Below are positions 1 to 64,000 of a DNA stretch of 64,000 nucleotides, one piece after another. A program made the translations under genes and the position numbers. Source of the DNA: Ustilaginoidea virens (taxonomy: Eukaryota; Ascomycota; Sordariomycetes; Hypocreales; Clavicipitaceae); contig NC_057321.1 in assembly GCF_000687475.1 (NCBI RefSeq), positions 2,852,001 through 2,916,000 of the forward strand, written 5' to 3'. How positions within the stretch are numbered: the first letter of the stretch is position 1; every line of letters starts with the position of its first letter. The notes below the pieces were generated by a model. The model worked only from the letters and a program-made list of their open reading frames with translations, made no database searches and had not been told where the DNA came from.

Positions 1-405
1 TACTCGGGTATATATATTATATCGGGGGCATTATAGCTTTAGATTCTCTCTATTTGGTTCTCTAGGTGTGCCTATCTCGATATCTTATATAGCCTATATT
101 ATTAGCTCTATAATATAAGGTTATAATAGTAAGGCTAAGAGAGTCTATTTAAATGTAAAGGACTAGCCCTAGGGCTACTGCGAATAGGCATCGAATGAAT
201 ATATTAAATAGACTAAGGAGGAAAGAGAGAGGACCCGAATAGGGGCCTCTCGATAGTCTATTTATCCCTATATAGTATGGGTCGGGGTCCTAGTGTAGTC
301 CCGTGACCCCGTGCCGCTGACCCATTTGACCCTGCCTAGGCTAGGCATAGGCGCAGCCCGAGTCCTAGCCACATTATGGCGCTGGCGTAGCCCGAGCCCG
401 TGATA
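1..405 (-). mobile_element. Chr1-D: 5' end of a chromovirus, truncated by the window edge
   Basis: Reverse-strand fragment of the same gypsy-type family as the full copies at 38123-45444 and 46774-54104. Bases 1-153 match the leader and gag start, and 154-405 are the 5' LTR; the rest lies left of the window. It sits inside the Cop1-B integrase frame, which resumes at 406. The first five bases after it, GGTTA, are the expected target duplication, but the left copy is out of view. The middle of its LTR differs from the other Chr1 LTRs, so it is probably a separate subfamily. Confidence 0.85.
154..405 (-). repeat. Chr1-D 5' LTR (252 bp)
   Basis: Begins TGTAAAGGAC and ends CCCGTGATA on the plus strand, that is TG...CA in element orientation with the last CA decayed to TA. 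It carries the TTAAATAGACT motif that pairs with the Chr1 primer site. Confidence 0.88.
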
Positions 406-553
406 GGTTATTACTAAAACAACCTTTATTACCTTCATCCACTAAAATGAAGGTATAGGCCCTATATTAAGTGGCCTAGAAGGAGACTTTCACAGAGGGC
501 AAAATACTGGTTCAGAGGGGGTATTTAGCAGTAAAGAACCTACAATTTTACTA

Positions 554-718
554 GATGACTTAGAAAGTATCCCTAACCCTACTAACATTACTAATAATAA
601 TAATGCTATGCTGGATGACCTAGAAAGCATTCCTGACCCTACTAACCTTACTAATATTAATAATACTAATGTTATTCTGGATGACCTAGAAAGTGTCCCG
701 GACCCTACTAATATTACC
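554..718 (+). repeat. Direct repeat coding an Asp-Asp-Leu-Glu-Ser linker
   Basis: Three copies start at 554, 614 and 680 (spacing 60 and 66 bp; the last is partial). Each encodes DDLES(I/V)P(N/D)PTN followed by an Asn/Thr spacer. They lie in frame in Cop1 pol between integrase and RT. Confidence 0.85.
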
Positions 719-807
719 TTAGATAACCGTCCTATAATACAGTCCCCGGCTACTGTAAAGAATGACCTTATAGATATTCTTACTAGCCTTAATCCTACTG
801 ACCTTGC

Positions 808-900
808 TGGCCCTGCAGGCCTTACTGGCCCTACCGACCCTACTGGCCCTACTGGCCCTATTAGCCCTACGGGCCCTACTAACCCTACTGGCCTTACCGA
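808..900 (+). repeat. Short tandem repeat coding Gly-Pro-Thr units
   Basis: About ten degenerate 9-bp units of the form GGCCCTACT encode a collagen-like GPTxPTGPT tract in the Cop1 pol linker. The same tract recurs reversed at about 56555-56625 in Cop1-A. Confidence 0.8.
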
Positions 901-1248
901 CTTATTCCCTCAGGAGGATAATATCCTACACCACCTGATATGGGATTCCTACTATACAACTAAGCGTAAGCTAGCTAAAAAGGCCCCTAATAGTACGCCT
1001 AATAGCTGGAAGGATGTGCTACGATGCCCTGAAAAAGAAAAAGACCTTTAGATAAAGGCACTATTTAAGGAATTCGAGCAGCTTTTAGATACCAAAGTCT
1101 TCTAATTTATTCCTAAGTCTAGCGTTCCTATTAATAGGAAAATTATACGCAATAGGCCTGTTTTTCGGATTAAAAAGGATGCTAATAATCAGCCTATAAA
1201 ATATAAGGCTAGATTAGTGGTTAAGGGTTTTATGCAAGTCGAAGGAAA

Positions 1249-1458
1249 TGTCAAGGATTCGGGCTACGCCCGTCTCCATACTAAGGGCAAGCTCACAGTA
1301 AGTGCGCGCGGCTAGTGTGATATAGGTGTCAATTGTACCAAGTCAAAGTAACTTGGTACAATACGTACTCTTTTGGCCGTATGGTCAAGAGGGTAGGTTT
1401 TTTACCTGGCGATGTGCGCAGACACCCGCTTAGGGCCCAATTGGGCCACATCGTTACA
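1249..1458 (+). mobile_element. sLTR-1: 210-bp solo LTR inserted in Cop1-B
   Basis: Starts TGTCAAGG, ends CGTTACA and is flanked by the 5-bp duplication GGAAA (1244-1248 and 1459-1463). The empty site is seen in Cop1-A near 4245-4255. A second copy lies reversed at 36482-36697. TG...CA ends, a 5-bp duplication and no coding capacity fit a solo LTR. The first 24 bases resemble the start of the Chr1 LTR (shared CGGGCTACGCCCG), so the parent was probably a related gypsy element. No internal region is seen in this window. Confidence 0.85.
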
Positions 1459-2980
1459 GGAAAGGACTTCTAGCATACCTATACTTCCACCTCTATCCTA
1501 CCCACCTGGAGGGTTATACTGGCTTTGGCAGCTAGTAATAATTAGGAAATAGAACAAATTGACTTTATAGGCGCCTTTCTAAATAGCGAACTTTCTGAAA
1601 TAATTTATATAGATATCCCTGATGGATTTCTTGAATTTTTAGAGAGCCTATTATTAACTAATAACGATAGTAAGCTTTAGTCTGATATATAGCGGCAACG
1701 GCTACTAACTCTGCTTAAAGAAGCGGGTTTTGACCCTTCTATAAAGCAAGCTATCTTATTAAAGAAGGCCCTATATAGGCTAAAACAAGCACCCCGCGAA
1801 TAGCAACATCGGCTAAAAGATCTGATCTCTAGTAAAGGATTTTTACCATTAGCTTCTGATGCTGCTGTCTTTTATAATAAGCAAACCAGCACCTTTATCG
1901 TTACTTATATTAACGACTGCCTATTAGTTAGTCCTAATATAACTTATATTAACCAGCTAAAAAGGAAATTCTATAAGGTCTATACTATAGAAGACCGCGG
2001 TCCGGCTTCCTTCTTTATAAGCGTACAGATTATACGGAACAGGAAGGAAGGTCTATTATAGCTACATCAAGCCCAATTTATAGCAGAGGTCCTAGCTAAA
2101 TTTAGCTTACAGGATGTTAAACCTCAGCTAATTCCACTACAACTAGGGGTCTTAAATGAATCCAATAGAAAAGACCTTAACCCTACTGATCAAAGCCTTT
2201 ATCAAAGCCTTACTGGCACTATAATATGGCTTATGATGATGACCAGACCTGACCTAGCATTTCCTACCTAATACCTCTCTCGGTTTATGACTAAGGCAAC
2301 TACTGTGCATCTAAATGCTGCGAAGGGCGCTTTTAGCTATCTTAAAGGCACTGAGAATATAGCTATTTATTATCGTACTACTAATAGCAAGCAACAGCCC
2401 ATTATAACCGCTTATTCAGATAGCGATTTCGCTGGCTATAAAGAGACTTCTAAATCAACTAGAGGTTTTCTTACTACTATTAATAGTGGTCCTATTAACT
2501 GGCGTTCTAAGCGAGCCTCTTTAGTAGTACTATCTACTTTAGAAGCTGAATCAGATGCTTTACTTAAGACGATCCGTGAGGTACAGTAGCTATCTAACCT
2601 CTATAAAGAGCTAGATATTAATATAGAACGCCCTATACCGCTTTACTGCGATAACTAAGGCTCTATATCAAATTCTAATGAACCTAATTAGCATGCTCGC
2701 ACCAAGTATATGCTATTAAAATTCCGGTATATTAGAGAGCAAGCCCAGCTGGGCTTGGTTAATATTACCTACTTACCTACTAATAGTATGCCTACTGACG
2801 GTCTTACCAAGCCACTACCGGGCCCTAAATTTACTCGGTTCCGTGAGTTATTACGCCTTAGGGCCTGCTAACTTATATTATTCTTACCAAGGTTTTTTAT
2901 ATATATATTTTTCCTTGGCCTTTTTAATGCATTTTCTTTCCCTATCCTTTATATACGATTAGCTTGCTACTACAGTAGCT

Positions 2981-2992
2981 AATCAGAAAGGG
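2981..2992 (+). promoter_or_regulatory. Cop1-B polypurine tract
   Basis: AATCAGAAAGGG lies immediately 5' of the LTR. It aligns with AATCAGAGGGGG in the same position in Cop2-A (63394-63405). This is the expected plus-strand priming site. Confidence 0.75.
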
Positions 2993-3958
2993 TATTAAAA
3001 TCCTACGGTAGTCTACTAGACTGCTGGCCCTTCTACCGTCTCTTGGACTTACGACTATCGCACCGGACTTACGGTGGTCTTACCAATCTTGTGCCGTTAC
3101 CGTTTACCTTCCGGATTTTCAGTGGATTAGTACTGTATACCAAATAAGGTAGGCCTGTATCGGGCCTTATTTTTGGTAAGGCTTGATATGACGTATCGGG
3201 CCTTATTTTTTAAAATATATGGTAAGGCGGCATATGACGTACCGGGCTTTATTTAAAATATTTAATACGGCTGGATATTACGTGGCACACTGGGTATTAT
3301 TTAAAATATTTAATACGGCTGGATATTACGTGGCACACCGGGCATTATTTTAAATATTTAATACGGCTGGATATTACGTGGCACACTGGGTATTATTTAA
3401 AATATTTAATACGGCTGGATATTACGTGGCACACCGGGCATCATTTTAAATATTTAATACGGCTGGATATTACGTGGGCACACCGGGCCTTATTTAAAAA
3501 TATTTAATACGGCCGGATATTACGTGGGCACACCGGGCATTATTTAAAATATTTAATACGGCTGGATATTACGTGGCACACCGGGCATTATTTAAAATAT
3601 TTAATACGGCTGGATATTACGTGGCACACCGGGCATTATTTAAAATATTTGGTAATACTTGATATGACGTATCAGACCTTATTTTTTAAATATATGGTAA
3701 GGCTGGATATAATGTGGTATAATGGGTATTACGAGGAGCTCTCTTACTGGCTACCTTGGATGCCTGGGCCTACCCTCTCTCTTAGATATATTTAGGATAG
3801 CTTTTCCCTTTCTTTCTAGATAGTAGAAGGGTAGCACAATCGAACTTGTTAATGCACTACATGCCTCTTAACTCTTTTCACCTTTCCTGCGTTTCTAGTT
3901 ATTTATATTTGTCTTGCCTTTATACCGGCTTCACTTTATATTTACCCTTAGAATTATA
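2993..3958 (+). repeat. Cop1-B 3' LTR (about 966 bp)
   Basis: Begins TATTAAAATCC, the decayed form of TGTTAAAATCC, parallel to TGTTGAAATC in Cop2. It contains the minisatellite at 3155-3720. The end is placed at GAATTATA, just before minus-strand Cop1 RT sequence. No second copy of this LTR is in the window, so the right boundary is inferred. Confidence 0.68.
3155..3720 (+). repeat. 48-bp minisatellite inside the Cop1 LTR
   Basis: Core units start at 3264, 3312, 3360, 3408, 3456, 3506, 3555 and 3603, giving spacings of 48, 48, 48, 48, 50, 49 and 48 bp. Each carries AATACGGCTGGATATTACGT, then GGCACACCGGGCATT and an AT-rich end. Divergent units with TTGATATGACGTATCGGGCC or similar flank the core on both sides (about 3165-3263 and 3650-3720). 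Confidence 0.92.
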
Positions 3959-4333
3959 AAAAGCTTGCTTAATAAAGGGATTAAAGCCGGCTTCTTTAAG
4001 TAAAGTTAGTAGCCGTTGGCGCTGTATATTAGACCAAAGCTTATTATCAGTAAGTAATAAGCTCTCTGTAAATTCAAGAAATCCGTCAGGGATATCCATA
4101 TAAATAGTTTCGGAAAGCTCGCTATTTAGAAAGGCACCTATAAAGTCAATTTGCTCTATTTCCCAGTTATTACTAGCAGCCAAAGCCAGTATAACCCTCT
4201 AGGTAGGTGGGATAGAGGTAGAAGCATAGGTATGCTAGAAGTCCTTTCCTTCGACTTGCATAAAGCCCTTAACAACTAATCTAGCCTTATATTTTATAAG
4301 CTGATTATTAGCATCCTTTTTAATCCGAAAAAC
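3959..4333 (-). pseudogene. Cop1-A RT fragment, left piece
   Basis: Minus-strand Cop1 RT with EIEQIDFIGAFLNSELSETI, closely matching Cop1-B around 1540-1800. It is cut at 3958 by insertion of Cop1-B and at 4333 by insertion of Chr1-A. The frame resumes at 56311. The last five bases AAAAC (4329-4333) are the left copy of the Chr1-A target duplication. This is the oldest element in the window. Some Trp codons survive here, so this stretch is less decayed than Chr1-A. Confidence 0.88.
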
Positions 4334-4575
4334 TATAAAAGACTGGCCCTAGGGCTACTGCGAATAGGCATCGAATGAATATATTAAATAGACTAAGGAG
4401 GAAAGAGAGAGGACCCGAATAAGAGCCTCTAAGTAGTCTATTTATGCCCGTATATAGCATAGGCCGAGTCTTTAGCAAGCCCTCGTAACCCTATACCGAT
4501 ACTCCTTAGGCTAATCGCAGGCGTAGCCCGAGTCCTAGCTATATTGTAGCGCGGGCATAGCCCGAGCCCGTAATA
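4334..4575 (-). repeat. Chr1-A 3' LTR (242 bp)
   Basis: Plus-strand ends are TATAAAAGACTGG and CCCGTAATA, the decayed forms of TGTAAAGGAC and CCCGTGACA. Same length as the LTRs of Chr1-B and Chr1-C. Confidence 0.92.
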
Positions 4576-4589
4576 TACCCCCCTCCTCC

Positions 4590-5621
4590 GCCTTAGAGTC
4601 GGAAAAATCGCCCTCTATTGTTAATTAGTCCTCCGCTAGGGACCAATCATATCGCTAATTACTACGCCGCAATATCCTTAAATCCGTATATAAGCCAATT
4701 GCTAAATATAGGAAGGATTTGTCTATAAGTATAGCGGATATAGTTATATAATTGACGGAGTCGTATAGTCATCAATTAGGAATAGTATAGTAGAAGCATA
4801 TAGAAGTTCGTCGTTATGCCGCTAACTAGAGGTTAACCGATGCAGCTAGGAACATTATGAAAAATTTTTCGCTAACTACTAGCTAGAAATCTCCCTATAG
4901 TCTTTATTATTTTTTATTAGGGGCTCTTTTCCTTTTTCCCTTCTTCCTATTAAGGCTATTAATAAGCATTAAAGGTCCCTATCGTTATAAGTTTTATCCT
5001 ATATTAAGCCTATATTGCATACTAATCGGTTAAAGTATTATTCCCGCCCTAATTGCATTAGTATTCCTTACCGAATTCTATTTTTATTATAACCTACTAC
5101 TGACTCCTTTTGTAGTGAGACCTAGTATAGCCTGTTATAAAGCCTATTAGTAAGTCTTAAGTCCCTACCTATATTATAAGCGTTTTATGCTAACCCTATT
5201 TAGAACCCGAAAATATCTTTATCTGCTGCTAATAGTATTCCTACTAGGGAAGGAATAGGTCTTATTTATTCCTAAAAGCTATACTGCGCTACTAGCGATT
5301 ATTTTCTAGAGGGGGACTCCTTGGATAAAGAGAATTAGTATATAAAGGATGAAGAGTTCCTATATAATAGATATACTAAGTATATATAAGCGACCGGAGA
5401 GCTACCTATTTATAAGCATTATAGAAAAGCAAAGGGGTATAAAAGCTACGCCGATTCCCATACATCCTATATATAGCTTAATTAATATCTCGCGGGGAAC
5501 CCTATACTATAATGCATCTTATACAACTAGATTAAAGCAATAAAGGAGGGGAGGGCTATTATAAAGCCCGCTTATCTTAAGATAGATATACAAAAAGCAT
5601 ATACTATTATCTTAACCCCCG
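4590..5621 (+). pseudogene. Chr1-A antisense ORF, part 1 (unknown product)
   Basis: Reading frame on the strand opposite to gag-pol, starting just inside the 3' LTR. Short landmarks are FFANYQLEI (near 4863), DSLDKEN (5315) and RKAKGYKSYADSHTSYI (about 5425), with stops read at Gln-like positions. It is interrupted at 5621 by Lin1 and continues at 20354-20399 and 35381-36090. The same frame is conserved in Chr1-C and, at lower identity, Chr1-B, where the central segment reads DKEYKYAYNKEFLYKRY. I recognise no domain family. The start codon is not clear. About 590 codons in total. Confidence 0.7.
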
Positions 5622-5699
5622 GAGAAAAAAACTTTTCGCGACTTCGCCCGCACCTAGGTAGCGGCACGGAACCGCCTCTAAAATTAATTCTAATAATCC

Positions 5700-6960
5700 T
5701 AATCGCTTCCTCTCGTCTATTTACCCCCCTCGCCTATAGCATATCGCGTCTAGGGAATAGGCGCGGCAGGCGCGAACGAAGTAATAGATATTGACAGAGG
5801 GAATAAGGGCGGTATTGCATATAGCCGCTATAACCCTACCATTACAATCGCGAATAGCATATAGTATAACTAGACCGAAATTAAGCCTACCTAAAAGTAG
5901 AAGCGACCTACTGCTATTATAATTGAAGAATCGATAAAAGAGCTTTAGGATTATATCCCCCTAGCGGTCCTAAGACGAGTGCGAGAAATTATAGAAACTA
6001 TAGCTAATGCGGCCTATAGTAAGGCCACTTTAGACCCTATTAGTACCCTCACTAATATAATTTCGAAGACTATCGAAAAAGCTATTAAATCGGCCCTTTA
6101 GGATATCCTAAAATAGGCGCTAGCTACTACCTAGGCAAATATCACGGCATAAGGATATACCGCCGCTGCTATACCACCCTAATATACTATCGCTCCCCTT
6201 CCGGTCCCGCTATATATCCATAGGGAAATTTTAATTAAAGGCAATAATATTAGCGAGGTCTTACGCAACTAAATACTAATCGAAATTATAGATGCTATTA
6301 ATAGAGCTACTACTAGGAATATTATAATCGCGGTATATAGGCTACGCAGCGGCGATATTATTATTACTTTTATAAAAGAAGTAGCAAAAAGTCTTATCGC
6401 CGATACGACCTAGGTCTAACCCGCCTTTAGATAGGAGGCAGAACTAAACTAACGCTTATTCAGTCTTATCATTAAGAATTTCCCTATTAGCTATATAGCA
6501 AATATTGCAACTAAAAAAATCTACTAAAACCTTACTAAAGCAAATAGAGAAGGCTTTATTAGAGCCTCCCCCTACCACCCATATAGGACTACTATATATA
6601 TACCCCTAATTATAGGCGTAAACTTTATGACCTCGCTAATAAGCTCTATAAGTCCAGTATTATCTACCAGGCAGAGATATTCGAAGCTGAACCTTATAAT
6701 AACGCCCTATACCCCAAACAGCACTATAACTACTTTAAGTTTAGATATATTGCGGCCTATTGTGTAGCGGCCCTGCGGTGCGGCCAATATAGTGTAGAAA
6801 GGCACCTAGAAGGGGAGTAGGCCTACCTAATAATCTCCTATAGATAAAAGGAGTTATACTTTAACTATAAAGGCCTATACTTAGTATAGTCCTGCCTCTA
6901 TAGAACCTCAAATAAGTAGTAAAAATCAGTTAGGAATTCTTATACTAACCGACCTAGGCT
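5700..6960 (+). pseudogene. Lin1 ORF1 (nucleic-acid-binding protein)
   Basis: Heavily decayed. A charged N-terminal part (LRRVREIIETIANAAYSKAT, about 5970) leads to a stretch typical of fungal Tad1 ORF1 (YRLRSGDIIITF, about 6340). A zinc-finger segment follows, with Cys at 6761 and CG...RHLEGE (6785-6815), whose last Cys position is now a stop. Boundaries are approximate because no start codon can be fixed and the frame drifts. By family it would bind the element RNA. Confidence 0.6.
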
Positions 6961-6999
6961 CTTTATAGCGCCTCCTATAATATCTATAAATACCACTCC

Positions 7000-9900
7000 T
7001 ATCGCGGAATAGAACCGATATAAAATAGCTAGCGCCTTACCCCTAAGGGAACTAATCGAGTATATTCTCTTAAAAAGATCCTCCCTATATAAATATAGCT
7101 ACTACCCTAGCTAAAGGGGCTCTATCTCTAGAGGAATATTTAATGCTAGACTAAACTATACCCTTACTATATTCTTATAACTAGTCCTAATGCTAAGATA
7201 GATTAAGACCCTATCGGCCCTAAAGTCTGTATTTACTCTAGCCCTAACCTCTGCCTCTACCGTAACTACTAATATACCGCTACTACCGACCCCTATATAC
7301 CTATCTATATAATATTAGTCCTCTATTAAAATATATAAAAGAAAACCTCCCTTATACGAATAATGCTTTACTACCGAAGCGAACCTAATATTATAACGAT
7401 CTAAAAACCTATTGCGCCTAACTATATCCTACCGAGCCTAAGCTTCAGCAAGTATATATTAGTAGCCTATAGCAGACGAGCGGCAATATATATCTATAAG
7501 CGGTATAGTCTTAGTATATAGACTACCGAGAAAGGACCTAATTAGTATAAAGTCTGCCTCTTTGAAACCGATATTTACTCTATCTACTCCTTAGGCTATA
7601 AATATAATTAGACTACCCCCCTTATAGACCTTATAAGGCTTTCGCCCCGACCCTAAAGTATATTTATTAGGGACTTTAATATATACTATCCCTTATAAGA
7701 TAGCCTGGATAAAACCTTATCTAGTATTAATACCCTTTTTAACCTTATAATATAGTAGAGACTCAGCTTAGCGACCCCCTATAGCGAAATCATATAGTAA
7801 ATTCTAAATAAAAGAAATAGCACTATAGACTATACCTAGGTTATATAAGACCTTACTATTAAGTACCTCGGTAATATAGACCTTACTAGGTCCGATTATA
7901 TCCTATAGCTTATCTATATTAATACCGGCAACCTATAAGCCGCTAAAGCCTACCTAAAAAATAGTTAGAAATCCCTCGACTGATACCTTACTTAAGCAGA
8001 AGCTAAAAACCGCTTTATGCCTACTGCTATTATAGCCCTATTTAGCTCCCCTAAAGAAATAAATATATATACCAAATAGCTTATTTACTAATTCTAAGAA
8101 ATTGCGGATATTACGGCCCTAAAGAAAACCTTTAGAGCCCCCGCTATAGAACTATAGTAGAATAACTATATAAAAATAGCCGCTATCGCTGTAAAGAAAG
8201 TATACCGGAAGTAGGCAGTATGTTATACCCCTAAAAACTATAGGGCCGCCTAAAACGCAAAAGCTACCTAAACCTAGGTCGTATAAGAAAAGCAATAACG
8301 CTCCTAAAGAGAGGCATTAAGGAAAGCTATAGTATAGAATATAGACCTCTAGTCCTTAGAATAATAGGCTAGACTATATAATAGCCTCCCCCCTAAATCT
8401 AAAGAGATCCTACTACTTAAATATACCAGCCTTAGCTACCCTTTAGCAACTATATATAGCGAAAAAGTATAGGTCCTCGCTTAACGTTTCTTCCCCTAGT
8501 CTTATATAATATTTAAAGATATATTAGACCTAACCTTCCCCTAATTTACTAATATAGAGTTCCTGCTGTATAAAAGATTTATATATAAAGAGGTTTATAC
8601 TGCCCTTTATTATATAGCCAGCTAAAAGGCCCTTAGACTAAATAGGCTATCTATAGGATTCCTTAAGGTATATAGCCCCCCCTTAATTATAGCTTTTACC
8701 TACCTTCTTAATGAGTCCTACTGTATTAGGCACTACCCGGCCTAATTCCGGGAGGCTTATATAGTTATATTAAGAAAGCCGGGAAAAAAACTAGAGGAAT
8801 ACTTTAAAGCGGAAGGCTAAAGACTAATATTTTTATTTAACCTAACCGGTAAAGTCCTAAAAGCCGCGGTAGTATATTGGCTTATTGCCGCCCTTAAGGA
8901 GGGTAACCTACTTTTAGACCTTTAGATAGGAAATAAAGTTAATTATTCTATAGATATAGCCTTTAGTACTCTCATAGAAATAGTTCGTATAATATAATAC
9001 TATAATAGGATCGCCTCGCTCTTTTAGCTTAATATATCTATAGCCTTTAATATAGTAAATTATATTCGATTTACTTACCTACTCTTAGAAAAGGGATTAC
9101 TACTATAGATTACAATATAGGTTTATAGCTTTACCGACTCTCATATAGTATAAATCTACTTTAAAAGTAAATTAACTAATAACCTACCTATTACTACTAG
9201 GGTCTTATAAGGGTCCCCCCTCTTTTTTATCCTCTTCCTAGTCTATATCGCACTACTTTATAAAAGGCTTAAAAAAGTAGCTTTTACTATTACCTTAGGG
9301 TTTATAGATAATACTAATATTATAGTATATAAAAGGAATATAGGGGAGACCTAAACCCTATTCGAAAAGGTATAAATAATTTATAACGAGTGGTCTAAAT
9401 AAGCCAGGCTTAATTTTAACCTAAGGAAGAGTAAGCTTATCTATTTTATATACGCCTATAAGGCGGATAAGATATTAGTCTGACTTAGGATTATAACGAT
9501 TTAGCTAAAGTAGTATGCCTATTTCCTAAGGGTTAAAATCTACTAAAAACTTTAATAGTATAAATACCGCATAAAGATAGCTAAAAAGCTTAAGCGGTAG
9601 CAACTCGCCCTTATAGCGATAGCGGCCTCTATATAAGGATATTAATATAGGGAGGCCTAATTAGTCTATATATAGGTTATTCGCACTACTATTGCCTTTA
9701 GCATAGGAGTATAATATACCCCTACCGCCTTTAGTAGGGTGGCAAAAGGTATCGCAAAAATACTAACTATAGAATAATTATCTTACTTTTAAATTATTAT
9801 TAAAGCCTTTAAGGCTATACCGATAGATATCCTTAAGACTAAGGCAGCTATACTACCTATCGATTTATACCTAAACTATATCTACTAGCGATTCTTAGAA

Positions 9901-10610
9901 AGGATAGCAAAGATTAAGATAGCTAAGCGAATTAACTATACCTCTATTATAATAATAGCGATACTTTAATGCCGTCAGTAGAGTAACTATAAAGGATCCT
10001 AAATATATATCCTATTCCTAAAACTCGACCTATAATAGCTAATAGCCGAAGAATACCTAGCAAAAGAGTAGCTTATTAAATAATCTAAATACTAAGCCGC
10101 TATAAGAGCGAGATAGCGGCGATATAGGCCTATAGCGGTAGAGAGGGCCCTAGACTTCTAATCTATAGCTATAATAATTAAGCTTTATAATAGCCTCTTT
10201 AAATATAAATTAATTATACTTACTTAACTTTGTATAGAAAAGATCGGATTAAACTCCTTCCTCTATTAGCATTAAGTCCCTATTATACCCTTATCTTTCT
10301 ACCGATATAGAGAGGCCCCTAAAGACTATTATTATCTAATTCTCTTTTACCTAAAATATAGATAATAGCGCTAATAGCTATATAAGACCGGCCTAAGCCT
10401 CTTTTAAAACTACTAAAGGATCTCTATTGCCTTTAATAAGCTAAGCCTCGCCTGCTAACTTATACACTAGATCCTTAGCCTTAACCGCCTTAACTAATTC
10501 TAGCTCGCTTAATTATTCTAGCGACCTACCCCTATAGAGGCATTAGGCCGACCCCGATCGCCCGATATTGCCTTTAATATCTAATAATAATATCCTAATA
10601 CGGGAGAGAG
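7000..10610 (+). pseudogene. Lin1 ORF2 (endonuclease and reverse transcriptase)
   Basis: Endonuclease signature FIRDFNIYYPL (about 7660-7695), matching the GDFN(I/L)HHP motif of APE-type nucleases, followed by RNSTIDYT (about 7808). The LINE RT core includes GSPLFFILFLVYIALLYK (9211-9264). The catalytic box is GFIDNTN at 9298-9318, where FADD is expected, so one Asp is changed to Asn by TpG>TpA. A C-terminal segment KIGLNSFLY...VP (10239 on) resembles the end of fungal Tad1 ORF2, though one base out of frame with the RT. I could not find a DGS-type RNase H domain between RT and this tail. Dozens of in-frame TAA/TAG stops make it inert. Confidence 0.75.
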
Positions 10611-11523
10611 GAGATATAATAGGCAGATAAACATAATTAATTTTTAGCTACCCTAAAGCTATAATATTAATATTAAAGCCCCCCTCCCCCCCCCCTTCCC
10701 CTTCCCCTGCCGGCCCCTATAGTAGCCCCTTTTCCCTCTTTTTCCTCTCCCCCTCCCCCTCTACCGCCCTCTTCTACCCCTAAAAGATAAATAGCTTTAA
10801 TACGGCCTAAATACCCTCTAATACTTCTATTTTATACTTTTTAAGGTTTAGCGCCTCTTAGGTCACCTTAGGAGTAATACTCCCCTTTATTACTACTACT
10901 ACTACTACTGCCTTCCCCCTACTATAGGCAGTCAATACTTATCGCGCCTTTAATTAGAGGGCGTAGTAATTATCGACCTATCTATATTAGTACCTATCCT
11001 ATATAGTCTCTACACCTTATATATACCTCCCCCCTTACGGCTAATACCTCTTAGGCACCTAAGAGGGTATAAATAGACTCCTAATTCTTAAGAGTCTATT
11101 TAAAAGGTCGGTAGGTCTTCCCTATTGCAATATACGCGAAATATACCGCCTTAGGCCCTATACGGCACCACGCTATATTATTATTATTTAAATATTAGTC
11201 GGATTAGGGTTTAATTAGTTAAGTCCTACCTTATTAAAAGTAGTAATAATATTCGGGGTCTTCAGCTTATATTAGGCAAAGGTCGTAAGGCTAGCCTTAT
11301 AGCTCGCCGGGCTAGTAATAACAGGTTAATAACGCTAGTATAATAAGAGCAGGCAATACCTACCCCTTTATCTAAAGATACTAACTTTTTCGGCATACTA
11401 CTACTATTATTATTATTGCTATTGCTATAGCTATTGCTACTACTACTATTACTACTGCTAATGCTATTGCTGCTGCTATTGCTAATGCTACTGCTATTGC
11501 TATTATTACCGCCCTACCGTATG
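10611..11523 (+). other. Lin1 3' region, upstream part (non-coding)
   Basis: No convincing reading frame. It has a C-rich block (10679-10760, runs of 6 and 10 C), two CTACTACTACTA microsatellites and an AT-rich end. It continues past Cop3-A at 18947-19006 and past the Cop2 LTR at 19713-20353. Assignment to the LINE 3' UTR rests on position inside the LINE target duplication, not on similarity to a known UTR. Confidence 0.5.
11397..11512. repeat. Degenerate trinucleotide microsatellite (CTA/GCT/ATT)
   Basis: About 38 imperfect triplets, mainly CTA, TTA, GCT and ATT. It creates spurious poly-Leu and poly-Ala/Val/Ile reading frames on both strands. Confidence 0.9.
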
Positions 11524-11854
11524 TGTCGGAATCGCTGTCGTAAGGTGCCCAATTGGGCACATTGTGACGGATGTGCCGCACACACCCGATGCACACGATG
11601 TGGCCACTTTGCCCTTATGCCCCTGAGCCCGGTAGGGCACGCGGGCAGCCCGGCCCGACCGCGCCGAAGCACGTGACTACGGCACGCACAAAAAGGCCAT
11701 ATCGTGTAATTACTCTTTTGCTTCCTTTCTTTCCTCTTAGTTAGTCAGTCATAATCAAAGAAGTAATCATACCTTTAACCGGTGACCTTACGGTACTTAA
11801 TACCACGCGCGCAACCCTACGTATAACTGGGTAACCCTTGATGTGATACCAATA
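11524..11854 (+). repeat. Cop3-A 5' LTR (331 bp)
   Basis: Starts TGTCGGAATCG and ends CCAATA (decayed CCAACA). Contains the perfect 16-bp palindrome GTGCCCAATTGGGCAC at 11545-11560. Confidence 0.95.
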
Positions 11855-12298
11855 CTAATTAGTAAAGTTGAAGTTCACTTCACAGATTAGCTAGGACCAG
11901 CAAGAAGAAACGGTTTAATTAAATCATACTAATAAGGAACGTGATCTAGCCTATTCAGAGGAATGGCTACAGATGTCACGAACTAAGGGATAAACTAATT
12001 ATATCTAATCTTCCCTACTCGTCTATCACGAGGAACAATCGCTAAATATCACACTAATAGTATAACAGCTAGTGAATATAATTAGCAGGCCAAAACGCGG
12101 GTTCTTACGCAAGCGACCCTAAACCGCAACAATATTTACGGTAAAGAGCCTATTTACCGTTACATTTAACAGTTAAATAAGCAACCGGAACGCCTATAAT
12201 ATCCTGCCCGACTATTGCTTCCTTCCTTACTTCCTTCCTTCCTTCTTTTTATTAATTACTTCCTTCTTTCTTTTATTAATTACTTCCTTCTAATATAT
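11855..12298 (+). other. Cop3-A leader with polypyrimidine tract
   Basis: Starts CTAATTAGTAAAG after the LTR; I could not match it to a tRNA. The last 80 bp before the gag ATG are CTTCCTTCCTTACTTCC-type repeats ending in ATATATATG. Cop3-B has the same arrangement (25804-25908). Confidence 0.75.
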
Positions 12299-15200
12299 AT
12301 GCCTACCCCTATTAATATTACAATAGAGGGATCACTACCCGAAAGGCTTAAGCCTTATGCCGATACTATTATAGAGGACTAGGCTAATTCAAAAGGGCAG
12401 ATTAACCCTACTAATGCTACGGACGAACAGTTATACAATCGTATCGCCTACCTCATCAATAACTATATAATAGGCGATAAGATAGATAATAATCTATAAG
12501 AACAATTCCATAATAATTATAAGGAATAGACCGAGGAGCTATTTAACTATATTAATAAACGGCTTCTATAGGAATTCCGAATAACCCTATAGGAATATGG
12601 GGTATACATTAGAAGCATAGGATCGTCAGCAGTTAAGACCCTTACCCACTATCTCCAACAAGAGTATATGCCTAAGTGGCCTCAAGAGGAAATAGATCTC
12701 TAATTTGCATACAAAACCTTTATATCCCGGTTAAATCCAAATAGGGAATAATCAATCCCTACTGCTTATACCAAACGGGAGATGCAAATGAACTAGAATG
12801 CCCCCTCTATTATAAGCTTAAGGAATTTACTCCCTGCTATAATTGTTCGAATACCCTTATAGATACCCTCACAAATACCCTTACAGATACCCTTACGATT
12901 GCCATTACGAACACCCTTACAATTACCCTCGCGAAGACCTTTATAAGCCCCTTCGACCCCTAGGGACTTTACAATACTAACGGCATAATAACCCCTTATC
13001 CCTCTATCTATATTAAAGAAGGCCCTTATTCCTACCGAAGAAGAAAGGGGCCGGCCGCTATAATAGAAAGGGAAAGCGCCTATTTACAATAGGCCGCTAT
13101 TTAAGATAGGGGAAAGCTCCCGATAACAGCAATATTCAACGGATAATAACTATAGCCCGACCGATTAAATACTTTATCCTAGGGGTTATACCCTTAGCCG
13201 AGCTAGCCGAGGCGGCTATCCTAATGCCCTTTAGAATTATAGTATGCCTATAAGGACTAGAGGTCAGGTTATAGGCCCCGATGATATACTTTAATTAATA
13301 GAGAGCGCCAATAGTAATACCCTCGAAGTTGCTGGCGATACCCTCCAAGCCACTAATATTAATATTCCCCGATATACTGCTACTAGCGGCACCGGGCAAG
13401 CCCCTAATATTAATAAAACAGCTGCCCCTAATGCTAGATATCACGAATTATAGTATCGCAGCCACAACCTATAGGCCCGGATACCTCAACCATAGGCTCA
13501 AATGCTTTAACTACCGGCTTTAATGCCTCACCCGATAATGCTAAAGATAGGCACGGCACCGGACCCCTCCCGGCACTATCGGCCTACTTAAGCCGATAAA
13601 CGGGCCATCTTAACGGGAGGACCAGTAAACCCGGACCGATCCGGGTTATAGGATAACCTAGCCAGAGATCCCGCCAGCCTACTATAAGGCTACCGATAAG
13701 CCATTCCGGAATACCCTCCGGAATACTACTAAGAAGATTATACCCAAAGAGCTTATATAGAGGCCGGGTTTGATAATATTTCGAAGAAGATATCTAACCT
13801 CTTATGCAGCTATTATATAAAGGATAGATATAGCGGCAAAATAGATGACTTCCTTATACTAAAGGTAGTATCCTTTAAGAGTAAATACCGCCTTCTAGGA
13901 CTGCCCGATTATGCATTCGCTAGAGCTTTTTAAATTATACTAATCGGCGATGCTAAGATATACTACTTCGATAATATCGAATATATTTATAATACCCTTA
14001 CTTTTAATGATATAGTCCGCAAAGTTAAGAGCTATTTCGAGAATGAGAGTATAGAGCAATTCTATTTATACCGTTAGAATAGAATAACGCTTTAATCAAC
14101 TATCGCAAAACATCCCGATAAATTAAAGCTAGAATACCTTAATATCCTACTAGAGGAACTTTAGCGCCTATATCATGGTCTTTTTCCCCCCTTTACAGCT
14201 AATATAGAGCTTCATCGGCAAGTGCTTAATACTATAAGGGATACCCTTGAGTATAGCCAGGCTATATATCGTTATGCCTCTATATTCGAAGGCCTCGCCG
14301 CTAATTTACGGCGATCCCTCTTTATCTACAAGTTAATTTATACGAATTAATAGCATTATTTCCTTTAATAATAATATTAAGATACTAACGATATTGATGA
14401 TAATATAGCGTTATTTATAGATCGTAGATATGGTTAATCCCATAACTGGTATCAACGCCCCTAACGATATAGACCCTCTTAACGCCGATTTGGCCCAAAT
14501 CAACAGTATTAACAATAGAATCGCGCCTTTCTAGCTAGGCCCTATTAAAGAAAATGCTTCATTTGCGATAAATTAGGATATTGGTTATCCAACTATACTG
14601 CCTAAAAACAATAAGAATTAAAGGCATAATAGCTGAAGAACTATTCCAATTGTACCGCCCCTAATGATAGGAAATTCTATATTTTCCTATAGGAATACGA
14701 AGGGACTGCCGACTAAAGCTACCTTAATAATGCCGATTTTAATAATATCGCTAAAGATATTGAAGTTATAATGGTAGGGGTTATATATTAGGAAACAGAA
14801 GACGCTATCGCACTGCAAATTATAGCCACTTAGTACTTCTTAACCCTTGCGCAAATAGAACCATTACCTTCTTTATCTATTGAGATGTTATAAGCCCTAT
14901 AGGATGAATCGTACCGATATACCTTCTTATAGATTGACCTTTTCCGAATGCCCTTACCGGACCGTAATTCTGCCTTCCTAGAAGAAGAACGGTATAGTGA
15001 CTATACCTTCCGCAGAATCCTACTAGATACCGGCGCCTCTGGCCTATCTATAGTAGGTATAGGTCAAGCAAAAGCCCTAATGAGATTAATAAAATCTTTA
15101 ATAATTAAATCAACGGATAAGCAGTATACCGTTAATTTTAGAGTAGGTTCTGCCATATCTTCTGGTATATTGAATGTCCCGACGATATTCGGCAATATCC

Positions 15201-18200
15201 CCTTTTATATTCTTAATAGCAGCATCCTTTTTCTCTATTCTATTATAGATATAGATAGGATAGGCGTAAAGCTAGATAATATTAATAACTTGCTTATTAA
15301 AGGGGATATTAAGGTTCCAATTATTAGGAAATGGGGATATCTATAGTAGACTCTTAATGCCATAGATACTGCTGCCTTCCACCTCTTATTATAGGAAATC
15401 TATTAGCTTTATCGTCGATTCGGGCACCCCTCTATTAATAGGCTTACTAAATTGCTTTAATAGGCCGGGTATAATGATAATATTAACCGCAATATTATCG
15501 AGAGGATTACCTATATATATCATTAATGCCAAATGAACGTAAAGACACCTAGCCGATTCAAATTCATACTTAAAGATAACGATACTAGCTAATTTAACTA
15601 TAAGATTATCGTTAATATCCTTTATATTGATAATCGGCCGGTATTATATATTGTAGATGCCGCGATAAGCTTCTAGGCAGCTAGATTCCTTAATCCATAA
15701 AGATAGAAGGCCTAAGATATTTGGAATACCCTTAAGGAATGCTAGATTGATATTTACCTTAGCCCGCCGGATTGGATAGTTTACGATACTAAACCTAACT
15801 TCGCCTCTGCTGAATTCCGCTATAATGCCCGGCTTCTATCTATTAATATAAATAAAATTCCTATAGAAGCCTATAATAGCATTGGCAAAGTCGAAAGATA
15901 TCACGCCTTATTACGCCGAGCCTATACTATTATTGATAACGAAGTAGGCAACCTAATAACAAAGGAATAGAAATTATAGCTTGCTGTAAAAGCTATTAAC
16001 GATTCTGCTAGACCTAATAGTCTAGTGCCTATATTATTAGTCTTTAGAGCGTATCTTTAACTTATAGATGACTTACTGCCTAGCCTATCAGTATTATAAC
16101 GCGCCTTAATATTACGAAAGGCTACTAATGAAGCTAGGAAATGCCTCGCTAAGCGATAGGTTCGTAATGCCTTCGCCTAATAGAACGGCCTAGATACCCG
16201 GCCTATCTACCGACTATCCCTATAGTTAGATATATAGGTATAGAGAGAAAAGGGTAGATAGTACGGGCTATACCGGCTAATCAGCCTCGAAGGTAAGACC
16301 TATATCGTGCAGATGCTATATAGCCCCGTTAAGTTCCGGTTAATAGTTGTTAAACCCTATAACCACGACCCCGATATAGACGATCCTGAAGATATCGTTT
16401 ATACTAAAGGCCCGGCCCGTCCCGGCAGGATAAAAGTCAGGATACCGGCTGCAGCCGCACCTCTAGCCGCGATAATATCTATAGCCGCGATATATCTATC
16501 GCTAGCTACTAGCCCTGATCAAGTTAGGCCAGTATTACTAGTAAGGGTGGTATCCGACATTATAATTAATAAAGACTAAGAAGGGGCTCTCGTTAATGCT
16601 ATTGCTTCTAATACCGTTATTAATGCCTCTTTCCTGACCGCTAAAGAGTAAGCCGACCTACAGCTTACTAGCTAATTACACCAGGAAGGTAAGATTACGA
16701 CCCCTAGAGACCCTTTCAAGCAGTCGGACCGTACAGAGATTAAAGTATTATAAGCCCGTAATATATTCCGATTTATTACCTTTAATATCGATTAATACGG
16801 AGCCTAATGCCTATTTAACTTATATATAGTACGAGAAATCAAGGGCAAAGGCACGGATATACCGTACGAGAAGTCTAGGCTTAGTATTTAAAGGTATAGT
16901 AATAATGAAAAGCGATTGATATTGACTTAGTCCCCTATAATCTAATAGGCTAGTTAACGGTTACTTATATTAATAGCCCCTTTATTATAATACTCCTACG
17001 GCCTATTTCTTTGGATACGGGATATTATATAGGCTTACGTGCAGTTATTAACTACCCTCAATCGGTCGATCATTACCAAGCTACCTAAGCAGATAGCCCA
17101 CTAATATCCTAATAACACTATCATAGAAGTGGTCAAGCTACTATACTGAATAGCTAAGGCAGGCACCTACTGGTGGGCAATATACTTCCGGCACTATCGC
17201 GAGAAGTTGGGTATGACTATATCAACCTATGACCCCTATTTGCTGATATCCGCCGGTAATAATGATACTGACCGCACTAGCAATACTGACCGTACTAATG
17301 TTCCTGACCGCAATACTACTATATGCTTCGGTATTATAGGTATATAGACTAATAATACCTTTAGACTTAGTGATAATGCCTTCTTCTAATGGGAAGAATT
17401 AGAGCTTACTAAGGCAGGCTTTAACGCCAAGCCTAAAACGAAGCTATCACTAACCATGCCCCTAATATTTAACGGGTATATACTGACGGCTAATACTGAC
17501 GGTATAATATTGCGCCAGAAAGGTCAAAGTAAGAAGATCGCGACTATCGACAAGAATGCGCCTATAGCCTAGCGTAATTATATCGAATAACGCGCTCGCG
17601 GTGCTTATATAGCTATAGTCTGCCAGCCTAAGGCGTCTTTCGACCTATCCGTCGCAGCATAATATTAACAGCCTAACTCTAAGGATATCGCAAGATTAAA
17701 TAAGCGCCTTTAATAGCAGCGCGATAACTAGGATCGTAGCTTACGGTACATCGATTTGGCCCTTACCATAGCTAAGATCTTTATATTTATTGACGGATCC
17801 TTTGCCAACAATAAAGATTTAAGCTCCCAGATTAGTTACGTGATTATGCTAGGGAATGAGGCAGATACTGCGAATAACGCCTTCTAGCTGACCGGTAATA
17901 TTATTACTTACAGCTCTATAAAAAGTAAGCGGGTAACGCGCAGCGCACTTGCTTCGGAGCTGTATAGTATGGTGCAAGGGGTCGATATCGCATATGCGAT
18001 AGGCACGACCCTTAATATAATTACCAGTAGGCTAGGATTGCTGAAGATCCCTATAGTTATGTGTACGGATTCGTTTTCGCTGTATGAATGCCTAGTCAAG
18101 CTAGGCACTACCAAAGAAAAGAGGCATATGATAGATATTATAGCCCTACGATAGTCATATGAGCGCCGGGAGATTTATAAGATCCGTTGGATTAATAGGA

Positions 18201-18322
18201 ATAATAATCTCGTCGACGTAATAACTAAAGGAACGCCTAATAAAGCCCTTAAGACCTTCGTCGACCAAAACAAGGCTATTATACGTATGGAAGGGTGGGT
18301 AAAGAGGTCGGTTAATATCTGA
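12299..18322 (+). pseudogene. Cop3-A gag-pol polyprotein
   Basis: One frame from ATG 12299 to a TGA at 18320-18322 (about 2,007 codons), broken by TAA/TAG. Gag includes a short hexapeptide-type repeat (12850-12940) and a CxxC zinc knuckle near 14560. Protease is DTGAS at 15026-15040. Integrase has YRRFGHPSINRLTKLL (about 15410) and the core EAYNSIGKVERYH (about 15868). RT carries IxAYVQLL (about 17030) and TISTYDPYLLI (about 17216). The catalytic box reads stop-T-N-N at 17345-17356, where the family has QTDD. RNase H follows with FIDGSFANNKD (about 17799), ALASELYSM and CTDSFSLYECLVKLGT (about 18062). Both catalytic Asp are lost. Confidence 0.9.
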
Positions 18323-18615
18323 CTGCGTTTAGAAGGTATTGGTGATATGATGAGTGGCAAGTGTGTGGATTTTCCTATATTTAATATTGTGTTTAATGCG
18401 GCCGTTTTTCCTATGTTTACTGCCGCCCCTTTTTGCCCCTTTGTTTTGGCTGCGATATTCAATATACCGGCTGTACGGTATAATGCCGGCCGCGCGGCGC
18501 GATAGCGTTATCGGCGGCACAACCTACCGAGACCGCGCCGCACTTTTCTTTCTATGTGTGCGCCTTATATCCTAGCGATTCTAATGTTTGCTTCTATAAA
18601 AAGAGAAGCTGCTAG

Positions 18616-18946
18616 TATCGGAATCGCTGTCGCAAGGTGCCCAATTAGGCATATTGTGACAGATGTGCCGCATACACCCGATGCACACGATGTGGCCACT
18701 TTGCCCCTATGCCCCTAAGCCCGGTAGGGCACGCGGGCAGCCTGGCCCGACCGCGCCGAAGCACGTGACTACGGCACGCATAAAAAGGCTATATCGTGTA
18801 ATTACTCTTTTGCTTCCTTTCTTTCCTCTTAGTTAGTCAGTCATAATCAAAGAAGTAATCATACCTTTGACCGGTGACCTCACGGTACTTGATACCACGC
18901 GCGCAACCCTACGTATAACTGGGTACCCCTTGATGTGATACCAACA
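18616..18946 (+). repeat. Cop3-A 3' LTR (331 bp)
   Basis: Starts TATCGGAATCG (decayed TGTCGG) and ends CCAACA. Same length as the 5' copy. Confidence 0.95.
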
Positions 18947-19006
18947 GTATGGGTTAGTTTTATCCCCATAGCGCTAAAAAACGGGGCTTAAGGGGATTAT
19001 ATATAG
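18947..19006 (+). other. Lin1 3' region, middle piece
   Basis: Sixty bases between Cop3-A and the Cop2 solo LTR. The first five (GTATG) are the Cop3-A target duplication and the last five (TATAG) that of the solo LTR. Confidence 0.7.
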
Positions 19007-19712
19007 TGTTGAAATCAGCGCCTTTTTAGCTGTATTTTGGTACTGGTCTCGCTACCGTACGACGTCTTTACGTTGAGATATCGCGGTGGCTATACCAGGC
19101 GCTATGGTGGGGCACAGCGCCCCACAACGCCGATTACAGTGGGCCACAGCGCCGGTCACGGCACCGGCACAGCGCCCCACAACCGGCCACAGCGGCCGGT
19201 CACAGTGGGCCACAGGGCCCACAACAGGCGGCGCATTTCTACGGGATTACCAAATGGGCAAAACCTTGCTAATACCAGCACTTTCGGCCTTCTACATACA
19301 GTCACCCGCTACACCGCGCCTTTACGGCACACCGATATAAGGCTTCCGGCCCGTACGGCAGGCTGTTATAGGGCATCCGGCACACCGCTATAAGCCACTG
19401 GGCTTGGTTGGGTATGCACTGGGTAGGATATTGGGCAGACCGACTTTTCGTCGGGTTTTTCGCTATTTTTGCGGTTTTTCATTATTTTCAACCACTTTTT
19501 CAAGATGGTAGAAATATGCCCAAAATTCCCTCTTTCTAGCTAGAATAGTCACCAACAATTAGAATCAGATTTCCCTGACATCTTTGCTCTGGTCAACCTC
19601 TTGTGCGCTTTAAATCTTTAACCAGCTCTTTGTTTTATTCTGCAACGCCTTGTACGCCACTGTCGGTATCCAGTACATTTCCAACAGTGTTCTGAATTAC
19701 CATTTTGCAACA
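19007..19712 (+). mobile_element. Cop2 solo LTR (706 bp)
   Basis: TGTTGAAATC...TTTTGCAACA, flanked by TATAG (19002-19006 and 19713-19717). It matches the Cop2 LTRs at 20400, 34676, 56637 and 63406. No internal region remains, the usual result of recombination between two LTRs. It carries the GC-rich hairpin array at 19107-19222. Several GC-rich open frames over it are by-products. Confidence 0.95.
19107..19222 (+). repeat. Hairpin array in Cop2 LTR
   Basis: Consecutive inverted repeats: GTGGGGC-ACAGC-GCCCCAC, GCCGGT-CACGGC-ACCGGC, ACCGGCC-ACAGC-GGCCGGT and GTGGGCC-ACAG-GGCCCAC. Stems are 6 or 7 bp and perfect. The same array occurs in the other Cop2 LTRs at about 20888-21004, 35162-35281, 56737-56852 and 63506-63621. 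Confidence 0.9.
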
Positions 19713-20353
19713 TATAGAAAAAATAATAGCTATATAGAAAGGAAGAAAAAGGGATTAAGAAGTCGGGGGGCACCTATACCTTTATATCTTCGCCTAATTA
19801 GAGGCCCCTATACCCTCTCTTTATACTTGGTTCACCCTAACCCCCGACTTAATACTACTTACCTTCTACTAAGCACCCCCCCTACAGCCGATTCGCCGCT
19901 AAAGTGGCCCTAATAATAGAAAATTTCCTTACTCTTACTCTAATGCCCCCGCGTAATACGCATACCGCGCAGCCAGCGTATATGCTATATAGCCAGCGCT
20001 ACCCCGCTCGTATAACCTCTACTTTACTTTCGATTTATAGTATATTAACCCGGGACTACCTCTCTCCTATAGATATTAGACCTACCTTTTTCCGGACCTA
20101 CTTTCTCTAGATCGCTTTCGCACTCTTCTTAGTACTGCCGCCAGATACGATCTTAAGCGGTAGTATACCTACCTTTCCTATATGCTGGAAACCCATCGGC
20201 CCCCCTAGGGGCCCGACTCCCTAGTCGTTATAATTATACTAGTAGGAAGGGTTTTCCCCCCAGACCTCGGGTTTTTCCCTTCCGGATTATTTGCCGGAGT
20301 ACTAGATAGGCATTTCTAGCTTAGAATAGCCCCCTAGAGTAATTTAATAATAA
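19713..20353 (+). other. Lin1 3' region, terminal piece
   Basis: No recognisable gene. The plus strand is C-rich, like 10679-10760, with runs of CCCCC. It ends TAATTTAATAATAA next to the LINE target duplication. Short open frames here (19650-20110) resemble no known protein and are probably chance. Confidence 0.5.
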
Positions 20354-20399
20354 TATCCTAACCCCCGAGTTTCGGGCTTTAAATAATCAATAGTATTAT
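20354..20399 (+). pseudogene. Chr1-A antisense ORF, part 2
   Basis: Forty-six bases of Chr1-A between Lin1 and Cop2-B. The first 14 are the LINE target duplication and the last five (ATTAT) the Cop2-B duplication. In frame it reads TPEFRALNN, matched by TLEFRVLNN in Chr1-C, and joins the next part at 35386. Confidence 0.8.
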
Positions 20400-21104
20400 T
20401 GTTGCAAAATGGTGACTTAAAACACTGTTGGAAAGTATACTAAGTACCGACAGTGGCGTACAAGGCGTTGCAGAATAAAACAAAGAGCTGGTTAAAGATT
20501 TAAGCGCACGAGAGGTTGACCAGAGTAAAGATGTCAGGGAAATCTAATTCTAATTATTGGTAACTATTCTAGCTAGAAAGAGGGAATTTTGGACATATTT
20601 CTACTATTTTAAAAAAGCGGTTAAAAATAATGAAAAACCGCAAAGATAGCGAAAAATCCCGACGAAAAGTCGGCCTGCCCAACCGTGCCCAATATCCTAC
20701 CCAACCAAGCCCAGTGGCTTGTAGCGGTGTGCCGGATGCCCTATAACAGCCTGCCGTACGGGCCGGAAGCCCTATACCGGTGTGCCGTAAAGGCGCGGTG
20801 TAGTGGGTGACTGTATGTAGAAGGCCGAAAGTGCGGTATTAGCAAGATTTGCCCATTTGGTAATCCCGTAGAAATGCGCCGCCTGTTGTGGGCCCTGTTG
20901 GCCCACTGTAACCGGCCGCTGTGGCCGGATGTGGGTCGCTGTGCCGGTGCCGTGACCGGCGCTGTGGCCCACTATAATCGGCGTTATGGGGCGCTGTGCC
21001 CCACCATAGCGCCTGGTATAGCCACCGCGATATCTCAACGTAGAGACGTCGTACGGTAGCGAGACTAGTACCAAAATACAGCTAAAAAGGCGCTGATTTC
21101 AACA
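20400..21104 (-). repeat. Cop2-B 3' LTR (705 bp)
   Basis: Plus-strand ends are TGTTGCAAAATGG and GATTTCAACA. The element end is an intact TGTTG...CAACA inverted pair. Confidence 0.95.
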
Positions 21105-23005
21105 CCCCGTCTGATTAGCAACATAGCTAATCCTAGCGTTAGAATAAAAGAAAGAAACCCTATAAAAAATCAGAAAAAAAAAGATGATGCTATAGGGATT
21201 ACAGCCCTAATAGCTGCCGAAATATAGGGAATTTCGGGCTTGGAAGTGGTTTAGTGAGTCCATCCGCAGGCATATCTATCGTGGGTAAATAAGATATTTT
21301 TACCAGGCCAGCGTAGGCCTTCTCACGTATATACCGGAATTTAAGCAAGGTATACTTAGTGCGGGCATGCTGATTTGGGTCATTTGCGTTGGAAATAGAC
21401 CCTTAGTTATCGCAATATAGTGGTATTAGGCATTGAATATCGACCTGGATTTCTTTAAATAAATTAAATATCCACTCCACTTCGCGAAGCGCTTTAAGCA
21501 TTACATTAGACTCGGCTTCAAGCGTTGACAAAACCACAGTCGAAGACCTTTTTAACCTCTAGCTAATAGGCCCACCATTCAAAGTAGTAAAATAACCACT
21601 AGTAGACTTAGAAGTAAGCCGGCACCTAGCAAAATCGCTATCAGAAAATGCAGCTAATACTACGGTAGCTTTAGCGGCTCGGTAATAAATGGCTGTATTT
21701 GCCGTACCAGCTAAGTAGCGAAAAGCGCCCTTAGCAGCATTAAGCTGTGTAGTAGAAGCCTGTTGCATATATCGTGACAGGTATTGCGTTGGAAAGGCAA
21801 GGTCAGGTCTTAACATTATCATCAACCATATCGATGTCCCTACCAGCTGCTAGAATAAGTATTAATTACTAGCATCTAGCGGCGTATCATCACCAGCCTC
21901 AGCAAGTATACCGGGCTATAGTAGGATTAGATGCGGTTATATGTCCTTAAGGTTGAATTTCTTAAAGACTTCCGCAATAAATTGCAATTAGTATAGCCAT
22001 AATAGGCCCTTTTCTCTATCCCTAATAATCTACACTTTAAGAAAGAAGGAGGTAGGTCCTCGGTCTTCTATAGCGTAAACCTTATAGAACTTAGTCCTAA
22101 GCTGGTCAATATAGCTAAGATCTAGACCGATAATCAAGCAGTTATCCATATAGGTCACAATAAAGGTATGCATTCCTTTATTATAAAAGACAGTAGCATT
22201 AGAAAGTAACGGCTTAAAACCCTCTTACACTAGAAGGTCTTTTAACCGTAACTACCACTCGCGAGGGCCTTATTTTAGCCCATATAAGGCTTTCTTCAAT
22301 AGTATGACCTATGATACAGAGGGGTCATATCTAACCTTAATAAGCAAGGCTAGAAGTCGACGATACTGCTAGTCAGACCACAAGGCTGGGTTAGGTAAGA
22401 GTAGGCTTTCTGCAAATTCTAGAAAACCAACTAGAATCTCCATATAAATCGTCTCTAGTAATTCACTATTTAGAAAGGCACCAATAAAGTCGATCTGCTC
22501 TATTTCCCAGTTATTTATAGCAGCAAGAGCAAGGATAATCCTCTATATTAGTAGGATCGAAGTAGAGGCATAGGTCTCCATAAAGTCTTGCCCAGATACC
22601 TGTATAAAGCCTTTAACAACTAATCGTGCCTTATATTTAACCGGGTTATTATTCGCATCTTTCTTAACACAAAAAATAGGCCGGTTACGCAATATTTTCC
22701 TACTAGTAGGAACACTAGACTTAGGAATAAATTAGAAGACATTTAAATCGATTAATTACTCGAATTCTAAAAATAAGGCTTTAACCCAGCTATCCTTTTG
22801 TGGGTTGTATAAGACTTCCTTCCAGCTATTAGGCATACCTTCTAGGGCCCGTTTTGCAGCCTTAATCTTCGCTGCACAGCAAATATCGTATATTTGCTAA
22901 TAAAAAGCATAGGAAGGGGGGAAATCCTGTGTGGAAGCCTCTAGGGGGCTGCCTAGGTATCCAAAAATCTAGTCGTTTTTCGGCTAGGTAGGTAGGAAAG
23001 CACCC

Positions 23006-23066
23006 TATTAGTCAGTCTATAGGTCAGACTATTAGTCAGTCTGTTAGTCAGACTATAGGTCAAAAA
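23006..23066 (-). repeat. TCAGTCTG-type short tandem repeat in Cop2-B linker
   Basis: Four to five units of the form GTCAGTCTATAG or GTCAGACTATTA. The matching tract in Cop2-A is at 61456-61512 and encodes Ser/Thr-Asp-Gln units. Confidence 0.8.
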
Positions 23067-25104
23067 GTGACCTATAGTATCCGTAATTTAGGATACCTTA
23101 CACGTCTCGTATCTGTGGCTGTATTCTTCCTCGAATTTTACCCCTAGTAGCCCTAACCTAGTATGGCTAAATAGGCGGCATATTTTCTAGTGCTTGAAAC
23201 ATTTTTACCCACAGTCTCTCATTTAAGGCAATATCTAGACTCTCAAATTTTAGATATTCTAGTATAGGCAGCGTTTTACTATAGTAAAAAGCCGTATCTA
23301 CTAGGAAGCCGGGCGAAAAGGCAGAATCTATTATATCGGAAAGTCGTAGAAAATTAGTGTGTGTAGGCCTTTAAGATTCAGACCATTAAAAATTTGCTAT
23401 ATAGGGCGAGTCAGAATTTTCACATATGCAGGATATGCCCACTTTTATGACGGATTCGGAAAATCTCTATAGTTGAAATTCCTAGTGATAAGAGCTTTCT
23501 GCATTTCCTAGCATTTGCAGCCTTTTTGTATAGGAAAAAGGTGTATTTTCCTTAGCCGGTGAAAGCAGACCGTCTTGCCTAAGCTGAAAAGCTAAGTTGG
23601 GCTAAAGCGATTTAGAATCGAAAGACGGCGAATTGCTGGGAAATATTGTAGAGTGCTGTAGTGGGCCAATTTGTGGTAGGCCCACTGGTTGTAGCAGGCC
23701 CATTGGTTGTGGTAGGCCCGCTGATTATAGTAGATCCGTATGCTGTATTAGGCCTATTGGTTGTAATAGGCCCGTGGGCTATATTAGATCCGTGGCCTGT
23801 AGTAGGCCTATGCCCTCGGCTAAGCCTAAAATAGGCATATTTAGGCGAGGCGACTTCTAAATAGGCTCTTCTAGAGCAATTTAGTCGATATTTACCCCCT
23901 CTAAATTAGAAGGCGGTTAGAAATCAAAATTACCCTCTAGGCCACTTAAAATAAAGCCTATTCCTTCATTTTGGTAGGTAAAGGTAATAAAAGACGTCTT
24001 AGTGACGACCCGGCGATATGGGATATAGACGAGGTAGGTGCTATTACCTAGCGTAGCTAGTAACCTACCTGACTCGGTCCGGGGGGCCAGCTTATAGCTG
24101 ATGACCCGTTTTTCTAGAGGGATTAGCACCTCTACAGCCGCACCAATAGCCCTAAAGCTAATAAGGTCGGGTAAGTGGTAGTGCTAATTTCTGGAAAGTC
24201 TTTCTTTAATTCCTCGAAAGGTAACAAAGAACGGTTTGTAACTACTATTAGATTTACTAAGGTAGTAATACTAAGAATTACTACAGACCAAAGGTAAGAA
24301 GGTAACCAAGACTAAAGCATAATAGCTCTAAGTCGGTCAATAATAACCCGTATAAAGCGTTCTGCTAACCTATTTTGCTTATGAATATAAGGGGAAGAAG
24401 TTAAAAAATCTATGCCCTTAAGAGCTAGCCAGGCTATAATAACGTCGTTGATTTCCTTGCCACTATCATAATGGAATTCAATAGCTGATTTGCCGTAGCG
24501 ATTCCTAAGACCTTGGAAGAACCCCTATAATACTGAAAATACCGTGGGTCCTTCTTTATTAGGTAGTAAGTACACCCAACGGAAGCATGATTTCCGGTTA
24601 ACTAAGATAAGGCAGATAAGGCATTTATTGTATAGTAGAGGGTTGATTTAGAAGATATCGCCCTCTATAATATCTAAACAATGCATAGGGTCTGGTATAG
24701 CCCCTAATGTAAAACGCCGTACTAACTTTGCCCTTTTACAGGCGATGCAGTTAAAATCAGAATCCTTTACCTTACTGAGATCAGGTAACCCTATGGTTGA
24801 TGCATAGGTTTTCTTTAAAAGTTGGATTCCGATATGCCCAAGCCGGATATGCCAAAGTCCGGCTAATAATAGCAGCTTTTGATATTCTATATCAGCAGCT
24901 GGTATTATGATTAGGGCTGGGTTGAGGGTGACCGGGGCCCTTTATGGTAGTTAGGCTATATTAGGAATAGCAGCCTCTGTTGGTACCACCGTAAAACCTG
25001 GACTAACTGGTGGGTCAGCTAGTAGGATTTCTTGCGAATTAGCTAGTGGAAGGTCCGAGTCAGCTAGTAGGGTAGGTAAATCCTCTGGTAGGGGATATTC
25101 CTCG

Positions 25105-25445
25105 TGTCGGAATCGCTGTCGCAAGGTGCCCAATTGGGCACATTGCGACGGATGTGCCGCGCACACCCGATGCGCACGATGTGGCCACTTTGGCCCCTTT
25201 TGCCCCTTTACCCCTGAGCCCGGTAGGGCACGCGGGCAGCCCGGCCCGACTGCGCCGATGCACGTGACAATGGCACGCACAAAAAGGCCATATCGTGTAA
25301 TTACTCTTTTGCTTCCTTTCTTTCCTCTTAGTTAGTTATAGTTATAATCAAAGAAGTAATTATACCTTTGACCGGTGACCTTATAGTACTTGATACCACG
25401 CGCGCGACCCTACGTATAACTGGGTACCCCTTGATGCAACCAATA
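25105..25445 (+). repeat. Cop3-B 5' LTR (341 bp)
   Basis: TGTCGGAATCG...GCAACCAATA, with the terminal CA changed to TA. Contains GTGCCCAATTGGGCAC. Confidence 0.95.
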
Positions 25446-25908
25446 CTGATCAGTGAAGTTGAAGTTCACTTTATAGATTAGCTAGGACCAGTAAGAAGAG
25501 ACGGTTTAATCAAATCGTGCTAATAAGGAACGTGATCTAGCCTATTTAGAGGAATGGCTACGGATGTTACGAACTAAGGGATAAACTGATTGTGTCTAAC
25601 CTTCCCTATTCGTCTATCACGAGGAATAATCGCTAAATATCACACTGATAGTGTAATAGCTAGTGAATACCATTAGTAGGCATATAAACGCAGGTTCTTA
25701 CGCAAGCGACTCAGAGCCTTATAACGGTAAAAAACCTTTTTACCGTTATATTTAATAGTTAAATAAGCAACCGGAACGCCTATAATATCCTGCCCGACTA
25801 TTGCTTCCTTCCTTACTTCCTTCCTGACCTTCTTCCCTACTTCCTTTCTTCCTTCTTTTTATTAATTACTTCCTTCTTTTTTTTATTAATTACTTCCTTC
25901 TAATATAT

Positions 25909-28900
25909 ATGCCCACCCCTATCAATATTACGATAGAAGGATTACTACCCGAAAAGCTTAGGCCTCACGCTAATACCATCATAGAGGACTGGGTAAATTC
26001 AAAAGGGCAGATTGACCCTACTAATGCCACAGACGAACAGTTACACAATTGTATCGCCTACCTTATTAATAACTATATAATAGGCGATAAGATGGATGAT
26101 AATCTATAGGAATAATTCCGTAATGATTGTGAGGAATGGACCAAGGAGCTATTTAACTATATCAATAAACGGCTTCTATGGGAATTCCGAACAACCCTAT
26201 GGGAACGTGGGGTATATATTGGAAGCATAGGATCGTTAGCAGTTAAGACCCTTACCTACTGTCTCCAATAAGAGCATATGCCTAAGTGGCCTCAAGAGGA
26301 AATAGATCTCTAATTTACACGCAAAACCTTTATATCCCGGTTAAATCTAGATAGGGAACAATCAGTCCCTACTGCTTATACCGAATAGGAGATGCAAATG
26401 AACCAGAATACCCCCTCTATTATAAGCTCGAGGAATTCACTCCCTATTATAATTGTTCGAATACCCTTATGGATACCCTTACGGATGCCCTCACAGATAC
26501 CCTCGCAATTGCCGTTACAAATACCCTCGCGATTACCCTCGCGAAGACCTTTATAAGCCCCTTCGACCCCCAGGGACTTTGCAATACCAACGGCATAACA
26601 ACCCCTTATCCCTCTATCTACGTCAAAGAAGGCCCCTATTCCTACCGAAGAAGAAAGGGGCCGGCCGCTATAATAGAAAGGGAAAGCGCCTATTTATAGG
26701 CCACTATTTGAGACAGGGGAAAGCTCCCGACAGTAATAATAGCATACAACGGACGATGACTATAGCCCGACCGACTAAATACTACACCCTAGGGGTTATA
26801 CCCCTAGCCGAGCTAGCCGAGGCGGCTATCCCAATACCCCTCGGAATCATAGTATACCCATAAGGACTAGAGGTCAGGTTATAGGCCCTAATAATATGCT
26901 TTAATCAACAGAGAGCGCCGATAGCAACACCCTCGAAATTGCTGGCAATACCATCCAAGCCACTAATATCAATATTCCCCAATATACCGCTACCAGCGGC
27001 ACCAGGCAAGCCCCTAATATTAATAAAATAGCTGCCCCTAATGCCAGATATCACGAATCATGGTATCGCAGCCATAACCCACAGGCCCGGATGCCTCAAC
27101 CACCGGCTCCAATGCCTCACCCGATAATGCTAAAGATAGGCATGGCACCGGACCCCTCCCGGCACTATCGGCCTACCTAGGCCGATAAACGGACCGTTTT
27201 AATAGGAGGACCGGTAAACCTAGACCGACCCGGGTTATAAGATAACCCAGCCAGAGATCCCGCCAGCCTACCGCAAGGCTACCGATAAGCCATTCCAGAA
27301 TACCCTCCGGAATACCACCAAGAAGATCATACCTAAAGAGCCTATGCAGAGGCCGGATTTAATAATATTTCGAAGAAGATATCTAACCTCTTACGCAGCT
27401 ATCGTACAGAGGATAGATATAGTAGCAAAATAGATGACTTCCTTATACTAAAGGTAGTATCCTTTAAGAGTAAGTGCCGCCTTCTAGGACTGCCCGATTA
27501 TATATTCGCTAGAGCTTTTCAAATCATACTAATCGGCGATACTAAAACGTATTATTTCAATAATATCGAATGCATTCGTAATACCCTTACTTTTAATAAT
27601 ATAGTCCGTAAAGTCAAGAGCCATTTCGAGAATAAAAGCATAGAGCAATTCTATTTGCACCGTTAGAATAGAATAACGCTCTAATTAACTATCGCGAAAC
27701 ATCCCAACAAGTCAAAGCTAGAATGCCTTAACATTCTACTAAAGGAACTTTAGCGCCTATATCGTAGTCTTTTTCCCCCCTTTATAGCTAATATAGAGCT
27801 TTATCGGTAAGTGCTTAACGCTATAAGGGATACCCCTAAGTGTAGCCAGGCCATATATCGTCATGCCTCTATATTCGAAGGCCTCGCCACTAACTTATAG
27901 CGATCCCTTTCCATCTACAAGACTACCTATATAACTCAATAGCATCAATTCCTTCAACAATAGCAGTATTAATAATAATAGGATGTTAAAGATATTGATG
28001 ATAATATGGCGTTATTCACAGATCGTAGATATAGTTAATCCCACAACCGGTATCAACGCCCCTAATGATACGGACCCCCTTAACGGCAATAATAGAATCG
28101 CGCCTTTCTAGCTAGGCCCTGTTAAAGAAGATGCTTTGTTTGCAATAAATTAGGATATTAGTCATCTAACTATACTGATAAAGAGCAATAAGAATTAAAG
28201 GTATAATGGCTAAAGAACCGCTCCAACCGGACCGCTCCTAATAATAAGAAATTCCGCGTTTTCCTATAGGAATACAAAGGGACCGCCGACTAAGCCCTTA
28301 AAGATGCCGATTTTGATAATATTATTAAAGATGTTGAAGTCATGATGGCAGGGGTTATATATTGGGATATAGAGGACGCTGTCGCACCGCAAATTACAGC
28401 CACTCAGTACTTCTTAACCCCTGCGTAAATAGAACCGTCACCTTCTTTATCTATCGAGATATTATAAGCCTTGCAAGATGAATTATGCCGATATGCCTTC
28501 CTACAAATTAACCCCTTCCGAATGCCCTCACTAGACTGTAATTCTACCTTTCTAGAAGAAGAATGCTATAGTGACTATACCTTCTGCGGAATCCTACCGG
28601 ATACCGGCGCCTCTAGCCTATCCATAGTAGGCATAGGTCAAGCAAGAGCCCTAATGAGATTAATAAAATCTTTAACGATTGAGTTAACGGATACGCAGTA
28701 TACTGTTAATTTCGGAGCAGGTTCTGCCATATCTTCTGGTATATTGAATATCCTAATGATATTCGGCAATATCCCCTTCCATATTCTTAATAGCGGCACC
28801 CCCTTTCTCTATTCTATTACGGATATAGATAGGATGGGCGTAAAGCTGGATAATATTAATAACTTACTTATTAAAGGGGATATTAAGGTTCCAATTATTA

Positions 28901-31887
28901 GGAAATGGGGATATCTATAGTGGACTCTTAATGCTATAGATACTACTGCTTTCCACCTCTCATTATAGGAAATCCGTCAGCTTTATCGTCGATTCGGGCA
29001 CCCCTCCATTAATAGGCTTACCAAATTGCTTCAACGGGCTGGTTATAATGATATTAACCGCAATATTATCGAGAGCATCACCTATATATGCCATTAATGC
29101 CAGATAAACGCAAAGGCACCCAGCCGATTTAAATTCACGCTTAAGGATGATAATACCAGCCAATTTAACTATAAAATAATCGTCGATATCCTTTATATTA
29201 ATAATCGGCCGGTATTACACATTATAGATGCCGCGATAAGCTTCCAGGTAGCTAGATTTCTTGATCCATAAAGGCAGAAGGCCTACGATATTTAGAATGC
29301 CCTTAAGGAATACTGGATTGATACCTACCTTAGCCTACTAGATTGGATAGTCCATAATACTAGACCAAACTTTGCTTCCGCCGAATTCCATTATAATGCC
29401 CGGCTTCTATCTATCAATATGGATGAAATTCCTATAGAAGCCCACAATAGCATTAGCAAGGTCGAAAGATATTACGCCCCGTTACGCAAAGCCTATACCA
29501 TCATTAGTAACAAAATAGGCGATCTAATAATAAAGGAACAGAAATTACAGCTTGCTATAAAGGCTGTTAATGACTCGGCTAGACCCAATAGTCTAGTGCC
29601 TATATTATTAGTCTTTAGAGCGTATCCTCGACTTATAGATAACTTACCGCCTAGCCTATCAGTATCACAATATGCCTTAATATTACGAAAGGCTACTAAC
29701 GAAGCTAAGAAATGCCTCGCCAAGCGATAGGTTCGCGATGCCCTCGCCTAACGGAACGGCCTAGATACCCGGCCTATCTACCGACTACCCCTATAATTAG
29801 ATATACGGGTATAGAGAGAAAAGGGTAGATAGTATGGGCCGTACCGGCTAATCAGCCTTAAAGGTGAGACCTATATCGTGCAGATGCCATATGGCCCGGT
29901 TAAGTTCCGGTTAACGGTTATTAAGCTATATAACTATAACCCCGACGATGCCGAAGATATCGTCTATGCCGAAGGCCCGGCCCGCCCCGGCAGGCTAGAA
30001 GTCAGGATACCGGCTATAGCCGCACCTCCAGCCGCGATGATACCTGCAGCCGCGATATATCCATCGCCAGCCACTGGCCCTAATCAAGTCAGGCTAGTAT
30101 CACCAGCAAGGGTGGTATCCGACGTCATGATCAATAAGGACCAAGAAGAGGCTCTCATTAATGCTATCACTTCTAATACCGTTATTGACGCCTTTTTCCT
30201 AACCGCTAAAGAGTAAGCCGACCTGCAGCTTACTAGCTAATTACGCCGGGAAAGCAAGATCACGACCCCTGGAGACCCTTTTGAGCAGTCAGACCGTATA
30301 GAGATTAAAGCATTATAGGCCCGTAATGTGTTTAGATTCGTCACCTTTGATATTAGTCAATATGGAGCCCAACGCCTATTCAACTCACGTATAGTACGGG
30401 AAATTAAAGGTAAAGGCATAAATACGCTATATGAGAAATCACAACTCATCATATAAGGTCATAGTGATGATAAAAAGCAATTGATATTAACTCAGTCCCC
30501 TACAATCCAACGGGCTAATCAACGGCTACTTATATCATTAGCCTTATTACTATAATACTCTTACGGCCTATTCCTTTGGATACGGGATATCATATAGGCC
30601 TACATGCAGTTATTAACTACCCTCAATCGGTCGATTATTGCTAAGCTACCTAAGCAAATAGCCCACTAATACCCTAATAACACTATTATAGAAGTAGTGA
30701 AGCCACTGTACGGAATAGCTGAGGCAGGCACCTACTAGTGGGCAATATACTTCTGGTACTATCGCAAGAAGTTGGGCATGACTATATTAACTTATGACCC
30801 CTATTTGCTGATATCCGCCGGTAATGACGATACTGACCGTACTAGCAATACTGACTGTACTAACGTTCCTGACCGCGATACTACTATATGCTTTGGTATC
30901 GTAGGTATATAGACTGATAATACCCTCGGCCTAAATAACGATGCCTTCTTCTAATAGGAAGAATTAGAGCTTACTAAGGCAGGCTTTAACGCCAAGCTTA
31001 AGACGAAGCTATCACCAACCGTGCCCCTAATATTCAACGGGTGTATACTAACGGCCGATGCTGACGGTATAATATTACGCTAGAAAGGTCAAAGTAAGAA
31101 GATCGCGACTATCGATAAGAATGCGCTTACGGCCTAGCGTAATTATATCGAACAACGCACTCGCGGTGCTTACGTGGCTACGGTCTGCCAGCCTAAAGCG
31201 TCTTTCGACCTGTCTATCGCGGCACAACATCAATAGCCTAACCCTAAGGATATCGCGAGGTTGAACAAGCGCCTTTAATGGCAGCTTAATAACCAGGATC
31301 GCGGCCTACGGTATATTAATTTGGCCCTTAACACAGCTAAGATCTTTATATTTATTGACGGATCCTTTGCCAACAATAAAGATTTAAGCTCCTAGATTGG
31401 TTACGTGATTGTGCTAGGGAATGAGGTAGATACTGCGAATAACGCCTTCCAGCTGACCGGTAACATTATTACTTATAGCTCTATAAAAAGCAAGTAGGTA
31501 ACGCGCAGCGCACTCGCTTCAGAGCTGTATAGTATAATGCAAGGGGTCGATATCGCATATGCGATAGGTACGACCCTTAACATAATTACTAGCAGGCTGG
31601 GATTGCCGAAGATCCCCACAGTTATATATACGGATTTGTTTTCGCTATACGAATGCCTAGTTAAGCTAGGCACTACTAAGGAAAAGAGGCTTATAATAGA
31701 TATTATGGCCCTACGATAGTCATACGAGCGCCGGGAGATTTATAAGATCTATTGGATCAATAGGAATAATAATCTCGCCGACGTAATAACTAAGGGAACG
31801 CCTAATAAAGCCCTTAAGACCTTCGTCGACTAAAACAAGGCTATTATACGTGTGGAAGGGTAGGTAAAGAGGTCGGTCAATATCTGA
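25909..31887 (+). pseudogene. Cop3-B gag-pol polyprotein
   Basis: One frame from ATG 25909 to TGA 31885-31887 (about 1,992 codons). Gag starts MPTPINITIEGLLPEKL and has a run of IPS(Q/R)LP-type hexapeptides (26455-26556). The zinc knuckle is CFVCNKLGY (about 28120), whose spacing suggests a CCCH type. Protease is DTGAS (28600-28614). The integrase core is EAHNSISKVERYY (about 29437). RT has TYDPYLL (about 30794) and a catalytic box stop-T-D-N at 30910-30921. RNase H has FIDGSFANNKD (about 31358) and LYECLVKLGTTKEKR. The final TGA is not a RIP-type stop and is probably the true terminator. A 27-bp stretch present in Cop3-A near 14490 is absent. Confidence 0.92.
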
Positions 31888-32178
31888 CTGCATTTGGAAG
31901 GTATTGGTGATATCATAGGTGGCAAGTGTGTGGATTTTCCTATGTTTAATATTATGTTGTTTTACTGCGTTTACTACTGCCCCTTTTTGCCCTTTTGTTT
32001 TGGCTGCGATATTCAATATACCGGCTATACGGTATGAGCCTGTACAAGCCGGCCGCGCGGCGCGATAGCGTTATCGGCGGCATAACCTGCCGAGACCGCG
32101 CCGCACTTTTCTTTCTATATATGCGCCTTACATCCTAGCGATTCCGATATTTACTTCTATAAAAAGAGAAGCTGCCAG

Positions 32179-32519
32179 TGTCGGAATCGCTATCGCAAGG
32201 TGCCCAATTGGGCATATTGCGACGGATATGCCGCGCACACCCGATGCGCACGATATGGCCACTTTGGCCCCTTTTGCCCCTTTACCCCTAAGCCCGGTAG
32301 GGCACGCGGGCAGCCCGGCCCGACTGCGCCGATACACGTGACAATAGCACGCACAAAAAGGCCATATCGTGTAATTACTCTTTTGCTTCCTTTCTTTCCT
32401 CTTAGTTAGTCATAGTCATAATTAAAGAAGTAATCATACCTTTGACCGGTGACCTCACGGTACTTGATACCACGCGCGCGACCCTACGTACAACTGGGTA
32501 CCCCTTGATGCAACCAACA
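32179..32519 (+). repeat. Cop3-B 3' LTR (341 bp)
   Basis: TGTCGGAATCG...CAACCAACA. Same length as the 5' copy; the terminal CA is intact. Confidence 0.95.
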
Positions 32520-34659
32520 CCTCGTATTCTTCTAGGTTAGCTAGGGTAGGTATTTCGACCGAGATATTATATAAAGCCGGGTGATTTTAGCTAGTATAGT
32601 ATAAAAACGGCGAATCTACCCCTTTCTATTGTAAAAAGAAGCCATACTTCTTAAAATTAAGAAGCCCAATACACTTATTATTGCTGTTAACTAGGCTTTA
32701 GCCCTGAATACTACCACGATTTAGATAGTATTTAACGCCGCTAAAGATGTTAATATCAAAAGCTAGTATAAAGAGGGCGTTGGTCAGCTCTAAGGTGCCC
32801 CACTGAGGTGGGTTAGTGCCCTATAGTACGGTAAAACGCGCTGTGCCCCACCCACTGGGCTTGATTAGGCCACCACCTGTGCTAATAATTAGTATGTTTC
32901 CAGTATAGTATTAGAAGTAGGTAAAGTGCTTTTTATCGTTGATGATATGCACTGTAGAACCAGTATCGTAAAGTAAAGAATCTATTAGCGTTTTCCCACC
33001 GGATTATGCACTATAGCTGGTAGCTAGAAATTGCATACATTCGCAGTCCTAGAAGGAAGAATAGGCTGTCTCACTAGGTATAAGACTTAGAGTATTATAA
33101 TTTCCTAATACAAAGGAATTAATAGTCTTTTCCTTTTCATCGGTCTTTTATAGGGTATTTATTTTATTAGCTGAATTTTTCTTTTCTTTCTTCTTCTCAT
33201 TTTCCAGCTTGCCTTATGTGGCAGAAGAAGACCCCCTATTTATTCTTTTTATTAGCATTAGTAGTAGTGTTTTTACCACCCTTGCTAGTATTATTACTAG
33301 CGGACTTGCTACTGTTGTTAGTGTTAGTAGCGGCACCCTTGACCTTTGCGAGGTGGGTAGTAGCCCTTACTACTGATAATTCTTTAATGCATTATTCTTC
33401 TAGTAAATCAACCATATAAAATTGCAGGTTAATATTTAATATATTTCCCTGAGTATAGGCGATTCTCATCATTATGCGGTACCGTTCTGCCTACTGAAAA
33501 AAGACCCCTTCTACAGCATATAAATACTGGCTGATTTAGTCGAAAGGTTGTATGTAGGAGCCTAAAATTTGCAACCTAGATAGGTAGCTATTAAAGGAGG
33601 CGTTGAAAGATTCTAAGGTACCCTTATAGCCTGTAAAATTTAGTTGATAGAAGGCAGGGTATAGGTGGGTCTACTGTACGTCTGATGAGTGAGAATACTA
33701 TTTAGTGAGTAACGTAAAGGCTGACTCTGGGTCAGTGCACCAGTTAATAGCAGCAGCTTGTCCTTCTGTGCAACTATTCTTGATAAGTAATAGTAAAAGT
33801 GCTTACTCTAAATCGTTAAAATTGCTAGCAATAGAAGGTTCTTCGATAAATTTAGCGATATTAAGTGCCCTAAGTTGAATTATAAGGGCCTGTTTCTATT
33901 AATCGAAGTTAGATGCCCCCCTTAGCTTTTAGGATTCCTGGAATCCATTAGCTATTTTAGCTAGTTCCTTGATAGCTATAGCGCTAACTTGGCTGCTAAT
34001 GCTAGATGGAACCGGCAGGGGTTGCTGCTGGGCTTTGGGTAGTAGCATATTTCCCTTACCTATAGGGGTTTGGAAGGTATCCACATCTATTATGTCTTGT
34101 GATAGTTGGCTAGTAATAGGCTTGGTTAGTCTGTCTACTAAGGTGCTCATTTTATTAGCCAAAAAATCGATTTTAGAATTCATTCGATTAAATTTATAGT
34201 TGAATTCTTTTCTTATTTCCTATTGGTCATCCCTAAGCTGGGCAATTTCCTGGTCATTATCAGATTCTTCTACCTATTCCGTATCAGGGACTTGGTAGCC
34301 TAGGTTATTATGGCCTGGGTTATTATGGCCTGGGTTATTAGTAGGAACGTTCTAACTAGCTATTATAAGAAGAAAAAAGGTGCCGAAAAGTCTTAAAAAT
34401 GCGAAGAAAATCAAGACTGAAAATCTAGATAAGACTAGAAGAAAGCTGCATTAAGGAGTAATCTATAGAAAATCCTGAGAAAATCCTATTGCAAAGGATG
34501 TGTTACAGCTTGGTATGGTAGCTGGGTTCCTAAATCTAGGATAATCAGTCCCTTACTGCAGATTAGTAATATCGTTAGTTAGATTTCTGGGAGGTTAGCT
34601 GCCAAATGCGTTAAAATCCTAAGTTAGCGTAAAAAAGTCTTAAGCTGGAAGCCTTAAGA

Positions 34660-34675
34660 CACCGGGCTCATAACC
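34660..34675 (-). promoter_or_regulatory. Cop2-B primer-binding site
   Basis: Reads GGTTATGAGCCCGGTG in element orientation, directly after the 5' LTR. GGTTATGAGCCC is complementary to GGGCTCATAACC in the anticodon arm of fungal initiator tRNA-Met. Confidence 0.8.
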
Positions 34676-35380
34676 TATTGCAAAATAGTGACTTAGAACA
34701 CTATTGGAAAGTATACTAAGTACCGACAGTGGCGTACAAGGCGTTGCAGAATAAAACAAAGAGCTGGTTAAAGATTTAAGCGCACAAGAGGTTAACCAGA
34801 GCAAAGATGTCAGGGAAATCTGATTCTAATTGTTGGTAACTATTCTAGCTAGAAAGAGGGAATTTTAGACATATTTCTACTATTTTAAAAAAGCGGTTAA
34901 AAATAATGAAAAACCGCAAAGATAGCGAAAAAACCTGACGAAAAGTCGGCCTGCCCAACCGTGCCCAATATCCTACCCAACCAAGCCCAGTGGCTTGTAG
35001 CGGTGTGCCGGATGCCCTATAACAGCCTGCCGTACGGGCCGGAAGCCCTATACCGGTGTGCCGTAAAGGCGCGGTGTAGTGGGTGACTGTATGTAGAAGG
35101 CCGAAAGTGCGGTATTAGCAAGATTTGCCCATTTGGTAATCCCGTAGAAATGCGCCGCCTATTGTGGGCCCTGTTGGCCCACTGTAACCGGCCGCTGTGG
35201 CCGGATGTGGGTCGCTGTGCCGGTGCCGTGACCGGCGCTGTGGCCCACTGTAATCGGCGTTGTGGGGCGCTGTGCCCCACCATAGCGCCTGGTATAGCCA
35301 CCGCGATATCTCAACGTAAAGACGTCGTACGGTAGCGAGACCAGTACCAAAATACAGCTAAAAAGGCGCTGATTTCAACA
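34676..35380 (-). repeat. Cop2-B 5' LTR (705 bp)
   Basis: Plus-strand ends are TATTGCAAAATAG and GATTTCAACA. Same length as its 3' LTR, and carries the hairpin array. Confidence 0.95.
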
Positions 35381-36090
35381 ATTATACTTTCGCTGCTAAG
35401 CAGGTGGCCCCTTATACCCTACGTTTAGTATTCGGGCCAAAAGATGCCTCTAATATGGTTTCTACTATATCTATAGCGTTAACGCCCTCCCGGCGCTAGG
35501 CTAGGTCCGTTATAGATCTCGCCTTTATGCTAAATATTATAAGGGAAATATAAATAGAAGCCTAGGAATATTATGCCAGGATAGAGTAGTATTAGGTTAA
35601 AGCTTAACGTCCCTAGCTACCCCTGCCCTTATCTCGGCCCGCCCTCTTTATATATTATATAGAAGGGGAACTATTATACGACTAGGGCGGCTAATACTAT
35701 ATAGAGGCTCTACTGCTATTAGCATAAGGTTATCTAATATAACCCCCGCAATAGTAGGCAGAACCCGCTCTATAGCCCCCTACGCCCTCGCTATCTTTAT
35801 TATAGCTACTACTATAAATACCGTATTATCCGGCCCTATCTTATTAAAAGGTCTTATCGTCTCCTAATATACCCCTACTATATTCGCCTTATAGTAGCCT
35901 ATAGACTCTATTATATTATAGATATATAGGGAACTATCCCTGTCTAATATATAGCTTATATATATGCTTTAGCCCATAAGGACCCCTGCTGCTATTAGCC
36001 TATATACTGCTATAGGAATAGGAGGAGGCTTAAGGAGATAAAGAGTGGCCCTAGGAGGGGGCATATTAAGGGTAAGCCTATATCGGCCCT
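35381..36090 (+). pseudogene. Chr1-A antisense ORF, part 3 (C-terminal half)
   Basis: Continues in frame from 20399. Landmarks are VAPYTLRLVFGPKDASNM, then LNIIREI followed by EYYARIE (about 35530-35590), YYIEGELLYD (about 35655) and a Leu/Ser/Pro-rich tail. Chr1-C reads LNIIREI and EYYTRIKQY; Chr1-B reads LSIIQDT and EYYSYIKW. The end is placed before the T-rich spacer at 36095-36160, where the convergent pol gene stops. The termination codon is uncertain. Confidence 0.68.
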
Positions 36091-36164
36091 GGTTTAGTTT
36101 ATTATATTTTTTTTTAATATATTTTTATTATTTTATATTTTGTTTATAGTAGTAGGCGTTTGGC

Positions 36165-36481
36165 GTCGTTTACTAGTCTAATAGACCTTATTTCGGGACC
36201 TAGCTAAGCCTATTATAAGTTCTAATATCCCCCTATTTAGCCTTAAATATTTCTTATATAGTAGTATCCTTAAAGTTTTTTAGGGGTTCCTATATTAGTA
36301 AGTCGTACCCTTTCAATTTTATAAGTATATTATGTTTCTATCTTTAGCCCTATGCGTTTTTTACTATAAGTATCTCCTTAACCTTATACTCCTTATATAG
36401 GTTTATAGAGTCTTAAGGGAGGATAAATAGGGGCCTAAATCGTATATCAGTTATTACTTAATTAGGTAATTAATTAGAAGT
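36165..36481 (-). pseudogene. Chr1-A pol C-terminus with chromodomain
   Basis: Minus-strand equivalent of 43020-43340 in Chr1-C. The chromodomain lies at about 36250-36410 and precedes the pol stop. It is separated from the integrase body by the sLTR at 36482. Confidence 0.8.
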
Positions 36482-36697
36482 TGTAACGATATGGCCCAAT
36501 TGGGCCCTAAGCGGGTGCCGCGCATATCGTCTGGGTTTTAGCCCAACCTTCTATCTGACCATTAGGCCAGACAAAAGAGTACGTATTGTACCAAGTTACT
36601 ATAACTTGGTACAATTGACACCTATATCATACTAGCCGCGCGCACTTACTGTAAGCTTATCCTTAGTATAAGACGGGCGTAGCCCGAATCCTTAACA
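36482..36697 (-). mobile_element. sLTR-2: 216-bp solo LTR inserted in Chr1-A pol
   Basis: Plus strand TGTAACGATATGG...CCTTAACA with target duplication GAAGT (36477-36481 and 36698-36702). The empty site is in Chr1-C near 43025. It contains the palindrome GGCCCAATTGGGCC (36493-36506) and an 11-bp-arm hairpin, GTACCAAGTTA-CTA-TAACTTGGTAC (36588-36612). Same family as 1249-1458, opposite orientation. Confidence 0.88.
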
Positions 36698-38122
36698 GAA
36701 GTAGCTTATTCGATTAGGTTAATATAAAAAACTAAATAAATACCTTATAGGATATTAAGCTAGATATTAAGTAGTAATAGGACGGTAATAATAGTATATT
36801 TAGTAAAGACCTAATCGAGCTTCTTATATAGGTAGTTCGTTTTAATATTCTAAAGGCTTAATTATACCTAGTCGCTAACCTAAAAGCGTTCGGCCGGGCA
36901 TTATAAACGGTTAATAGTATCTTATTATTATTATTATATAAAGGTAATAGCGGCTTAGGCTAATTCCTATCCCTCTTTAAGGTTGCTAAAAAAGAGAGCT
37001 ATATGCCCCTTTAGGGTAATTAAGCTTAAAGTTACCTCTAGAGGCAAAGCGATAATTAGAATATTAAACCTATTAAGTAGCCGGTTTAAGCTAAACCTAG
37101 TAACGGATGATATCCAGTTATTTAATGCAAGTTAATATACCACGAGATGGTATAGCTAATCGTACTAATTAAAGGAAACTATAATATAGAGGACCGCTTA
37201 TACCTCTTAGTTTATTCGCTCTATACTGCTATCGGTTTAGGGGTAGTATACTATTAAAAGAAGTTGCTTGGTCCTAGCTGATTTATATAGCGTAGACTAA
37301 AATTAGCCTATTTAATCCGAACCTTAATCGCTAATAATCTCCTTAGGAAAATTATAAAAGCGCTATTAGCACTATTGGAACCGCTTTGCGCAATCTTCTG
37401 CTTTTATTAAATATATAGCTTTAAGCTAGATATATTTTAATAGGCGGTCTATAATCACTATAAGGAATCGAGGGTTAGATGTATTATAGGCAGGAAGGTT
37501 AGTTATAAAGTCGACCGATATCTATAACTAGAAGCAGTCTACAATTAGTAGTAGTTATAGTAAGCCTTAGCGCAATTAACGGCTCTTATGCACCCTACGG
37601 TATCGGCAATTCTAGATGTATCTTGCTACCTTAGACGATATATTATCGAAGTAATAATCTTATCGCAATAGTTAAAAAGTAATATTTTTCCCTAGGTGGC
37701 CCGCAATAGATAAGTTATAGTAATATTGGATTACCGTAGTGGTTAAGGGCTTAAATGATGGGAGCTATACCTATACCCGGTAAAAAAGCATGCTGTATAT
37801 ATTTAAGGTATAATTAGTAATTTGTTCTTATATTGCTACCTCTACTAGAAATCGTTATTCCCTATTTGCAACTACCATCTATTGGGCCCGATATATACTA
37901 TCTTTAGATATCGCTTAGTCCTAAATAATTTAAAGGTAGGAGTTAGTAAAGATATATAGGCCGTAAGGTAGGGTGGTCTTTAGGGCTAAAGTTAGTATCT
38001 TTTTGCCTTCTATCTTATCTATATTAAGTGCTAAAATAGATAGTAGTTTTAGGATTTAGTCGATTTATAGCTTTGCCCTATCTGCCTTTTATTCCTATTG
38101 AAAAAGCATATTAGGGCATTAA
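36698..38122 (-). pseudogene. Chr1-A integrase and end of RNase H region
   Basis: Matches Chr1-C from about 43025 back to about 41610, reversed. Heavily decayed. Cut at 38122 by Chr1-C, with target duplication ATTAA (left) and ATTAG (right), one G>A apart. Confidence 0.88.
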
Positions 38123-38364
38123 TATCACGGGCACGGGCTACGCCCGCGCCACAATATGGCTAGGACTCGGGCTGCGCCCGCGACTAGCCTAAGGAGTATC
38201 GGCACGGGGTCACGAGGGCTCGCTAAAGACTCGGCCTATACTACATACGGGTATAAATAGACTACTTAGAGGCCCCTATTCGGGTCCTCTCTCTTTCCTC
38301 CTTAGTCTATTTAATATATTTATTCGACGCCTATTCGCAGTAGCCCTAGGGCCAGTCCTTTACA
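38123..38364 (+). repeat. Chr1-C 5' LTR (242 bp)
   Basis: TATCACGGGC (decayed TGTCACGGGC) to CCTTTACA. It holds AGTCTATTTAA at 38304-38314, complementary to the primer site next to the LTR. Confidence 0.95.
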
Positions 38365-38376
38365 TTTAAATAGACT
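38365..38376 (+). promoter_or_regulatory. Chr1-C primer-binding site, self-priming type
   Basis: TTTAAATAGACT immediately after the LTR. Its last 11 bases are the exact reverse complement of AGTCTATTTAA at 38304-38314 in the LTR. This matches the Tf1/sushi mechanism, in which the 5' end of the element RNA folds back as primer. It predicts that transcription starts at or near 38304. Confidence 0.72.
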
Positions 38377-38418
38377 CTCTTAGCCTTACTGTTATAACCT
38401 TATATTATAGAGCTAATG

Positions 38419-39690
38419 ATGCAGGCTATATAAGATATCGAGATAAATACACCTGGAGAAACGGGCCTAAATAACCCGAGACTATAATGCCCCTGACGTA
38501 ATATATATACCCGAGTGGAGCAATTTGCAATAGGGTTATAACAGATAGAGGCGTAAATACAGACTAATACGCAATACCTTACTGCTATTACTGCCTCGCT
38601 ATAGACCCTTCTTGCGAACCAGTTAAATAGCTCTTAAAACGCCACCTAACCGGCCCCGGTCGTATAATAGTATAACCCCCTCCCTACTACTTAAGATACC
38701 TAGCTAAAGTATAAGCCGATCCCGATAAAGGACCCCTTTAATGGCAAAAAGGCTATATTTATAGCCTAGCGGACCTTTATATAATATAAGCTTAAGGTCG
38801 ATAGGGACTTTATTAGAGACGAAAAGACCTAATAGATATTTATCTTTTAAAACCTATCGTCTATAGTCTAATTATAAGTCGCGGCCTTCTTTAAGAATAA
38901 TACGGCTTATAATTATAATATAATAAAGTTCTTCGAATACCTCTAATATTTCTTTAAAGACTTATACTAGTAGGATCGCGTTATTATTAAGCTTAAGTAT
39001 TCCTTATGCTAGGGCCTAAAGGAACCTTTTGCCGCCTTTTTTATACGATTTAAGGAAAAATTTATACTTATTAGTAGTCTCGGTTAGCCTAAGGAAGTCA
39101 AGCTAGAATATCTCTAATCGGCACTTAATACTTATATAGCTAATAAGATTATTAGCCTTAGGGTCTCCTATTACGATTACTACTCGGTAGTAGACTACTA
39201 CTAATAAATTGCTATTAATATTAAGACCAGCCTAACTATTAACTACTAACCAGGCTCGGCCTATTCCTAATTAACTTATACCTAGGATTCCGAGGGCGAT
39301 ATATAAATATCGGGCATTAATAAGCTAGACTCAAAGGGTAATTAGCGTATATTTAAAGCGATATAGGTCTCTAAAGAATGATATAAAGATTATAGAAAGA
39401 AAGGTCTCTATCTTTAGTATAATTCTCCTAAATATTAGATATTTATATATTATTTACTACCGGTAATCCAACCTAATGCAATTAAAGTAGCCTTATTTAA
39501 CTTATAAATTATAGAGGTCGAAAGTAGCAATAAAGATTAGGAAAAAGAATAGCTTTTAAACTTAGTCTCATTAGAGGGCTTAAAATATATATATAGACCC
39601 TAGCTCGATTATAAAAGGAATTAGAGGAGATTATAAAATAAATAGATAAACACCCCTTTTTAATACCAATCTTATATAAATCCTATACCT
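38419..39690 (+). pseudogene. Chr1-C gag
   Basis: ATG 38419, followed by QAI-stop-DIEI and RVEQFAIG (about 38513). The capsid-like part reads KLKVDRDFIRDEKT (about 38790), FFKNNTAYNYNIIKFFEYL (about 38890) and GLKEPFAAFFIRFKEKF (about 39013), typical of the gypsy gag family. A decayed CX2CX4HX4C zinc knuckle sits near 39410. Gag is in frame 1 and pol in frame 0 of this window, the same -1 relation inferred for Chr1-B, suggesting a -1 shift to make gag-pol. The gag end is approximate. Confidence 0.82.
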
Positions 39691-42600
39691 TTATTAATAC
39701 CTTAATCGATTTAAGATATAATTATTATAGCGCTATAACCGAAAAGATAGTATAATGGTTAGGCTTTTAACCTATCCGCCTATTATAATATAGGGAAATC
39801 GGAATAGTAGTAGATATTTAAAGCCGTTAAAGAGAATATAAAGTAATATATTCCTCTATTACTTATATTATCTATATGGCGATCGATATCGATAGATAGC
39901 CGTCTATAGTTATACTTTATATTATCTTAAGTCTTACCTATAATATTATCTTTAGGATGCCTTAGATAGAATACTATAATATTATATTATAGGCGAAATA
40001 GCGCTAATTAAAGATTAAATTAGTAGGTAGCCTTACTATTAAAGAATCGATAAGAAGACGATAGGGTCTAACTATAGTAAATATCTTTAGCTTAATCTTC
40101 TATAGTATACTAAAGCGGGCGAAACGCTCTAAAGATTAATCGACTTCTTTTATTATAATAAGCTTATAGGAGATAATATATATCCTCTATATTATACTGC
40201 TACTTTATTAAAATTCTGCCTTACGATCGTAAGAGCTATAGGTACTCCTAACGAAATTATAGGAATTTACCGACCTTTTTAATAAGGAGAAGGCTTTTAG
40301 TCTCTTTCCGCACTAGGGTATATTAGACTACTATATCCAGCTTAAAAAGACTATAGATAGGAGCTAACTAGACCTACCTTAGGGCCTATTATATAATATG
40401 CTACGAGACTAATTACTTAAGGTTTAGAGATAAGTAATTAACCTAATAGATAAAGGATAGATTTAAGTAAGCTTTTTATCGGCAGCGGTACTAATCCTAT
40501 TAGCTAGAAAGGGGAATAGTAGGTAATGTTTTTATATCGATTACCGCGCCCTTAATAAGGTTATAATCTAAGACTAATACCCCCTCCCCTTAATTAAAGA
40601 GACCTTACAATCCCTATTTTAGGCGAAATAGTTTACTAAGGTTAACGTATATATAGTATTCTATAAGATATATATTGCAGAAGGCGATAAATACTTAACT
40701 GCATTCTATATACGATTTAGACTATTTGAATAACTTATTATACTATTTAGCCTAATTAAGGCCCTTACGACCTTTTAAAGATATATTAATAGGGCCTTAC
40801 GGAATATATTAAGAGACTTTATAACTGCCTACCTTAATGATATTTTGATTTATACTAGGGGATTAAAGGCGGACTATATAGGGCGCATTAAAGAAGTCCT
40901 TTAATGACTATAAAAGGCCGGCTTAAATTTAGATTTTAATAAGTGCGACTTCGCAGTAAAAAAGGTCTAGTACCTAGGATATATTATAACGGCTGGAAAG
41001 GAAATCTATTTAGACCCTAAAAAGATTAAGGCTATCTAGAACTAAAAAGCACCTATGAAATTAAAAGGCATTTATAATTTCCTTAGTTTTACTAATTTCT
41101 ACTATAATTTTATTTTAGATTTCTTTTGCTTTATTGATCCTTTAGTTAGGTTAATAAAAAAAGGGGTTTTATTCTAATAGCTAAACGAAGAAGAGGTAGT
41201 ATTCTAAGTGCTTAAGCAGTATTTTATATTATCTCCAGTTCTTACCTAATAGGACCCTAATAAGGAGATAATCTTTAAGGCAGATAGTTTTAATACGGCC
41301 TTTAGTAGCTATCTATTATAAATTAAGGAGGATAGTATACTCTACCTTATTATATACTATTCCGCTCGCTTATTGGATACGGAATAGAATTATACTATAT
41401 ACGATAAGGAACTTTTCGCTATTATCTTTTGCCTTAAGGCATGGTTAATAGAACTCTACTTAATAGCCTCTCCTTTTATTATCTTTACCGACTATAAGAA
41501 CCTAGAGTATTTCGCCCGACTATAAGAAATATCTAAACGATAAGCCTAATAGGCTAAGACTCTAATACTCTTTAACTTCTATCTTTAGTATAGGCTAGGG
41601 TTATAAGCCTAATGCCTTAATACGCTTTCTTAATAAAAATAAAAGGCAGATAGGGTAGAGCTATAAACTAGCTAGATCCTAAAACCGCTATTTATTTTAA
41701 TACTTAATATAAATAAAATAGAAGGCGAGATAATACTAACTTTAGCCCTATAGACTACTTTACCTTATAGCCTATATATCTTCGCCGACTCCTACCTTTA
41801 AGCTATTTAGGACTAAGCGATATCTAAAGATAGTATATATCGGGCCTAATAGATAGTAATCGTAAATAGGGAACGACGATTTCTAGTAGAAGTAGCGATA
41901 TAAGAATAAATTATTAATTATACCCTAAATGCATATAGTATACTCCTTTACCGGGCATAAGTATAGCTTTTATCGTTTAAGCCCTTAACCACTATAGTAA
42001 TCCAATATTACTATAATTTACCTATTGCAGGCTACCTAGGGAAAAACACTACTTTTTAACTATTATAACGAGATTATTACTTTAATAATATATCGTTTAA
42101 GGTAGCGAGATATATTTAGAATTGCCGATACTATGGGATATATAAGAGCTATTAATTGCGCTAAGGCTTACTGTAATTACTATTAATTGTAGACCGCTTT
42201 TAGTTGTAGATATTAATCGACTTTATAACTAACCTTTCTATCTATAATATATCTGACCTGCGATTCCTTATAGCAATTATAAACCGTTTATTGAAATATA
42301 TTTAGCTAAAAGCTATATACTTAATAAAAGCAGAAGACTATATAGAACGGTTCTAATAATACTAATAGTACTTTTATAGTTTTCCTAAGGAGATTATTAG
42401 CAATCGAGGTTTAGATTAGGTAGGTTAATTTTAGTTTATACTATATAAATTAATTAGGACCGAGCAACTTCTTTTAATAGTATACCACCCCTAAACCGAT
42501 AGCGGCATAAAGCGAATAAACTAAAAGGTATAGGCGGTCCTCTATATTATAGTTTCCTTTAATTAGTACGATTAGCTATACTATCTCGCGGTATATCAAC

Positions 42601-43340
42601 TTGCGTTAAATAACTAGATATTATCTATTACCGGGTTTAGCCTAAACCGGCTGTTTAATGGGTTTAATATTCCGATTATCGCCTTACCTCTAGAGGTAAC
42701 CTTAAGCTTAACTACCTTAAAGGGGTATATAGCTCTCTTTCTTAGCAACCTTAAAGAGGGATAGGAATTAGCCTAAGCCGCTATCGCCTTCGCATAATAA
42801 CGATAGTAAGATACTACTAACCATTTATAATATCTGGCCGAATGCTTTTAGGTAGTCGATTAGGTATAATTAAACCTTTAGAATATTAAAACGAATTATC
42901 TATATAAAAAGCTTAATTAGGTTTCTACTAAATATACTATTATTACTATCTTATTACCGCTTAATATCTAGCTTAATATCCTATAAGGTATCTATTTAGT
43001 TTTCTATATTAACTTAATCGAACGAGCTACTTTTAATCTATTACCCAATTAGGTAATAACTAATATATAACTTAGGCCCCTATTTATCCTCTTATAAGAC
43101 TTAATAAACCTATACGAAAAGTATAAAGTAGAGGAGATACTTATAGCGAAAAATATATAGAATTAAAGACGGAAATACAATATACTTATAAAATAGAAAA
43201 GGTATGATTTACCAATATAGGAACCCCTAGAAAACTTTAAGGATACTATTATACGAGAAATATTTAAGGCTAAATAGGGGGATATTAGGACTTACGATAG
43301 GCCTAACTAGGTCTTAAAATAGGGTCTATTAGACCGGTAA
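39600..43340 (+). pseudogene. Chr1-C pol: protease, RT, RNase H, integrase, chromodomain
   Basis: One frame from protease to chromodomain. The protease site is LID followed by a decayed SG and YNYYSAITEKIV (39702 on). RT has DYRALNKVII (40539) and YLND at 40830-40841, where YLDD is expected. RNase H/connection has FTDYKNLEYFA (about 41489). Integrase has a decayed HHCC finger around GYLGKNTTF (42030) and a DDE core near 42215-42500. The chromodomain (43113-43270) reads YEKYKVEEILIAKN and KYNILIK then KRYDLP...EPLENFKD. The stop at 43338-43340 is present in all three copies. The chromodomain would target integration to methylated H3K9 chromatin. Catalytic Asp lost. Confidence 0.9.
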
Positions 43341-43430
43341 ACGATGCTAAATGCCTACTACTAAAAAAAATAAAATAAAATAATAAAAATATTTTAAAAA
43401 AAATAAATAAATAAACTAAACTAAGGCTGA
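43341..43430. other. AT-rich spacer between convergent Chr1 frames
   Basis: Runs of AAATAAAATAATAAAAATATTTT lie between the pol stop and the end of the antisense ORF. Equivalent spacers are at 52010-52065 in Chr1-B and 36095-36160 in Chr1-A. It could supply poly(A) signals for both strands; this is inference. Confidence 0.5.
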
Positions 43431-45190
43431 GATAGGCTTACCTTTAATATACCCCCTCTTAAGGCTATTCTTTATCCCTTTAAGCCTCTTTATATTCCTA
43501 TAGCGGCGTATAGGCTAATAGCGGCGGGGGTTTTTATAAGGTAGGGCGTGCATATAGGCTATATATTAGACGGGGATAATTCCCTATACGTCTATAATAT
43601 AATAGAATCTATAGGCTACTGTAAGGTAAATATAGCGGTAGTGCACTAAGAGACGATAAGACCCTTTAATAAAATAGGGCCAGACGATATAGCATCTATA
43701 GCAGCAGCTATAATAAAAATAGCAAAAGCGTAAAGGGCTATAAAGTAGGGTCTTCCTACTATTATAAAGGTTATATTAGGTAACTTTATGCTAGCGGCAG
43801 TAGAGCCTCTATATAATACTAGCCGCTTTAGTCGTATAATGGTTCCCCCCCTATATAATATACAGGGGCGGGCTAAGATAGGGGTAGGGGTAATCGGGGA
43901 TATTAAGCTCTAACCTAGTATTGCTTTATCCTAGTATAATATTCCCAGGCTTCTATTTATATTTCCCTTATAATATTCAGTATAAGGGCGAGATCTATAA
44001 TAGACTTAGCCTAGCGCTAGGAGGGCGTTAATACCGCGGATATAGTAGAAACTATACTAGAGGTATCTCTTAGCCCGAATGCTAAACGCGGGGCGTAAGG
44101 GGCCACCTATTCGGCAGTAAAAGCATAATGCTATTAATTATTTAAAACCCGAAACTCAAGGGTTAGGATAGTAGTATATACTTTCTATATATCTATTTTA
44201 AGATAGGCAGGCTCTATAATAGCCTTCCCCTCCTTTACTGCCTTAATCTAGTTATATAAGATATATTATAATATAAGGTTCCCCGTAAGATATTAATTAA
44301 GCTATACGCAGGATGCATAGGAATCAGTATAGCTTTTATACCCTTTTGCTCTTTTATAATACTTATAAATAGGTAGCTCTCCAGTCGCTTATATATACTT
44401 AGTATATCTATCGCATAGGAATCCTTTATCTTTTATATACTAATACTCTTTATCTGAAGAGTCCCCCTCTAGAAGATAATCGCTAGTAGTATAGTATAGC
44501 TTCTAAAGATAAGTAGGACCTATTCCTTCCCTAGTAGGGATACTATTAGCGGCAGACGAGGATATTTTCGGGTTCTAAACGGGATTAGTATAAGACGCTT
44601 ATAATATAGGTAGGGACTTAAGACTTACTAATAGGCTTTACGATAGGCTATATTAGGTCTCGCTACGAAAGGAGTTAATAGTAGGTTGCAATAAAGATAG
44701 AATTCGGTAAGGAATACTAATGCGATTAGGGCGGGAATAATACTTCAACTAATTAATACGCAATATAAGCTTAATATAGGATAAAACTTACGACGATAAG
44801 GACCTTTAATACTTATTAATAGCCTTAAGAGGAAGAAAAGAAAAAGGAAAAAAGCCCCTAATAAGAAATAATAAAGACTATAGGGAGATTTCCAGCCGGC
44901 AGCTAGTAAAAAATTTTCTATAACATTCCTAGCTATATCGGTTAACCTCTAGCTGGCGGCATAATAATAAACTTCTATACGCTTCTACCATACTATTCCC
45001 AATTGATGACTATACGACTCCGTTAATTATATAACCACATCCGCTATGCTTACAGACGAATCCTTCCTATACCCGGCAATTAGCCTATATACGGATTTAA
45101 GGATATCGCGGTATAGTAATTAGCGATATAATTGGTCCCTAGCGGAAGACTGATTAACGATAGAGGGCGATTTTTCTGATTCCGAGGAAG
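43431..45190 (-). pseudogene. Chr1-C antisense ORF (unknown product)
   Basis: Reads from just inside the 3' LTR towards pol, on the minus strand. Landmarks are EGDSSDKEY, YIKDKGFLCDRYTKYI, ATGELPIYKYYKRAKGYKSY, AYLKIDI, TLEFRVLNN, LALILNIIREI and YYIEALLPLA, aligning with Chr1-A without gaps over long stretches. Stops fall at Gln-like positions (TAA, TAG). About 590 codons. No transmembrane pattern, catalytic motif or known family is evident. The C-terminal third is Leu/Pro/Ser/Tyr-rich and probably disordered. Start codon and exact ends are not fixed. Confidence 0.68.
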
Positions 45191-45202
45191 AAAAGGGGGG
45201 TA

Positions 45203-45444
45203 TATTATAGGCTCGGGCTGTATTCGCGCTACAATATAGCTAGAACTTAGGCTGCGCCTACGACTAGCCTAAAGAGTATCGGCATAGGGTTACAAGGGCT
45301 CGCTAAGGACTCGGCCTATACTATATATAGGCATAAATAGACTACTTAGAGGCCCCTATTCGGGTCCTCTCTCTTTCCTCCTTAGTCTATTTAATATATT
45401 TATTCGACGCCTATTCGTAGTAGCCCTAGGGCCAGTCCTTTACA
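45203..45444 (+). repeat. Chr1-C 3' LTR (242 bp)
   Basis: TATTATAGGC...CCTTTACA, preceded by the purine tract GAAGAAAAGGGGGGTA (45187-45202). More decayed at CpA sites than the 5' copy. Confidence 0.95.
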
Positions 45445-46773
45445 ATTAGGCTTATAACCTAGGCCTATACCGAAGATAGAAGTTAAAGAGTATTAGAGTT
45501 TTAGCCTATTAGACTTATCGCTTAGATATCTCTTATAGTTAGGCGAAGTACTTTAGGTTCTTATAGTCGGTAAAGATAGTAAAGGGGGAGGCTATTAAGT
45601 AGAGTTCTATTAATTATACCTTAAGGCAAGAGATAATAGTAAAGAGTTCCTTATCGTATATAGTATAGTTTTATTTTATATCTAATAAACGAGTAGAATA
45701 GTATGTAATAAGATAGAGTATATTATCCTCCCCGATCTATAATAGATAGCTACCGAAGGCTATATTAGAATTATCTGCCTTCAGGACTATCTTTTTATTA
45801 GGGTCCTATTAGGCGAGAACTAAAGATAATATAAAATACTACTTAAGCGCTTAAAATGCCGCCTTTTCTTTATCTAACTATTAGAATAGGACCCCTTTCT
45901 TTATTAATTTAACTAAAAGGTCGATAAAGCGGAAGAAGTCTCGGATAAAATCGTAGTAGAAGTTAGTAAAACTAAAGAAACAATAAACGCCTTTTAATTT
46001 CGTAGGTGCTTCCTAGTTCTAAATAGCCTTAATTTTTTTAGGGTCTAGATGGATTTCCTTTCCGGCTATTATAATATATCTTAGGTATTAGACCTCTTTT
46101 ACTGCAAAATCGTATTTATTAAGGTCTAAATTTAAGCCGGCCTTTTATAATCGTCAAAAGACTTCCTTAATGCGCCCTATATAGTCCGCCTTTAATCCCC
46201 CAATATAGATTAAAACGTTATTAAGGTAAATAATTATAAAATCTCCTAATATATTCCCTAAGGCCCTATTAATATATCTTTAAAAGGTCGTAAGGGCCCC
46301 GGTTAGGCCAAATAGCATAATAAGCTATTTAAATAGTCCAAATCGTATACAGAATATAATTAAGTATTTATCGCCCTCTATAAAATATATCTTATAGAAT
46401 GCTATGCGTATATCAACCTTAGTAAATTATTTCGCTTAAAATAGGGATCGTAAGGTCTTTTTAATTAAAGGGAGGGGATATCGATCTTAGACTATAACCT
46501 TATTAAGGGCCTAATAGTTAATATAAAAATGCTACCTATTATTCCCCTTTTTAGCTAATAGAATTAATACTACTACTGATAAGGAGCTTATTTAGATCTA
46601 TCCTTTATCTATTAGGTCGGTTATTTATCTCTAAACCTTAAGTAATTAGTTTCGTAGTATATTATATAATAGGCCCTAAGGTAAGTCTGGCTGGCTCTTA
46701 TCTATAGTCTTTTTGAGCTAGATATAGTAGTTTAATATACCCTAATATAAAGGGAGACCGAAAGCCTTCTCTT
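45445..46773 (-). pseudogene. Chr1-A pol: RT and RNase H section
   Basis: Matches Chr1-C from about 41610 back to about 40290, reversed. The catalytic box is YLNN at 46217-46228 (minus strand). Ends at the Chr1-B insertion, target duplication CTCTT (46769-46773). Confidence 0.9.
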
Positions 46774-47015
46774 TGTCACGGGCTCGGGCTACGCCCGCGC
46801 CACAATATGGCTAGGACTCGGGCTGCGCCCGCGACTAGCCTAAGGAGTATCGGCACGGGGTTATAAAGGCTCGCTAAGGACTCGGCCCGTGCTATATACG
46901 GACATAAATAGGCTACTTAGAGGCCCCTATTCGGGTCCTCTCTCTTTCCTCTTTAGTCTATTTAATATATTCATTCGACGCCTATTTGCAGTAGCCCTAA
47001 GGCCAGTCCCTTATA
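46774..47015 (+). repeat. Chr1-B 5' LTR (242 bp)
   Basis: TGTCACGGGC...CCCTTATA (terminal CA decayed to TA). AGTCTATTTAA is at 46955-46965 and the complementary primer site TTTAAATAGACT at 47016-47027. Confidence 0.95.
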
Positions 47016-47069
47016 TTTAAATAGACTCTCTCAGCCTTACTATTATAACCTTACATTATAGAGCCAATA

Positions 47070-48330
47070 ATACAGGCTATATAAGATATCGAGATAGGCA
47101 CACTCGGAGAACTAAGTAGAGAGAATCTAAAGCTACGACGCCCCTAATATAATATATATACCCAAATAGAGCAGCTTGCAATAGGGTTATAATAGATAGA
47201 GGCGCAGATGTATACTAATACGCAGTACCTTACTGCTATTACTGCCTCGCTGTAGACCCTTTTTGCGAATTAGTTAAATAGCTCCTAAAATGCTACCTAA
47301 TTGGGCCCGGTCGTATAATATAACGCCCCCCTCCCTACTACTTAGGATACCCAGCTAAAGCGTAAGCCGATCCCAATAGGGGACCCCTTTAATAGCAAAA
47401 AGGCTATATTTACAGTCTAGCAGACCTTTATGCAATATAAGCTTAAGGTCGATAGGGACTTTATTAGAGATAAGAAGACCTAATAGATATTTATCTTTTA
47501 GAACCTGTCGTCTATAGTTTAATTATAAATCGCAACCTTCTTTAAGAATAATACGGCTTGTAATTATAATATAATAAAGTTTTTTAAATACCTCTATTGT
47601 CTCTTTAAGGACCTATACCGGTAGGATCGCGCTATTACTAAGCTTAAGTACTCCTTATGCTAGGGCCTAAAAGAGCCTTTTGCCGCCTTCTTTATGCGAT
47701 CTTATGCTTACTAGCGGCCTCAGTTAGCCTAAAGAGGTTAAACTAGAATACCTCCGATCGGCGCTTAATACTTATATAGCTGATAAGATTATCGGTCTTA
47801 GGGTCTCCCGTTATAATTACTATTCGGCGGTAGACTATTACTAATAAATTGCTATTAATATTAAGATTAGCCTGATTATTAACTACTAATCGGGCTCGAA
47901 CTATTCCTAACTAACCTATGCCTAAGATTCTAAAGGCAATATATAAATATTAGGCGTTAATAAGCTAAACTCGAAGGGTAATTAATATGCATCTAAAGCG
48001 ATATAGGTCTCTAAAGAATAATATAAAGATCGTAAAAAGAAAGGTCTTTATTTTTAGTATAGCTTTTCTAAGCATTAGATATTTATATATTACCTACTGC
48101 CGGCAATCCGACCTAATATAACTAAAGTAGCCTTATTTAATTTATAAATCGTAAAAGTCGAAAGTAGCGATAAAGATTAAGAAAAAAAATAGCCTTTAAA
48201 CCTAGTCTTATTAGAGGGCTTAAGATGCATATATAAACCCTAGCCCGATTATAAAAGGAATTAAAGGAGATCGCAAAATAAATAGATAAATACCCCTTTT
48301 TAGTACCAATCTTATATAAATCCTATACCT
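47070..48330 (+). pseudogene. Chr1-B gag
   Basis: Start codon decayed to ATA at 47070. Capsid-like part as in Chr1-C (KLKVDRDFIRDKKT, about 47440). An 11-bp deletion near 47700, relative to Chr1-C, removes part of RFKEKF and shifts the frame. A zinc-knuckle remnant lies near 48050. End approximate. Confidence 0.8.
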
Positions 48331-51300
48331 TTATTAATACCTTAATCGACTCGGGATATAACTACTATAGTGCTATAAGCGAAAAAATAGTATAACGGTT
48401 AGGCCTCTAACCTATCCGCCTACTATAATATAGGGAAATCGGAATAGTAGTAGATATTTAGAGCTATTTAGGAGAATATAAAGTAATATATTCCTCTATT
48501 ACCTATATCGTCTGCGTAGCGATCGATATTAATAGATAGCTATCTATAGTTATACTTTACGTTATCCTAGGCCTTACTTGCAATATTATCCTTAGGATGC
48601 CTTAGATAGAGTACTATAACGTTATACTATAAGTAAAGCAGCGCTAATTAAAGATTAAATTAGTAGGTAGCTTTATCGTTAAGGAATCGATAAGAAGATA
48701 ATAGGGCCTAACTATAGTAAATATCTTTAGCTTAGTCTTCTATAGTATACTAAAATAGGCGAAACGCTCTAGGGACCAGTTAACCTTTTTTATTGCAATA
48801 AGCTTATAGGAGATAATATATATCCTCCGTATTATACTTCTACCTTATTAAAATTCTGTCCTATGATTATAGAAACTATAGGTACTCCTAATAGAATTAT
48901 AGGAATTCGCCGACCTTTTTAATAAGGAGAAGGCTTCTAGTCTCCTTTTATACTAGGGTATATTAGACTACTATATCCGGCTTAAAAAGACTAAGGATAG
49001 GAGCTAATTAGACTTACCTTAGGGCCTATTATATAATATGCCATAAGACTAGTTACTTAAGGTTTAGAGATAAATAATTAACCTAATGCATAAAGGATAA
49101 ATCTGTATAAGCTCCTTATCGGTAGTAGCACTAGTCCTATTAGCTAGAAAGGGGAATAGTAGATAGCGTTTTTATATTAACTACTGGGCCCTTAATAAGG
49201 TTATAGTCTAAGACTAATACCTCCTCCCCTTAATTAAAGAGACCTTATAATCCCTATCCTAGGCGAAATAGTTTACTAAGGTTAATATACATATAGCATT
49301 CTATAAGATATATATTATAGAGAGCGATAAATACTTAACTATATTCTATATACGATTCGGACTATTTAAATAGCTTATTATGCTATTTAGCCTAATTAGG
49401 GCCCCTATGACCTTTTAAAGATATATTAATAGGGCCTTAGGGAATATACTAGGAGACTTTATAATTACCTACCTCGATAATATTTTAATCTATACCGGGG
49501 GATTAAAGGCAGACTATATAGGGTGCATTAAAGAAGTCCTTTAATAACTACAAAAGGCCGGCTTAAATTTAGATCTTAATAAGTGCAACTTTATAGTAAA
49601 GGAGGTTTAATACTTAGGATATATCGTAATAGCCGGAAAGGAAATCTATCTAAACCCCGAAAAGATTAAAGCTATCTAGAACTAAGAAGTACCTATGAAA
49701 TTAAAAGGCATTTATAGTTTCCTTAGTTTTACTAACTTTTACTATGACTTTATCCTAGATTTCTCCCGCCTTATCGACCCTTTAGTTAAATTAATAAAGA
49801 AAGGGGTCTTATTCTAATAGCTAAATGAAAAAGAGGCGGTATTCTAAGCGCTTAAGTAGTATTTTATATTATCTCTAGTTCTTGCCTAATAGGACCCTAA
49901 TAAAAAGATAGTCCTTAAGGTATATAGTTCTAATATAGCCTTTAGTAGCTATCTATTATAGATCGGGGAGGATAATATACTCTACCCTATTGCATATTAT
50001 TCCGCTTACTTATTAGATGCAGAATAGAATTATACTATATACGATAAAGAACTTTTTACTATTATCTCTTGCCTTAAGGTATAATTAGTAGAACTCTACT
50101 TAATAGCCTCCCCCTTTATTATCCTTACCGACTATAAGAACCTAAAGTATTTCGCCTAACTATAAGAAATATCTAAGCGATAAACCTATTAGGCTAAGAC
50201 TTTAGCGCTCTTTAACTTCTATCTTCGGTATAAGCTTAGGTTATAAGCCTAACGCCTTAATATGCTTTCTTAATAGGAATAAAAGGCAGATAAAGGAAAG
50301 CTATAAATTAGCTAGATCTTAAAACCGTTATCTATTTTAGCACTCGATATAGATAAGATAGAAAGCAAAAAGATACCAATTTTAGCCCTAAAGACCACCC
50401 TACCTTGCGGCCTATATATCTTCGCTAATTCCTACCTTTAAGCTATTTAAGACTAAGTAATATCTAAAGATAGTATATATTAGGCCTAATAGACAGTAGT
50501 TACGAATAGGGAATAACGATTTCTAATAAAAGCGGCGATATAAGAATAAATTGCTAATTATACCTTAAATACATATAGTATACTCCTTTACTAGGCATAG
50601 GTATAGCTCCCATCATTTAAGCCCCTAACCATTACAGTAATCTAATACTACTATAACTCGCCTATTACAGGCTACTTAGGAAAAAATACTACCTTCTAAT
50701 TATTACGATAGGATTATCACTTTAATAATATATTATTTAAGGTAATAAGATACATTTAGAATTGCCGATACTGCGGGGTGTATAAGAGCCGCTAATTGCG
50801 CTAGGGCCTATTATAACCGCTACTAATCGCAGACTGCTTTTAATCGTAAATATTAGTCGACTTTATAACCGACCTTCCTACCTATAATACCTCTAACCTA
50901 CAATTCCTTATAGTGATTATAGACTACTTATCGAAGTATATCTAGCTTAAGGCTATACACTTAATAAAAGTAAAAGACTGCGCAAAACGCTTCTAATAGT
51001 ATTAGTAGCGCTTTTATAGCTTCCCTAGGGAGATTATTAGCAATTAAGGTTCGGATTAGGTAGGCTAATTTTAGTCTATACTATATAAATTAATTAGGAC
51101 TAAGCAACTTCTATTAATAGTATACCACCCTTAAACTAATAGCGGCATAAAGCAAATGAACTAAAAAGTATAGGCGGTCCTCCGTATTATAATTTCCTTT
51201 AATTAGTATAATTAGCTATATTATCTTACGGTATATTAACTCGTATTAAATAACTAGATATTATCTACTACCGGGTTTAGCCCAAACCGGCTACTTAATA

Positions 51301-51990
51301 GGTTTAATATTCCGATTATTGCCCTACCTCTAGAGGTAACCCTAAGCTTAACTATCCCGAAGGGGCATATAGCTCTCTTTCTTAATAACCTTAAAGAGGG
51401 ATAGGAATTAGCCTAAGCTACTATCGCCTTTATATAATAACAATAGCAAAATACTATTAACCATTTATAATGCCCGGCCGAGCGCTTCTAGGTTGGTAAT
51501 TAGGTATAATTAAACCTCCGGAATATTAAAATAAACCGCCTATATAAGAAGCTCGATTAGGTCTCTACTAAATATACTATTATTACCATCCTATTACTAC
51601 TTAATATCTAACTTAATATCTTATAAGGCATTTATCTGGTTTTCTATATTGACCTAATCGAATAAGCTGCTTCCGATCTATTACCTAATTAGGTAATAAC
51701 TAATATATAACCTAGGCCCTTACTTATCTTTCCCTAAGACTCTATAAACCTATATAAAAAGTATAAAGTTAAGGAGATACTTATAGCGAAGAATACATAA
51801 GGCTAAAGATAGAAACGCAATATACTTATAAAGTAGAAAGGGTACGACTTACTAATATAGGAACCTTTAGAAAACTTTAAGGATACTACTACACAAGAAA
51901 TATTTAAGGCTAAATAGGGGGATATTAGGACTTATAATAGGCCTAGCCGGGTCCTAAAATGAGGTCTATTAGACTAATAAATGACGCCAA
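48250..51990 (+). pseudogene. Chr1-B pol with chromodomain
   Basis: Protease active site LIDSGYNYYSAI is intact at 48342-48377. RT has YLDN at 49470-49481, so the second Asp is lost, whereas Chr1-C lost the first; the ancestor must have been YLDD. Integrase is decayed. The chromodomain (51753-51910) reads YKVKEILIAKN and KRNILIK then KGYDLL...EPLENFKD. Same domain order and frame as Chr1-C. Confidence 0.88.
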
Positions 51991-52079
51991 ACGCCTACCA
52001 CTATAAATAAAAATATAAAATAATAAAAATACTTTAAATTAAAAAAAAAAATAATAATAATAATAACGATACTAATATG

Positions 52080-53850
52080 CCCCTCTCTTAGGTTAATACC
52101 ACCCCTCCTCTTTTCCGGCTCTATAGCTATATTATTCGCCCCTATATAGGCCTTCCCTAGTATTATACGGATCGGTATAACCTAGCGGCGGCTATAGCTA
52201 TTGCAAATAGCCCTTAGGATAATACCCCTAGAGGTTCGGATGCGTATATAGCGAATAGTTTAAACGCGGATAATTGCCTATCCGCCCATAATAGGACGGT
52301 ATCCCGGGAGATATATTATAGGCCGAATAAGAAGGGGGATATAATAAGGCCTAAACCGAATGCTATAGGGTGTGCGGCTAGGACTACTACAGTAGCGGCT
52401 GAGATTACTGCGGCGGCGGCTATAATAGCAGTATTAGTAGCGGCAGTTGCTGCGAAGATAGTTGCAGACGCTATATATAAGCTTCTAGATAAGCCTATAC
52501 TTCCTACTTATATATAGGCGGCCCCTTAGGGTAGTATAATAGTATAAAGCGAGCCGGCAGGGGTCCTAAATAGGGATATATAGGGGCTAATAAGAACCAC
52601 TTTATATAGGAGTAATACTCCTAGGCCTCCCTTTAGGTATCCTATATTATACTTAATATAGGAGCTAGATTGATAATCGACTTAGCCTATTAGTGGGAAG
52701 GAGTTATAGCCTAAGAGATACTAGCCGATTCCTCCTTAGCAGCATTATAGGACCTAAAGGTAAGATATAAGATATAGGGGGTTATTTATTCGGCGGCTAT
52801 TATATAATACTATTAGTCGTTAAAGGCCCGAAAAGAGGGCAAAAAGATAGCAGCCTAAGCCTTAATTATTTCTATCGCGGGCTATATATACTTAATAATA
52901 GTAGTCCTATCCTTATAGGCTTTTACCTATACTTAGTAGATCTATCGGAGCCTTAGATTCCTAGCTAACTTAAAGTCTAGCTATATATATAAGCTATACG
53001 CACTTTAGCAGTAGGTGTATCCCTTACTTTTGCCTTTTTGCTCGCAAATAGGGAAAACCCTAATCGACTGTATTTTTTTATTATATCGCTTATATAGGAA
53101 CTCTTTATTATAGGCGTATTTATACTCTTTATCAGACGAATTACCCTTAAATAGGTAATTACTTATAGCATACTACGGCTTTAGTCTAATCTCTAATGGG
53201 TTAGGACGCACTAAAGAGAGTCTACTTATAGGTCGCGGGATCTCTACGATATTAAGATCTATAGGGGTATTAATACCGCCTACGGTAGGGCTGCTACTAG
53301 GGTTCGGATCGGATATAATTAGGTCTTAATATAGTTAATTGAGAGAATCTATAAAGTCGGATTAAGGTAGAATCGATATATAGGCTTACTAGAATAGGAA
53401 TAGGGTATAATCTTATTAATAAATTAGCTCTAACGTTCTAACCCTAAGCGGAAGACGATACTCATAGTTACAATACTAATAATAATTATAGCGGCTATAG
53501 GGAGGAAAAGGGAAGAAAAAAAGGTAGGAAGAATAGGCGCAATAAGAAAAACACCCTCGCCTAGGGGGATCTCTAACTAATAGCTAGCGAAAAAATTTTA
53601 TAATACTTCCGGCTGCCGCAGGCAATCTCTAGCTAGCGATGCAACGCCAGACTTCTATATATTTCTACTATATTATACCCAGGTTGACTACTCTACGAAT
53701 CCTTTAATTATACGAGCCAAACCCGATATCTATATATATATATATTGCTCCGACAATTTAAGAATATCGCGATAAAAATCCTAGCGACCTTATTGGTCTG
53801 CGCGGCAGAAGGGTAGGTTACGGGATATAATTAATCCGATTGCGATATAG
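52080..53850 (-). pseudogene. Chr1-B antisense ORF, divergent version
   Basis: Same position and strand as in Chr1-A and Chr1-C, but DNA similarity is low. Protein-level landmarks still align: FFASYQLEIPL (Chr1-A FFANYQLEISL), DKEYKYAYNKEFLYKRY (Chr1-A DKENQYIKDEEFLYNRY), FLPSFRAFND (Chr1-A LTPEFRALNN) and LSIIQDT...EYYSYIKW. Stops are again at Gln-like positions. That the protein is better conserved than the DNA argues for a real gene. Confidence 0.62.
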
Positions 53851-53862
53851 AAGAGGGGGGTA

Positions 53863-54104
53863 TATTACGGGCTCGGGCTACGCCCGCGCCACAATATAGC
53901 TAGGACTCGGGCTACGCCTACGACTAGCCTAAAGAGTATCGGCATAGGATTATAAGGGCTCGCTAAGGACTCGGCCTATGCTATATACGGATATAAATAG
54001 GCTACTCAGAGGCCCCTATTCGGGTCCTCTCTTTTTCCTCCTTAGTCTATTTAATATATTCATTCGACGCCTATTCGCAGTAGCCCTAGGGCCAGTCCCT
54101 TACA
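53863..54104 (+). repeat. Chr1-B 3' LTR (242 bp)
   Basis: TATTACGGGC...CCCTTACA, preceded by the purine tract AGAAGAGGGGGGTA ending at 53862. Confidence 0.95.
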
Positions 54105-55975
54105 CTCTTTATTAAAAAGGTCGGCAAATTCTTATAATTCTATTAGGAGTACCTATAGCTCTTATAATCATAGGGTAGAATCTTAATAAGATAGCAGTAT
54201 AATATAGAGGATATATATTATCTCCTATAAGCTTATCGCGATAAAAGAAGTTAATCAGTCCCTAGAGTATTTCGCCTACTTTAGTATACTATAAAAGACT
54301 AAGCTAAAGATATTTACTATAGTTAGATCCTATTATCTTCTTATTGATTCCTTAACGATAAGGCTACCTATCGATCTAATCTTTAATTAGTACCGCTTCG
54401 CCTATAGTATAATATTATAATACTCTATCTAAGGCATTCTAAGGATAATATCGCGAGTAAGGCCTAAAATAATATAAAGTATAACTATAGATAGCTATCT
54501 ATTAATATCGATTGCTATACGGACGATATAGGTAATAGAGGAATATATTATTTTGCATTCTTTTAAACGGCTCTGAATATCTACTGCTATTCCGATTTCC
54601 CTATATTATAGCAGGCGGATAAGTTAAAGGCCTAGCCGTTATATTATCTTTTCGCTTATAGCGCTATAGCAATTATATCTTAAGTCGATTAAGGTATTAA
54701 TAAAGGTATAGGATTTATATAAGATTGGTATTAAAAAGGGGTATCTATCTATCTATTTTATAATCTTTTTTAATTCCTTCTATAATTAGGCTGGGGTCTA
54801 TATATGCATCTTAAGCCTTCTAATGAGACTAGGTTTAAAGGCTATTCTTTTTCCTAATTTTTATCGCTATTTTCGACCTTTATAATTTATAAGTCAAGCG
54901 AGGCTACCTTAGTTATATTAGGTCGGATTGCTAGTAATAGGTAATATATAAACGTCTAATACTTAGGAGAGCTATACTAAAGATAGAGACCTTTCTTTCT
55001 CCGATCTTTATATTATTTTTTAGAGACCTATATTGCCTAAGATGTATACTAATTACCCTTCGAGTCTAGCTTATTAACGCCTAATATTTATATATCGCCC
55101 TTAGAATCCTAGGCATAAATTAGTCGGGAATAGGCCGAGCCCGATTAGTAATTAATAGTTAGGCTAGTCTCGATATTAATAGCAATTTATCGGTAGTAGT
55201 CTATTGCTAAGTAGTAATTATAATAGGAGACTCTAAGGCTAATAATCTTATTAGCTATACGAGCATTAAGCGCTAATCGGAGATATTCTAACTTAATTTC
55301 TTTAGGCTAACCGAGACTACTAATAAGCATAAGTTTTTCCTTAAATCGCATAAAAAAGGCGGCAAAAGGTTCTTTCGGGCCTTAGTATAAGGAGTGCTTT
55401 AGCTTAGTAATAGCGCGATCCTACTAGTATAGGTCCTTAAAGAGATATTAGAGGTATTTAAAGAACTTTATTATATTATAATTATAAGCCGTATTATTCT
55501 TAAAGAAGGCTGCAACCTATAATTAGATTATAGATAATAGGTTCTAAAAGATAAATATCTATTAAGTCTTCTTATTTCTAATAAAATCCCTATCGACCTT
55601 AAGCTTATATTGCATAAAGGTCCGCCAGGCTATAAATATAGCCTTCTTACTATTAAAGGGATTTTCTATTAGGATCGGCTTGCGCTTTAGCTAGGTATCC
55701 TAAACAGTAGGGAGGGGGTCGTTCTATTATACGACTAAGGCCGGTTAGGTAGTATTTTAAGAGCTATTTAACTAGTTTGTAAGAAGGGTCTATAGCGAGG
55801 CAGTAATAGTAGTAAGGTATTATATATTAGTCTGTATCTGCGCCTCTATCTATTATAACCCTATTGCAAGCTGCTCTATTTGGGTATATGTATTACGTCG
55901 GGGGCATTATAGTCTTAGGTTGTCTGGGCCTATTTCTCTAGGTATACTTATCTCGATGTCTTATATAGCCTGCAT
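54105..55975 (-). pseudogene. Chr1-A gag, protease and start of RT
   Basis: Matches Chr1-C from about 40290 back to its gag ATG. The gag start codon is complementary to 55973-55975 and is followed by QAI-stop-DIEI. The protease site lies near 54680. Stops are frequent, almost all TAA/TAG. Confidence 0.87.
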
Positions 55976-56017
55976 TATTGGCTCTATAATGTGAGGTTAT
56001 AATAGTAAGGCTGAGAG

Positions 56018-56029
56018 AGTTTATTTAAA
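56018..56029 (-). promoter_or_regulatory. Chr1-A primer-binding site
   Basis: TTTAAATAAACT in element orientation, one G>A from the TTTAAATAGACT of Chr1-B and Chr1-C. The complementary LTR motif is intact at 56080-56090. Confidence 0.68.
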
Positions 56030-56305
56030 TGTAAAGGACTAGCCCTAGGGCTACTGCGAATAGGCGTCGAATGAATATATTAAATAGACTAAGGAGGAAA
56101 GAGAGAGGACCCGAATAGGGGCCTCTAAGTAGTCTATTTATGCCCGTATATAGCACGGGCCGAGTCTTTAGCGAGCCCTTAAAACCCCGTGCCGATACTC
56201 CTTAGGCTAGTCGCGGGCGTAGCCCGAGTCCTAGCCACATTATGGCGCGGGCGTAGCCCGAGTCCTAGCCACATTATGGCGCGGGCGTAGCCTGAGCCCG
56301 TGATA
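56030..56305 (-). repeat. Chr1-A 5' LTR (276 bp, with a 34-bp tandem duplication)
   Basis: TGTAAAGGAC...GAGCCCGTGATA. It is 34 bp longer than its partner because GCGGGCGTAGCCCGAGTCCT and the following 14 bases occur twice (about 56214-56281). Confidence 0.93.
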
Positions 56306-56636
56306 AAAACAGGCCTATTGCGTATGATTTTTCTATCAATAGGAACGCTAGACTTAGGAATAAATTAAAAAACTTTAGTATCCAATAGCTGCTTAAATTC
56401 CTTAAATAAGGCCTCTATCCAGAGGTCTTTATCAGGGCTTTATAGCACATCCTTCCAGCTATTTGGCGTACCGTCAGCATTTTTAGCTAGCTTACGCTTC
56501 GCTTTATAGCAGGAATCCCATATTAGGTGGTATAAATCCTGATTAGGGAATAAGTCGGTAGGGCTGATAGGGTTAGTAGGGCCCGTAGGTCCAGCAGGGC
56601 CGGCAAGGTCGGCAGGAGTAAGGCTCGTAAGAATAT
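56306..56636 (-). pseudogene. Cop1-A pol fragment, right piece
   Basis: Minus-strand Cop1 sequence matching Cop1-B from about 1150 back to about 777, so it is the continuation of 3959-4333. It includes the Gly-Pro-Thr linker. The first five bases AAAAC are the Chr1-A target duplication. It is cut at 56636 by Cop2-A; GAATAT at the junction should include that element's duplication. Confidence 0.9.
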
Positions 56637-57352
56637 TGTTGAAATCAGCGCCTTTTTAGCTGTATTTTGGTACTGGTCTCGCCACCATACGACGTCTCTG
56701 CGTTGAGATATCGCGGTGGCTATACCAGGCGCTATGGTGGGGCACAGCGCCCCACAACGCCGATTACAGTGGGCCACAGCGCCGGTCACGGCACCGGCAC
56801 AGCGCCCCACAGCCGGCCACAGCGGCCGGTCACAGCGGGCCACAGGGCCCACAACAGGCGGCGCATTTCTACGGGATTACCAAATGGGCAAACCAGCACT
56901 TTCGGCCTTCTACATATAGTCACCCGCTATACCGGTCATTTACGGCAGACCGATATAGGGCTTCCGGCCCGTACGGCAGGCTGTTATAGGGCATCCGGCA
57001 CACCGCTATAAGCCACTGGGCTTGGTTGGGTATGCACTGAGTAGGATATTGGGCACAGACTGGGCACGGTTGGGCAGGCCGACTTTTCGTCGGGTTTTTT
57101 CGCTATCTTTGCGGTTTTTCATTATTTTTAACCGCTCTTTCAAAATAGTAGAAATATATCTAAAATTCCCTCTTTCTAGCTAGAATAGTCACTAATAATT
57201 AGAATTAGATTTCCCTGACATCTTTACTCTGGTCAACCTCTTGTGCGCTTTAAATTTTTAACCAGCTCTTTGTTTTATTTTGCAACGCCTTATACGCTAC
57301 TGTCGGTATCCAGTACATTTCCAACAGTGTTCTGAATCACCATTTTGCAATA
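56637..57352 (+). repeat. Cop2-A 5' LTR (716 bp)
   Basis: TGTTGAAATC...TTTTGCAATA (terminal CA decayed to TA). Hairpin array at 56737-56852. Confidence 0.95.
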
Positions 57353-57368
57353 GGTTATGAGCCCGGTG
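57353..57368 (+). promoter_or_regulatory. Cop2-A primer-binding site (initiator tRNA-Met anticodon arm)
   Basis: GGTTATGAGCCCGGTG directly follows the LTR. The first 12 bases are complementary to GGGCTCATAACC, the anticodon loop and 5' stem of fungal initiator tRNA-Met. Yeast Ty5 and Drosophila copia use this internal part of the tRNA instead of the 3' end. Confidence 0.8.
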
Positions 57369-57628
57369 TCTCAAGGCTTCCAGCTTAAGACTTTTTACGC
57401 TAATTTAGGATTTTAACGCATTTGGCAGCTAACCTTCTAGAAATCTACTAATAAGGGACTCATCATCCCAGATTTAGGAACCCAGCTACCATACCAAGCT
57501 GCAACACATCCTTGCAACAGGATTTTCTAAGGTTATTCCTTAATGCAGCTTTCTTCTAGTCTTATCTAGATTTTCAGTTTTGATTTTCTTCGCATTTTTA
57601 AGACTTTCCGGCACCTTTTTCTCTTCCT

Positions 57629-60600
57629 ATAATAGCCAGTCAGAACGTTCCTACCGATAATAACCTAAGCTATACAGTAGAGGTAGAAGAATCTGATAAT
57701 GACTAGGAAATTGCCCAGCTTAAGGATGACTAATAGGAAATGAGAAAAGAATTCAACTATAAATTTAATCGAATGAATTCTAAAATCGATTTTTTGGCTG
57801 ATAAAATGGGCACTTTAGTAGATAGACTAACCAAGCCTGTTGCTAGCCTACTATCACAAGATATGATGGATGTGGATACCTTCCAAACCCCTGTGGGTAA
57901 GGGAAATACACTACTACCCAAAGCCCAATAGTAACCCCTACCGGTTCCATCCAGCATTAGCAGCCAAGTCAGCGCTATAGCTATTAAAGAACTAGCTAAA
58001 ATAGCCAATGGATTCTAGGAATCCCAAAAGCTAACGGGGGCATCTAACTTTGACTAATGGAAACAAGCCTTTATGATACAACTTAGGGCACTTAATATCG
58101 CTAAATTTATCGAAGAACCTTCTATTGCTAGCAATTTCAACGATTTAGAGCAAGCACTTTTACTATTACTTATTAAGAATAGTTGCATAGAAGGACCAGC
58201 TGCTGCTATTAACTGGTGCACTGACCTAGAGTCAGCCTTTATGTTACTCACTAAATAGTATTCTCACTCGTTAGATGTATAGCAGACCTACCTATACCTA
58301 GCCTTCCATCAACTAAATTTTATAGGCTATAAGGGTACCTTAGAATCTTTTAACGCCTCCTTTAATAGCTACCTATCTAGGTTATAAATTTTAGGCTCCC
58401 AAATATAACCTTTCGACCAAATCAGCTAGTATTTACATACTATAGAAGGGGTCTTTTTTTAGTAGGCAGAACGGCACCGCATAATAATGAGAATCGCCTA
58501 TACTTAGGGAAATACATCAAATATTAACCTGCAATTTTATATGGTTGATTTACTGGAAGAATAACGCATTAAAGGGTCATTAGTAGCAAGGGCTACCACC
58601 CACCTCGCAAAGGTTAAGGGTGCCGCTACTAACAGCAATAGTAGCAAGTCGGCTAGTAACAACGCTAGCAAGGGTGGTAAAAACACTACTACTAACGCCA
58701 ATAAAAAGAAATAGGGGTCTTCTTCTACCCAATAATAAGGGTCTTTTTTAGCTATATAAGGCAAGCCGGAAAATAAGAAGAAGAATAAAGAAAAGAAAGA
58801 TTTAGCTAATAAAGCAGATACCCTATAAAAGACCGACGAAAAGGAAAAGACTATTAATTCCTTTGTATTAGGGAATTATAACACTCTAAGTCTTATACCT
58901 AGTGAGATAGCCTATTCTTCCTTCTAGGACCGCGAATGTATGCAATTTCTAGCTACCAGCTATAGTGCACAATCTAATGGGAAAACGCTAATAGATTCTT
59001 TACTCTACGATACTGGTTCTACGGTGCATATTATTAACGATAAAAAGCGCTTCACCTACTTCCAACACTATACCGGAAACAGACCAGTCATTAGCATAGG
59101 TGGTGGCCCAATTAAGCCCAGTGGGTGGGGTATAGCGCGTTTTACCGTGCTATAGGGCACCAACCCACCTCAGTGGGGCACCTTAGAGCTTACCAACGCC
59201 CTCTTCATACCAGCTTTTAATATTAATATCTTTAGCGGCGTTAAATACTATCTGAATTGTGGCAGTATTTAGGGCCAAAGCCTAGTTAACAGCAACAATA
59301 AGTGCATTGGGCTTCTTAATTTTAAGAAGTATGGCTTCTTTTTATAATAAAAAGGGGTAGATTCGCCGTTTTTATACTATACTAGCTAAAATCACCCGGC
59401 TATATATAATATCTTGGTCGAAATACCTGCCCTAGCCAACCCAGAAGAATATAAGGAATATCCCCTACTAGAGGATTTACCTACCCTACTAGCTGACTCA
59501 GACCTTCTATATCCACCAGCTAATTCACAAGCTGACCTACCAGCTAGTCCTGGTTTTTCGGTGGTACTAATAGAGGCTGCTATTCCTAATACAGCCCAAC
59601 CACTATAGAGGGCCCCGGTCGCCCTCAACCCTGCTCTAGTACCAGCTGCTGATATAGAATATTAAAAGCTGCTATTACTAGCCGGCCTTTGGCACGTTAG
59701 GCTAGGGCATATCGGAATCCAACTTCTTAAGAAGACTTACGCCGCTACAGCCGGCTTACCTGACCTTAGTAAGGTAAAGGATTCTGATTTTAACTATATC
59801 GCCTATAAAAGGGTAAAGTCAGTACGGCGTTTTACATCAGGGGCTATACCAGACCCTATGCATTGTTTGGATATTATAGAGGGCGATATTTTCTAAATTA
59901 ACCCTCTACTATACAACAAACGCCCTATTTGCCTCATCTTAGTAGACCGGAAATCACGCTTCTGTTGGGTGCATTTACTACCTAATAAAGAAGGACCCAT
60001 GGTATTCCCAGTATTATAGGGGTTCTTCTAAGGTCTTAGGAATCGCTACGGCAAATCAGCTATTAAATTCCACTATAATAGTGGTAAAGAAATTAACGAC
60101 GTTATTATAGCCTGGCTAGCTCTTAAGGGTATAGATTTTTTAATATCTTCCCCTTATATTCATAAGCAAAATGGGTTAGCAGAATGCTTTATACGGGTTA
60201 TTATTGACTGACTTAGAGCTACTATGCTTTGGTCTCGGCTACCTTCTTACCTTTAGTCTGCAGTAATTCTTAGTATTACTACCTTAGTAAATCTAATAGC
60301 AGTTATAAACCGTTCCTTGTCACCTTTCGAGGAATTAAAGAAGGACTTTCCGGAAATTACGCACTACTACCTACCCGACCTTATTAGCTTTAGGGCTATT
60401 AGTGCGGCTATAGAAGTGCTAATGCCTCTAGAAAAACGGGTCATTAGCTATAAGCTGGCCCCCCGGACCGAGTCAGGTAGGTTACTAGCTACGCTAGGTA
60501 ACGGCACCTACCTTATCTATATCCCATATCGCCGGGTCGTCACTAAGACGTCTTTTATTACCTTCACTTACCAAAATGAAGGAATAGGCCCTATTTTAAG

Positions 60601-63328
60601 TGGCCTAAAGGGTAATTTTGATTTCTAACCGCCTTCTAATTTAGAGGGGGTAAATATCGACCAAATTGCTTTAGAAGAGCCTATTTAGAAGTCGCCTCGC
60701 CTAAATATGCCTATTTCAGGCGTAGCCGAGGGCATAGGCCTACTATAGGCTACGGATCCAATACAGCCCACAGGCCCACCACAACCAATGGGCCTAATAC
60801 AGCATACGGATCTACTATAACTAGTGGGCCTACCACACCTAATGGGCCTACTATAGCACTCTGCAATATTTCTTAGCAATTCGCCGTCTTTCGATTCTAA
60901 ATCGCTTTAGCCTAACTTAGCTTTTTAGCTTAGGCAAGACGGTCTTCTTTCACCGGCTAAGGAAAATACGCCTTTTTCCTATACAAAAAGGCTGCAAATG
61001 CTAGGAAATGCAGGAAGCTCTCGTCACTAGGAATCTTAACTATAGAGATTTTCCGAATCCGTTACAAAAGTGGGCATACCCCGCATATGTGAAAATTCTG
61101 ACTCGCCCTATATAGAAAATTTTCAATGGTCCGAATCTCAAAGGCCTACACACATTGATTTTCTGCGACTTTCCGACATAATAGATTCTGCCTTTTCGCC
61201 CGGCTTCCTAGTAAATATAGTATTTCGCTATAGTAAAACGCTGCCTACACTAGAATATCTGAAATTCGAGAGTTTAGATATCGCCTTAAATGAGAGACCG
61301 TGGGTAAAAATATTTCGAGCATTAGAAAATATGCCGCCTATTCAGCCATACCAAATTAGGGCTACTAGGGGTAAAATTAGTACTAAAGGAAGAATGCAGC
61401 CACGGATACGAGACGTGCAAGGTATCCTAAATTACGGATACTATAGGTCACTTGACCTATAGTCTGACCCACAGACTGACTAATAGACTGACCAATAGTC
61501 TGACCAATGGGGTGCTTTCCTACCCACCTAGCCGAAAAACGACCAGATTTTTGGATACCTAGGCAGCCCCCCAGAGGCTCCTATATAGGATTTCCCCCCT
61601 TCCTATGCTTTTTACCAGCAAATGTACAATATTTGCTATGCAGTAAAGATTAAGGCTGCAAAACGGGCCCCAGAAGGTATGCCTAATAGCTAGAAGGAAG
61701 TCTTATATAACCCACAAAAGGATAGCTGGGTTAAGGCCTTATTTTCGGAATTCGAGCAATTAATCGATTTAAATATCTTCCAATTTATTCCTAAGTCTAG
61801 TATTCCTACTAGTAGGAAAATATTGCGTAACCGGCCTATTTTTCGTGTTAAGAAAGATACGAATAATAACCCGATTAAATATAAGGCACGATTAGTTGTT
61901 AAAGGCTTTATGCAGGTATTTGGGCAAGACTTTACGGAGACCTATACCTCTACTTCGATCCTACTAATATAGAGGATTATCCTTGCTTTTACTACTGTAA
62001 ATAATTGGGAAATAGAGCAGATCGACTTTATTGGTGCCTTTCTAAATAGTGAACTACTGGAGACGATTTATATAGAGATTCCAGCTGGTTTTCTAGAATT
62101 TGCAGAAAGCCTACTCTTACCTAACCCAGCCTTGTGGTCTGACTAGTAGCATCGTCGACTTCTAGCCTTGCTTACTAAGGTTAGATATGACCCCTTTGCA
62201 TTATAGGTCATACTGTTGAAGAAAGCCTTATATGGGCTAAAATAAGGCCCTCGCGAGTAGCAGTCACGGTTAAAAGACCTTTTAATACAAAAGGGTTTTA
62301 AGCCGTTACTTTCTGATGCTGCCGTCTTCTATAATAAAGGAACGCATACCTTTATTGTGACCTATATAGATGACTGCTTGATTGTCGGTCCGGACCTTAG
62401 CTATACTGACCAGCTTAAGGCCAAATTCCATAAGGTTTATGCTATAGAAGACCGAGGACCTGCCTCTTTCTTTCTTAGAGTGCAGATTATTAGGGATAGA
62501 GAAAAGGGCCTATTATGGCTGCACCAATCGCAATTTATTGCGGAAGTCCTTAAGAAATTCAACTTTAAGGACGCACGACCGCATCTAATCCTACTACAGC
62601 CTGGTATACTTGCTGAGGCTGACGATATACTGCTGGATGCTAATAATCAATACTTATTCCAGCAGCTGGTAGGGACATCGATATGGTTGATGATGATGTT
62701 AAGACCTGACCTTGCCTTTCTAACGCAATACCTATCACGATATATGCAATAGGCTTCTACTATACAGCTTAATACTGCTAAGGGCGTTTTTTGCTACTTA
62801 GCTGGTACGGCAAATATAGCTATCTATTACCGTTACCGAGCCGCTAAAGCTACTGTAGTATTAGCTGCATTTTCTGATAGCGATTTTGCTAGGTGCCGGC
62901 TTACTTCTAAGTCTACTGGTGGTTATCTTACTACCTTGAATGGTGGACCTATTAGCTAGAGGTCAAAACGGTCTTCGATTATAGTTTTGTTAACGCTTGA
63001 AGCCGAGTCTGATGCAATGCTTAAGGCGCTTCGCGAAGTGGAGTAGATATCTAATTTATTTAAAGAAATCCAGGTCGATATTTAACGCCCGATACCACTA
63101 TATTGCGATAACTAAGGGTCTATTTCTAATGCAAATAACCCAAATCAGTATGCCCGCACTAAGCATACCTTGCTTAAATTCCGGTATATACGTGAGAAGG
63201 CCCAAGCTGGCCTAGTAAAAATATCTTATTTACCTACGATAGATATGCCTGCGGATGGACTTACCAAACCACTTCCAAGCCCGAAATTCCCCATATTTCG
63301 GCAATTATTAGGGCTGCAATCCCTATAA
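57629..63328 (+). pseudogene. Cop2-A gag-pol polyprotein
   Basis: A single frame of about 1,900 codons, from a start decayed to ATA (57629) to TAA 63326-63328. Gag runs to about 58890, with NSKIDFLADKMGTLVDRLTK and a Ser/Asn/Lys-rich end. Protease is YDTGSTVHII (59006 on). Integrase has HVRLGHIGIQLLKK (about 59693), a decayed CxxC, and a core with DIIEGDIF, YNSGKEI and QNGLAECF (59869-60192). A 1-kb extra segment (60629-61640) precedes RT. RT (61660-62760) has FIGAFLNSELLETIY and YIDD intact at 62363-62374. RNase H has SDSDFARC and LEAESDAMLKAL. Stops are TAA/TAG, except a TGA near 60209 that the Cop2-B copy reads as CGA. Confidence 0.92.
60629..61640 (+). other. Extra coding segment between integrase and RT in Cop2-A
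   Basis: In frame with both neighbours. It starts with Gly/Pro/Met-rich repeats (about 60740-60860: DPIQPTGPPQPMGLIQHTD). A non-repetitive globular-looking part follows (61070-61462: FLRLSDIIDSAFSPGFLVN, LEYLKFESLDIALNERPWV). It ends with Ser/Thr-Asp-Gln repeats (61456-61512). Cop2-B has the same segment reversed. I recognise no family. Confidence 0.7.
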
Positions 63329-63393
63329 TTTTTTTTCTTTTTTTTTACGGGACTTCTTTCTTTTATTCTAACGCTAGGATTAGCCATGTTGCT

Positions 63394-63405
63394 AATCAGA
63401 GGGGG
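63394..63405 (+). promoter_or_regulatory. Cop2-A polypurine tract
   Basis: AATCAGAGGGGG immediately before the 3' LTR. Confidence 0.8.
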
Positions 63406-64000
63406 TGTTGAAATCAGCGCCTTTTTAGCTGTATTTTGGTACTGGTCTCGCCACCATACGACGTCTCTGCGTTGAGATATCGCGGTGGCTATACCAGGCG
63501 CTATGGTGGGGCACAGCGCCCCACAACGCCGATTACAGTGGGCCACAGCGCCGGTCACGGCACCGGCACAGCGCCCCACAGCCGGCCACAGCGGCCGGTC
63601 ACAGCGGGCCACAGGGCCCACAACAGGCGGCGCATTTCTATGGGATTACCAAATGGGCAAACCAGCACTTTCGGCCTTCTACATACAGTCACCCGCTACA
63701 CCGGTCATTTACGGCAGACCGATATAGGGCTTCCGGCCCGTACGGCAGGCTGTTATAGGGCATCCGGCATACCGCTATAAGCCATTGGGCTTGGTTGGGT
63801 ATGCACTGAGTAGGATATTGGGCATAGACTGGGCACGGTTGGGCAGGCCGACTTTTCGTCGGGTTTTTTCGCTATCTTTACGGTTTTTCATTATTTTTAA
63901 CCGCTCTTTCAAAATAGTAGAAATATATCCAAAATTCCCTCTTTCTAGCTAGAATAGTCACCAACAATTAGAATTAGATTTCCCTGACATCTTTGCTCTG
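63406..64000 (+). repeat. Cop2-A 3' LTR, truncated by the window
   Basis: TGTTGAAATC start; nearly identical to 56637-57230 over its visible length, with hairpin array at 63506-63621. High similarity to its partner suggests recent insertion. Confidence 0.95.

What the first reader, a model, noticed from the sequence alone, without database searches (positions are those of the whole stretch)
43431..45190. Conserved antisense gene in the chromovirus Chr1, between pol and the 3' LTR
Seen: in Chr1-C (minus), Chr1-B (minus 52080-53850) and Chr1-A (plus, in three pieces) the strand opposite to gag-pol holds one frame of about 590 codons, broken almost only by TAA/TAG. In the A/C versus B comparison the DNA has diverged strongly, but the encoded protein still aligns (FFANYQLEI/FFASYQLEI; DKENQYIKDEEFLYNRY/DKEYKYAYNKEFLYKRY; LTPEFRALNN/FLPSFRAFND). 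Known: antisense ORFs in this position are described in plant Ty3/gypsy elements of the Tat lineage (such as Grande and RIRE2). I know of no described fungal chromovirus with one. Inference: the gene was under protein-level selection in living copies and would be transcribed from the 3' LTR side towards pol.
Basis: partly seen in the sequence, partly recalled or inferred. Interest (0 to 1): 0.9.

Follow-up and report, generated by a model that had tools for sequence, protein, structure and literature searches.

The report
Swappable antisense six-cysteine gene in retrotransposon
Dead copies of a jumping gene in a rice-infecting fungus carry, on the opposite strand, an extra gene for a protein with a six-cysteine pattern like that of metal-binding proteins, and related copies have exchanged that gene as a block while the rest of the element stayed almost the same.

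Summary
The antisense gene is real but smaller than reported. Between three subfamilies (C, B, D), RIP-insensitive transversions fall mainly on third positions of one antisense frame (C|B 44/51/107). That frame aligns best in 440 of 440 copy pairs compared, and 13 of 13 group-level gaps inside it are multiples of three (5 of 31 upstream). The supported exon is about 340 codons (43480-44502, minus), not 590. (2) The gene is a swapped cassette: window copies C and B differ by at most 1% transversions in 16 of 17 bins from LTR through pol, by 16-26% in the core of 43364-45188, and by almost none in the 3' LTR. B cassettes sit beside at least two pol types. Best reading: an exchangeable accessory gene, probably a nuclear regulator; function, expression and zinc binding are inferred. 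The claim of no fungal precedent is wrong (Boty brtn).

The parts
38123..45444 (+). Chr1-C, full-length RIP-mutated element: 5' LTR 38123 to about 38365, gag, pol (stop at 43338-43340), antisense cassette, 3' LTR about 45203-45444; 5-bp target duplication ATTAA/ATTAG (one RIP-type difference)
   Evidence: LTR repeat and flanks; RT and RNase H Pfam hits and an Integrase_H2C2 hit just below its cut-off; pol stop in 8 of 8 C copies
43364..45188 (-). Exchanged antisense cassette: first and last transversion between Chr1-C and Chr1-B; flanks almost free of transversions
   Evidence: same pattern at coarser resolution with 8 C, 5 B and 3 D loci
43480..44502 (-). Main antisense exon, about 340 codons; the codon at 43480-43482 is a stop in 38 of 38 C copies (taken as the end, not proven)
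   Evidence: codon phase of transversions and multiple-of-three gaps, fixed R/Y test and six-frame scores, stop columns
44308..44415 (-). Six-cysteine motif C-x2-C-x12-C-x8-C-x2-C-x6-C (exon residues 30, 33, 46, 55, 58, 65)
   Evidence: codon columns alternating TGY/TAY without CGY in two or three subfamilies
44880..44999 (-). DNA block conserved between the three cassette types; contains ATG (44989-44991) in this copy; candidate promoter, leader or first exon
46774..54104 (+). Chr1-B, full-length copy with C-type LTR and gag-pol but a B-type antisense cassette; 5-bp target duplication CTCTT/CTCTT
52183..53181 (-). Antisense main exon of Chr1-B (aligned to 43504-44502)
5276..5602 (+). Chr1-A piece of the antisense exon (start half, C type)
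35371..36069 (+). Chr1-A piece of the antisense exon (end half, C type)

Best explanation
The cassette between pol and the 3' LTR carries an antisense accessory gene. Shown: a protein-coding exon of about 340 codons under purifying selection, with a six-cysteine motif near its start (like, but not identical to, a fungal Zn2Cys6 cluster) and a second half rich in proline and tyrosine (and glutamine in B); and block exchange of the cassette between elements, with breakpoints in the window pair at the pol end and at the PPT/LTR border. Inferred: the gene is transcribed from the 3'-LTR side and possibly spliced; the protein binds zinc and then nucleic acid in the nucleus and regulates the element (its LTR, its own cassette or its integration), much as HTLV HBZ does from an antisense transcript; and the exchange arose by template switching between two co-packaged genomic RNAs during reverse transcription, letting an element change its regulator while keeping its gag-pol machinery.
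For: Coding and selection. RIP explains the stops: CpA observed/expected 0.287, and of 13 exon columns that are stop in at least 90% of C copies, 11 keep CAA, CAG or TGG in some C copy. Positive control: the pol sense frame shows the same kind of signature (12, 7, 43). Six cysteines. Relative with open gag and pol: L097 antisense exon, best alignment score 71 against a maximum of 55 in 300 shuffles, mean of 17 rows 46.1 against a maximum of 34.1; hhalign P 7.6e-4 over 78 columns with all six Cys aligned, though its probability is only 25%. Same layout and a similar motif in L104. Exchange: (closest pair C-B in pol in 1000 of 1000 bootstraps, B-D in the antisense region in 1000 of 1000); target duplications show two independent insertions. 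Composition. Earlier proposals of nuclear or regulatory roles for antisense ORFs of LTR elements: PMC7264820 sections 5 and 7.
Against: No transcript, splice or protein evidence. No Pfam or PDB match. No hit in the protein collection among the candidates scored, 2586 and 8000, although the pol found 832 relatives there. The third-cysteine spacing (x11-12) is outside the x6 of the classical Zn2Cys6 pattern (recalled). Residue 46 is Tyr in 38 of 38 C copies, so C-type proteins may have only five of the six cysteines; residues 33 and 58 are TGY in 0 and 1 of 9 D copies, 55 in 1 of 10 B copies. Exon residue 67 is a stop codon in every C, B and D copy compared, which RIP saturation of Gln or Trp can explain but does not prove. 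In D the antisense frame does not have the fewest all-stop columns (15, against 10 in one other frame; counted over the exon). L104 shows no similarity beyond the motif (269 of 300 shuffles reach its best score). L107, complete-looking, has no such ORF. An hmmsearch with the mutated profile ranks the L097 exon seventh at E 7.7, and pairwise BLASTP puts a chance proline stretch first. The part before the main exon is unresolved. Both structure predictions were useless (pLDDT 27.9 and 40.6).
Confidence: 0.55

Rival explanations
1. The six-cysteine protein is a structural or nucleic-acid chaperone factor (a second nucleocapsid-like protein) rather than a transcription regulator.
For: Cysteine motifs of nucleocapsids bind RNA (recalled); the gag of L104 has a CCHC knuckle; no result here shows regulation.
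Against: Antisense expression would make supply independent of gag; the motif is six-Cys, not CCHC; the proline- and tyrosine-rich second half fits regulators at least as well.
Confidence: 0.22
2. The selected product is the antisense RNA (double-stranded RNA or a silencing control), and the frame is incidental.
For: A 120-nt block without detectable codon signal is the best conserved part of the cassette; antisense transcripts can give siRNA (PMC7264820, passage).
Against: Third-position excess and multiple-of-three gaps over about 1 kb; six cysteine columns.
Confidence: 0.07
3. A sense-strand frame (env-like) is the coding one and the antisense frame only mirrors it.
For: The sense frame sharing third positions scores above the other non-antisense frames in C x B and C x D (277 and 289); in some windows positions 1 and 2 look sense-like; in D the two frames differ little in all-stop columns (19 sense, 15 antisense; counted).
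Against: The antisense frame is best in 200 of 200, 160 of 160 and 80 of 80 pairs; in C and B the sense partner has more all-stop columns (15 against 6, and 17 against 7; counted over the exon); the ORFs in L097 and L104 are antisense.
Confidence: 0.03
4. No swap: the antisense gene simply evolved much faster than pol within one family.
For: Accessory genes can evolve fast.
Against: Antisense third positions show 107 of 322 fixed transversions in C|B, while B loci with C-type pol differ from C by 0.1-0.3% in pol; B cassettes 0.4-1.8% apart sit beside both C-type and D-type pol.
Confidence: 0.03
5. The cassette is a host gene captured by the element, not an ancestral element gene.
For: No protein relatives were found among scored candidates; zinc-cluster genes are common in fungi (recalled).
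Against: The same position, strand and six-Cys layout in L097 and L104, elements whose pols are far apart (the L097 pol is 45% identical to Chr1-C over the RT-RNase H part, P0022); a very old capture stays possible.
Confidence: 0.1

Closest known systems
brtn of Boty (Botrytis cinerea, Ty3/gypsy chromovirus)
   Same: Fungal element with CHROMO domain in gag-pol and an additional antisense gene between pol and 3' LTR (PMC7264820 passages; PMC4227169 passage; Zhao et al. 2011 itself not read)
Antisense aORF-3R of plant elements (Grande gene 23, RIRE2, Retand ORF4)
   Same: Position and strand; conserved across copies; nuclear localisation reported for Grande (PMC7264820 sections 5 and 7)
   Different: Plant elements; domains named there for others (SMC, transposase 28) were not found here; the word zinc does not occur in that review
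Fungal Zn2Cys6 (Gal4-type) zinc clusters
   Same: Six cysteines as C-x2-C ... C-x2-C-x6-C
   Different: Second spacing is x11-12, not x6 (recalled consensus); no Pfam hit
HTLV-1 HBZ and other antisense genes of retroviruses
   Same: Would work alike: antisense gene read from the 3'-LTR side, coding a nuclear regulator (HBZ recalled; comparison with retroviral antisense genes made in PMC7264820, passage)
   Different: No homology claimed; expression here untested

Membership tests
Chromovirus (Ty3/gypsy with chromodomain) | LTRs, gag, pol in order RT-RNase H-integrase | tested here: met
   RVT_1, RNase H above cut-off and Integrase_H2C2 just below (23.5 of 25.5 bits) in order in Chr1-C, above it in L050; LTR pair and target duplication. 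No Pfam hit for gag
Chromovirus (Ty3/gypsy with chromodomain) | Chromodomain at the end of integrase | tested here: inconclusive
   No Pfam hit in RIP-mutated copies; the L050 stretch matches chromodomain chains weakly (Swi6 E 0.016; also cpSRP43, CBX3); many relatives and L097, L104 have PF00385
Antisense aORF-3R carriers (Grande, RIRE2, Boty type) | Conserved coding frame between pol and 3' LTR on the opposite strand | tested here: met
   none of 40 copies is open
brtn family | Sequence homology to brtn | not testable with these tools
   brtn sequence not held; no protein hit for the antisense profile
Fungal Zn2Cys6 cluster (PF00172) | C-x2-C-x6-C-x5..12-C-x2-C-x6..8-C (recalled) | tested here: not met
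   C-x2-C-x12-C-x8-C-x2-C-x6-C; no such Pfam match
Env-like additional ORF | Sense orientation after pol | tested here: not met
   Antisense frame best in 440 of 440 pairs

The most novel reading that the evidence does not exclude
Fungal chromoviruses carry an old, widespread antisense gene for a zinc-cluster regulator, expressed from the 3' LTR side, and elements diversify by trading it as a cassette bounded by the pol end and the polypurine tract, so that regulator type evolves independently of gag-pol, comparable to envelope swapping in retroviruses.
Probability: 0.35. Interest if true: 0.85.

Novelty: new variant of a known kind. Interest (0 to 1): 0.72.

Why it matters
Antisense genes of LTR retrotransposons are known from plants and from Boty, but PMC7264820 states that their function is not known. 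A six-cysteine motif gives a concrete biochemical hypothesis for a fungal one, and the cassette exchange shows that the gene is a unit of recombination of its own. Together they make the question of what antisense genes do testable by simple assays (zinc and nucleic-acid binding, chromatin location, antisense RNA). The exchange also warns that subfamilies of elements named from one gene can be chimeras.

Tried and rejected
Stop counting as evidence for a frame: rejected, because frames have similar counts in RIP-mutated DNA. Continuous frame of 590 codons: rejected for the part before 44526. An intron between the conserved block and the main exon is plausible (distance 488 or 491 in most C copies, 491 in 9 of 10 B copies, offset 2 mod 3; D is mixed, 6 of 11) but splice sites could not be fixed; left open. 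Conserved hairpin in the 120-nt block: 11 pairs predicted, 6 with both-side changes, but RIP can change both sides, so not claimed; Rfam gave nothing near a gathering score. Protein searches with the antisense frame: none of 2586 and none of 8000 scored candidates. Pfam and PDB: none. Folds: four window rows with X at stops, pLDDT 27.9; L104 ORF alone, pLDDT 40.6; both discarded, no fold search run. Viral contig scans with P0006 and A3: no relatives; with the L104 ORF one hit, L115, whose other ORFs look phage-like and whose match is a short peptide; rejected. Rows dropped before counts: L044 and L047 (broken at one end) of the 40 C copies; D copies L065, L066, L068 of 11, L066 and L068, six of 11. 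Protein scores used 20 of 38 C copies. Searches used 5 of the 8 B loci that have long flanks (L051-L053 left out) and 3 D loci. Two references were out of frame; the chromodomain question was redone with others. One search was a script error.

Full report
Where it is. The window is G000:C6:2852001-2916000 of a 37,158,136-base genome in 8 contigs. Length and N50 (6,429,791, the length of contig C3) equal those listed for Ustilaginoidea virens UV-8b in PMC13233505 Table 1 (passage), so the host is taken to be the rice false smut fungus. The window is RIP-mutated: no closed ORF of 150 aa exists in 64 kb, and CpA is at 0.287 of expectation in the C copies.

The element. Chr1-C has LTRs at about 38123-38365 and 45203-45444 with a 5-base target duplication ATTAA/ATTAG, RVT_1, RNase H and (just below cut-off) Integrase_H2C2 in one pol frame, and a pol stop at 43338-43340 in 8 of 8 C copies. 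Chr1-B has the same layout at 46774-54104 with target duplication CTCTT/CTCTT. A chromodomain is visible by eye at the pol end and weakly by search (Swi6 chain E 0.016); Pfam did not call it in the mutated copies.

Is the antisense frame a gene? Stops do not decide it: each of 40 copies has 33-56 stops in the claimed frame, and other frames look alike. I therefore used transversions, which RIP does not cause, between three subfamilies in this genome: C (40 scored places of 110 candidates), B and D. In the aligned main exon, fixed purine/pyrimidine differences at antisense codon positions 1, 2, 3 are 44, 51, 107 (C|B), 44, 40, 104 (C|D) and 14, 16, 40 (B|D), with 314-322 sites per position. The pol sense frame, as positive control, gives 12, 7, 43 (C-type against D-type pol). 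Positions 1 and 2 average 0.38-0.44 of position 3, against 0.22 in pol, without correction for saturation or two-fold sites: the antisense protein was under selection, more loosely than pol. The antisense frame gives the best protein alignment in 200 of 200 C x B, 160 of 160 C x D and 80 of 80 B x D pairs (20 of 38 C copies used). All 13 group-level gap entries between positions 864 and 1910 of L057 are multiples of three, against 5 of 31 in positions 247-863 (counted; entries are relative to one copy and not all independent). Of 13 exon columns that are stop in at least 90% of C copies, 11 keep CAA, CAG or TGG in some C copy; of the other two, one keeps CAA or CAG in B and D, and one (residue 67) is a stop in every copy of all three groups. 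The latter may be RIP saturation or a real stop. All-stop columns over the exon, counted: antisense frame 6 (C), 7 (B), 15 (D); sense partner frame 15, 17, 19; so the contrast is clear in C and B, not in D, and another antisense-strand frame in D has only 10.

Extent. The signal begins near 44526-44502 and ends near 43480. Upstream lies a region with off-frame gaps, and then a 120-nt block (44880-44999) with C|B fixed transversions of 3/60 and 3/60 (C|D 6/60 and 3/60), while most other cassette bins have about 7 to 24 per 60. It shows no codon-position pattern, but only 6, 7 and 3 differences are available. It may be a promoter, a leader or a small first exon. In most C and B copies its frame is offset from the main exon by 2 mod 3 (D is mixed), as a spliced gene could be; unproven.

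The protein. No family or database match was found, although the same protein collection returned 832 relatives of the pol at E <= 0.001. Looking at codons instead of residues, columns that alternate between TGY and TAY (Cys, with Tyr by RIP) and never show CGY, in at least two subfamilies, are exactly six in 334 codons: 30, 33, 46, 55, 58, 65; two further columns, 136 and 145, pass in B alone (codons). The spacing is C-x2-C-x12-C-x8-C-x2-C-x6-C. Residue 46 is Tyr in all 38 C copies, so the C type may lack that cysteine. The second half is rich in P and Y, and in Q in B. The motif resembles a fungal zinc cluster but has a longer second spacing than the recalled Zn2Cys6 consensus.

Relatives. 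A pattern scan of prokaryote assemblies with chromovirus pol sequences gave 18 loci, evidently eukaryotic contaminants. L097 (7,656-bp contig NZ_JACJRE010000119.1, labelled Tolypothrix) has open gag and pol with Chromo, 101-bp identical ends, and on the minus strand after pol an exon reading EGDSSDEEHDEDDDPYDACEPC... with C-x2-C-x11-C-x8-C-x2-C-x6-C. It aligns with the U. virens exon (LEGDSSDKEY...) at scores that 0 of 300 shuffles reach, and hhalign pairs all six cysteines (P 7.6e-4, probability 25%). Against this, an hmmsearch with the mutated profile ranks it seventh at E 7.7, and BLASTP with one copy prefers a proline stretch; RIP has replaced most cysteines in those profiles. L104 (8,419-bp contig of an Erythrobacter MAG) has gag, pol with Chromo, a 181-bp identical repeat pair and between them a 427-aa antisense ORF (GTG start) with C-x2-C-x11-C-x10-C-x2-C-x6-C, but no other similarity to ours. 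The motif search found three matches in the 18 loci: these two and a low-complexity one on the plus strand of L099; 20 shuffled sets gave none. L107, complete-looking, has none; most other loci are too short after pol to tell.

Cassette exchange. Aligning Chr1-C and Chr1-B of this window, transversions are at most 1% in 16 of the 17 bins of 300 from 38122 to 43221 (3% in one); none lie between 43131 and 43363; they are 16-26% in the bins from 43522 to 45021; the last of the run is at 45188, and only one more occurs, at 45445 at the very end. With 8 C, 5 B and 3 D loci, pol divergence is C-B 0.019 on average (minimum 0), C-D 0.094, B-D 0.078; in the antisense region it is 0.229, 0.226 and 0.089. 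The closest pair is C-B in pol in 1000 of 1000 bootstraps and B-D in the antisense region in 1000 of 1000. Among five loci with B cassettes that differ by only 0.4-1.8%, four have C-type pol, two of these with the C-type LTR and two with another LTR, and one has D-type pol and a D-like LTR. By short pol ends, of 9 B loci (seven already known with flanks, two more) 5 are C-type, 2 D-type and 2 without a pol match. Of the 40 pol places, 19 were neither in the list nor next to a known B cassette; I fetched the stretch behind 15 of these 19, and in all 15 the best match is the C-type cassette, in 14 over 0.9-1.8 kb and in L085 over 250 nt only. Hence the antisense gene moves between elements as a block bounded, where resolved, by the pol end and the PPT/LTR border. 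Both breakpoints lie where template switching in reverse transcription could act; that mechanism is inferred.

Known and new. The antisense slot is known in plants and in Boty, so the category is not new. The searches made listed no paper recognisable as one on a six-cysteine antisense protein or on antisense cassette exchange in fungal elements; apart from passages of PMC8365987, PMC7264820 (with sections 5 and 7), PMC4227169, PMC5987419 and PMC13233505 I saw listings only, and Zhao et al. 2011 was not available.

Noticed in passing
L097 (NZ_JACJRE010000119.1) and L104, L106, L107 (JAPYPR010000043.1, 51.1, 47.1): Assemblies labelled Tolypothrix sp. FACHB-123 and an Erythrobacter MAG contain chromovirus-like elements, evidently contaminant contigs; a source names a chromovirus polyprotein with the Tolypothrix label (P0022) a DDE-type integrase.
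   Followed up: partly
window 44880-44999: 120-nt block conserved across three cassette types that differ by about 12-40% fixed transversions in most other bins (C|B, C|D); inverted arms around CTAGCT. Function unknown.
   Followed up: partly
window 56637-57055 and 63406-63824: A pair of direct repeats 6.77 kb apart, 99% identical over 300 nt, with a third copy at 19007 (86%); looks like another, younger LTR element.
   Followed up: no
window 3188-3726: Repeat array with a 48-nt period.
   Followed up: no
window 11523-18914 and 25104-32477: Two further LTR-like repeat pairs with 7.09 and 7.07 kb spacing, their insides 84-90% alike.
   Followed up: no
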